A stretch of DNA of 44,060 bases from Dysgonamonadaceae bacterium (lineage in GTDB: Bacteria; Bacteroidota; Bacteroidia; Bacteroidales; Azobacteroidaceae). A program made the translations under genes and the position numbers. The first letter of the stretch is position 1. The number at the start of each line of letters is the position of its first letter. The notes beneath the pieces are model-generated. The model had not been told where the DNA came from. It made no database searches and saw nothing but the letters and a program-made list of their open reading frames with translations. This document shows positions 1 through 44,060 of the stretch, piece by piece. The stretch is taken from positions 1 through 44,060 of the forward strand of contig JAIRZF010000139.1 in NCBI GenBank assembly GCA_031267385.1, read 5' to 3'.

Positions 1-135
1 ACCGGTGTCACGGGCGCAGAAACCCGCACCTATCCGGCACGCGAGGGCGTCACAACGATCGACCTGGCAGGTTATGCCAGGGGAGTGTACGTGTTGCAGT
101 ACGGTGGGAAGACCTACAAGGTGATACGGAAGTAA
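1..135 (+). CDS. C-terminal end of a secreted protein with a type IX-like sorting tail (5' truncated)
   Basis: The open frame enters from the window edge and stops with TAA at 133-135, leaving 44 residues. The visible part has the shape of the C-terminal beta-sandwich used by the type IX secretion system: an IDLAGYARGVYVLQ strand, a short turn, then a K-Y-K-V-I-R-K end. In known type IX cargo the last strand has this basic KxIR/K form. The cargo domain lies outside the window, so its function cannot be named. A decamer repeat array begins two bases after the stop. Confidence 0.7.
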   Translation, partial: TGVTGAETRTYPAREGVTTIDLAGYARGVYVLQYGGKTYKVIRK

Positions 136-136
136 A

Positions 137-305
137 ACATGGAGTTACATGGAGTTACATGAAGTTACATGGAGTTACGTGAAGTTACATGGAGTTACGT
201 GAAGTTACATGGAGTTATTAACACGGAGTTATCGACACGGAGTAACACGGAGTTATTGACACAGAGTGACACGGAGGTTACACAGAGTTTTTAACGCAGA
301 GTTAT
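137..305 (+). repeat. Degenerate 10-nt tandem array (ACATGGAGTT family), sense orientation
   Basis: Directly after the stop codon the unit ACATGGAGTT (variants ACATGAAGTT, ACGTGAAGTT, ACACGGAGTT) repeats about eight times without gaps. It then continues as ACACGGAGTT-type units separated by 4-nt insertions such as ATTA or ATCG. The array ends just before the hairpin at 332-368. The same unit occurs in reverse complement at 391-553 on the other side of the hairpin. Confidence 0.85.
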
Positions 306-331
306 TAATAAGTTGTTAATTTCACAAGAAG

Positions 332-368
332 AAAAGGCTGCCTCACATCATTGTGGGACAGCCTTTTT
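332..368. terminator. Bidirectional intrinsic terminator between convergent genes
   Basis: Positions 334-347 pair with 352-365 around a 4-nt loop, a 14-bp stem with one C/A mismatch and one G-T wobble. A T-run follows on the + strand, and the A-run before the stem gives a T-run on the - strand. It therefore suits both the rightward gene ending at 135 and the leftward gene ending at 578. Confidence 0.85.
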
Positions 369-390
369 CCTTTTTTCCTTATTTTTTTAA

Positions 391-553
391 AACTCCGTAT
401 ACTCCGTGAAACAAACTCCGTGTTACTCCGTGTTAATAACTCCCCATAACTTCCTATTAACTTCCTATAACTCCTTGTAACTCCCTATAACTCCCTATAA
501 CTCCTTGTAACTTCCTATAACTCCTTGTAACTTCCTCTAACTCCGTATAACTG
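391..553 (-). repeat. Degenerate 10-nt tandem array, reverse-complement copy
   Basis: On the + strand the units read AACTCCGTAT, AACTCCTTGT, AACTCCCTAT, AACTTCCTAT and similar, about fifteen copies with nearly exact 10-nt spacing. This is the reverse complement of the family at 137-305. Read in the direction of the leftward gene at 578, it is the same sense repeat placed in that gene's 3' untranslated region. Confidence 0.85.
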
Positions 554-577
554 GACAACAAGCTCAAAAGGAATATC

Positions 578-1558
578 TTATTTCTTTCTTTCGATGATGT
601 AATCAACCAATTGAATGATCGCGTTCTTTGCCTCTGATTCCGGGAATTCGCTCAGTATATCCAGCGCTTTTTGCTTCGTTTCTTCCATTTTTCCCCGGGC
701 ATATTCAATTCCTCCGCTTTCCTTGGCAAAATTGATGAGTGATTTGATGTTTTCTGCGGTGAAATCGCTGTTTTTGATTAGTTCAAGCATCTCAGCAGAT
801 TGATTCGCCGGTGTATTTTTCAGTGCATATATCAGTGGAAGTGTTATTTTCCCTTCCCGAAGATCATTCCCGGTTGGTTTACCGAGTTGTCCTTCCTCAT
901 AATAGTCGAAAATATCATCTTTGATCTGAAAACAAATTCCCAGATACTCTCCAAATAAACGGAATTTTTCAACCGTTTCTTTATTTGCTTTGGCCGAAAG
1001 CGCTCCCATTTCGGAACAGGAAGACAGCAATACAGCTGTTTTTTTGCGGATAATTTCGAAATAACGATCTTCCTCAATATTCTTTCCACCGGAAGAAGCC
1101 CATTGACTCAATTCTCCTTCTGCAAGATTTTGAGCAAGACGGGAAATAATGCCTAAGATTTGCAGGCTTTGAGACATTACGGCGCGGACGATGGAAAGTG
1201 AAAGGACATAATCCCCCAGCAATACAGCCATGCGGTTATCATATTGGGCGTTAACAGACGGTCTTCCTCGGCGAACTTTAGTATCATCCACCACATCATC
1301 ATGAATCAATGTGGCTGTATGCAGTAATTCAAGAACAACGGCGTAATTCAATGTATTTTCATTGACGTCTCCACAAATTTTGGCTGTGAGTAATGAAACG
1401 ATCGGACGTATCTTTTTACCGCTCGATTCACGTACAAAATCAATCATGGATTGAAAATCGGGAGAATGTCCTTGTAAAACCTCATCATAGAGTCGGTTAA
1501 AAACTTCCATCTCTTTTTCAACAGGTTTTACAATTGCATCGCGTCTGCTCATATTCAT
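578..1558 (-). CDS. ispB: Trans-polyprenyl diphosphate synthase (octaprenyl/solanesyl type)
   Basis: A 326-residue protein of the trans-isoprenyl diphosphate synthase family, which condenses isopentenyl diphosphate onto an allylic diphosphate to make the side chain of menaquinone. The first aspartate-rich motif is seen as HDDVVDD (D87-D92) followed by the RRGRPS signature, and the second as KDDIFD (D214-D218). Both bind the magnesium-diphosphate complex. Length is normal for the family. The start may be the first ATG (1558) or the one two codons later (1552); the promoter-like box ends only 14 nt upstream. The gene is divergent from polA and convergent with the partial gene at 1-135. The chain length of the product cannot be told from sequence alone, so the symbol is by family. 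Confidence 0.93.
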   Translation of the reverse strand: MNMSRRDAIVKPVEKEMEVFNRLYDEVLQGHSPDFQSMIDFVRESSGKKIRPIVSLLTAKICGDVNENTLNYAVVLELLHTATLIHDDVVDDTKVRRGRPSVNAQYDNRMAVLLGDYVLSLSIVRAVMSQSLQILGIISRLAQNLAEGELSQWASSGGKNIEEDRYFEIIRKKTAVLLSSCSEMGALSAKANKETVEKFRLFGEYLGICFQIKDDIFDYYEEGQLGKPTGNDLREGKITLPLIYALKNTPANQSAEMLELIKNSDFTAENIKSLINFAKESGGIEYARGKMEETKQKALDILSEFPESEAKNAIIQLVDYIIERKK

Positions 1559-1571
1559 TTAAAATAAAGCG

Positions 1572-1579
1572 CAAAGTTA
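1572..1579 (-). promoter_or_regulatory. -7 promoter box for the polyprenyl synthase gene
   Basis: The reverse strand reads TAACTTTG, a full match to the Bacteroidota -7 consensus TAnnTTTG, 14 nt upstream of the first ATG. No clear -33 TTTG is seen at the usual spacing. Confidence 0.5.
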
Positions 1580-1631
1580 AAAATAAAATCTAAGAGAAGA
1601 GCAGAATAATCAAAGAGTAATGATTTTTTTA

Positions 1632-1639
1632 TATCTTTA
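1632..1639 (+). promoter_or_regulatory. Possible -7 promoter box for polA
   Basis: TATCTTTA matches TAnnTTTG except for the last base and lies 26 nt before the polA ATG, in the divergent spacer shared with the polyprenyl synthase gene. Confidence 0.35.
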
Positions 1640-1665
1640 CCGTTCAAGAATTAAAATTTTTATTG

Positions 1666-4443
1666 ATGAAACTTTTTCTTTTAGATGCTTATGCCTTGAT
1701 TTACAGGTCGTATTATGCTTTTATAAAAAGTCCGAGGATAAATTCCAAAGGACAAAATACTTCCGCAATATTTGGATTTGTCAACACATTGGAAGATGTT
1801 TTGAGAAAAGAAAATCCAACTCATATCGGGATCGGGTTTGATCCTCCGGGTCCGACTTTTCGTCATAAACTGTATGAACAATACAAAGCCCTGAGGCAAG
1901 AAACTCCGGAAGTGATTCGGGAATCCGTCCCGATTATCAAGGAAATCATAAAAGCATACAATATTCCGTTACTTGAAGTCTCCGGATTTGAAGCCGACGA
2001 TGTCATTGGCACCCTGGCGAAAAAAGCGTCTAAAGAAGGGTTTGACGTGTATATGATGACTCCTGATAAAGATTATGCTCAATTGGTTGAAGATCACATA
2101 TTTATTTATAAACCTAAATATGGCAGTTCTGAATTTGAAATTCTTGGCGTTCAGGAAGTTTTGAGAAAATATGAACTGAAATACCCCCAACAGGTAATTG
2201 ATTTGTTGGGATTGATGGGAGATAAATCCGATAATATTCCCGGATGTCCCGGCGTCGGGGAGAAAACAGCGCAAAAATTGATTGCAGACTATGGTATAAT
2301 AGAAAACATATTGGATCATACTCTCGATTTGAAAGGCGCTTTACAGGAAAAACTGGAAAAAAATAAAGACACCGTTCTCTTTTCAAAGTTCCTGGCAACG
2401 ATCAGAACTGATGTTCCGATTGAATTCGATCCTCAGACCTTGAAACGGGAAAAGATCAATGAAGAAAAGTTGAAAGAAATTTTCAATGAGTTGGAATTTA
2501 GAAATCTTGTCGCCCGGATTTTAGGAGAAGATAAAAGGCAATTCTCTCCCGCTCCGAAAAATACGCCGTCTCAAGGCTTTCTCTTTCCCGAATTTGAAGC
2601 CGAGACTGCGAGTGAATCATTTCATTCAAATCTCAGCAACTTAAAATCCACTCCTCACACCTACAAAATCCTTCAGTATGAGTCGGAAAAGGATGATTTT
2701 ATTGGGAAAATGTATGCTCGTAGGTTGGTGTCGTTTGACACAGAAACGACGGGACTTGATCCCCTGACCTCCGAGTTGGTCGGAATGTCTTTCGCTGTTG
2801 AAGAAGGTGAAGCTTTTTATCTTCCGGTTCCTGAAAATTTTGAAGAAGCGAAAAAATTGGTGGAACAATTCAAATCTGTTTTAGAAAGTGACAAGGTCTT
2901 AAAAGTTGGTCAGAATATCAAGTACGACATCATCGTTCTCAAAAAATATGGAATTGACGTTAAAGGTCCGTTGTTCGATACAATGATTGCTCATTATCTG
3001 ATGAATCCGGAGTTGAGGCATAATATGGATTATCTGGCGGAGACTTACCTCGATTATGAGACCATTCATATTGAAGAATTGATCGGGACAAAAGGTAAAA
3101 ATCAGCTCAATATGCGTCAGGTTCCAGTGGATATTGTTTCGGATTATGCTTCGGAAGATGCTGATATTACTTTGAAACTCAAAAACATCTTTGAAAAGAA
3201 AATCGCAGAAAATAACCTGAATCAGTTGTTTTATGATATTGAAATGCCTTTGGTAAAAGTTCTGGCTGACATGGAAACCGTCGGAGTGAGACTTGATGTG
3301 GATGCCTTGAAAATATCTTCACAAGAACTGACGGCGCAATTATTCGATCTGGAAACTGAAATTTGTGAGATGGCAGGCATGGAGTTTAACATCAATTCTG
3401 CCAAACAGGTCGGTGAAATATTATTTGACCGGATGAAAATTGTTGAGAAACCTAAAAAAACAAAAACAGGTCAATACACTACAAGTGAGGATATTCTTGA
3501 AAGTTTGAGATCCAGGCATCCTATTGTTGGAAAACTTTTGGAACACAGAGGATTAAAAAAACTCTTAAGCACTTACATCGACGCCCTGCCTTCGTTGATC
3601 AACCCGGATGACGGAAAAATACACACAACATTCAATCAAACGGTTACTGCAACAGGTCGTTTGAGTTCCACAAGTCCTAATTTGCAGAATATTCCCATTC
3701 GGGATGCCGAAGGAAAGGAGATCCGTCGTGCATTCATTCCCGATCACGGTTGTGTTTTCTTTTCTGCCGATTATTCCCAGATTGAATTGCGGATCATGGC
3801 GCATTTGAGTGGCGATCAGAACATGATTGACGCATTTATTAGCGGACATGATATTCATGCGGCCACAGCGGCTAAAATATACAAGATTCCGATTGAAGAT
3901 GTGACGAAGGATATGCGTCGAAAAGCAAAAACCGCGAATTTCGGTATTATTTATGGAATTTCGGTGTTCGGTTTGGCCGACAGGCTTGCAATTCCTCGTT
4001 CGGAAGCCAAAGAATTGATCGATGGTTATTTTGAAACTTATCCTGATGTGAAAAAGTACATGGATGAAAGTATTGAAATTGCCCGCCGTAATGGATATGT
4101 GGAAACGATTTTTCATCGTAAACGCTTTTTGACGGATATTAGCTCCCGCAATGCGATTGTCAGAGGATATGCGGAACGTACAGCCATCAACGCTCCGATC
4201 CAGGGTTCTGCTGCTGATATTATTAAAGTGGCAATGGTGCGGATTTATAATCGTTTTCAATCCGAAAACATTGAATCCCAAATGATTTTGCAGGTACATG
4301 ACGAATTGAATTTCAATGTTTTGCACAGCGAATTGGAAAAAGTTCGCGGAATCGTCATTACGGAAATGGAAAATGCGTTTAAACTCAGGATTCCTGTTGT
4401 CGCAGATTGTGGTGTTGGAGAGAATTGGCTGGAAGCGCATTAA
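1666..4443 (+). CDS. polA: DNA polymerase I
   Basis: A 925-residue three-domain DNA polymerase I used in lagging-strand maturation and repair. The N-terminal 5'-3' exonuclease has FLLDAYALIYRSYYAF and the acidic motifs FEADDVIGT and TPDKDYAQL, followed by the GDKSDNIPG helix-hairpin-helix region. The 3'-5' proofreading domain keeps FDTETTG (D358, E360), GQNIKYD and YASEDADIT, so it looks active. The polymerase domain has DYSQIELR (D702) and QVHDEL (D879, E880). The start is placed at ATG 1666 rather than at the TTG immediately before it. The gene is divergent from the polyprenyl synthase gene; the following membrane-protein gene has its own promoter-like box. Confidence 0.98.
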   Translation: MKLFLLDAYALIYRSYYAFIKSPRINSKGQNTSAIFGFVNTLEDVLRKENPTHIGIGFDPPGPTFRHKLYEQYKALRQETPEVIRESVPIIKEIIKAYNIPLLEVSGFEADDVIGTLAKKASKEGFDVYMMTPDKDYAQLVEDHIFIYKPKYGSSEFEILGVQEVLRKYELKYPQQVIDLLGLMGDKSDNIPGCPGVGEKTAQKLIADYGIIENILDHTLDLKGALQEKLEKNKDTVLFSKFLATIRTDVPIEFDPQTLKREKINEEKLKEIFNELEFRNLVARILGEDKRQFSPAPKNTPSQGFLFPEFEAETASESFHSNLSNLKSTPHTYKILQYESEKDDFIGKMYARRLVSFDTETTGLDPLTSELVGMSFAVEEGEAFYLPVPENFEEAKKLVEQFKSVLESDKVLKVGQNIKYDIIVLKKYGIDVKGPLFDTMIAHYLMNPELRHNMDYLAETYLDYETIHIEELIGTKGKNQLNMRQVPVDIVSDYASEDADITLKLKNIFEKKIAENNLNQLFYDIEMPLVKVLADMETVGVRLDVDALKISSQELTAQLFDLETEICEMAGMEFNINSAKQVGEILFDRMKIVEKPKKTKTGQYTTSEDILESLRSRHPIVGKLLEHRGLKKLLSTYIDALPSLINPDDGKIHTTFNQTVTATGRLSSTSPNLQNIPIRDAEGKEIRRAFIPDHGCVFFSADYSQIELRIMAHLSGDQNMIDAFISGHDIHAATAAKIYKIPIEDVTKDMRRKAKTANFGIIYGISVFGLADRLAIPRSEAKELIDGYFETYPDVKKYMDESIEIARRNGYVETIFHRKRFLTDISSRNAIVRGYAERTAINAPIQGSAADIIKVAMVRIYNRFQSENIESQMILQVHDELNFNVLHSELEKVRGIVITEMENAFKLRIPVVADCGVGENWLEAH

Positions 4444-4484
4444 TTAAATTGGAATAAATTTTTTTATATCCCGTTTTTTATTAC

Positions 4485-4492
4485 TACATTTG
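4485..4492 (+). promoter_or_regulatory. -7 promoter box upstream of the small membrane protein
   Basis: TACATTTG matches TAnnTTTG and lies 36 nt before the ATG at 4528, in the short polA-membrane protein spacer. Confidence 0.45.
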
Positions 4493-4527
4493 CTAAAATC
4501 ATTTTTTAACACTTTATCTATCGGATC

Positions 4528-5103
4528 ATGGAAAACAAATTTTTCACTTTTTTTAAACCCTATTTCGATTACATCGATGATGGTAGCTTTTTTCGGAAAC
4601 CATATTATTGGTTTTATACTATTTTTGCCGTGTTGAATCTCTTGTTTCCTCTTGTAATTCTTGTTTCTGCTATTGATAATCATGTTTTCAGTTTTGGAGG
4701 GAAAGTTGCATTCGCTTTTATTTTAGTTTGGATTATCTTAGCTTTAGCAGCTTGGGTTAGTTTTCAACTTTGGTGGGATAGAAAATCGAAAGTCATTAAT
4801 GTTACGAGTCCCGGAGACGATTTTGTAGCAATTCCTGTTTTCGCTCACTTAATTCAGACTTTTGGAGAATGGCTGGGAACTTATATTGCTATAGTCGGTA
4901 CGTTGACTTCATTGCTTTTATGGCTGATTCTGGGAGCTGAAGGCGCGGAGTTGCTTCAAATGCTTGGCGTTAATTTTTTGGGAATGGCAGTATCTAATAT
5001 TGTAGTAATGCCATTATTTGGTCTTATTATCATCGGTTTATTCCGCTTTATAGCTGAGCAGGCAAGGGCTTTGGCCTCTATCGCTAATAATACAAAAAAA
5101 TAA
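4528..5103 (+). CDS. Small integral membrane protein of unknown function
   Basis: 191 residues with about four membrane helices (roughly 27-49, 59-82, 117-137 and 152-175). The N-terminus is aromatic and looks cytosolic (FFTFFKPYFDYIDDGSFFRK). A polar loop at 83-105 separates the two helix pairs. No catalytic or transport motif is visible, and I do not recognise the family. It is bounded by its own promoter-like box and a hairpin terminator before ychF, so it is probably transcribed alone. Confidence 0.75.
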   Translation: MENKFFTFFKPYFDYIDDGSFFRKPYYWFYTIFAVLNLLFPLVILVSAIDNHVFSFGGKVAFAFILVWIILALAAWVSFQLWWDRKSKVINVTSPGDDFVAIPVFAHLIQTFGEWLGTYIAIVGTLTSLLLWLILGAEGAELLQMLGVNFLGMAVSNIVVMPLFGLIIIGLFRFIAEQARALASIANNTKK

Positions 5104-5122
5104 ATTAGCGCTTTTTATATAA

Positions 5123-5170
5123 CCCTTCAAATTTGTCTGTCCTGGAAAAAGATAAATTTGAAGGGTATTT
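5123..5170 (+). terminator. Hairpin terminator after the membrane protein gene
   Basis: CCCTTCAAATTT at 5123-5134 pairs perfectly with 5154-5165 (12 bp, 19-nt loop), followed by TATTTTTATT. The downstream arm runs almost into the ychF promoter box at 5175. Confidence 0.65.
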
Positions 5171-5174
5171 TTAT

Positions 5175-5182
5175 TACCTTTG
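5175..5182 (+). promoter_or_regulatory. -7 promoter box for ychF
   Basis: TACCTTTG is an exact match to the Bacteroidota -7 consensus, 27 nt before the ychF ATG. A TTTG at 5157-5160 is closer than the usual -33 spacing and falls inside the terminator stem. Confidence 0.55.
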
Positions 5183-5209
5183 CATCCTAATTTAACTTTT
5201 TATTTTATA

Positions 5210-6313
5210 ATGGCATTACAGTGCGGTATTGTTGGGCTTCCCAACGTCGGTAAATCAACTCTTTTCAATTGCCTTTCCAACGCAAAGGCTCAAGCGGCAA
5301 ACTTTCCTTTTTGCACAATAGAACCCAATGTGGGAGTGATTACGGTTCCTGATGAGCGGTTAAACAAATTGGCGGAATTAGTTAAGCCACAGAGAATTTT
5401 ACCTACAACAGTGGAAATTGTCGATATTGCCGGTTTGGTGAAAGGTGCAAGTAAAGGAGAAGGGCTTGGGAATAAGTTTTTGGCAAATATCCGTGAGACA
5501 GATGCTATTTTGCATGTCTTACGTTGTTTTGACGACGAAAATGTAACGCATGTTGACGGTTCGGTCAATCCTGTTCGGGATAAAGAGATCATAGATTACG
5601 AACTTCAGTTGCGGGATTTGGAAAGTGTTGACTCCCGTATCACAAAAGTTCAGAAGCAAGCTCAAACGGGAGGAGATAAGCAGGCCAAGTTAGCATATGA
5701 AGTGTTAGTGCGATTTAAAGAAGCTTTAGAGCAGGGAAAATCTGCCCGTACCGTTAAATTTGAAAATAAAGAAGACGAGAAATTTGCCCGTGAGCTGTTT
5801 TTATTGACAAATAAGCCTGTCTTATATGTTTGTAATGTAGATGAAGCCTCTGCGACCAAAGGGAACAGGTATATTGATATGGTTCGTGAAGCGATCAAAG
5901 ATGAAGAAGCCGAATTACTTATTGTAGCCGCTAAAATTGAATCCGAAATCGCAGAATTTGAAACATACGAAGAACGGGAAATGTTCCTCACCGAATTAGG
6001 ATTAGAAGAATCCGGCGTGAACCGTTTGATCAAAGCTGCATACAGACTATTGAATCTGGAAACTTATTTTACAGCCGGAGCGCCGGAAGTTCGTGCCTGG
6101 ACTTACCTGAAAGGGAGTAAAGCCCCTCAATGTGCCGGTGTGATCCATACCGATTTTGAAAAAGGGTTTATACGTGCAGAGGTTATTAAATATGAAGATT
6201 ACATCAAATACGGATCAGAAGCCGCGTGTAAGGATGCCGGAAAAATGAACATTGAAGGCAAGGAATATATTGTACAAGATGGCGATGTCATGCATTTCCG
6301 GTTTAATGTTTGA
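5210..6313 (+). CDS. ychF: Redox-regulated ATPase YchF (Obg/OLA1 family)
   Basis: 367 residues, the usual YchF length. The P-loop is GLPNVGKS (9-16), switch II is DIAGLVKGASKGEG, and the fourth motif is NVDE instead of NKxD. That change is typical of YchF and is known to switch nucleotide preference from GTP to ATP. A coiled-coil region is inserted in the G domain and the C-terminal part is the TGS domain (AWTYLKG through GDVMHFRFNV). YchF binds ribosomes and is linked to stress and oxidative responses. The start is ATG 5210; the in-frame TTG further upstream overlaps the promoter box and is not used. No terminator with a T-run is evident after the stop. Confidence 0.97.
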   Translation: MALQCGIVGLPNVGKSTLFNCLSNAKAQAANFPFCTIEPNVGVITVPDERLNKLAELVKPQRILPTTVEIVDIAGLVKGASKGEGLGNKFLANIRETDAILHVLRCFDDENVTHVDGSVNPVRDKEIIDYELQLRDLESVDSRITKVQKQAQTGGDKQAKLAYEVLVRFKEALEQGKSARTVKFENKEDEKFARELFLLTNKPVLYVCNVDEASATKGNRYIDMVREAIKDEEAELLIVAAKIESEIAEFETYEEREMFLTELGLEESGVNRLIKAAYRLLNLETYFTAGAPEVRAWTYLKGSKAPQCAGVIHTDFEKGFIRAEVIKYEDYIKYGSEAACKDAGKMNIEGKEYIVQDGDVMHFRFNV

Positions 6314-6364
6314 TGACATTGATGGAACCTTGAAGGGAGGCAATCAACACATTTTCCTTTATGG

Positions 6365-6391
6365 CCGTCATTCCGAAAGTCGGAATGACGG
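6365..6391. repeat. REP-like palindrome (12-bp arms, 3-nt loop)
   Basis: CCGTCATTCCGA (6365-6376) and its exact complement (6380-6391) are separated by AAG. There is no T-run, so it is not a standard terminator. It sits between ychF and a broken gene and resembles the short interspersed palindromes found at gene 3' ends in many bacteria. Confidence 0.6.
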
Positions 6392-6417
6392 GTTTCTATA
6401 TTTTAATACCAATTATT

Positions 6418-6612
6418 ATGCCCGTAATTAAGCATAGAATCAAGGCTTGTCTTTATGATAACCCCTTGACCAAGGAAGACGCGGAAGATTACGTCGCAAG
6501 AGTGAGTTCGGAACAGTCGCTGACTGTTGCGCAAATCGCAGAAACAGCCGCTTCCCGGGGCGGGGCTGACATTTCGGCCTCCTCGATGGAACATGCGGTT
6601 AACCAGGGTTGA
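6418..6612 (+). pseudogene. Truncated HU-like/DUF4469-type DNA-binding protein, N-terminal remnant
   Basis: From ATG 6418 the frame encodes 64 residues that match, from memory of the family, the start of Bacteroidota HU-like DNA-binding proteins (MPVIKHRIKACLYDNPLT..., then SRGGADISASSMEHAVN). Intact members continue past this helix for another 60-180 residues. Here the frame ends abruptly at a TGA that lies within the first unit of the 23-nt repeat at 6609. The rest of the gene seems to have been replaced by the array. The in-frame ATG at 6361 lies in the REP-like palindrome and is not a credible start. Confidence 0.65.
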
Positions 6613-6670
6613 TGGAACTCTGCCTGCTGAGTTGATGGAACTCTGCTTGCTGAGTTGATGGAACTCTGCT
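6609..6670. repeat. 23-nt tandem repeat, 2.7 copies
   Basis: The unit TTGATGGAACTCTGCYTGCTGAG is seen at 6609-6631 and 6632-6654, with a 16-nt partial copy at 6655-6670. A solo related 12-mer (TTGATGGAACCT) lies at 6319-6330, on the other side of the broken gene. The array lies 3' of the leftward M14 gene. Confidence 0.85.
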
Positions 6671-6726
6671 AAATGAATAATAAATGCTACACCTTTAGCA
6701 GCTCTACTGCCTGGAGGGCATCCATA

Positions 6727-9249
6727 TCAATAGAAAAACGAGGGGCGTATCAAATCGCCGAACAATACAGCATTGACAAATGTCCTTTCCGTTGCGTCCC
6801 ATACGCCGCGGAATACCGGATCTTCCGCAAAGAAGATGATGTTGTTTCCGGTCAGGATGGAGGCGGAGTTTTTGAGTACAGCTCCCGATTCTTCCGGGAG
6901 ATAACCGTTCAACAGCGGGTTGTCGGCATAGCCGGCTACCGTGTTTTCCCGGCTTCCTTTCAATACGGAAAGATTTTCTTTGGTAACGGGCAGGCTTTCC
7001 CGCGTTAAACCGTAAGCCAGCGGACTGTTGAGGTTGATGCGCGTTTCAAGCACGGAAGTCGGAAGTCTGCGGCGATTAGTCGGCGCGGATGTTGGCGGTA
7101 TGCTATCGGTGCGGCGCGTTGTCCGGTTGTCGGACAGGAGCCGGCTCGCCCATTGCGAAGCGCTGTTGAGGGTGATCAGTACGCCGCCGTCTGCAGTCCA
7201 TTGTTTCAGTTTCTCAATGGCCTGGGCGTTGAGTTCAGTGTAAGTTCCTCCCGCAAGAATGATCCGGTTAAAATTATAGAGCGGTATCCGGTTGAACTGT
7301 TCTGCTTCGACGCGGACGATAGGGTAGGCCAACTTCTGATCGAACAGATGCCAGACCTCGCCGGCCTCCGTGGAAGAAACGCCGCCTCCGGTCAGGATCA
7401 GCGCCTTGGGTTTGTGGATCCGTCGGAAAGCGCTACTCCCCAAATCGACACCTTTCAGGTTGTATCCCGTAGTCACGGGCAAAATGCTGATCTCTTCCGT
7501 TTCTCCGACCGATTTCAGCAAAGCAAACAAATCCCCGGACGAAACAGGCTGGTTGCCAACCGGAATCAGTAATGTTCCTGCGGGAAAATCGACCGTTTGT
7601 CCCTGACGGTTAATGGAAAATGCCCGCGAAGCCGTTTTGACGATAAGATCTTTTTCCAGTAACCGGAAAAGCGCCGTTTGTGTCCGGGAGTCGCGGAAAT
7701 CAATCAGGTAAGCGTAATCGGAACGGGAAATCGGAACGATCCTGTTTTTCAGTTTCTCTTCCACCCGCGCCCCTTGGGCGGCGTTGGTTACCTGAGCGTA
7801 GGCCAGTCCCGATGAGTACGCCACCGAAAAGCCGGCGCCATAGCCAAGTTTGCTCACATCGTCGTAATCCTTTTTATCATCGAAAATAATCTGTACCAGT
7901 GCGCTGTTGGGCTGAGCAACAGGGATAATATAGGATTTCCCCTTTTCATATTTCACGTTATCGACCGTAATATCACCGTTGTTTTCATACACTTCGAGAC
8001 GGTGATCAAGCAGGCGGTTGATGAATTTGTTGAGCCGCGACCGGTCGTAAGCATCGCCAATGATGTAGTTTTTCCCGCCGGTTTTCGGATGAATGGTAAA
8101 GAACTCCTTTTGCAGGTCGAACAAAGCCTGACGGTTAGCGTTCGCGGCGTCGATCGTAGCGATACTCGCCACAAGCTGATTCCTGACCGTATGTGCAAAA
8201 GTCAGCAGCCCATTCTCGGATTCCTGTTGAATACCGCGGGAGGAGCCCTGTTCAAAGAGGATGCCCACACCGCCGTTGTAGTCGGGATAAGTAGATCCGA
8301 AAGTCGGGTTCTTGTTGTCGTAACCCTCTTTCGTATAATAAAAAGAGCCGATCTTGTCGAGCGCTTTAGCATAATAGAGTGCAAACTCGGCATTGATCCG
8401 GTAAGTAGCCTGAGGTACGAAGCGGCTTTCGTTGCCATCCGGATCGGTCGGTTCAAAGAAAAATGAACTGTTGGCGCCCATTTCATGGTGATCGACCTGT
8501 ACGTGCGGTAGCCAGTCCTGGTAAAAGGCGACTCGCGCCTGACTTTCGGGATGCACGATGTTTACCCAGTCGCGGTTCAAATCGAACCAGTAGTGGTTGC
8601 CGCGTCCGCGAGGCCAGCCCTCCGTATGTTCGCGGTCGAGGCTGCTGTCGTTGATAAAACGGAGACTCCGGTTGTAATTGACCCATTCGGCGAAACGTTC
8701 CTGTCCGTCGGGATTGCGTACCGGGTCGATAAAATAAATACCGCCGGCAAGTTGATGTTTCACCTGTTCGGTTTGTGCGGCCGTCAGATAATAAGCGGAA
8801 AGCAGCGAAGCTTCCGCGCCGGACGGTTCATTGCCGTGCACGCTGTATCCGAGAAACAGGATCAGCGGCGTTTCGGGCGTTCCCGCCTGGCGTACCTTGC
8901 CGCGTTCCGTGCGGAACGCGTCGAGCCGTGCGATGTTTTCGGGCGAAGAAACAGCAAGGACAACCAACGGTCGTCCCTCGTGCGTACGTCCTATTTCGAT
9001 CAGTTTTGTACGGTCGGACAAGGACGCCAGCTTTTCAAAATAGGCGACGATCCGGTGGTGTTCCGTTATTTTGGAACCGGTCGGATAACCGAGGAACTGT
9101 TCTGGAGAAGGGATGTTCCGGTCGAAATTCACTTGGGAATCGAAGAAATAGTCCTGCTTTTCTCCTCCGATAACGCCTTTTTCCTGCGCAAAGAAGGGCG
9201 TGGGAAGCAATAGCGCTGTTAATACTAAGGTTGTTGTCAATCTTTTCAT
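6727..9249 (-). CDS. Secreted M14-family zinc carboxypeptidase with C-terminal amidotransferase-like domain
   Basis: 840 residues with a Sec signal peptide (MKRLTTTLVLTALLLPTPFFA). The M14 zinc site is seen as HGNE (H138, E141) and the histidine of VDHHEMG (254-255). The catalytic glutamate is probably E333 in ILFEQG, with NRDW (225-228) as a further family motif. M14 enzymes remove C-terminal residues from peptides. The region after about residue 560 has a class I amidotransferase-like look (ALILTGGGVSS, later IILAGGTY and DGGVLITL), seen in other large Bacteroidota M14 proteins. It is the last gene of the leftward series, 12 nt after the M20 gene. The base composition is GC-rich and leaves long antisense frames, which I discount. 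Confidence 0.9.
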   Translation of the reverse strand: MKRLTTTLVLTALLLPTPFFAQEKGVIGGEKQDYFFDSQVNFDRNIPSPEQFLGYPTGSKITEHHRIVAYFEKLASLSDRTKLIEIGRTHEGRPLVVLAVSSPENIARLDAFRTERGKVRQAGTPETPLILFLGYSVHGNEPSGAEASLLSAYYLTAAQTEQVKHQLAGGIYFIDPVRNPDGQERFAEWVNYNRSLRFINDSSLDREHTEGWPRGRGNHYWFDLNRDWVNIVHPESQARVAFYQDWLPHVQVDHHEMGANSSFFFEPTDPDGNESRFVPQATYRINAEFALYYAKALDKIGSFYYTKEGYDNKNPTFGSTYPDYNGGVGILFEQGSSRGIQQESENGLLTFAHTVRNQLVASIATIDAANANRQALFDLQKEFFTIHPKTGGKNYIIGDAYDRSRLNKFINRLLDHRLEVYENNGDITVDNVKYEKGKSYIIPVAQPNSALVQIIFDDKKDYDDVSKLGYGAGFSVAYSSGLAYAQVTNAAQGARVEEKLKNRIVPISRSDYAYLIDFRDSRTQTALFRLLEKDLIVKTASRAFSINRQGQTVDFPAGTLLIPVGNQPVSSGDLFALLKSVGETEEISILPVTTGYNLKGVDLGSSAFRRIHKPKALILTGGGVSSTEAGEVWHLFDQKLAYPIVRVEAEQFNRIPLYNFNRIILAGGTYTELNAQAIEKLKQWTADGGVLITLNSASQWASRLLSDNRTTRRTDSIPPTSAPTNRRRLPTSVLETRINLNSPLAYGLTRESLPVTKENLSVLKGSRENTVAGYADNPLLNGYLPEESGAVLKNSASILTGNNIIFFAEDPVFRGVWDATERTFVNAVLFGDLIRPSFFY

Positions 9250-9261
9250 TTGTATATCATT

Positions 9262-10725
9262 TTATTTGTTTTTCACTCGGTAATCCAGCGCCGGTTTACG
9301 GTCGCCCAATAGAGGGACGTATTGAAAATCCGCACCCCTTTTCTTTTCAAATTCAGCCCGGGCTTTCTGTATCAGTTCCGGGTTGGAATACAGGTCGATA
9401 GCAGTCAACGCAAAAACCTTGGCGGCATTGATAAGGCCCTTTGTGCCGATGGTTGTGCCGCTTGCCGCCACGTTCTGCCAACTGTGTCCGGCGCTTCCCG
9501 GCACAAACACGGCCGTATTGAAACTGACCGCCGGGACGTTCCAGCTCACATCGCCTACATCGGTCGAACCGCCTCCCTGCGAGGGACGTTCTTCGCGCAA
9601 AGGCTGTACTTTCGTCACGTTCCTGAGGATCGTATCGTTCAGGTTCAATCCTTTGACGATTTCGCGGGCAAACGCCTGTTCCCGTTCATCATAAGTCACG
9701 CCGCCCACGATTTCCAGTTTTTGCTGAACCAGTTCCTGAAGTTGCCGGTTGCCCAGTAATTCGTAGAAGCCGGAAATGATCTCCGACGAAACAGTAGTTT
9801 GCGTCCCTTTTGCAGCGCCTTCGGCAGCCTGTCCGATCCATTCCGTAAGGTCTTCCAGCACTTCGCGCTTCGGATTGCGGATATAATAGGAGACCTTGGC
9901 GTAGTCGGGCACCACGTTGGGCGCTTCGCCGCCATTGACAATCACGTAATGGATGCGCGACGATGTCGGGACGTGTTCGCGCAGCAAATTGACCATGTAG
10001 TTGAACGCCTCTACGCCGTCGAGCGCCGAGCGGCCCTTATCGGGCGATCCGGCTGCATGGGCGGCAATTCCACGGAAAGTATAGTCGACCATCCGGATGG
10101 CTGTACCCGAACCGACGCTCACGGCGTTTCCCGTACCCGGATGCCAGTCGAGCACAATGTCTGTTCCCTTGAAAAGTCCTTCGCGCACCATGTAGACCTT
10201 TCCGCCGCCGCCTTCTTCGGCAGGTGTTCCGAATACTTTGATGGTTCCTCCGCGGTGACTGTCTTCGAGCCATTGTTTGATTGCGATTGCGCCCGCGATG
10301 GAACCTACTCCGAATACATTATGTCCGCAACCGTGCCCGTTTCCGCCCTCTACCAGAGGTTTGCGGTAGGGAACCGTATCTTGCGACAGTCCGGGGAGGG
10401 CGTCAAACTCGGCCAATATCCCGATTACCGGAGCGCCCTGCCCGTAGGTTGCGACATAGGCCGTGGGCATTCCGGCGACTTCTGCTTCGACGGTAAAGCC
10501 GTTTTCACGGAGGTGTTGCTGGTGTTCCGCCGAACTCAGCGTTTCGAGGAACCCCAGTTCGGGATGACTCCAGATCTGTTTCTGTAACCGGTCGTATGTG
10601 CCGAATGAACGGTCGAGATAAGCGATTGCAGCGTTGTCGAGCGGGTTCTTTTTGTTCTTTTTCTGTGCATGAACGCAGGTGAAAGCTGTTAACAAGCAAA
10701 AGAGTAATACTGTTTTTTGTTTCAT
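9262..10725 (-). CDS. Secreted M20-family amidohydrolase (AbgB-like)
   Basis: 487 residues with a Sec signal peptide (MKQKTVLLFCLLTAFTCVHA). The metal-binding motifs of the M20D amidohydrolases are present: GHGCGHN (130-136; C133, H135), PAEEGGGG (E170, E171) and DWHPG (H195). The dimerisation domain is inserted after about residue 215. The closest type I recognise is the p-aminobenzoyl-glutamate hydrolase B subunit, which cuts an amide bond to an amino acid. Unlike the cytosolic AbgB, this one is exported. It lies between the S9 and M14 genes with 10-12-nt spacers, so the three hydrolases are probably co-transcribed. The true substrate is not known. Confidence 0.9.
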   Translation of the reverse strand: MKQKTVLLFCLLTAFTCVHAQKKNKKNPLDNAAIAYLDRSFGTYDRLQKQIWSHPELGFLETLSSAEHQQHLRENGFTVEAEVAGMPTAYVATYGQGAPVIGILAEFDALPGLSQDTVPYRKPLVEGGNGHGCGHNVFGVGSIAGAIAIKQWLEDSHRGGTIKVFGTPAEEGGGGKVYMVREGLFKGTDIVLDWHPGTGNAVSVGSGTAIRMVDYTFRGIAAHAAGSPDKGRSALDGVEAFNYMVNLLREHVPTSSRIHYVIVNGGEAPNVVPDYAKVSYYIRNPKREVLEDLTEWIGQAAEGAAKGTQTTVSSEIISGFYELLGNRQLQELVQQKLEIVGGVTYDEREQAFAREIVKGLNLNDTILRNVTKVQPLREERPSQGGGSTDVGDVSWNVPAVSFNTAVFVPGSAGHSWQNVAASGTTIGTKGLINAAKVFALTAIDLYSNPELIQKARAEFEKKRGADFQYVPLLGDRKPALDYRVKNK

Positions 10726-10734
10726 TGTGTTATA

Positions 10735-12750
10735 TCATTTTAATTCCTGTTCTTTCAAATAGTTATCGAACCATCCCTTTATCTCCTCGAGGCGTTTGAT
10801 GCGGTTTTGCGGCTTTCCGGAACGCGACAGCTCGTGGTTTTCGTTTTTGAAAATGACGATCTTCGACGGAACGTCAAAGTATTGCAGGGCGTAGTACATC
10901 TGCAAGCCTTCGACCAGCCAGCAACGGTAATCCTGTTCGCTGTGAATGAACAGGGTCGGCGTTTTCACTTTATCGGCGTATTTCAGCGGCGAAGCCTCCC
11001 AAAGCCCTTGCCCGCTTTTCCAGATATCAGCGCCCCAGTAACTGTACGTGAACGAATATCCGATGTCGCTGGTATTGCTGAATGAAAGCCACGACGATAT
11101 TCCGCGCTGTGAAGCGGCCGCTTTGAAACGGTCGGTATGTCCGATGATCCAGTTGGTCATCAGGCCGCCATAAGAACCGCCGGTCACACCGAGGCGGCCG
11201 GCGTCGATAAAATCGGTCTGTGCAAGAACCGCGTCGGTGAATCTCATCAGGTCGTTGTAGTCGGTCTTTCCTACCTTGCCGCGTATATCCGAGAATTTCG
11301 ATCCGCGTCCCGAACTGCCTTCCGGATTGGTAAAGAAGACGGCGTAGCCCTGATTCGCCCAGTATTGCATTTCATGAAAAAACACCGTACCATAGGCCGT
11401 TTTTGGTCCTCCGTGAATATCAAGTATGGCGGGATATTTCCGTCCTTTCTCGTAGTTGGCCGGTGGAAGGACGTATCCGTTCAAGGTGTTGCCGTTTTGT
11501 CCTGTAAACCGTATTTCAATAGGTTTAACGATGTTGTATTCATCAAAAACCGGTTTATTGATAGCCGTCAACGGAGAAGCATTTCCCGTTGAATCAATAA
11601 AATAAATCTCAGCGCCCTGCTGTTCTTCGAGGGCTACAACAAGAAAACCGTCCTTGTAGGGTTGGTATTCTAAAATGGAAATGCGTCCTTTCGACAAATG
11701 CGTTATCCCGGCGTCTTTCCACGCCAGGTGAATGAGCGGGGCGTAATCGACGTCAGTCGTAACAAACCGGATCCCCTTATCGTCGAATGTTATTTCCGAA
11801 CGGCCGGCGCCTCCGATGTCAGAGCCGATACTGTTGCCGATAGCATAAAAAGCGCCGTCGTAAACCGGCGTCAATTTGCCGGTGCGGATATTCAACCGGT
11901 AGATGCCCGGATTCTCGATCCGGTCGTGTTCATGACTGCGGTTGATGGTCAATATGATCTCGTCGTTGTTCAGGAATGTGATGTTGCCGTACGACGCTTT
12001 TTCAAACAGGTTCCACTCTTTTTTCTCGAGCGAAGCAGCGTCGAGCGATACCAGCAGGCTGCCTTCGGGCTGTTTTCCGTACCATGCCGGTTTCAGGGTG
12101 TATACAAGCGTTTGTTTATCGGGGCTTAATTTGAGGCCGGAAACCGACGCCAGCGTATCGGACAACAATCGACTTTCGCCTTTGTTGTAGAAATACAGTT
12201 GAGTGCGCCGTCCGCTGATGTCGCCTCTGCCGTTCGACCAAAAGGGCAATTCTTCGTAAATGTGATAGTTCTTGCCTTTATCTGCATTGTGATCTGCGTT
12301 ATGATCGTATGATGAGGTGTAAAAGAATGTATCCTTGTCGATCCATTCGGTTTGAGCGGCCTGGAAAGGCAGTTTCAGCCATTCGTCCGCTTCACCGTAA
12401 CCGTAGCTTAATTTCAGGAAAACGGTCGATGGCGTGGCTTCGTCGGCATCCGCTCTCCTTGCCTCCCGGAAGATGATATCTTTATTGTGAAAGAAGTAAT
12501 CGGAAATGCCTTTTGCTACCCTGACCGGCTTGTTGTCGGTCAATTGATAGAGTGCGGACGTGTAGTTGTTCTTTTCCTTGTCGGCCTGACTGACGGTGAA
12601 GAAGATGTTATCGTCCAGGACTTTCAGGTTGGCAATGCGTTTCACCTGTGTGAAAAAATCGCTGTCGACCGGTTTCCTGGCGGCAGTCTGAGCTGCCGCC
12701 GTGAAAGCCGTCGCTATTAGAAACAAGATAACCACAATCTTTTTGTTCAT
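10735..12750 (-). CDS. Secreted S9-family prolyl oligopeptidase-like serine peptidase
   Basis: 671 residues with a signal peptide ending in AFTAAA/Q. The N-terminal part (about 30-405) is a beta-propeller. The C-terminal alpha/beta-hydrolase domain starts near PAILDIHGGPK and has the nucleophile elbow GGSYGG (S526), the aspartate in SEQDYRC (D607) and the histidine in NENHE (H639), a complete catalytic triad. Family members release dipeptides or acylated amino acids from oligopeptides. It is separated by 12 nt from the OsmC-like lipoprotein gene and by 9 nt from the M20 gene, consistent with one transcript. Confidence 0.93.
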   Translation of the reverse strand: MNKKIVVILFLIATAFTAAAQTAARKPVDSDFFTQVKRIANLKVLDDNIFFTVSQADKEKNNYTSALYQLTDNKPVRVAKGISDYFFHNKDIIFREARRADADEATPSTVFLKLSYGYGEADEWLKLPFQAAQTEWIDKDTFFYTSSYDHNADHNADKGKNYHIYEELPFWSNGRGDISGRRTQLYFYNKGESRLLSDTLASVSGLKLSPDKQTLVYTLKPAWYGKQPEGSLLVSLDAASLEKKEWNLFEKASYGNITFLNNDEIILTINRSHEHDRIENPGIYRLNIRTGKLTPVYDGAFYAIGNSIGSDIGGAGRSEITFDDKGIRFVTTDVDYAPLIHLAWKDAGITHLSKGRISILEYQPYKDGFLVVALEEQQGAEIYFIDSTGNASPLTAINKPVFDEYNIVKPIEIRFTGQNGNTLNGYVLPPANYEKGRKYPAILDIHGGPKTAYGTVFFHEMQYWANQGYAVFFTNPEGSSGRGSKFSDIRGKVGKTDYNDLMRFTDAVLAQTDFIDAGRLGVTGGSYGGLMTNWIIGHTDRFKAAASQRGISSWLSFSNTSDIGYSFTYSYWGADIWKSGQGLWEASPLKYADKVKTPTLFIHSEQDYRCWLVEGLQMYYALQYFDVPSKIVIFKNENHELSRSGKPQNRIKRLEEIKGWFDNYLKEQELK

Positions 12751-12762
12751 AGCGTCTGTTCT

Positions 12763-14037
12763 TTAATCTTTATAATGGTAATGAAACTGCGGATGGGTGC
12801 GGTATTGATCCGGGTCGTCGCGTACGATGCGCCCTTCTATTTTCTGTTCTGAAATAAACAGATTGTAGATCGGACAGACGGCCTCGACGGCGTCGCGCAG
12901 GGCGACGATCTCGTCGTAGCTGTGCGGCGAACGGTAATGGACGGTGTAGTGAATTTCGTGGGGCCAGGCGGGTATGTTTTCAAATCCCGGCCGACCGGCA
13001 CGCAGGTCGTAAACGGCTTCGGCAGTGATGTACAGCGTGTCGAGCGTTATCTCGCGCGAAGCGGCCTGAATCTCGGTGATATGCGTAATACAACTTGTGA
13101 GCGCTCCCAACTGATGTTCCAGGGAGCTTGGTCCGAGGTCGTTGCCTGCTAATACCGGCAGGTTGTCGTGGATGAAGTTGAAATGGCGGATGTGTACTTT
13201 GCGCGCTCCTGAAACGGGGTCGAGTTCGACATGAAGCTTGTCGAGTTGTGGCTCCCGTTGCCGCGATTGCCCCGGTTCATCGCTGTTCCCGGTTGCCGGA
13301 CGAGCCTGGCGGGAAGTCTGGCGAGGGGCGGAACGAGCCAGGATAGCGGCGCGTTTGTACTTGAGGTATTCACGCAGACCGGGTTGGTAAGGCGGTTCGA
13401 AAGTCAGGTTGCGGGGCGTTGGTTGATAGTCGATGTCTCCTTTTACGACTTGCTTGACTGATGCGATGTTAAACGCAGGAGAATGAAGTTCTGCCAGGAT
13501 GCGCACTTCTTCCAGCTGTTCGTCGGTTGCCGGCGACTGGACATAGATTGTGTAAAACAGGTTGTGCGGATGGACGATGCGCTTTTCGGGTCTCACCGAA
13601 TCAGGACGGCTGGTGATGGATACGCCGAGCGAGTCGATCCTCACGCCCTTGAGTGCGGCCTGACTGAGGTATGAGTCAGCCAAGTCGCTCGCAATGGCAG
13701 TGAGGGACGATTCGGGCGATCCGGGGCCGAGGCTATAACCGGCAAAAGCGTAATCGCTGTCGCTGATAATTTGGTGTCCGCGGATGCGGATGCGGCGTAC
13801 ACCGGAGCGTTGTTCGGCGGTTGTCCGGACTTCCAGCCGGATGGGTTGGATCTGATCGGAAGGCGTTTTGTCTAATTTTTCCAGTGCGGCTAGACGGCGT
13901 TTCTGGAAGTCGCGGAGCGTCGGTTGGCCGCTGTTGTGGTCGCTGTTGCAGGAGGCAAAGGCCAACGCCGTCAACAGTAAGCCTGCTAATGCACTTCTTC
14001 TGCCTGCGGCAAAAGCGTTTTGTTTTTGATGTTTCAT
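12763..14037 (-). CDS. Lipoprotein with two tandem OsmC-like domains
   Basis: 424 residues. The N-terminus has a lipobox (ALAFASC, C30). The body contains two copies of one module: LGPGSPESSLTAIASD (103-118) with HSPAFN (185-190), and LGPSSLEHQLGALTSC (301-316) with VCPIYN (387-392). The second module has the layout of OsmC/Ohr proteins: the G-P-S-x-L-E-x-x-L-x-A-L-x-S-C helix and a second cysteine in a CP motif (C316, C388). Both cysteines are replaced in the first module (D118, S186). OsmC/Ohr enzymes are normally single-domain, cytosolic thiol peroxidases; an exported tandem form is unusual. A linker rich in R, S, Q and P (about 235-262) joins the modules. It precedes the peptidase genes in the same direction. 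The assignment is by motif reading and not confirmed by search. Confidence 0.7.
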   Translation of the reverse strand: MKHQKQNAFAAGRRSALAGLLLTALAFASCNSDHNSGQPTLRDFQKRRLAALEKLDKTPSDQIQPIRLEVRTTAEQRSGVRRIRIRGHQIISDSDYAFAGYSLGPGSPESSLTAIASDLADSYLSQAALKGVRIDSLGVSITSRPDSVRPEKRIVHPHNLFYTIYVQSPATDEQLEEVRILAELHSPAFNIASVKQVVKGDIDYQPTPRNLTFEPPYQPGLREYLKYKRAAILARSAPRQTSRQARPATGNSDEPGQSRQREPQLDKLHVELDPVSGARKVHIRHFNFIHDNLPVLAGNDLGPSSLEHQLGALTSCITHITEIQAASREITLDTLYITAEAVYDLRAGRPGFENIPAWPHEIHYTVHYRSPHSYDEIVALRDAVEAVCPIYNLFISEQKIEGRIVRDDPDQYRTHPQFHYHYKD

Positions 14038-14066
14038 GATTGTTTTATTGTTGTTTGAATATTAAT

Positions 14067-15407
14067 TTATTTGATGAATGTTTTACTGTATATTTGTTTG
14101 TTTTGACCCCTTACCGACACAATATAAATCCCTTTCCGCAACGATGAGAGGTTCCATGAAACAGTTTCTCCCGATGATTTGCCGGTTTTGACAAGGTTGC
14201 CTGATATATCACTTAATTGAACAGTATATGATTCCTTTACATTTCTTGCTTGCGTATTAAGACTGTTAAAACTAATTTCTAATATATTAGTATTAGAATT
14301 ATACGACATCAAACATCCTTCACATCCAATACATCCACTAGCTTTATTGAAATAAACTGATTCCTCTAATGGGCAGGGAGAATTTTCCGTACTAACATAA
14401 AATGAATAATTACTTCCTGTTCCAGGAGTAAAAGTTAGGGTTCCGCCGGAATTTTGGTTCCATGTTAACACAGGATCGGAAAATGACTCTAATGACCATA
14501 CATAATTCCCACTTGGCAGTGGATTCATATTAACTGTAACTTGCGAAGAATTTAAAAGCCCATTTGAACTGCTCAAATTCCCTGTTTCTCCACTTTGGCT
14601 GTATATTCCTTTAAAACCATATAAAGAAACATTTTTTCTCGCAGTCGTATTATTTCCATTGATAGTTACAGTGGCATCTATCCATGCAGAACCGACACCA
14701 TTCGAGGTAAATACTTGAGAAGAACCTGTATTTCCTGATTTACTTAAATTGCTGCTGTTTGACCATGTTACAGTAGCGCCGGCCGGCAGATTTGGGACAG
14801 AATATGTAGCACTGCTTCCTATTGAACAGAATGATGATGGACCTGAAACAGAAACAGAAACAGAAATGGACGATGTCTTCACATAATATTTTATGGCGCC
14901 TCCAAACTGGCCATAATTCAATGCATGTTGCATCAACGGTCCATTACCCCATTTGGAAATGACAATCCCCGGTTGACTTGTTGTTATCGCCGAATGGTCT
15001 CCATCTAACCAGTAAACTTTTCCCGGATATGTTTCCTGGGATACTTCAGTGTAACTGCCATCTGTCATATATGCAATTTCCGGATGCTCTGTCATACCTA
15101 AGGTACAATCCATCTCTATCCATCTGTCTATATATTGCTCTACTTTGATCCACGCATATCCATGACAATTGAATTTGTCGGATGAACTAAGACCGTTATA
15201 CGTTGGTATTTGTATTGCTTCCGGAAAGTTGTGAGCATAGGTTGAATCAATTCTTACCCTGTCTTGGAAAGAGTATTCGCAATTCAAAAAAGTAATAACC
15301 AGACTACCATTAGGAGTATATATATCATACATCATTTCGTGACATTGCGCTTTTATCGATTGTATGGCAACAATACAAATCACAAAGAAAAATATAAGTT
15401 TATTCAT
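14067..15407 (-). CDS. Secreted protein with possible papain-like site, Ig/PKD-like repeats and type IX sorting domain
   Basis: 446 residues. A signal peptide (to about residue 20) is followed by a region with the motifs FNCHGYAW (C81, H82), GDHSAI (H138) and ISKWGNGPLMQH (H161). The N-C-H-x-Y-A-W plus D-H-S pattern is one I associate with predicted NlpC/P60- or papain-like folds in Bacteroidota, with the cysteine as nucleophile; this is inference. Residues about 182-360 are Ig/PKD-like (VSGPSSFCSIGSSATYSVP...). The last 70 residues form a type A sorting domain (GIYIVSVRG...YSKTFIK), so the protein is probably exported by the type IX system. Its bases are richer in A/T than the OsmC-like gene just downstream. 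It ends the run of paralogous genes, 5 nt after the 252-residue one. Confidence 0.75.
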   Translation of the reverse strand: MNKLIFFFVICIVAIQSIKAQCHEMMYDIYTPNGSLVITFLNCEYSFQDRVRIDSTYAHNFPEAIQIPTYNGLSSSDKFNCHGYAWIKVEQYIDRWIEMDCTLGMTEHPEIAYMTDGSYTEVSQETYPGKVYWLDGDHSAITTSQPGIVISKWGNGPLMQHALNYGQFGGAIKYYVKTSSISVSVSVSGPSSFCSIGSSATYSVPNLPAGATVTWSNSSNLSKSGNTGSSQVFTSNGVGSAWIDATVTINGNNTTARKNVSLYGFKGIYSQSGETGNLSSSNGLLNSSQVTVNMNPLPSGNYVWSLESFSDPVLTWNQNSGGTLTFTPGTGSNYSFYVSTENSPCPLEESVYFNKASGCIGCEGCLMSYNSNTNILEISFNSLNTQARNVKESYTVQLSDISGNLVKTGKSSGETVSWNLSSLRKGIYIVSVRGQNKQIYSKTFIK

Positions 15408-15412
15408 GTTTT

Positions 15413-16171
15413 CTATTTTATTAATTGATACGACAATTCATCCAATAATTTTACCATTTCGGCATTGGCTCTGCTTGGACAACAGACCAGATAATGTAAT
15501 TCCGGGGTGAGTTTACCCATTTTATGGATGATATGTGCTCTGGAATAGAAATTATCCTGAAATTCAATCATATAAAAATGATATGCATAATCTTCATCAT
15601 AGATATTCCGTTGAATTTCATATCCGGCTACAAGACTTTGCAAGATTTTTTTGAGGATTTCTTTATCCTCTTCACTCTGCAAATGAAGGCGGGTAAATAA
15701 CCGTTCCAAAAAAGCAACAGAATAAGTGGTAGAAAACTCCCCTTTATTCCAGTCTAGCCAGCACAACTGTTTATCGTAGCGTTTTAGTAATTCACCGGCT
15801 GCTTCTTTTCTTTCGTAGAGTTCTCGTATGCCATTAAAGTCGCTGAAAAACTTATTGAGACCGTCATCTTTATAATTAAAACGAAAGACGTCCATCCATA
15901 AGGGATAATTCAAGCAAATATCCGTCAGGTCTTCGGTGGACAGGGACGTTAATACTTCATCGGGAATCTGGCAGACGTCGACCATTTCCTGAGAGGTTTT
16001 AAAAGCTCTCCATTCATCCGTACCGGGTTTCACAGGGTAATCCCAGGGAAGCTCCCGTTGAAGTTCTTCGCAAGTGCAGACGGGTTCCTCCGGAGTTTCC
16101 GGCGCATCCTTTGTATCGCACGAAAAGAGGCACAGAAAGAACAACAATATCACGCCCTTTTTCATTTTCAC
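15413..16171 (-). CDS. Lipoprotein, third member of a tandem paralogous family of unknown function
   Basis: 252 residues with a lipobox (LCLFSC, C18). I do not recognise the family. The shared core runs from RELPWDYPVKPGTDEW (39-54) through a Q-I-P-D-E-V-L-x-x-L-S-T-E-D-L-T-D-I-C-L motif and F-N-G-I-R-E-L-Y to the C-terminal DELSYQLIK. It is mostly helical. The start codon overlaps the stop of the preceding gene by 4 nt (ATGA), so translation is probably coupled. A Cys pair lies just after the lipid anchor (CTCEE). Confidence 0.75.
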   Translation of the reverse strand: MKMKKGVILLFFLCLFSCDTKDAPETPEEPVCTCEELQRELPWDYPVKPGTDEWRAFKTSQEMVDVCQIPDEVLTSLSTEDLTDICLNYPLWMDVFRFNYKDDGLNKFFSDFNGIRELYERKEAAGELLKRYDKQLCWLDWNKGEFSTTYSVAFLERLFTRLHLQSEEDKEILKKILQSLVAGYEIQRNIYDEDYAYHFYMIEFQDNFYSRAHIIHKMGKLTPELHYLVCCPSRANAEMVKLLDELSYQLIK

Positions 16172-16893
16172 TCCTTTATTAATTGATACGACAATTTATT
16201 TAATATGTCCACTGTTTCACTGTTAGTTCTACCTGAAGTCAAAACTAAACTTCCATCCTTTATGGGTGACTGCTCATTGTTTTGCTGTAGGATCTTTGTA
16301 ACTATATGCGCTCTGGAATAAAAATTACATTGAAGTCCCAACCCTTTGAAATAATCCGTATATAATAACTTGTTTTCGTATCCTGAAACAAGTTTTTGTA
16401 AGATTTTTTTTTGTATGTCGCCTTGTGTATCAGTAAAACACAATAACATTTCCAGAATTGAAATAGAAATGGTATACCCTCCTTTCTCATAATCAGATGC
16501 ATTTCCTTCTACAAAAGATATTTGTTGTAACTTTAGATCATACCGGTTCAATAATTCATTTGCAGCATCTTTTCTTTTGTAAAGTTCACGGATTCCATTG
16601 AAATTATCAAAAAATTTATTGATTCCTTTATTCCGATTATTGAAAGCAAAAATGTCATATAATAAAGGATATTCTAAACATATATCTGTCAGTTCGTTTG
16701 TCGACAAGGATAATAAAATCTCTTCCGGAACTTGACAGGCTTTTACCCTAGCTTCGTAGCTTTTTAACTTTCTCCATTCTTCCGTACCCGGTTTTACAGG
16801 AAAATCCCATTTATCCTTTGTTTCCTGGGCAAACATAGCGCCCGTTATTGTAAAGCATAATGCAATTAAAAATATTTTTGCTTTCATTTTCAC
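16168..16893 (-). CDS. Secreted protein, second member of the tandem paralogous family
   Basis: 241 residues. It has a Sec signal peptide with a predicted cut after MFA and no lipobox, so this member may be soluble while its two neighbours are lipid-anchored. The core is the same: DKWDFPVKPGTEEW, QVPEEILLSLSTNELTDICL, FNGIRELYKRK and LNKLSYQLIKE. It overlaps both neighbours by 4 nt. The gene is visibly more A/T-rich than the 367-residue paralogue upstream. Confidence 0.75.
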   Translation of the reverse strand: MKMKAKIFLIALCFTITGAMFAQETKDKWDFPVKPGTEEWRKLKSYEARVKACQVPEEILLSLSTNELTDICLEYPLLYDIFAFNNRNKGINKFFDNFNGIRELYKRKDAANELLNRYDLKLQQISFVEGNASDYEKGGYTISISILEMLLCFTDTQGDIQKKILQKLVSGYENKLLYTDYFKGLGLQCNFYSRAHIVTKILQQNNEQSPIKDGSLVLTSGRTNSETVDILNKLSYQLIKE

Positions 16894-17993
16894 TCTTTTA
16901 TTAATTGATACGACAATTCATCAAATGCCCGAATGTCTTCTTCGTTATACAGGTGTCCGTTATGAAACAGCCTTTTTACAATGTCTTCAGATAGCGTTTC
17001 GAGCGCCTCGGGATTCATTTTAAAGATGATGTGCGCTCGGGCAAAACGGTTACTGTCAAACACCAGAGTAGTCTCACTTTCGTAATTCCGTTCAGTTTCG
17101 TATCCGAGGACGAGGCGTCGCAATATTTCCGTAAACTCTTCCCTGTCTCCCTCGCCGTGCCATTCAATGCGGCTTAGCAACAGTTCGTCGAGCATGGGAG
17201 AGAAAATAATAATAAATCCACCGGCGTAGGGGTCTATTTTCAGAAGACAAAGATTATGAATATCCCGGCTATAATACTTCAGTATGTATTCAGATGCTTC
17301 TTCTCGCGTATAAAGCTCGCGTATTCCATTGAATCTAGCGTAAAGATCGTCGAGACCTGAATGAAAGTTAGTGAAAGCCACCACAGCATTAAACTGATAT
17401 GGATAGTTGAGGCAAAGATCCGTCAGGTCGGCTGTAGAAAGACCGGGCAATATCGCATCGGGAATCTGGAGGGCGTTTACCCTTTCTTCATAGCTGTGAA
17501 ATTGCCTCGTCCATTCGGCCCAATCGTCCATACCCGGCCTTGAAGGATAATCCCAGGGGAGTTCGCGTTGCGGCGTTTCTTCCCGTTCGCACGAAGACGG
17601 TTCTCCTATCGAACTTATTTCAATACAAAAAAACGAATAACCTGCAGGGGCTATTATTTGACCGGGAAAGTCATAAGCATTGCCGGAAAACGCTACCTTT
17701 TTATTGTTGACTTGATACGCTTCTTCCAGATTGCATGGGAAAAATAGATGAACCACATCATAAAGGATATATTCTTTCATAGCGCCTCCTCCCGGAACGG
17801 AGATGCCCCAACGTTGTGCTTCCGCATCAAAGAAGACAGTTCCTTCCAAATCACTGACTGCAAATGCATTTTGCTTGTTGTCGCAGTTGCATGACGCCGT
17901 ACTCTTTGCTACTTCTTCCCGGCACGAAGGAACGGGAAGAAGCGACAGCAGTAAGATTGTCATTGTAATGCTCTTGTTTAGAAGTTGTTTCAT
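16890..17993 (-). CDS. Lipoprotein, first and longest member of the tandem paralogous family
   Basis: 367 residues with a lipobox (PVPSC, C24). It adds an N-terminal module (about 37-140, including GTVFFDAEAQRWGISVPGGG) that the other two lack, followed by the shared core starting at RELPWDYPSRPG and ending DELSYQLIKE. The function is unknown. It is the first gene after the palindromic 23-nt array that separates it from the SusD gene upstream, and it is coupled by a 4-nt overlap to the next paralogue. Three copies in a row of one family, two lipid-anchored and one not, suggest surface or periplasmic roles or partners of the type IX protein that follows. Confidence 0.75.
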   Translation of the reverse strand: MKQLLNKSITMTILLLSLLPVPSCREEVAKSTASCNCDNKQNAFAVSDLEGTVFFDAEAQRWGISVPGGGAMKEYILYDVVHLFFPCNLEEAYQVNNKKVAFSGNAYDFPGQIIAPAGYSFFCIEISSIGEPSSCEREETPQRELPWDYPSRPGMDDWAEWTRQFHSYEERVNALQIPDAILPGLSTADLTDLCLNYPYQFNAVVAFTNFHSGLDDLYARFNGIRELYTREEASEYILKYYSRDIHNLCLLKIDPYAGGFIIIFSPMLDELLLSRIEWHGEGDREEFTEILRRLVLGYETERNYESETTLVFDSNRFARAHIIFKMNPEALETLSEDIVKRLFHNGHLYNEEDIRAFDELSYQLIKE

Positions 17994-18017
17994 GATCGTT
18001 GTTTTTCTGTGATTATG

Positions 18018-18109
18018 TGGGTCGGCATCACACGGGCGTGTGGGTCGGAGTCACACGCCCATGTGAGCCGGTCTCACACGCCCGTGTGAGTCGGCGCCAC
18101 ACGTCCGTG
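18018..18109. repeat. Four 23-nt units with palindromic CACACG..CGTGTG cores
   Basis: Units at 18018-18040, 18041-18063, 18064-18086 and 18087-18109 have exactly 23 nt each, with no spacers. Every unit contains an inverted repeat of 6-7 bp around a 2-nt centre; unit 2 has one mismatch. The block fills the gap between the SusD stop (18119) and the start of the 367-residue lipoprotein (17993), so it is in the 3' region of susD. Confidence 0.9.
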
Positions 18110-18118
18110 TGGTGTTTG

Positions 18119-19756
18119 CTAGTCTGTCCAGCCGGGTTCATAATTCCGGTAGGGGTTCTCTGTGACTGTACTGCCGTCGTAGCCGTAGTTCTGCCAGAGG
18201 CGAATGGGGTCGATGTCGCGTTCGGCCTTGGGGATCGGGAAGCGGTAGTAGTGCTTCTGTACATTCTGTTTCCCCAGTTCTTCGGCAACATATCCTTTGC
18301 TTACGGACTCTTTCAGGGTTTGAACGTAGATGCGCCAGCGGACGAGATCTGTCCAGCGGTTCTGTTCGTAGGTGAGCTCGAAGACGCGCTCCTGCTGGAT
18401 TCGCGCTTTGAAGCTGTTGTAATCCAGTCCTGCGGGAATGTCTGCAAGGGCTGAGGCGCTGCCGAGCGGTTGACGGAAAGCACGGCGGCGTACCTGGTTG
18501 ATGGCTTCGTAAGCTTCGGCGTTGGGCGTTCCGTCGCGCTCGTTGATGGCTTCGGCTTTGAGCAAGAGCACTTCTGCGTAGCGAATCACGGTGCGGTTGA
18601 CGTCGATCGTAGCCGCCGTTGTATTGATATGTGTTGTGTCGATGTATTTACGGTAGCGCACCTGATTGAAGACAAACACCGAATCGGGATGGTTTCCGTC
18701 GGGATTACGATATTCTTTCAGGTAGGTGCCGTTTTTGCGCTGGTCGCGGTCGTCGAAATCGTTGTGCCATTTGTTGACTATGGTTGAGGGGATGATCGGC
18801 GGTTTCTCTTGGGTCAGATCCCTTTCGTAGTTGCTTGTGGAAAAAACATGCGGGTCGGTGACGTTTGAAAACCCGCCGTAGAAAGAACAGTGTACCAGGT
18901 GGTTTCCGCCGCTGGTTCCCGAAACCTGTCCCTGTAGGTGCTGTACGGAAAACAGGACTTCCTTGCCGTTGCGGTTGTTGTTATTCCAGTTATCGAGGAA
19001 AGTTTCTTCGAGTGAATAGCCGGTAACGAGGTCGGCGTAGCGGACTGATTCGGTGAAGCGTTCTTTCCGCGTGGCTACGTCGGCGCTGTTGTCGGTCTGC
19101 CCCCAGACAAGATACACTTTCGACAGGTAGCCGAGGGCTGCTCCTTTGGAAGCGCGTCCGCGATCGGCTGCTGCGTAATCCGTATAAACGGGCAAGCCGT
19201 CTGCAGCGTCTTTCAGGTCGGAAACGATCTGGGCGTAAACGTCGTTGATTGCAGTACGTGGCACCTTGTCGCCGTCGATGTTGTGCAATACCAGGGGCAC
19301 TTCGCCCCAGAGTTGAACCAGGTAGAAGTAGGCGTATGCGCGGAGGAATTTGGCTTCGCCCAACAGTCGCGTCTTCAGGGTGGGGGTAACGATTTCCGAA
19401 GGCCCGATTTTGTCGACTACGTCGTTGGCGCGTGTAATTGTATTGTAAAGTGCATTCCAGACGGAAGCTACGTAGCCGTTATCGGGGTACCAGTCCATTG
19501 TGGCGAGCAAAGCGCCTGCACTGTTGGGGTTTTCTCCGTTTGTTTCCAGTTCCGACGTCAGGTCGATAAGGTATCCCAAAGCCGTACTGATGCCGACATT
19601 GGGTTGATAGACGGCGGAAGTAACCGCAATGGCGTCGGCGTCGGATTTCGGGAAGTTTCCGTCGGATATTTGTCCGATAGGCACAACATCCAGGTCGTTG
19701 CAGGAGAAAAGTGTTGCAGATAATACGATTGATAAGATATAGATAGACTTTTTCAT
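18119..19756 (-). CDS. SusD/RagB-family nutrient-binding lipoprotein
   Basis: 545 residues with a lipobox (ATLFSC, C19) and the usual N-terminal DLDVVP motif. Other family signs are the TPR-rich half containing AKFLRAYAYFYLVQLWGEVPL and the C-terminal ERVFELTYEQNRWTDLVRW. SusD proteins cap the SusC channel outside the outer membrane and bind the imported oligomer. It follows its SusC partner by 21 nt. The neighbouring genes encode peptidases rather than glycosidases, so the ligand may be peptide-like; this is inference from context. Confidence 0.95.
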   Translation of the reverse strand: MKKSIYILSIVLSATLFSCNDLDVVPIGQISDGNFPKSDADAIAVTSAVYQPNVGISTALGYLIDLTSELETNGENPNSAGALLATMDWYPDNGYVASVWNALYNTITRANDVVDKIGPSEIVTPTLKTRLLGEAKFLRAYAYFYLVQLWGEVPLVLHNIDGDKVPRTAINDVYAQIVSDLKDAADGLPVYTDYAAADRGRASKGAALGYLSKVYLVWGQTDNSADVATRKERFTESVRYADLVTGYSLEETFLDNWNNNNRNGKEVLFSVQHLQGQVSGTSGGNHLVHCSFYGGFSNVTDPHVFSTSNYERDLTQEKPPIIPSTIVNKWHNDFDDRDQRKNGTYLKEYRNPDGNHPDSVFVFNQVRYRKYIDTTHINTTAATIDVNRTVIRYAEVLLLKAEAINERDGTPNAEAYEAINQVRRRAFRQPLGSASALADIPAGLDYNSFKARIQQERVFELTYEQNRWTDLVRWRIYVQTLKESVSKGYVAEELGKQNVQKHYYRFPIPKAERDIDPIRLWQNYGYDGSTVTENPYRNYEPGWTD

Positions 19757-19777
19757 TTTGCTTTTCAGTTTAATATA

Positions 19778-22700
19778 TTAATAAGAGAGATTCACACCCA
19801 AAGAAATCGTTCTTGCCAGCGGATAAGAAGATCCGCCGCCGGTTTCGGGATCATAACCGGTAAAATCAGTGATGGTAAGCAGGTTTTGCCCCGTCAGAAA
19901 CACCCTGAATTTAGAGGATGGAGCCGCCTTGATTCGCACAGGTAAGTTATAGCTGAGCGTAATGTTTTTCAGCCGCAGGTAAGCTCCGTCTTCCAGAAAG
20001 CGGCTGGAAGTGTAGACGGATGCGGAAGTACGCGCCTTCGGGATCTCGGTCGACGGGTTCTCCGCCGTCCAACGATCGGCCAGCACAGCCAGCCCGTTGT
20101 ATGAAGCGTGCGGCGTTGAAAGCGTTTGACGCAGGGAATTGTAAATCTTATTCCCGCTCACGCCCTGGAACGAAGCGTAGAAACTGAGATTGCCGTATGA
20201 GAGGGTGGTGTTGAAGCCGTAGGTAATATCCGGAGTGCTTGAACCGAGGACTACGCGGTCGTTGTCGTTCACCACATTATCGCCGTCCGGATTATCGTCG
20301 CTCACCGGGTTCTGGTTAACGAACCACTCGTCGCCCGGGCCAAAAGCCGGCGACAAAGCGGTTTGCCACGATGCGGGCGATATCTTTGTAAGATCGTCGC
20401 CTATCTGCACAATGCCGCCGTAAACAATCAGGTACTGGAGATTGAGCGGATGTCCCACACGGATAGTATTGCCGATGTTTTCCTGGTCGCCGGCGAGTTT
20501 CAGTACCTTGTTAACGTTTTTAGCAATATTTCCCGAAACATTCCATTTCAGTTTGCGCTGGTCGATAAGCGTGCCGCTCACTTCCAATTCGACGCCTTTA
20601 TTGCTGATATTCCCTATGTTGCGCAATACCGAAGAAAAGCCGGTGCCGATAGAAGTCGGCGTATTAAGCAACAAGTCCGAAGTCTTTTTGTAGTAAGCGT
20701 CGGCCGTGATATTGAGCCGGTGGTTGAACAGGACGGCGTCGATACCGACGTTGTAGGCGACTGTCTGCTCCCACTTCAAATCGGGATTTTCGGGACGGGA
20801 ACGGACGTATCCGACAATCAGTTGTTCGTTGAAAGAATAAGGACTGGTTGCCCCGTATGTAGCCTCGTACTGATAATTCCCTATTTCCTGGTTGCCCACC
20901 GTTCCGAGGCTTGTCCGCAGTTTCAATTCGTTCAGCTTGCGGTTGTTTTTCAGGAAAGCTTCGTCGCTTATGTTCCACGAAACACCGACCGATGGAAAAT
21001 AACCCCACCGGTGTTTGGCTGCGAAACGCGAAGAACCGTCGGCGCGGAGAGTAGCTGTCAGATTATATTTTTCCCTGAATGTATAGTTTACCCGGCCGAT
21101 GTAAGAGTTCAGAATTGCTTCGGAACCGCCCGACGACGCCGCTTCCCGACTGTTGCCGCTTCCCAGGCTGTGCCAGAGGATCTGTTCGTTGGCGAAGTTA
21201 GCAGCCGAAGCAGTCGCATTTTCCGTAACGGTGCTCTGGGTGGTATAGCCGGCCAGCGCATCAATGTAATGTTCCTTGCTTAACTGCTTGGTATAGTTGA
21301 GCGTATATTCGTATTGCCATACGTCGGTGCGGCGATTTCCCACGCTGGCCAGACCATTGGAACTGAAACCGCCCGCAGTGTAGGAGGGAGCGAAATAGTT
21401 CGTCGTAGCGTTGGCGATATTCGTTCCGCCCGACACTTTCAACACCAGCGACGGGATGATGGAATAACTGATCGCCACATTGGCCAGCAAAGTATTGGCA
21501 TGGTTTTGCGCCGTCGTATTCGTCAGGGTGGACACCGCGTTGGTAACTCTGTCGCCGTCGCGCAAGTCGCCTGTTTCATACGGGTTGGCATAGTTGAAAC
21601 TGCCGTCGGGATTGTAAATCGAAACCAGAGGCGAAGTGCGGATCGCATCATCGAGCGAGTTGTTCCGGTAGGAATACGAAGGATACTCGTTCAGCCCGTT
21701 CTGATTTAATTTACTTGCATTTAAATTAAGGCTTACCTTGAGGTTTTTCAGCACATCGCGCTCCAGATTGAGCCGGCCGACGTAGCGCTTGAAGTCGGTA
21801 TTGAGCAGAATACCGTCCTGATCGGTGAAATTCCCCGAAAAGGAGTAGCGGGTCTTATCATCGCCTCCGCTGAAAGAAATCTGATGCGTTTGGGTAGCGG
21901 CCGTTCGGAGAACGGCGTCCTGCCAGTCGGTACCCCTGCCCAGGGCGGCCACTTCGGCGTCGGACAGCTTCACTGCTCCGCCGATTTCCCGGTTGAGCGC
22001 CACCCACCCCTGAGCATCGAGCAAGTCCAGGGTTTTTGACGCTTGTTGCCAGCCGATAGAGTATTGGTATTCGATGTTGTCCCTGCCTTTTTTCCCGGAT
22101 TTGGTGGTGATGATGATGACACCGTTCGATCCGCGCGACCCGTAGATGGCCGTAGCCGATACGTCTTTGAGGATCTGGATGTTTTCGATGTCGTTGGGAT
22201 TGAGCGCCGCCAAAGGATTCAGGTTGGCCGTGACCTGACTTACTCCCGAACTTGTAGAACTGTTGCCGAACAGGATCACGCCGTCGACTACATAAAGCGG
22301 TTCGTTGCTCGCGTTGATGGAGTTGCCGCCCCGGATGCGCGCCGAAAAGGTAGAACCGGGTTGCCCGCCCTGCGTGATATTCAGTCCGGCTGCTGCGCCG
22401 CCCAGCAAATTATCGATCGAAACCACGGGTTGTGAAAGTGTTTCTTTTGAGATGGAAGTAACGGCTCCCGTCAGTTCTTTCCGTTTTTGCGTTCCGTAAC
22501 CTACCACGACTATTTCGTTCAGGAAATTTATGTTTTCCCGGAGGTATATGATTATCGGTTCTGTAAATTCGTAGATATCGACTTCCTGCTTTTTATAGCC
22601 CAGATAATTGATGGAAATGGTGGCCGGAAGCGATTGGAGGATAAGGGAGAAATTCCCGTTCGTGTCGCTGGCGGTTCCTGTTTGTTTTGAACTTTCGAGT

Positions 22701-22840
22701 GAAATACCGGCTCCAATGATGGGTTCCAAGGTTCTTTCGTCGACTATTTTCCCTTCGATTTTCACGTTTCCCTCTTGTGCAAAAGCAAAAAATGGGAAGA
22801 AAATGATTGTTAATAACAAAAAACATACTACTTTTATCAT
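19778..22840 (-). CDS. SusC/RagA-family TonB-dependent outer-membrane transporter
   Basis: 1020 residues when started at the ATG giving MIKVVCFLLLTIIFF, a proper signal peptide; an in-frame ATG 13 codons earlier would put charged residues in front and is rejected. After the signal come a carboxypeptidase-regulatory-like beta domain (KIEGKIVDERTLEPIIGAG), the SusC signature EIVVVGYGTQKRKELTGAV, the plug (ILKDVSATAIYGSRGSNGVI) and a 22-strand barrel ending in LGVNLSY. It imports a substrate captured by the SusD partner, using TonB energy. A hairpin lies between it and the PstS-like gene upstream. No sigma/anti-sigma or other regulator is adjacent. Confidence 0.96.
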   Translation of the reverse strand: MIKVVCFLLLTIIFFPFFAFAQEGNVKIEGKIVDERTLEPIIGAGISLESSKQTGTASDTNGNFSLILQSLPATISINYLGYKKQEVDIYEFTEPIIIYLRENINFLNEIVVVGYGTQKRKELTGAVTSISKETLSQPVVSIDNLLGGAAAGLNITQGGQPGSTFSARIRGGNSINASNEPLYVVDGVILFGNSSTSSGVSQVTANLNPLAALNPNDIENIQILKDVSATAIYGSRGSNGVIIITTKSGKKGRDNIEYQYSIGWQQASKTLDLLDAQGWVALNREIGGAVKLSDAEVAALGRGTDWQDAVLRTAATQTHQISFSGGDDKTRYSFSGNFTDQDGILLNTDFKRYVGRLNLERDVLKNLKVSLNLNASKLNQNGLNEYPSYSYRNNSLDDAIRTSPLVSIYNPDGSFNYANPYETGDLRDGDRVTNAVSTLTNTTAQNHANTLLANVAISYSIIPSLVLKVSGGTNIANATTNYFAPSYTAGGFSSNGLASVGNRRTDVWQYEYTLNYTKQLSKEHYIDALAGYTTQSTVTENATASAANFANEQILWHSLGSGNSREAASSGGSEAILNSYIGRVNYTFREKYNLTATLRADGSSRFAAKHRWGYFPSVGVSWNISDEAFLKNNRKLNELKLRTSLGTVGNQEIGNYQYEATYGATSPYSFNEQLIVGYVRSRPENPDLKWEQTVAYNVGIDAVLFNHRLNITADAYYKKTSDLLLNTPTSIGTGFSSVLRNIGNISNKGVELEVSGTLIDQRKLKWNVSGNIAKNVNKVLKLAGDQENIGNTIRVGHPLNLQYLIVYGGIVQIGDDLTKISPASWQTALSPAFGPGDEWFVNQNPVSDDNPDGDNVVNDNDRVVLGSSTPDITYGFNTTLSYGNLSFYASFQGVSGNKIYNSLRQTLSTPHASYNGLAVLADRWTAENPSTEIPKARTSASVYTSSRFLEDGAYLRLKNITLSYNLPVRIKAAPSSKFRVFLTGQNLLTITDFTGYDPETGGGSSYPLARTISLGVNLSY

Positions 22841-22861
22841 GATTTTTACTTGTTTAGAATC

Positions 22862-22905
22862 AAGCGTCCTCCTATCCAATTTGCAGAGCGGTGCGGAGGG
22901 CGCTT
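22862..22905 (-). other. Intercistronic hairpin between the PstS-like gene and SusC
   Basis: AAGCGTCCTCC (22862-22872) pairs with 22895-22905 over 11 bp including one G-T wobble, with a 22-nt loop. The T-run is on the + strand side, where no gene needs it. In the leftward transcript it is a stem without a good T-run and could stabilise or partly terminate between the two genes. Confidence 0.5.
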
Positions 22906-22922
22906 TTTATTAATTTTGAAAC

Positions 22923-23882
22923 TTATTTATTTACCAGTAATTTGGTTCCGATGTCGGATATTTGTTTTCGCTGTTGAGCGAGTGTTTTTGTGTCCAATTG
23001 CAGAAAACCGAACGAATGGATATAATCCTGCCCTTTTGAAAGCGTCCATTCCAGAAATCGAAGTATTTCCGGGTTTACTTTTTTCGGCAATACGAATGTC
23101 AATTCTTCTACCGGTATCAGGTTAATATTTCTGTTTTCCAGAAGATCGATCGTTTTATCCAGATTCAGAGCATCCAGTATTTCTGCATATTCTTTTTTCA
23201 CGTCCAACGGAAGCAGTACTATACCGTCGTTTAATTTTCGCGATTCGGTATTGAAGACATAGTTCAAATTATTGAAACTAACACCCTTGTCGTCTTTTTT
23301 TACGGCATTGTTCAGATAAATATCGTCTCCTGCAATCTTTTTTCCTTTCAGATCGATTGTTTCGTATCCGAAATGTCCTGCGAATGAGCGGGCTATCGAA
23401 TAAGAACCGTTACCCGAATAAACCGTTGCATCGTACTTTTCCTTTTTGTTTGGTTCGTAGTCGTCGGCAAGGGCGTCTTTTTCAAAAAACAATTCTTTGA
23501 TCCGCTTTTCGTTTAGTTTTTTCTTCTTGAACTCATCAGGCAAGGCATTGTTTCTGCCTGCAATCGGCAGGATGGCGTACTTTCCAAAGGAAACGATTGT
23601 TGTCTGCGCCTGTACAACACTGTCGTCTTGTATTCCGAACGGTACAACTTCAATCGAATGTTCATGCGCTTCTTTACCGGTGATAGACAACGATATGCCG
23701 GGATGTTCCTTTGAATACTCGGAAATCCATTTTTCCAACAAGGCGTCTACAAATTTGACTCCTTTAATATAAACGACCTCCTGCTGAACAGGGTTAATAA
23801 TGACGCCCGCTATTTGTGCGCCGACGGAGCTACTGATGGTGATCAGTGCAATCAAACTTAATGTTAATACTTTCCGATTCAT
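22923..23882 (-). CDS. PstS-like periplasmic substrate-binding protein
   Basis: 319 residues from the ATG giving MNRKVLTLSLIALITISSSVGAQ (signal peptide); an upstream in-frame ATG would add 12 polar residues and is not favoured. The fold signs are those of phosphate-type binding proteins: YIKGVKFVDALLEKWISEYSKEHPGISLSITG, then SFGKYAILPIAGRNN and YSGNGSYSIARSF. No ABC permease or ATPase gene is near. Instead the gene precedes SusC and SusD in the same direction with an 82-nt gap, so it probably works with that outer-membrane import system. The ligand is unknown. Confidence 0.75.
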   Translation of the reverse strand: MNRKVLTLSLIALITISSSVGAQIAGVIINPVQQEVVYIKGVKFVDALLEKWISEYSKEHPGISLSITGKEAHEHSIEVVPFGIQDDSVVQAQTTIVSFGKYAILPIAGRNNALPDEFKKKKLNEKRIKELFFEKDALADDYEPNKKEKYDATVYSGNGSYSIARSFAGHFGYETIDLKGKKIAGDDIYLNNAVKKDDKGVSFNNLNYVFNTESRKLNDGIVLLPLDVKKEYAEILDALNLDKTIDLLENRNINLIPVEELTFVLPKKVNPEILRFLEWTLSKGQDYIHSFGFLQLDTKTLAQQRKQISDIGTKLLVNK

Positions 23883-23922
23883 CTCTCTTTGTTTTATGTA
23901 ATTTATTTTACTTATCAAATTA

Positions 23923-23955
23923 AAAAGGCTGTCGAATTTCTTCGGACAGCCTTTT
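23923..23955 (-). terminator. Intrinsic terminator upstream of the PstS-like gene
   Basis: Positions 23923-23933 pair perfectly with 23945-23955 (11 bp, 11-nt loop with partial inner pairing). On the - strand the stem ends in a T-run (TTTTTAATTT), so it would stop leftward transcripts coming from ruvC or from the promoter-like box at 24649. A shorter T-run exists on the + strand. Confidence 0.7.
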
Positions 23956-24150
23956 CGTTATTTATTTTACAGGTTCTTATACACATAAACAACATGCTGT
24001 CCGACTTTTGGCGCCACACATCATGCATATACAGATATAAGAACGATATAAATTCATTTGCTTAATTTTTTCTGCAAAGTACGGGGTATTCCGGGACATC
24101 TGCAATACCTAGTTTGTGGTATATTTTGGTTGCGAGGTTTTTGGAGGGTG

Positions 24151-24215
24151 TTTTTGGGACTTTTGGGACTTTGGGGATTTTTGGAACAATGAGGGACTTT
24201 TGGGACATGAGGGAC
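24151..24215. repeat. Degenerate 9-10-nt tandem repeat (TTTTGGGAC family)
   Basis: About seven head-to-tail units such as TTTTTGGGAC, TTTTGGGAC, TTTGGGGAT, AATGAGGGAC and ATGAGGGAC. A related pair (GGGACTTTGGGAC) is found just after the regulator gene stop, near 28094-28106. Confidence 0.6.
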
Positions 24216-24278
24216 AAAATGGTAAGACCGTAAGAAAAGGGAGATTACCATCGTTAAAAACAGGGTTGATAGTAACGG

Positions 24279-24488
24279 GGATTCGTGTCCGCGTGGCGCG
24301 TATTCGTGTCCGGGCGGCGCGGATTCGTGTCCGCGTGGCGCGTATTCGTGTCCGGGCGGCGCGGATTCGTGTCCGCGTGACGCGTATTCGTGTCCGCGTG
24401 GCGCGGATTCGTGTCCGGGTGGCGCGTATTCGTGTCCGCGTGACGCGTATTCGTGTCCGAGCGACGCGTACACGTGTCCGAGCGACGC
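24279..24488. repeat. Ten 21-nt GC-rich tandem units (GTATTCGTGTCCGCGTGGCGC family)
   Basis: Ten contiguous units of exactly 21 nt. Variation is confined to a few positions (GTATT/GGATT/GTACA, GCG/GGG/GAG, GGC/GAC). There are no spacers, so it is not a CRISPR array. Since 21 is a multiple of three, the array keeps frames open on both strands and gives misleading peptide repeats. It lies 3' of ruvC in an otherwise A/T-rich spacer; the last two units form part of the hairpin at 24446-24522. Confidence 0.92.
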
Positions 24489-24522
24489 GGACACGTGTAC
24501 GCGTCGCTCGGACACGAATACG
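24446..24522. other. Perfect 34-bp inverted repeat closing the 21-nt array
   Basis: Bases 24446-24479 are the exact reverse complement of 24489-24522, with a 9-nt loop (GAGCGACGC). The left arm is formed by array units 9-10 and the right arm is a reversed copy of the same sequence. There is no T-run, so it is not an ordinary terminator. Confidence 0.9.
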
Positions 24523-24648
24523 AATGGGGAAAAGTCATATAATCCTCTTGTTTTGACAAGGGGTAATGCTTTGATATTAATGAATTTATGATTACCTACG
24601 CGTGCGAGGCTGTGCGTGATTTGTTGTTAGTACGATGATTTGTAGGGG

Positions 24649-24656
24649 CAAAGGTA
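24649..24656 (-). promoter_or_regulatory. Leftward -7 promoter box just after ruvC
   Basis: The - strand reads TACCTTTG, an exact -7 consensus, with a TTTA-like -33 element about 19 nt further upstream. Transcription would start near 24643 and run through the hairpin and 21-nt array towards the terminator at 23923-23955. Confidence 0.35.
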
Positions 24657-24680
24657 ATAATAATGAATTGTAAGTTAAAG

Positions 24681-25238
24681 TTACTTTATTTTTTTAGGAT
24701 TTTTATTGATGTAGTCTTTCCAGCTTTTATAATTGTCTTCTTTTACGGGGCTGTTATTTTGAAAAAAGTGGCAGAGGGCAGCCGCGAGTCCGTCTGTTGC
24801 ATCGAGTTGTGGCAACATCTGATCGTCTGAGATTTTGAGAAAACGCTGTAACATAGCAGCGACCTGTTCTTTGGATGCGCGGCCGTTTCCGGTAATCGAC
24901 ATTTTGATTTTCAGGGGGGCGTATTCGAAAATCGGTATGTCCCGCGACAGGGCGGCAGCCATAGCGACTCCTTGAGCGCGCCCCAGCTTAAGCATACTCT
25001 GGACATTTTTTCCGAAAAAAGGGGCTTCAATGGCGAGTTCATCGGGCAGGTATTCTTCGATGAGGCCAATGATGCGGTCAAATATTCTTCGCAGTCGCAG
25101 GTAATGGTCTTCATATTTATTCAATATGAGCACACCCATCGTCATGAGAGCGGGTTTGTTATCAATGACCTTGACTAAACCATAACCCATTATGTTTGTT
25201 CCGGGATCAATGCCGAGTATTATTTTTTCTTTTATCAT
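24681..25238 (-). CDS. ruvC: Holliday junction resolvase RuvC
   Basis: 185 residues. RuvC cuts four-way DNA junctions made in recombination, working with RuvAB. The RNase H-like fold starts with [14 protein letters not shown], and the four acidic catalytic residues are present: D11, E71 ([11 protein letters not shown]), D146 and D149 (QLDATDG). The DNA-binding segment NGRASKEQV is also typical. The length is normal with a short basic C-terminal tail. The gene points away from tRNA-Ala, and its 3' side faces the repeat-rich spacer. Confidence 0.97.
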
Positions 25239-25305
25239 TGAAATATAAAATAATTTTCACCTTATTTTGATTGCTATTCTATGTGAATATTTAATGAAAA
25301 TGTTT

Positions 25306-25313
25306 TATCTTTG
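25306..25313 (+). promoter_or_regulatory. -7 promoter box for tRNA-Ala
   Basis: TATCTTTG is an exact consensus match; the predicted start near 25320 is about 75 nt before the tRNA. No clear -33 TTTG is seen. Confidence 0.6.
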
Positions 25314-25320
25314 CACCGTT

Positions 25321-25342
25321 GATGCCGGAGGGCATCTGTTTT
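25321..25342 (+). other. Short hairpin with T-run in the tRNA-Ala leader
   Basis: GATGCC (25321-25326) pairs with GGCATC (25331-25336) around GGAG, followed by TGTTTTTT. It sits at the predicted 5' end of the transcript and looks like a small terminator or attenuator. Confidence 0.4.
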
Positions 25343-25393
25343 TTACAGGTTTCAAAGGTACGAATTAAATTGGAACTGCAACACTGTTTATTC

Positions 25394-25467
25394 GGGGCAT
25401 TAGCTCATCTGGCTAGAGCGTTAGACTGGCAGTCTAAAGGTGATCGGTTCGAGTCCGATATGCTCCA
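25394..25467 (+). tRNA. tRNA-Ala (anticodon GGC)
   Basis: The cloverleaf can be folded completely. The acceptor stem GGGGCAT pairs with ATGCTCC and contains the G3-U70 wobble that marks alanine tRNAs. The D-stem is GCTC/GAGC. The anticodon stem TTAGA/TCTAA encloses the loop CTGGCAG, giving anticodon GGC. The T-stem is ATCGG/CCGAT with loop TTCGAGT. The discriminator base is A at 25467 and the CCA end is not encoded. The next gene starts only 34 nt downstream. Confidence 0.96.
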
Positions 25468-25501
25468 CATCAAAAAACCCACCTGTCTTTTCCTTTTATT
25501 T

Positions 25502-28081
25502 ATGAAAAATACTCGCGAATCGGCTTGCCTTAGTTACATATGTATTGCTTTCTGTATATTCACTTGTTTCTCTGTGTTCACTGTTTCGGCTCAGGAGATA
25601 CAATACGGATTGAAATTCAACTCAAACAACTATGAGCCAGAAGCGCGTACGAGTTTGAACCTGAGCCCTGACGGGTATCTTTCCTTTCCTGAAGGGTTTT
25701 CCATGTCATTCGACGCTAAATTTCATTTCAAAGATGTACATATATATGGTTATGTGTTCCGAATTGTTGATGATGAAGAGAATAGCATAGATCTTGTAAT
25801 TGGGGACGCCAATCTTTCTTTTTCCATGCCTTCGGGCGGTATTGCCTCCAACAATACTCTGAGTGATGTAAATATAATTCCTGACCGGTGGGTGACGATC
25901 CGTATAAATGTAGATATTGAAAGGGAAGAGTTGGGGATAAGGATTGGGGATTATTATGTGGGGAAGTGGGATGTTGCTGGGCTGCGGGGATTTAAGAATG
26001 TGGAAATCGTGTTCGGGAAAATAAACGATCCGCGCAAACAGGTGATAGATGTTCCGGATATGACCGTTAAAAACCTGGAAATTGCCGATCTGTCGGGAAA
26101 ACCTCAATATTCATGGAAGCTTTCCATGCATGTATTGGACGGGGTTTATGATGATTTGAAACATCGTTTTGCGAAATGCGAAAATCCGAATTGGTTGTTG
26201 GATAATTATGGAACATGGAAAAAGGAAACGACATTCACCACCGGGAGAACTCCTTATTTATCATACGATTTTGACAGGAATATTGTTGCCGTGGCTGATC
26301 AACATGCTTTTTATACTTTTTCGGTGAGAGACAGTCGTTTGGAGAAGCAGGCTATAAATGAGGAACTATCCTACAATTTGACGGCGAATCAAATGATATA
26401 TAATCCATTGGATTCAAATTTCTATGCATATAATCTGATAAAAGAGAACGACGCCCGGGAATTTGTTCCTTTTGACTTGACGGAAAGCGGGTGGGGGCAT
26501 ACTACCGCACACAGGAACAGTACGGATTACAGGCATCACAACCGGTATTTTTCTCCTCAGCATGATCGCTTGTACCTGTTTGGAGGATATGGACATCTGA
26601 AGTATAAGGGAGGGGTCTTTATATACGATGTTGACAGTAAAATCTGGTCTAAAACGGCATTTAAAGGATATATCCCGGCTCCGCGGTATTTGGGTGGAAT
26701 GGGAAAAATGGATGATGATCATTTGTTGTTGTTTGGCGGTTACGGGAGTGAGACCGGCGACCAGTCGCTCCAGCCACAGTTTTATTATGATTGTTACATC
26801 GCCGATGTGAGAACAATGGAAGCGAAAAAGCTTTGGACATTGGATCATCCAGTTGAGAATTTTGTTGTTTCCAATTCGCTGGTTGTGGATACGGCCAATA
26901 ACTGTTTTTATGCATTGTGTTATCCTTCCATGAAATCCAATTCCCTGATTTCATTGTATAAGTTTTCTTTGGAAAAACCGGAGTACGAAATAATAGCCGA
27001 TCAGATGCCGATTAAGTTTAATGATGTGCTTTCGTACGTGGATCTGTTTTTTGATAAAGCCGAAAATAAACTGATCACTGCGACTTTTGCTCCCGACACG
27101 GCTACTGAAGCAAATGTATCCGTATACACAATATCGTTTCCTCCATTGAAAAAATCAGATATATATCAAACGGAAGGAAGAAGAAGCTTCCCGGTTTTTC
27201 CGCTGATCCTGCTGCTGCTCTTTTCCGCTCTTGTTTTAATCCTGCTCTTTATCGGAAAAAAGAAAAAACAGGCTGTACCCGGAGCGGTCGAAAATGAGAT
27301 AAGGGAAGATAATGATGTGGCTATGGCAGGAATAAATACGGTGAAGCAATTGCAAAAGCAGACTATAAATTTGTTTGGAGGGTTTCAGGTAGTCGATAAA
27401 CAGGAAAATGATATAACGGCAGAGTTCACGCCTTTATTAAAAAACCTGTTCCTGTTGATATTATTGAACACGATTAAAACCGGGAAAGGGGTTTCTTTCT
27501 TTAAATTGAAAGAGATATTCTGGTTCGACAAAAGCGAGGAGAGCGCCAATAACAGCCGGGGAGTTGCATTGAGTAAGATACGGCAAATAATGGGTAATGT
27601 AAGCAAAATCCGGTTTAATAAAAACGGTTCCTGTTGGAATGTCGAATTTGAGGAAGATATTTACTGTGATTATTATGAATCGCTTGTCCTGATAAAAAAG
27701 ATAAAGGAAAACAAGGGAACAACGATCAATGATATTAAAAGGCTTTTGGCAATCGTTATGGTGGGAGAACTTTTGCCTAATGTACAGTTTGAATGGGCAG
27801 ATGCTTTTAAATCTGATTTTTCCAATGAACTTGTCGACCTGATCTTATATCTTATCCGGCAAGATGCCGCCGCATTTTCCGATGATATTTACATTGATAT
27901 GGCAAATGCTCTGTTGGTTCATGATCCATTGAATGAGGATGCCTTGAAATTAAAATGCAAGGTGCTGGTCAAAATGGGTAAAAACGGCCTCGCCAAAAAT
28001 ACATTTACTACCTTTATTAAGGAATATGCTGTTCTGTTTGGGGCGGAATATAAGTATTCTTTCGAACAGATAGTTAATTGA
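25502..28081 (+). CDS. Transmembrane one-protein regulator: LamG/Kelch-like sensor, one helix, SARP-like cytoplasmic domain
   Basis: 859 residues from ATG 25502; the longer in-frame reading runs through the tRNA and is rejected. A signal peptide (to about residue 30) is followed by a LamG/concanavalin-like region (35-200, with SMSFDAKFHF and PDRWVTIRINV). A beta-propeller with two Kelch signatures comes next (RLYLFGGYG at 357-364, HLLLFGGYG at 407-415). One membrane helix spans 563-584 and is followed by KKKKQ, placing the rest in the cytoplasm. Residues 620-716 (INLFGGFQVVD..., FKLKEIFWFDKSEESANNSRGVALSKIRQIMG) look like the winged-helix half of SARP regulators. Residues 720-855 look like their TPR (BTAD) half (ANALLVHDPLNEDALKLKC). 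It lies just upstream of a SusC gene in the same direction, so it probably senses the glycan and switches on this locus. The domain reading is by eye. Confidence 0.75.
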   Translation: MKNTRESACLSYICIAFCIFTCFSVFTVSAQEIQYGLKFNSNNYEPEARTSLNLSPDGYLSFPEGFSMSFDAKFHFKDVHIYGYVFRIVDDEENSIDLVIGDANLSFSMPSGGIASNNTLSDVNIIPDRWVTIRINVDIEREELGIRIGDYYVGKWDVAGLRGFKNVEIVFGKINDPRKQVIDVPDMTVKNLEIADLSGKPQYSWKLSMHVLDGVYDDLKHRFAKCENPNWLLDNYGTWKKETTFTTGRTPYLSYDFDRNIVAVADQHAFYTFSVRDSRLEKQAINEELSYNLTANQMIYNPLDSNFYAYNLIKENDAREFVPFDLTESGWGHTTAHRNSTDYRHHNRYFSPQHDRLYLFGGYGHLKYKGGVFIYDVDSKIWSKTAFKGYIPAPRYLGGMGKMDDDHLLLFGGYGSETGDQSLQPQFYYDCYIADVRTMEAKKLWTLDHPVENFVVSNSLVVDTANNCFYALCYPSMKSNSLISLYKFSLEKPEYEIIADQMPIKFNDVLSYVDLFFDKAENKLITATFAPDTATEANVSVYTISFPPLKKSDIYQTEGRRSFPVFPLILLLLFSALVLILLFIGKKKKQAVPGAVENEIREDNDVAMAGINTVKQLQKQTINLFGGFQVVDKQENDITAEFTPLLKNLFLLILLNTIKTGKGVSFFKLKEIFWFDKSEESANNSRGVALSKIRQIMGNVSKIRFNKNGSCWNVEFEEDIYCDYYESLVLIKKIKENKGTTINDIKRLLAIVMVGELLPNVQFEWADAFKSDFSNELVDLILYLIRQDAAAFSDDIYIDMANALLVHDPLNEDALKLKCKVLVKMGKNGLAKNTFTTFIKEYAVLFGAEYKYSFEQIVN

Positions 28082-28111
28082 GATAAATGTTGGAGGGACT
28101 TTGGGACACTT

Positions 28112-28209
28112 ACATGCAACGTTTCTACTTTTTTTCTCTGAAACAAATATTTTTTTCCGAATTAACGATTAATTAATGCAAATGGTAATGGTTGCATGTG
28201 ATATTTGCA
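28112..28209 (+). promoter_or_regulatory. Candidate regulatory region with TGCA-centred inverted repeats upstream of SusC
   Basis: ACATGCAAC (28112-28120) has its exact complement at 28191-28199, and TGCAAAT (28177-28183) has its complement at 28203-28209. A -7-like box, GATATTTG (one mismatch), lies at 28200-28207. The region sits between the regulator stop and the SusC start and could carry operator sites for the regulator. Confidence 0.4.
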
Positions 28210-28242
28210 CCCACTATTATTCACATTAATATCATTTAATTT

Positions 28243-31200
28243 ATGAAAATCCATTTATTATTGAAAAAACCGGAGAAAAAAGGAAGCTTTTTTTCCCGGA
28301 AAAAGTCGGGTATCCGAATTTTGATGGTAATGATGCTTTGCTTTGGATCTATCTTCAGTAGCTATGCTCAAACCACAAGAAAAATTACCGGAAAAATATC
28401 AGATGAAGCAGGCGATGTTGTCATTGGCGCGACTATCACCGTCGGCAAAGGCTCTTCCGTCGGGACTACAACGGATGCGAACGGAATATTCTCTCTCGAT
28501 GTGCCGGCAGGTATTACTCAGTTATTCATTACTTGCATCGGATATGAACCTCAAACGGTTGATATTCAAAACCGTACTAATGTTGATGTTATTGTGAAAG
28601 AATCGCAACAACTTCTGGATGAAGTCGTGGTGGTTGGTTACGGTACACAAAAAAGGGCGACTATAACCGGTTCTGTTGTTGCTGTTGATAATAAAGAGAT
28701 CATCACAACCAAAAGTACGAATATACAAAACATGCTGACGGGTAAGTTGCCGGGCGTCCGGAACATACAGAAAACATCGGAGCCGGGACAGTTTACGAAT
28801 CAGTTTGATATCCGGGGACTGGGGAATCCGTTGTTGGTTGTCGACGGTGTTCCCCGTGGCGATTTACCGCGTATGGACCCGAATGATGTGGAGAGTATTT
28901 CTATCCTGAAAGATGCTTCGGCTGCTATCTATGGGGTACGTGCTGCAAACGGCGTGGTTTTGATAACGACAAAAAAGGGAGAAAAAGGGAAAACAAAGAT
29001 TGAGTATTCGGGATATTATGGGGTTCAGATTCCTGCAGAAATATTGCGTCCGCTCAAATCGTATGACCGGGCTATATTGGCCAATGAACTCAGGATGAGA
29101 ACGACAACCGACCCGCAAAAGGAGTATGGGCCGGATTATTTCGACCGGTTGGCCCGGGGGGAAATGCCCGATACCGATTGGTATGATGCGGTATTGAAAA
29201 ATACTTCTCCTCAACAACAGCACAATGTATCGTTCAGTGGCGGTTCCGAAAAGATTGATTATTATGTCAATTTAGGGTATACGGATCAGGGTAGTTTTTT
29301 CAAAACCAATTCGGCTAATTACAACCGTTACAACCTGAGAAGTAATTTGAACGCCCAAATTACCAAAGATCTGAAGGCGGGTATTAAACTGAATACGATC
29401 ATGGATGAAACGAACCGCCAGAATTTGAGCAGTTTTGAAATATTCAAACAGCTTTGGCGTTCCCGTCCGGGCGATCCGGTATATGCTAATGACACGGAGC
29501 CTTATTTCCACAGGCCTGAGGTTGAGTTTAATGTGGCGGCGACGATTCATCCTGAACTTACGGGATTTGTGAAGGATAAAAGGAATATGTTCCAGTCTAA
29601 TCTGCACCTGGATTATACTGTTCCTTTTGTGACGGGTTTGACGGCGCGTGTAATGTACAGTTATGACAGAACTTACAACGATAATACCAATTTCAGGAAG
29701 GAGTATAACGAATACCGCCATAATGCGGTGACGGATGAGTTTGAAATTGCTTCGACACGGAACAGCAAGACGGAATTGAGGCGGGTATTCAATACGAGCT
29801 ATTCCACACTGTGGAATGTCCAGTTGAATTATGATAATACGTTCAATAAAACACATCACGTGGGCGCTTTATTGTTGTATGAAGAAAGCTATAATCAGGG
29901 ATATGATTTCAGTGCGAAACGTTTTTTTGATATTCCTATTCCTTATCTTTTTGCGGGTAATTCCGAAAATCAGGAGGGAACCGGAGGCGGTTTGAATGAG
30001 AATGCATCCAAAGGATTGGTCGGTAGGGTAAATTATGATTATGCCGGGAAATACATTGCTGAGTTTTCGTTTCGTTATGACGGATCTTCCAAATTTCCCA
30101 AAGGCAAACAGTGGGGATTTTTCCCCAGCGTGTTGTTGGCTTACCGCATTTCGGAGGAGGCTTTTATTCAGAATAATCTCTCTTTTGTGCAGAACCTGAA
30201 ATTACGGGGTAGCTGGGGACGGCTTGGAGACGACGGCGCTTCTCAATTCCAGTTTATAGAGGGTTATGATTATCCGCAATCGTATCACAACAAGCAAAAT
30301 CTGGCGAGAGGTTCTGTATTCGGGAATACTTTTGTGAATGCTCTTGGTTTCCGTGCCGCGCCAAATCCGAATTTGACATGGTATACGGCGGATATGCTTA
30401 ATCTGGGTGTCGATGCTGATCTCTGGAGCGGACTGTTTGGTTTTTCCGTCGATCTTTTTCAACGGGATCGCGACGGATTGCTGGCGACTCCCGCCGTTGT
30501 GGTGCCCGCCACATTTGGTTCGAACATTTCACAGGCTAACCTGAATGCCGACCGTACTTCGGGATTTGAAGTGGAATTGAGGCATCGCAATAAAATAAAT
30601 GAGTTCAGATACAATGTGTCTGCTTCCGTGCAGATGACCCGGAGCATGTGGACAGAAAGGTTAATGCCGGAACGTTCCAACTCCTACGATTACTGGCGCA
30701 ATAATTATATAGACCGTTATAAGGATGTCTGGTTCGGAAAGGCTGCTAGTGGTAATTATAAATCTTATGACGATGTTGCCAATTCTATTTATGCTACTGC
30801 TAATTCCCTTCCGGGTGACCCGATTTATGAAGACTGGAACGGTGACGGCATCATTAACGACCGGGATCATTATCCTATTGCGACTACAACTAATTCTGAT
30901 AATAACGGCGGACTTCCGGGTACTAATCTTAATAATTCCCGGAATTATCCTCTCATGAATTTCAGCATGACTTGGGGAGGCCAATGGAAATGTATTGACT
31001 TCAATTTATTGTTTCAGGGCGCGTCCATGTCGTACATCGGGTATGGAGAACAATTGTTAAACCCGCTTTCATGGGATGGGAATGCATTGGATTTACTGTT
31101 TGACAGATGGCATCCTGCTGATCCGGACATCGATCCGTATGATCCGGCGGTTCAGTGGGTTTCGGGATATTATCCTTACGGAAGGGTGAGGGCTGAGGAA

Positions 31201-31449
31201 ACATCCGGCTTCAACTTGCAGGATGGTACTTATCTGCGTTTGAAAAGCGCTGAAATAGGTCTTACGGTTCCCAAAAACCGCACGTTTGACAGGATCGGGA
31301 TTAAGAATCTGCGGGTATATGTCAATGCTTATAACTTACTTACTCTCACAGGCGTGAAAGGACTTGATCCGGAAAAACCATCGGAAAGCTATGGTTATCT
31401 TTATCCTTTGAGCAGAACTTTTAATTTTGGAGGTTCAATCACTTTTTAA
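28243..31449 (+). CDS. SusC/RagA-family TonB-dependent transporter of the polysaccharide locus
   Basis: 1068 residues. A rather long basic N-terminus (KKPEKKGSFFSRKKSGIRIL) precedes the hydrophobic signal segment ending SSYAQ. Then come the carboxypeptidase-regulatory-like domain (KITGKISDEAGDVVIGATITV), the signature DEVVVVGYGTQKRATITGSV, the plug (ISILKDASAAIYGVRAANGV) and the barrel ending FNFGGSITF. It imports oligosaccharides across the outer membrane with the SusD encoded 32 nt downstream. No STN domain is present, so signalling is not of the FecA/anti-sigma kind. That fits control by the membrane regulator upstream. Confidence 0.96.
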   Translation: MKIHLLLKKPEKKGSFFSRKKSGIRILMVMMLCFGSIFSSYAQTTRKITGKISDEAGDVVIGATITVGKGSSVGTTTDANGIFSLDVPAGITQLFITCIGYEPQTVDIQNRTNVDVIVKESQQLLDEVVVVGYGTQKRATITGSVVAVDNKEIITTKSTNIQNMLTGKLPGVRNIQKTSEPGQFTNQFDIRGLGNPLLVVDGVPRGDLPRMDPNDVESISILKDASAAIYGVRAANGVVLITTKKGEKGKTKIEYSGYYGVQIPAEILRPLKSYDRAILANELRMRTTTDPQKEYGPDYFDRLARGEMPDTDWYDAVLKNTSPQQQHNVSFSGGSEKIDYYVNLGYTDQGSFFKTNSANYNRYNLRSNLNAQITKDLKAGIKLNTIMDETNRQNLSSFEIFKQLWRSRPGDPVYANDTEPYFHRPEVEFNVAATIHPELTGFVKDKRNMFQSNLHLDYTVPFVTGLTARVMYSYDRTYNDNTNFRKEYNEYRHNAVTDEFEIASTRNSKTELRRVFNTSYSTLWNVQLNYDNTFNKTHHVGALLLYEESYNQGYDFSAKRFFDIPIPYLFAGNSENQEGTGGGLNENASKGLVGRVNYDYAGKYIAEFSFRYDGSSKFPKGKQWGFFPSVLLAYRISEEAFIQNNLSFVQNLKLRGSWGRLGDDGASQFQFIEGYDYPQSYHNKQNLARGSVFGNTFVNALGFRAAPNPNLTWYTADMLNLGVDADLWSGLFGFSVDLFQRDRDGLLATPAVVVPATFGSNISQANLNADRTSGFEVELRHRNKINEFRYNVSASVQMTRSMWTERLMPERSNSYDYWRNNYIDRYKDVWFGKAASGNYKSYDDVANSIYATANSLPGDPIYEDWNGDGIINDRDHYPIATTTNSDNNGGLPGTNLNNSRNYPLMNFSMTWGGQWKCIDFNLLFQGASMSYIGYGEQLLNPLSWDGNALDLLFDRWHPADPDIDPYDPAVQWVSGYYPYGRVRAEETSGFNLQDGTYLRLKSAEIGLTVPKNRTFDRIGIKNLRVYVNAYNLLTLTGVKGLDPEKPSESYGYLYPLSRTFNFGGSITF

Positions 31450-31481
31450 GTTGAATCATTAATATACTAATAATAGAGCAT

Positions 31482-33626
31482 ATGAAAAAAATACATTTGA
31501 CAGCAGTTGCATTACTGTTTTCATTGAGTTGTTTAATATCCTGTGTGGATCTGGATATAACTCCCACATCAATCATTACTGAAAGGGATGTGTACAATGA
31601 GACTGGGATTAAGGCCTATATGGCGGGGATGTACAATCACTTGCCCATGGAGGATTTTAAGTACGATACGAATAGCGACGGCCAGGCCGGCGACGACCAG
31701 ATTGGCGGCGGATATAATGTCGGGAACGGCATCAGTGTCTGGAATTTCTGGAATTCTACCGGCGAAATGGTGAACCGGAACAATACCAATCTTCCACTTC
31801 ATCGGAGAGGTTATTGGAAGGGTGGATTTCAGGTAATCCGCCGGGTGAATACCCTGATTAATAATCTGCCGAATTACCCGGAACTGGAAGCGGAGTCTAA
31901 ATCATGGATTGGCGAGGCTAAGTTTATCAGGGCTTATATTTATTTTCAATTGGCAAAACGTTATGGCGGTTTGCCGAAAATTTTTGAGGCGCAGACGCTT
32001 GATCCCAGTGACGAGTCCACATTGTGGGTCCCTCGTGAAAGTCATGCCGGCACATACGATTTCATCCTGCAAGATCTGAATGAGGCTATTGAGAGTATGC
32101 CGGAAACAAGTGAGGCCGGTCGCGCCAACAAATATGTAGCAGCCGCTTTCAAGAGCCGCGTAGCTCTTTACGCGGGCACTACCGCGCGTTATGGTAGCAT
32201 GAAATTCCCTGATTGGGAAGTGGACGGGGTATTGCTTCAGGGTATACCGGAAAACAAAGCCAACGATTATTTTAAACAGGCATGGGACGCCGCCAAACTG
32301 GTAGCAGACGGTGGCCGGTATGAGCTTCACAGGGCGAATGGGGATAAAACGGAAAATTATGCTGAAGTATGGGAGAAATGTGATGCCAATAAGGAATCCA
32401 TCTGGTTACGCAAATACGATTTCAATATGGCGGTACATTCATTCAACTCCATAATGGCTCCTCCCCGGATGTGTACCGAAGGAGGCGACCGTTACAATCC
32501 TACTCTCGACTGGGTCGAATTATTCGATGGACTGCCGCTTGATGAGAAAGGAAACTTCAGCGCTTTTGACGAAAACGGCAATTATATTGTGTATGATAAC
32601 TGCCTGCAGTTGTGGGATAGTGCGGAACCACGGCTCAGAGCAAACATCCTGATTCCGGGAACCCTCTACAAAGGAGGAATGAAACTGGATTTGCGCGCCG
32701 GTATTATTAAGGAAGCATACGATCCCGCAACAGACAGATTCAAGAAGTTTACCGTCGATGACGGACGAGAAAGACAAGGTCTTAACTCCGGTTCGGTGTG
32801 GAACAAAACCGCTTATCCGGATGGCAATCCTTTCCGGAACAGGACTATTTTCGATTGGTCTACAGACCCGTCGGCCAACCAGACGGATCCGTATCTCCGT
32901 TCGGACGGGCAGAAAATTTTCAAGAACGGATTGGACGGACCAAGGGTAACCGGGACTACGAATACCTCCAATACAGTAACCGGATTTTTCGGACGCAAGC
33001 ATTTGAACATCACGCTTCCGAAAAGTGAAACGGTAAATCATACTTCTACTCAATCCTGGATCGAGATACGGTATGCAGAAGTGTTGCTCAACCGTGCTGA
33101 AGCTGCCATCGAATTGTCGCAGAGTGGCGAAGCTGCATACAATGGAACAAACCTGTTGCAGGATGCTTTCGACTGCATCAATAATATCCGCGACCGCGCC
33201 GGGGCAAACTTGTTGACCGGTACGTCCGAACTTTCTACCGAACCGGCTTATACCCGATGGACTAATCCGGGGCCAAAAGGACAAGGCGCATTTGTGGAAG
33301 CTCCCAACAGGGGGTTGCAGATCGTTCGCGTGGAAAGATACAAAGAACTGGCTTTTGAAAGCAAAATCTATTGGGATTTGCTCCGCTGGTTTACTTACGA
33401 CACACAAATCAGGAATTATTTCAGAAGAGGATTGTATCCGATTATGTACGCCAAAGGTGCTACTGTAGACGAAAACGGTATCCCCGACGGGAAATACATT
33501 TATGATGCTAAATCCGCCGACGAAGCCGCCGGACAGGTTACTTTCAGCGTTAATAATTATTATGAGGGTATTCCGACTGATGAGTTGAAGAATAATCCTT
33601 TGTTGCAAAAGAACAGGAATCAATAA
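31482..33626 (+). CDS. SusD/RagB-family glycan-binding lipoprotein (large form)
   Basis: 714 residues, longer than the common 500-600. Lipobox SLSCLISC (C21), then VDLDITPTSIITERDVY at the N-terminus, GEAKFIRAYIYFQLAKRYGGLP in the TPR part, and VERYKELAFESKIYWDLLRW near the end. The extra length comes from insertions in the second half (about 330-500). It forms the lid of the SusC transporter encoded upstream. The DUF3823 gene follows after 18 nt. Confidence 0.95.
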   Translation: MKKIHLTAVALLFSLSCLISCVDLDITPTSIITERDVYNETGIKAYMAGMYNHLPMEDFKYDTNSDGQAGDDQIGGGYNVGNGISVWNFWNSTGEMVNRNNTNLPLHRRGYWKGGFQVIRRVNTLINNLPNYPELEAESKSWIGEAKFIRAYIYFQLAKRYGGLPKIFEAQTLDPSDESTLWVPRESHAGTYDFILQDLNEAIESMPETSEAGRANKYVAAAFKSRVALYAGTTARYGSMKFPDWEVDGVLLQGIPENKANDYFKQAWDAAKLVADGGRYELHRANGDKTENYAEVWEKCDANKESIWLRKYDFNMAVHSFNSIMAPPRMCTEGGDRYNPTLDWVELFDGLPLDEKGNFSAFDENGNYIVYDNCLQLWDSAEPRLRANILIPGTLYKGGMKLDLRAGIIKEAYDPATDRFKKFTVDDGRERQGLNSGSVWNKTAYPDGNPFRNRTIFDWSTDPSANQTDPYLRSDGQKIFKNGLDGPRVTGTTNTSNTVTGFFGRKHLNITLPKSETVNHTSTQSWIEIRYAEVLLNRAEAAIELSQSGEAAYNGTNLLQDAFDCINNIRDRAGANLLTGTSELSTEPAYTRWTNPGPKGQGAFVEAPNRGLQIVRVERYKELAFESKIYWDLLRWFTYDTQIRNYFRRGLYPIMYAKGATVDENGIPDGKYIYDAKSADEAAGQVTFSVNNYYEGIPTDELKNNPLLQKNRNQ

Positions 33627-33644
33627 TTTAAAAGCAATAATAAC

Positions 33645-34415
33645 ATGAAAACAGTAAGTAAATATATAATCTTTCTTTTTTGCTGTGTACTGGCTGTATC
33701 CTGTGAAATAGATAATTATGACGGTCCGGACGCAACTATACAAGGGAATCTTTATGACCACAACGGACAGCCGTTACAGGTGATTCAGGGAGCGGGTTAC
33801 ATCCGGGCGAGAGAGATTAGCTGGGGAAAGGGCAATGAGAATGTCTTTGTCGGAAACCAGACACTGTACGTACAACAGGACGGCAGTTACCGGAATACCA
33901 AATGGTTTTCCGGAGAATACCGCATGTTGCCCTATGCCGGAAACTTTTTCCCGTATGACGACGAAAAATTGGACGCCGACGATGCCGGTGAACTGGTGAA
34001 AATATCCGGTACTGCTACGAAAGATTTTACGGTTACTCCTTATCTGACTATCGAATGGGTAAAGAAGCCGGCTACTACAGCCGACTATTATCTGGAGTGC
34101 TCTGTTCGTTTCAAAAGGAATCAGAAAGCCGGATACGAAATGCCCGACGTAAGGGAAGCCTGGTTGCGCGTATCCCGTTCAATTAATGGAGCTGCCGCCG
34201 ACGGGCAATATTTCAAGGTCAAAATGGATCTGACCAATGATATGGAAGGGCAGGAAATAACTTTCCGGACGGATATTCCATTGAAATATACCGGTATCGA
34301 CTATTGGATTCGTGTTCAGATGGATTGTAAAACGGCTGCCGGGAAACCGGAGACCAACTATCCGGGCATGGGACAGGCGAACTATACTACTATTGAAAAG
34401 ATACATGTAAATTAA
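33645..34415 (+). CDS. DUF3823-family lipoprotein of the polysaccharide locus
   Basis: 256 residues with a lipobox (CCVLAVSC, C20). The start of the mature part, EIDNYDGPDATIQGNLYDHNG, is the hallmark of DUF3823 proteins, which follow SusC and SusD in many Bacteroidota loci. The first domain looks like a carboxypeptidase-regulatory beta-sandwich (GTATKDFTVTPYLTIEWV), and the second is a further beta-domain. A surface glycan-binding role like SusE/SusF is likely but not shown. A strong hairpin follows before the enzyme genes. Confidence 0.88.
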   Translation: MKTVSKYIIFLFCCVLAVSCEIDNYDGPDATIQGNLYDHNGQPLQVIQGAGYIRAREISWGKGNENVFVGNQTLYVQQDGSYRNTKWFSGEYRMLPYAGNFFPYDDEKLDADDAGELVKISGTATKDFTVTPYLTIEWVKKPATTADYYLECSVRFKRNQKAGYEMPDVREAWLRVSRSINGAAADGQYFKVKMDLTNDMEGQEITFRTDIPLKYTGIDYWIRVQMDCKTAAGKPETNYPGMGQANYTTIEKIHVN

Positions 34416-34425
34416 TTTATAAGGC

Positions 34426-34465
34426 TGTGTATACCCCCCCGGATGAATCTGGGGGGATATGCACA
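34426..34465 (+). other. Strong intercistronic hairpin between the uptake genes and the enzyme genes
   Basis: A stem of about 14 bp: TGTGTATA (34426-34433) pairs with TATGCACA (34458-34465) with a T-G wobble and one bulged A, continuing into six C-G pairs (34434-34439 with 34451-34456). A small second stem (AGGC/GCCT) follows at 34465-34475. There is no T-run. It could protect or process the upstream SusCD mRNA or reduce read-through. Confidence 0.6.
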
Positions 34466-34501
34466 GGCAACGCCTGCGGTGTTTAAATGAAATATCCTCA
34501 T

Positions 34502-35911
34502 ATGAAAAATAAAATATTAATCTTAGCAATTGGTCTTGTTTGTCTTATATTCAATGCCTATCCTAAAATAACATTACCGACCATACTGGATGACAATATG
34601 GTACTGCAACAAAAAACGGATGTGAAACTGTGGGGAAACGCACATCCCGGCTCCAAAGTTGAAATAAAACCGTCGTGGGCTGATAAAACATATTCCTCAT
34701 TGTGTCATCCGGACGGGAAGTGGGAGTGTTCAATCCCAACGCCTGAAGCGGGAGGCCCCTACGAAATCCATCTTAGCGACGGAGAGGAGATCTTCCTGAA
34801 GAATATTTTAATAGGAGAAGTCTGGTTCTGCTCCGGACAATCAAACATGGAAATGCCCATGAAAGGATTCGACCGGCAGCCTGTGGAAAATACAAACAAC
34901 GTGATTGCCAAGGCCAAGGTTTCAACTCCAATCCGGATGTATACAACCGATTCACAGGATGGGAAATGGATACGCCAATTCAGCAAACAACCCCAAACAG
35001 ACTGTACCGGCAAATGGCTGGAACATTCCCCCGAAAATGTTGCAAATACGAGCGCAGTCGCTTATTTTTTCGCTCAATACATCCGGGAAGTCTTGGATGT
35101 CCCCGTCGGTATCATCATCTCTTCGCAGGGCGGATCGAAAGTGGAAGCCTGGATGAGTAAAGAGGCTCTAAAGCCTTTTGAGGAAATCAAAAATCAGACA
35201 AGTACCCCCTGTGTGTTATACAATGCAAAAATTGCTCCCTTGACGAATTTTGCCATAAAAGGATTTCTCTGGTATCAGGGAGAAAGTAACCGGGATAATG
35301 TGCAACTATATAAGAAGTTGATGCCTGCTTTTGTTGAAGATCTAAGAAACAAGTGGAACGTAGGCAACTTGCCGTTTTACTACGTACAGATTGCTCCTTT
35401 CAATTACGAGGGGGCGGACGGTACCTCTTCTGCCAAATTGCAGGAAGTTCAACTCCAACACATGAAAGAAATTCCGAACTCCGGAATGGTAACAACACTT
35501 GATGTCGGACATCCTGTTTTTATCCATCCCACGAATAAGAAAACCGTTGGGGAAAGGCTGGCTTATTGGGCTTTGGGTGATACATACAACAGGAAAGGCT
35601 TTGGATATAAACCTGCGGTTTATAGATCTATGGAGATTAAGATGGAGAAAATTTACATCAATTTCGATCATGCACCCAGGGGACTTTCTCCTATGTGGAC
35701 GCCGCTAAAAGGATTCGAAATAGCAGGTGAAGACCGGGTTTTCCATCCTGCAAAAGCTGAAATTGAAAGCCAGTCCGGCCGCCTGGCGGTATCCTCTGAA
35801 AGTGTAACTTCTCCTGTAGCTGTCAGGTATGCCTATAAAAATTATACCGAGGCAACGCTATTCGGTGTCGACGGTATTCCGGTGTCGCCATTCCGGACAG
35901 ACAACTGGTAA
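34502..35911 (+). CDS. Secreted SGNH-type acetylesterase (sialate O-acetylesterase family)
   Basis: 469 residues from the ATG giving MKNKILILAIGLVCLIFNAYP, a clean signal peptide; an ATG five codons earlier is possible. The N-terminal beta-domain (ITLPTILDDNMVLQQ) is typical of this family. The nucleophile serine is in FCSGQSNMEMPM (S114). The oxyanion and late catalytic blocks are seen as SQGGSKVEAWM, WYQGESN and the late FIHPTNKKTVGERLA with the catalytic histidine. Family members remove O-acetyl groups from sialic acid or from plant polysaccharides such as xylan. With glycoside hydrolases next to it, it probably de-acetylates the target glycan. The next gene starts 4 nt later. Confidence 0.92.
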   Translation: MKNKILILAIGLVCLIFNAYPKITLPTILDDNMVLQQKTDVKLWGNAHPGSKVEIKPSWADKTYSSLCHPDGKWECSIPTPEAGGPYEIHLSDGEEIFLKNILIGEVWFCSGQSNMEMPMKGFDRQPVENTNNVIAKAKVSTPIRMYTTDSQDGKWIRQFSKQPQTDCTGKWLEHSPENVANTSAVAYFFAQYIREVLDVPVGIIISSQGGSKVEAWMSKEALKPFEEIKNQTSTPCVLYNAKIAPLTNFAIKGFLWYQGESNRDNVQLYKKLMPAFVEDLRNKWNVGNLPFYYVQIAPFNYEGADGTSSAKLQEVQLQHMKEIPNSGMVTTLDVGHPVFIHPTNKKTVGERLAYWALGDTYNRKGFGYKPAVYRSMEIKMEKIYINFDHAPRGLSPMWTPLKGFEIAGEDRVFHPAKAEIESQSGRLAVSSESVTSPVAVRYAYKNYTEATLFGVDGIPVSPFRTDNW

Positions 35912-35915
35912 ACGG

Positions 35916-38900
35916 ATGAAAGCAATCAGACTCTGTTTTTTATTCCTGCTGTTTTTTATTGATACTATCGCTGCCGGCAATGGTATCCGGGGATGGATTA
36001 TTCTTTCAAATGATATGGATAATGCTGTCGAAACAATAAAAGCGGCTAAAAAATATAATGTCAATCATCTCCAGTTGTCTCATCAGATCATTCATGATTT
36101 AAGAGAGCTGAGGGACAAGAAGGTTTGCGATCAGGTCAATCATCTTGTTCGTCTGGCTCATTCGGAAAACATTGATGAAGTATTTGTCTGGGATCACAGC
36201 TTTTATCCTTTAGACTATTATCCCGATCAATTCAGAACCGGGTCTAACGGAACTATTAATCTGGATAATGATGAATTCTGGCAATGGTACAAGGAAGATT
36301 ATCGCCGGATGTTAGACCTCGCGCCCGAAATTGACGGCCTTATTCTGACTTTTATAGAGACGGGCGCTTATGCCGAGAAACAACATTCGGTCAAAATGCT
36401 GAAGCCGGAAGAGAAATTAGCCGCAGTGGTAAATGCCGTTGCCGATGTGGTAATCGGAGAAAGAGGGAAGAAGCTGTACATCCGCACATTCGCCTATTCG
36501 GAGGAAGAATATGCCGGAATTGTGGGCTGTATTAAACATCTCAAGAATGATAAAGTCGCTTTGATGATAAAAGAAACGCCTCACGACTTTTTTCTGACTC
36601 ATCCCGACAATCCGTTTATAGGTAAACTCAACAGACCGGCAATTGTAGAATTTGATACAGGTAATGAATACAATGGACAGGGTATTATAGCCAATACCTG
36701 GCCGGAATATGTCGCCGGGAGATGGAAAGACTATATCAACCGTCCCGATGTAGTTGGGTATGTTGCCCGTACCGACCGTTACGGAACAACCAAAATAGTG
36801 GGAACGCCGAATGAGATACTGTTGCATACTTTGAAGCGGGTGACCGAGGAGCCGTCAATAGCGATCGACCGGATTTATGATGAGTTTATTAGTTCAAAAT
36901 ATGGGAAAGAAGTCTTGCAGCCCATCAAAAGCGCTTTCAAGAAATCGTTCGATATTGTAACATCGGTTCTTTATACGCTTGGGACGAGCACAGCCGATCA
37001 TTCTTCTTTGAATTACGATAATAATAAATGGAGTTATAGCCGGCATGTGTCGGGAAGATGGATGGATCCTCCCGTCGTTTTTGTCAAACACAATGTGAAT
37101 AAAGAGTTTCATTATTGGAAAGACATTATCAATCGTATAGCTCCTCCTCAATACAAAGTTGAATCCGGCGAACAAATGGACAGTACCTACTATGCTTATC
37201 TTCTGGCTGAAAAGAAGTATGGCGTCGAACTTGCGTCGGCGGCATTGAAAGAAATCGAAGAGACAAAAGGCAAGCTGGCCGCTCAGGAGTATCAGGAATT
37301 GTACTTGCTTTTTCAACGCACTTCTCTCACTGCCCGCCTGCACGAAGCTGTTTGTACGGCCTATTACGGATACCGGATTTATAAACGGGGGCAAGAATAT
37401 CATCCTGCCGGATTGAAAGCCCGGCTCCTGTCTTCTTTGGAAGAAATAAAGCGCATATCAGACGAAATGAAGCTTTTAAAAAACACCTATCCAATTGGAC
37501 AATACGATTGGCTGAAAGATGCGGATCATGCGTTGAAATACCGGGAATCAATTATTGCAGCATTTCCCGTAAGCCCGGAAAAGGATATTTATCCGGGAGC
37601 GGATGAAAAAAGTTTATCCCGTGCACAGTATTTTTCGTGGATTAACAACACCAATGAAGGAGCGACCGAAGAACAAACAATAATCAATCTTGATTTTTTT
37701 GAATGGCTTCGAAAAGAATACGGAATGAAGCTGGACATATATGCATTTGACGCCGGGTTTATTGATGGGAAAAATTTTTACGGGACAATGGATTCGGAAC
37801 GCTTCAGAAAGAATTTCCCCAACGGACTTGGCACGATTCATAAAAAAGCCGGAGCAAATAATATCCGCCTGGGGCTTTGGGGAGGACCGGACGGATTTGG
37901 AAATACTCCGGAAGAAGCTGCAAAAAGAAAAAACATGTTAGTCGCTTTATGTCGTGAATACAACTGGGCCTTATTCAAATTCGATGCTGTATGCAGCCCG
38001 CTAAGGAGAGAGAAAGAAGAAGATTTCATAGACCTGATGGAACAATGCCGGGTGTATTCTCCCGATTTGATATTGCTAAATCATCGCTTGGGTCTGGATA
38101 AAGCGAAGCCTTATGCAACGACTTTTCTTTGGGAAGGGCGTGAAGCTTATATTGATGTCAATTCCTCAAACAATACAACTGCTGTTCATAGCAGGGTTGG
38201 AAATATGGAACGGGGACTTGTTCCCGGCTTGAAACGCTTGACCGAAGATCATGGCGTTTGTCTTTCGTCCTGCCTCGACTATTGGGAAGACGATTTGATA
38301 TTGCAGGCGTTCAGCCGTTCACTGATATTAGCTCCGCAAATATACGGCAATCCGTGGCTGTTGTCCGACAATGAATTCCCCAAACTGGCAAGGATATACA
38401 ATTTGCACCGGATGTTTTCAAAGATATTGATAAACGGAATGAAACTTCCGGAGAGCTATGGAACGGATGCCGTTTCACGGGGAGATGACAAAACGAGGCT
38501 GATTACATTGAAAAATTTAAGCTGGACAAACCGGGAAGTCAGGATAAAACTAGGCCGGGAAATCGGACTCCTGGAAGAGAAGCGTGTAGAAGCCCGCTTG
38601 TTTCATCCGGTCGAACGACTATTAGGCTCATTTGAATACGGCGATTCGTTAACCGTTTCAATCCCGCCGTTTCGCTCCTTGCTGTTATCCGTGTCATCGG
38701 GCGATGAATACAAAGAACCCGGCGTTTCCGGAGTTGATTTTGAAATAGTGAAGCATGTTCCGGGACAACCGCTCATAATTCGTCTTTTGGGATTACCCGG
38801 AACAGAGAATCGTATAAAGTTGGAAAATATTTCCGGTGTAAAAAGAGTTGAAATTGATGGGAAAAATAGTCCGGAACTAAAGAATAACCAATCAGTGAAC

Positions 38901-40241
38901 ATTAAATTTGACGGTAAAAAACCGGAAGACCATTACCACCGTAAAATAGTGGAAATGCAACGTTCCGAAATACCGGAAGACGCCATATCTTTGTACGAAG
39001 CTACCGCATTTGCAGCAGATAATAATGCCATGGAAGTCCGTTCATTATTCCGTTCCGGGGAAACCAATATCCCTCAGGTGAAAGCCGCCCGCGACGCCTT
39101 TTTTCACCAACCCACATTCATTAATCGAGGAATATGGGATAAGCAATTGTTTGACGGAGATATGAACACCGGCTTTTGGCCTTCCCGGAGACACGGAGAT
39201 ATCCGGATAAAAGGAGGTTGCTTCCGGTTGGATTTGGGAGAATCAATCCACGTTGACAGTATTCTTTTCAAAGTCAATAATGAATATGAACTCCAGCCGT
39301 TTTTGATTGATGAAGGAAATTTCGCAAGCATATCACCAGATTTGAAAACCTGGAAGTCAGTCACCTTTTTAGCCGGAACAACCATGAATGTCCCGGTGGG
39401 AGAAAAAATGCGATACTTGAAAATGAATCCATTTCCCGATACGATGGCAGAAATTGAAGTTTACAGTAACGGCGTAAAAATTCCGTCCGATACATTCAGG
39501 GCAAGCAACCTGTATGCCGATTCAAACAAGTTGAAATGCGCCGGAGCATGGTCTGCTTCCTTTCAATTGGATGAACTCCCGAAAGCCGGCTGCATTGCAG
39601 TTGCAATAAACGGCGAACATGGAGTCGAGGGCGCTTACGCCATGCTCAAAGTGGACGGGCAGTATGTGGGATCGCCTTCCCGGTCGGTTTCTTATCCCGC
39701 CAACCCATGGGAAAACGGAACAGCTAGAACAGCATCAAACTATACTTATTTCTTTCCACTGACGGAAAATATGAAAGATAAAAAAATAGAGGCCTTCGTT
39801 TTGGGATATGACGGCGGTAAATTGGATCTGAAGCCTGAAATATGGCTGTCTGCCTATCCGGCGCCCTATGAAGAGAAAATAATGATCGTTACATATAGAA
39901 ACAATGATTCTGTCCACAATGCAACATGCAACGCGACTAGAATCAATGATTCTATTCACAATACGCTCCATACTGCGACTAGAAACAATGATTCTGTTCA
40001 CAATACGCTCCGTACTGCGACTAGAAACAATGATTCTATTCACAATACGCTCCGTACTGCGACTAGAAACAATGTTTCTGTTCACAATATGCTCCGTACT
40101 GCGACTAGAAACAATGATTCTGTTCACAATATGCTCCGTACTGCGAGTAGAAACAATGTTTCTGTCCACAATGCAACATGCAACGCGAGTAGAAACAATG
40201 TTTCTGCTCACAATGGATTATTCTTGCCAAAAGATTTATAA
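35916..40241 (+). CDS. Two-barrel glycoside hydrolase with F5/8C-like domain and C-terminal 14-residue repeats
   Basis: 1441 residues with a signal peptide (to about residue 20). Residues 23-550 form a TIM-barrel-like module with GLILTFIETGAYAE and IVEFDTGNEYNGQG, resembling alpha-glucuronidase or hexosaminidase-type hydrolases; I cannot fix the family. Residues about 560-930 look like a clan GH-D (GH27/GH36, alpha-galactosidase-like) module with IYAFDAGFIDG, LFKFDAVCSPLR (D690 as candidate nucleophile), WEGREAY and DYWEDDLILQAFSRS. Residues about 1065-1186 are a discoidin (F5/8C, CBM32-like) domain (LFDGDMNTGFWPSRR, FRLDLGESIHVDSI). A last beta-domain (1195-1315) is followed by 7.6 copies of a 14-residue repeat (1328-1434). 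The frame is unbroken throughout. It lies between the acetylesterase and GH31 genes, with 4- and 15-nt spacers. Confidence 0.75.
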   Translation: MKAIRLCFLFLLFFIDTIAAGNGIRGWIILSNDMDNAVETIKAAKKYNVNHLQLSHQIIHDLRELRDKKVCDQVNHLVRLAHSENIDEVFVWDHSFYPLDYYPDQFRTGSNGTINLDNDEFWQWYKEDYRRMLDLAPEIDGLILTFIETGAYAEKQHSVKMLKPEEKLAAVVNAVADVVIGERGKKLYIRTFAYSEEEYAGIVGCIKHLKNDKVALMIKETPHDFFLTHPDNPFIGKLNRPAIVEFDTGNEYNGQGIIANTWPEYVAGRWKDYINRPDVVGYVARTDRYGTTKIVGTPNEILLHTLKRVTEEPSIAIDRIYDEFISSKYGKEVLQPIKSAFKKSFDIVTSVLYTLGTSTADHSSLNYDNNKWSYSRHVSGRWMDPPVVFVKHNVNKEFHYWKDIINRIAPPQYKVESGEQMDSTYYAYLLAEKKYGVELASAALKEIEETKGKLAAQEYQELYLLFQRTSLTARLHEAVCTAYYGYRIYKRGQEYHPAGLKARLLSSLEEIKRISDEMKLLKNTYPIGQYDWLKDADHALKYRESIIAAFPVSPEKDIYPGADEKSLSRAQYFSWINNTNEGATEEQTIINLDFFEWLRKEYGMKLDIYAFDAGFIDGKNFYGTMDSERFRKNFPNGLGTIHKKAGANNIRLGLWGGPDGFGNTPEEAAKRKNMLVALCREYNWALFKFDAVCSPLRREKEEDFIDLMEQCRVYSPDLILLNHRLGLDKAKPYATTFLWEGREAYIDVNSSNNTTAVHSRVGNMERGLVPGLKRLTEDHGVCLSSCLDYWEDDLILQAFSRSLILAPQIYGNPWLLSDNEFPKLARIYNLHRMFSKILINGMKLPESYGTDAVSRGDDKTRLITLKNLSWTNREVRIKLGREIGLLEEKRVEARLFHPVERLLGSFEYGDSLTVSIPPFRSLLLSVSSGDEYKEPGVSGVDFEIVKHVPGQPLIIRLLGLPGTENRIKLENISGVKRVEIDGKNSPELKNNQSVNIKFDGKKPEDHYHRKIVEMQRSEIPEDAISLYEATAFAADNNAMEVRSLFRSGETNIPQVKAARDAFFHQPTFINRGIWDKQLFDGDMNTGFWPSRRHGDIRIKGGCFRLDLGESIHVDSILFKVNNEYELQPFLIDEGNFASISPDLKTWKSVTFLAGTTMNVPVGEKMRYLKMNPFPDTMAEIEVYSNGVKIPSDTFRASNLYADSNKLKCAGAWSASFQLDELPKAGCIAVAINGEHGVEGAYAMLKVDGQYVGSPSRSVSYPANPWENGTARTASNYTYFFPLTENMKDKKIEAFVLGYDGGKLDLKPEIWLSAYPAPYEEKIMIVTYRNNDSVHNATCNATRINDSIHNTLHTATRNNDSVHNTLRTATRNNDSIHNTLRTATRNNVSVHNMLRTATRNNDSVHNMLRTASRNNVSVHNATCNASRNNVSAHNGLFLPKDL
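39897..40217 (+). repeat. 42-nt in-frame tandem repeat (7.6 copies) at the 3' end of the glycosidase gene
   Basis: Each unit encodes 14 residues such as RNNDSVHNTLRTAT. The first and seventh copies share a variant end (NATCNA) while the inner five share TLxTA or MLRTA. Several units contain the near-palindrome AGAAACAATGTTTCT. The region ends eight codons before the stop. Confidence 0.92.
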
Positions 40242-40256
40242 TAATATAATAACAAA

Positions 40257-42578
40257 ATGAAGAAATACATCCTTTTGATTTGCCTTTTCATATTCAATAT
40301 AGATGGGATTATTGCCGGAAATAGCAAGGACGAACCCTATATCGCCGCCTGGGACATTTATGTCAGTTCATGGGAGAAAAAAAATGATGCGCTTGTCATC
40401 GAAACCGTCGACGGCATTCTATCCCTGAGGCCTTATGAATTTGGCGCTTTGCATTATAAACTCAGCCCTTTAAATCAAAAGGAAGACAGAAACAGTTATG
40501 CCGTCATCCATGAATTTCCCGTCGCTGATTTCAAAGTAGAAGAAAATGATAGTGATTTAATGCTGATTACCGGCAAATACAAATTTGTCCTGCATAAATT
40601 CACAGGCAATTTCAGTTTTTATGATTCAAACGGTAAATTATTGCTCAAAGAGACCACAAATAAAAGACAGGCAACACGGGAAGATTCAATAAAACCCTAT
40701 AGCCTGTTTGAAGTGACTCCCGATGAAGCCCTCTATGGTTTAGGACAATTCAGAGATAATGCCTTGAATCTGCGCGGGCAAAAACGCGATCTGGTTCAAT
40801 TCAATACCCAGGCAGCCGTGCCGGTCGTCTATTCAACAGCAGGCTGGGGATTATTCTGGGATAATCCGTCCCGTACAGTCTTTGAAGACAATGACAAAGG
40901 AATGAGTTTTACTTCCGATTTTGGAACTCAATTGGATTATTATCTCTTTGCCGGAAATACACTTGATACGCTGATATCATCCTACCGGCAATTAACAGGA
41001 AAAGCCCCGATGATTCCCTACTGGTCGCTGGGTTTCCATCAAAGCCGTAACAAATATGCAACACAAGAAGAAGTCCTGAGTATCGCTCAGAAAATGCAAG
41101 CCGGAAATATTCAGATGAACTCTATTTTCATTGACTATTTTTACTGGCAAAAATACGGGACAGGTTCCCACCGGTTTGATGAGAATATGTTCCCCGATCC
41201 CCAAGAAATGTTGAGTACCTTACACAACAAGTACCAGACCAAAGCGATAATCACCATTTGGCCGGCCTTCAAAAAAGGAACAGCTCATTATGACGAACTC
41301 GAATCGAAAGGTATGCTGCTTGCCGGCGCCAAAGCCCTGGACGGGATAATTTATGACGTCTTTAACCCGGAGGCAAGGAAAATTTATTGGAAACAGGTTC
41401 TTCCCCTTGTACAAACAGGATTGGACGGTTGGTTTCTTGACGGGCCGGAACCGGATCAGGTGAACTCGTTTCTTCTTGCCAATACATTTGCCGGTCCGGC
41501 AGCAACGGTAAGAAATTTATATCCCCTGTTACATGCGGAGAATTTTTATGACAACCTGCTGAAATTGTATCCTGATAAACGCCCCTACATTCTCACGCGC
41601 TGCGCCTGGGCATCCCAACAAAGAACAGGCGCCGCTGTCTGGTCGGGAGATATCCCGACAACTTTCGACGAACTGCGGAAACAAGTCACAGCCGGATTGA
41701 ATTTTGTAGCTACCGGCATTCCCTACTGGACAACCGACATTGGCGGCTACCAGGGAGGAGACCCTGAAAACGAAGAATACAGGGAATTGTTTACCCGCTG
41801 GTTTGAGTACGGCACGTTTTGTCCCGTTTTTCGTTCTCACGGACGGCGTTATCCGGGAGATACAAAAGCTCCGAATGAACTTTGGGCGTACGGTGAAGAA
41901 GTACAGGCGATTTGTACCGGATACATCAATCTAAGATATACACTGATGCCTTACATATACACATTAACAGGAGATGTCACACATAAAAATTACACGCCGA
42001 TGCGCCTGCTTACATTCGATTTCCCGGATGATAAAAACAGCCTGGATTGTAAAGACCAGTTTATGTATGGCCCGGCATTACTGATATGTCCGGTATTGGA
42101 GGCCGGCGCTGTTGACCGGGAAGTCTATTTGCCGGAAGGCTGTAAGTGGATAGATTTTTGGACAGGTAAAGCGTATAACGGAGGACAGCGGTTTATTGCG
42201 GATGCTCCTAAAAACAAGCTGCCTTTGTACGTGAAATCGGGGGCGATCATTCCGGCTTATCCCGATAATAAAAAAACAAATACGCCGGACAGCCCGGTTA
42301 AAATTTATATTTATAAAGGGAATGACGGATATTTTGAACTGTATAAAGACGATGGCGAATCATTCGGATACAAACAGAACAAATTCGCCTATATTCCTTT
42401 CTCGTGGGATGATAAAAACAACGAATTACTGATCGGTTCACAAACAGGTGATTATAATAAAGGCGAAGTTCAGGAATTTCAAATTGTTCTTGTTAACGGC
42501 GAGTATGAAGATCTACATTCGATCCCTGTAAAAAAACACCTGCAATACAAAGGAAGCAAACAAAAGGTCAAATTATGA
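40257..42578 (+). CDS. Secreted GH31-family alpha-glycosidase (alpha-glucosidase or alpha-xylosidase type)
   Basis: 773 residues with a signal peptide (MKKYILLICLFIFNIDGIIAG). The GH31 nucleophile motif is GWFLDGPEPD (D395) and the acid/base is in VWSGD (D465). Further signs are YGLGQFRDN and the substrate-binding RSHGRR (526-531). GH31 enzymes release alpha-linked glucose, xylose or galactose with retention. There is no PA14 insert as in some xyloglucan alpha-xylosidases. It is the last gene of the rightward locus and is convergent with the toxin gene, leaving 43 nt between the stops. The exact substrate cannot be told from sequence. Confidence 0.94.
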   Translation: MKKYILLICLFIFNIDGIIAGNSKDEPYIAAWDIYVSSWEKKNDALVIETVDGILSLRPYEFGALHYKLSPLNQKEDRNSYAVIHEFPVADFKVEENDSDLMLITGKYKFVLHKFTGNFSFYDSNGKLLLKETTNKRQATREDSIKPYSLFEVTPDEALYGLGQFRDNALNLRGQKRDLVQFNTQAAVPVVYSTAGWGLFWDNPSRTVFEDNDKGMSFTSDFGTQLDYYLFAGNTLDTLISSYRQLTGKAPMIPYWSLGFHQSRNKYATQEEVLSIAQKMQAGNIQMNSIFIDYFYWQKYGTGSHRFDENMFPDPQEMLSTLHNKYQTKAIITIWPAFKKGTAHYDELESKGMLLAGAKALDGIIYDVFNPEARKIYWKQVLPLVQTGLDGWFLDGPEPDQVNSFLLANTFAGPAATVRNLYPLLHAENFYDNLLKLYPDKRPYILTRCAWASQQRTGAAVWSGDIPTTFDELRKQVTAGLNFVATGIPYWTTDIGGYQGGDPENEEYRELFTRWFEYGTFCPVFRSHGRRYPGDTKAPNELWAYGEEVQAICTGYINLRYTLMPYIYTLTGDVTHKNYTPMRLLTFDFPDDKNSLDCKDQFMYGPALLICPVLEAGAVDREVYLPEGCKWIDFWTGKAYNGGQRFIADAPKNKLPLYVKSGAIIPAYPDNKKTNTPDSPVKIYIYKGNDGYFELYKDDGESFGYKQNKFAYIPFSWDDKNNELLIGSQTGDYNKGEVQEFQIVLVNGEYEDLHSIPVKKHLQYKGSKQKVKL

Positions 42579-42621
42579 CTTCTCTGCAGCTGAGCCACAA
42601 TAGTGGAACAAGGAAATAGTC

Positions 42622-43197
42622 CTATAATTTTAACTCTCTGGGTATAAAGAAACATTTAATACAATTGATGTTGCGAATACAGATTTGTATATGATTTTTT
42701 TCTTTCATTCCAGCGCCGGGATACAGATCTTTTCCTTCCCAAAAAACTCCTCTAACGGAGTCGAATTTAGGATAGGCATGAGCAGCATGAGCTTCGATAA
42801 TGGCACAATCCAACGGTCTTAATATTAAATCAGGAGAAGCAAATGCCGGTTTATTGGCAGGCAACGGTCGTCCAATTAGTTCGAAAGATTTTTTGAGTTG
42901 AAGGTATGTGTTTTGTAATCCTTTGAGGTAATAGGAATCTAGTAAGTCCAAGCAATTTCCTAAATCAATGTAGGCCCCTAATACTGATGGAACCTTGATT
43001 CTTCCTCTTTTCTGCTGCTCTTCGGCAAAAGATAACGCTCGTGCGTAATTATTCTCCCAAAAATAAAAACCACCTCCAAGCCAGTCGTAATCGTTATGAC
43101 TTGGTTCCATTTCACAGTGATTTGCAACAATTTCATTGCGCACATCTTCGTCACACCCGTGAAATCCTACGATAAAAGAGGATCTTCTGGAATACAT
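42622..43197 (-). CDS. Probable toxin with an ADP-ribosyltransferase-like (DUF3990-type) fold
   Basis: 191 residues without a signal peptide. The motifs IVGFHGCD (H13), DWLGGGFYFWENNYARALSFA (38-58) and RGVFWEG...HIQICIRN (149-176) follow the order seen in small ADP-ribosyltransferase-fold toxins of the DUF3990 kind, where a His-Gly and an aromatic G-F-Y-F-block line the NAD pocket. The gene starts 6 nt after a Panacea-domain gene, so the pair reads as antitoxin first, toxin second. Activity and target are inference. It is convergent with the GH31 gene. Confidence 0.65.
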   Translation of the reverse strand: MYSRRSSFIVGFHGCDEDVRNEIVANHCEMEPSHNDYDWLGGGFYFWENNYARALSFAEEQQKRGRIKVPSVLGAYIDLGNCLDLLDSYYLKGLQNTYLQLKKSFELIGRPLPANKPAFASPDLILRPLDCAIIEAHAAHAYPKFDSVRGVFWEGKDLYPGAGMKEKNHIQICIRNINCIKCFFIPRELKL

Positions 43198-43203
43198 GCG
43201 CTG

Positions 43204-43788
43204 TTAAGAATTTTTATAGATGGGATTCAGGTTTCCGTCTTCTAACAGGATGCCGGATTTTATCAGAAACCTGACAGCTTCCTCTTTTGACTCGATAGAA
43301 GGGTACTCCGGAAGTGAATCAAAAGTGGTTTTGTTTATCTGGTGAGAATAATATAACTTGGTGGCAGCATTGTTGATTGGATGATCTTTCCCCGCTCCAT
43401 TATCCCAAACGCTATACCAGGGGGTGTCTTTTTGGTGCATCAAATTTGTAAATTCATCGCCGGTCAAATGCTTATATTTAGCGTAAACTTTGTTTAGCAG
43501 TATTCTATGAACAAATTTGATGCAGTTTGCTTCTTCTATCAAAAAATCTTCTATTAAATCATCTTTTGTTAAATTTTGACCTTCGAACAGGCTGTGTAAA
43601 GAAGGCATTACCGGTCCGTATTTCCAAGCTTCTATTCTGTCGGATATGAGAGGTGTGTCATTGAGTACCAAATTCCAGCCATGAGAAATGTATACCAGCT
43701 TTATCAACTGCAATACGGATAAAGGAGCGCTTTCTTTATTTGATTTCTCAATAAAGTAGCCTGCAATTGTAGAAGATACATAACACAT
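43204..43788 (-). CDS. Panacea-domain (DUF4065/SocA-like) antitoxin
   Basis: 194 residues. The Panacea domain is seen in LSVLQLIKLVYISHGWNLVL and RIEAWKYGPVMPSLHSLF, with the later conserved PWYSVWDNGAG block. Proteins with this domain are known to neutralise many unrelated toxins, each encoded next to them. It has a well-formed leftward promoter (43881-43912) and a palindrome in its leader, and it is followed at 6 nt by the probable toxin gene. The C-terminal part ends in a short tail (NLNPIYKNS). Confidence 0.88.
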   Translation of the reverse strand: MCYVSSTIAGYFIEKSNKESAPLSVLQLIKLVYISHGWNLVLNDTPLISDRIEAWKYGPVMPSLHSLFEGQNLTKDDLIEDFLIEEANCIKFVHRILLNKVYAKYKHLTGDEFTNLMHQKDTPWYSVWDNGAGKDHPINNAATKLYYSHQINKTTFDSLPEYPSIESKEEAVRFLIKSGILLEDGNLNPIYKNS

Positions 43789-43822
43789 GATTGTATATTT
43801 TTAAATAAAAAACAAATACTAT

Positions 43823-43850
43823 AACAAATTTGTTGCTGTTATGGCAACAA
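43823..43850 (-). promoter_or_regulatory. Palindromic operator candidate in the antitoxin leader
   Basis: AACAAATTTGTT (43823-43834) is a perfect 12-nt palindrome. It overlaps a second inverted repeat, TTGTTGC (43830-43836) with GCAACAA (43844-43850). They lie between the promoter and the antitoxin start, a usual place for autoregulation. Confidence 0.5.
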
Positions 43851-43880
43851 TTTCACACATTCCCTGCGCGAACGGGTCTG

Positions 43881-43912
43881 CAAAAGTAATAATTAATGTT
43901 CGTTAATTCAAA
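43881..43912 (-). promoter_or_regulatory. Promoter of the toxin-antitoxin operon
   Basis: On the - strand a TTTG -33 element (43909-43912) is followed after 20 nt by the -7 box TACTTTTG (43881-43888). Both elements and the spacing fit the Bacteroidota consensus. The transcript would start near 43876, giving a leader of roughly 90 nt. Confidence 0.65.
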
Positions 43913-44017
43913 CAGATATGAAAACATTTGTTAAAAAACGCAAATAACAAAACAAAATGTGTATTGTCTGATGTTAACAGGTAGGTGACCCTTTTGTAAC
44001 CACAAAAACAAACAAAT

Positions 44018-44060
44018 ATGAAGAAAGTTTGTGTTCTTTTTTTGTTATCTGCCTGTTTTA
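44018..44060 (+). CDS. Start of a secreted or lipoprotein gene (3' end outside the window)
   Basis: ATG at 44018 opens a frame reading MKKVCVLFLLSACF to the window edge, a typical signal-peptide start. The upstream A-rich leader (ACAAAAACAAACAAAT) is like those of other Bacteroidota genes. Nothing more can be said of its function. Confidence 0.6.
   Translation, partial: MKKVCVLFLLSACF

Follow-up and report, generated by a model that had tools for sequence, protein, structure and literature searches.

A putative membrane-spanning regulator with a SARP-type head and a predicted operator precede a SusCD glycan locus in Bacteroidales

The membrane-anchored regulators of glycan loci described in Bacteroides are of two types, the SusR-like proteins and the hybrid two-component systems (HTCS) (PMC3878776). 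SusR, a membrane protein, is described as sensing in the periplasm and binding DNA in the cytoplasm, and its DNA-binding domain was reported to show no resemblance to known types; each of its predicted sites has two boxes at a distance of 67 or 77 bp, and the direct repeats of HTCS are on average about 21 bp apart (PMC3878776). The sites of SARP activators are composed of direct repeats at a spacing of 11 or 22 bp, of which the last lies 8 bp from the −10 element, and the protomers bind side by side and contact region 4 of sigma and other parts of the RNA polymerase (PMC10936776); the repeat of AfsR is CGTT(T/C)ATCGNN (PMC10972967).

We analysed a stretch of 44,060 nt from a Dysgonamonadaceae bacterium, hereafter the window, in which a gene for a protein of 859 residues (ATG at 25502, stop codon at 28079–28081) precedes a glycan locus. 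A first-pass annotation of this DNA had read the product as one chain with an exported LamG-like plus kelch part, a membrane helix and a cytoplasmic winged helix plus TPR part resembling SARP activators, and had proposed that it directly controls the locus. The gene, the predicted elements downstream of it and the genes of the locus are as follows:

25502–28081, + strand: gene for a putative SARP-type, one-component regulator of 859 aa that spans the membrane (ORF and translation; orthologues with common start and architecture)
25502–25588, + strand: predicted signal peptide, residues 1–29 (predicted helix 5–29; hydrophobic N-termini of homologues)
25607–26089, + strand: lectin/LamG-like beta-sandwich, about residues 36–196, model strands about 36–216 (model strands; Foldseek against NanB/NanC)
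26204–27148, + strand: kelch beta-propeller, residues 235–549 (Pfam kelch; structure comparison)
27194–27256, + strand: predicted single transmembrane helix, residues 565–585, followed by KKKK (hydropathy; model helix)
27356–27652, + strand: predicted winged-helix DNA-binding domain, residues 619–717 (C-terminal model; AfsR, EmbR and OmpR-type matches; Trans_reg_C weak in homologues)
27668–28078, + strand: BTAD-like TPR domain, residues 723–859 (model; AfsR/EmbR matches over the whole domain pair; BTAD weak in homologues)
28162–28189, + strand: predicted operator, direct repeats TTAAC (28162), TTAAT (28173) and GTAAT (28185), spaced by 11 and 12 bp
28200–28207, + strand: predicted −7 box, GATATTTG, with TTTG 19 bp downstream of the first base of the last repeat
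28243–31449, + strand: SusC/RagA outer-membrane transporter (TIGR04056, 816.7 bits)
31482–33626, + strand: SusD/RagB lipoprotein (Pfam SusD_RagB and SusD-like_3)
33645–34415, + strand: DUF3823 protein (Pfam)
34487–35911, + strand: SASA-type carbohydrate acetylesterase (Pfam PF03629)
35829–40241, + strand: protein of 1470 aa, start codon uncertain (sub-threshold GH67-like Pfam match, E 0.0047)
40257–42578, + strand: GH31 glycosidase, alpha-glucosidase/xylosidase type (Pfam GH31 domains)

The alignments of three close orthologues (L055, L004 and L056) with the window regulator begin at residue 1, and we infer that its signal peptide is likely cleaved near VSA/QE. The model of the full-length protein (mean pLDDT 85.9) comprised, in this order, an N-terminal export helix, a beta-sandwich, a propeller, a membrane helix, a disordered linker and, from residue 619 to the C-terminus, a compact domain. 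The hydrophobic peak and the position of the membrane helix, previously placed at residues 563–584 and predicted here at 565–585, were common to nearly all of 51 homologues. A scan against Pfam and NCBIfam matched kelch alone, with no match for the cytoplasmic head, and the protein has no phosphotransfer domain. The kelch assignment was borne out by Pfam matches at residues 319–497 and by a structure comparison in which the propeller matched the LZTR1 and KLHDC2 kelch domains at Z values of up to 22. The preceding part proved lectin-like, without formal assignment to LamG: Foldseek aligned the sensor, with a low TM-score, with the lectin-propeller sialidases NanB and NanC, and a match to Laminin_G_2 was found, below threshold, in one homologue. 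As modeled, the N-terminal beta-sandwich is likely LamG.

The cytoplasmic head (residues 613–859) was aligned over 63 homologues and then folded alone, giving a model with a pLDDT of 92.4 and a pTM of 0.88. Among 350,542 PDB chains, only AfsR and EmbR (two entries each) matched this model at E<1e-3, with E values of 1.7e-6 and 3.6e-5, respectively, over the full domain pair of about 250 residues; their Z scores were 14.6 and 14.0, the next one, 9.4, corresponding to a lone OmpR-type winged helix. PDB sequence searches with the whole protein and with a profile of the head did not reach AfsR or EmbR, which were reached by fold comparison alone. Weak matches to BTAD appeared in 11 of the 63 homologues (best E 0.0026) and to Trans_reg_C in five of them (best E 0.00029), with none in the window protein. 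Because the fold matches to AfsR and EmbR are full-length and these profiles agree with them weakly, the cytoplasmic part of the regulator is, on its model, a SARP-type head. Structure prediction of residues 620–716 had been set beforehand as a check of the winged helix, and residues 619–717 form a winged helix within the SARP fold. Thus, what the first-pass annotation had observed of this protein was confirmed overall, from the ORF and the kelch part to the membrane helix, the winged helix plus TPR and the spacing to SusC.

As in AfsR and EmbR, a winged helix followed by BTAD forms here one fold unit of about 240 residues. The head is nevertheless C-terminal, situated behind the membrane helix and the exported sensor, whereas in AfsR and EmbR the extra domains follow the SARP part, and the SARP literature cited here describes no membrane helix in either of them. 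Host phylum and target genes also differ, with Bacteroidales here and actinobacterial secondary metabolism in SARPs. Because of the Bacteroidales host, the membrane helix and the exported sensor, we file the domain as a SARP-type head and not the protein as a classical SARP.

The main promoters of Bacteroidota carry a −7 box with the consensus TAnnTTTG. Reading the gaps between regulator and SusC genes in a first set of loci, we drew a TTAAY motif: promoters beside regulator genes contain at least three TTAAY repeats spaced by 11–12 bp, the last of them preceding the −7 box TTTG by 19–20 bp. Arrays were scored over the 15 positions of three units, with a spacing of 11 or 12 and a threshold of at least 14. 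The third unit of the window array, GTAAT, has one mismatch, and this array is the only one in the 44 kb to score 14 or more; no strong array was found upstream of the regulator gene itself in a check for autoregulation. In the first set, a score of at least 14 was reached by 14/46 same-strand gaps versus 0/40 SusC promoters away from regulators. The intergenic alignment was poor because the SusC starts of L055 and L056 were called too early. Since the consensus was set after reading these discovery loci, only a held-out set, for which the rule was fixed, counts as a test; it comprised 40 new loci, 37 from another family and three from elsewhere in the phylum. Here, 18 of 23 same-strand gaps scored at least 14 versus one of 13 convergent ends, a strong array being absent in the remaining 5/23 same-strand promoters. 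None of 20 SusC promoters from one genome of this set was positive, nor any of the 60 unrelated SusC promoters overall. When regulators were collapsed at 60% identity, 10/14 same-strand clusters were positive against 1/9. In five convergent cases (L222, L225, L229, L234 and L236) the array was located in the gap separating the regulator from a divergent gene.

A test of three-fold repetition that used no consensus peaked only at a lag of 11–12 and only in the linked promoters, with flat controls. Of 32 arrays, 24 had the TTTG of a −7-type box beginning 19 or 20 bp downstream of their last TTAA; control promoters had TTTG at +19/+20 of TTAAY in 3/168 sites. The window array is a family-specific predicted operator inside the region 28082–28242, which had earlier been named for a binding assay of the cytoplasmic part, and this strengthens the proposal of direct control of the locus. 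The likeness to SARPs extends to these sites, since in both cases direct repeats follow one another at intervals of one helical turn, just upstream of the −10 or −7 box, and the AfsR repeat resembles the TTAAY units of the present family.

Genome-wide counts of the motif were obtained by pattern searches. The 46-bp element of the window (28162–28207) is unique in its draft genome. In a genome assembled as a single contig of 5.2 Mb (G409), which has five regulator genes, five sites had three exact units, and four of these lay no more than about 320 bp from a regulator gene; in a second genome (G397), five of seven sites were beside regulator genes. None of the five sites of a third genome (G304) was near a regulator, so the site is either not universal or varies. 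Additionally, G043 has a near copy of the window element before a second promoter, which serves a SusC gene some 7 kb away from the regulator, and two copies of the element lie beside the regulator in G045; these extra copies are as expected for a local regulon.

The SusC gene of the window starts at 28243 on the plus strand, 161 nt after the regulator stop codon and in the same direction, as first noted. Acetylesterase, GH31 glycosidase and the sub-threshold GH67-like match hint at substituted xylan as substrate, too weakly to claim it. The protein of 1470 aa (35829–40241), which shows ca. 80% identity over the compared parts in the loci of L003 and L005, is possibly an undescribed glycosidase. 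On the other side of the regulator, a tRNA-Ala(GGC) gene (25394–25468) ends 33 nt before the start codon, with a divergent ruvC beyond it. The window contains a second SusCD pair on the minus strand (18119–22879), whose SusC is ca. 29% identical, and upstream of this pair, on the same strand, an exported protein of 331 aa (22923–23918) with no Pfam match that by eye looks like a periplasmic substrate-binding protein. An ORF at 24054–24515 (minus strand) consists of tandem GHEYASRGHESAP-like repeats and is probably a repeat artefact, not a gene.

We counted next genes with one representative per regulator. A SusC gene on the same strand was the next gene in 14/69 loci of the first set and in 8/36 held-out loci; combined, 22/105 lies far above the roughly 4% expected (binomial 1.7e-10, related loci not being fully independent). 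This expected rate was taken from the numbers of SusC genes per genome, which ranged from at least 30 to more than 50 confirmed genes, while first-look candidates reached about 140 among the matches listed. Other next genes coded for GH92, GH95, GH2, GH99, GH5 and a pectate-lyase-like protein. Many homologues do not adjoin SusC, and some lie beside unrelated genes, such as those for CorA, glutamate synthase or a DNA methyltransferase. Of the conserved linkage to SusCD anticipated in the first-pass annotation, it therefore stands that the architecture is found beside SusC or glycoside hydrolases in many genomes, SusC being a frequent but not the sole neighbour. The genes surrounding two close orthologues of the window regulator (L004 and L005) are different from those of the window, so the unit of regulator and locus may have moved.

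Homologues at E≤1e-20 were present in 23/48 genomes of the window's own family, with up to seven per genome, and in 41/101 genomes of another family. In a sample of the order, scored on the best two candidates from each genome, at least 20 of 344 genomes had a homologue; in a sample of the whole phylum it was 5/247, including the genome of the window. The family is found across Bacteroidales and rarely beyond: its named close relatives are from Dysgonamonadaceae, Tannerella and Candidatus Symbiothrix MAGs, and replicons of Persicobacter carry near full-length homologues. Another homologue from elsewhere in the phylum (G617:C1:1152943-1155449) is possibly decaying, because it is split in two frames with one stop. 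In some homologues the SARP-type head is kept and the exported sensor differs (L125, L127, L128, L124, L126 and L273:2072-4750); the first three contain a LamG_3 domain at about residues 400–560, and L126 and L124 are shorter proteins with the head, of 479–511 aa. One homologue that combines the head with another sensor is encoded on a Parabacteroides distasonis plasmid (WP_211744650.1), and about five 11-bp repeats precede the operon of a Gfo/Idh/MocA oxidoreductase there.

These results support the earlier interpretation of one-protein, SARP-type control of the SusCD locus, and we consider it quite probable that the gene codes for a one-component, membrane-anchored regulator of the glycan-utilization locus that follows it, including the steps of signalling and activation proposed here. 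What we infer is the binding to DNA, the nature of the ligand and the direction of control. The periplasmic lectin/kelch part would bind an oligosaccharide imported by SusCD, and the ligand would alter the association or the conformation of the regulator through the single membrane helix. Several heads, one to each helical turn, would next line up on the repeats and might contact the RNA polymerase as the SARP domain of AfsR does, switching the promoter on.

The same repeats could also be bound by a soluble SARP head, if binding or loss of the ligand led to cleavage near the membrane; such proteolysis appears unlikely, cleavage not being required in the SARP literature cited here. The TTAAY repeats could likewise serve repression as well as activation, in which case the regulator would sit on this operator, repressing the locus, and release the repeats in the presence of the glycan. 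Since they stop about 15 bp short of the −7 box and overlap the upstream region of the promoter, a bound protein could block the polymerase; nevertheless, their geometry is closely that of SARP activators, for which the overlap of repeats with a poor −35 element is typical (PMC10936776), making repression decidedly unlikely. That the product is a structural or carbohydrate-binding protein with a SARP-like end that has lost DNA binding, its linkage to SusC reflecting only a role with glycans, would agree with the window protein being too dissimilar to SARPs for Pfam but is highly improbable given the winged-helix tryptophan and arginine positions, invariant or nearly so in 63 sequences, and the matching operator arrays.

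A membrane-borne regulator of this kind resembles SusR in several respects: in both, one membrane protein joins a sensor in the periplasm to a DNA-binding part in the cytoplasm, with linkage to susCD and no phosphotransfer. Consequently, the crossing of a signal without phosphotransfer, pointed out in the first-pass annotation, is not itself new (PMC3878776), but the SARP-type head, the sensor and the operator differ, with three or more boxes 11–12 bp apart here versus two boxes 67/77 bp apart for SusR. With HTCS, the present family shares a membrane-anchored route from sensor to DNA at susCD loci and direct-repeat sites; these are about 21 bp apart there versus 11–12 bp here, and Pfam and NCBIfam found no histidine kinase, receiver or AraC domain in the regulator. 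The same scans found no sigma-70 region or FecR domain, as would belong to an ECF sigma/anti-sigma system. Regulators of the ToxR/CadC type unite an exported sensor, a single membrane helix and a winged helix of the OmpR type, N-terminal in their case, on one polypeptide. From this general description the present regulator shares these three elements with them, and differs in that the order of domains is reversed and in that they lack a BTAD. The family fits neither the SusR nor the HTCS pattern, being set apart from SusR by the published description, and is most likely a third kind of membrane-anchored glycan-locus regulator.

We found no description of the regulator family in the open-access literature; subscription journals and preprints were mostly outside this search, and a prior description is possible. 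On balance, we favour the view that these proteins form a widespread, undescribed third class in Bacteroidota, with exchangeable exported sensors (lectin-kelch, or LamG plus another domain), one membrane helix and a SARP head activating from the membrane by assembly on three to five repeats of 11–12 bp before the −7 box of the phylum. The family is large, apparently undescribed and has its own recognizable DNA site, and many glycan loci of Bacteroidota are without an assigned regulator. It also poses the question of how a single membrane helix governs side-by-side assembly on DNA. If this reading is true, a whole family would gain a function and a target site with which any genome can be scanned, the glycosidases under each paralogue would become predictable, and the SARP fold would extend from regulators of antibiotics to membrane-borne sensors of nutrients.
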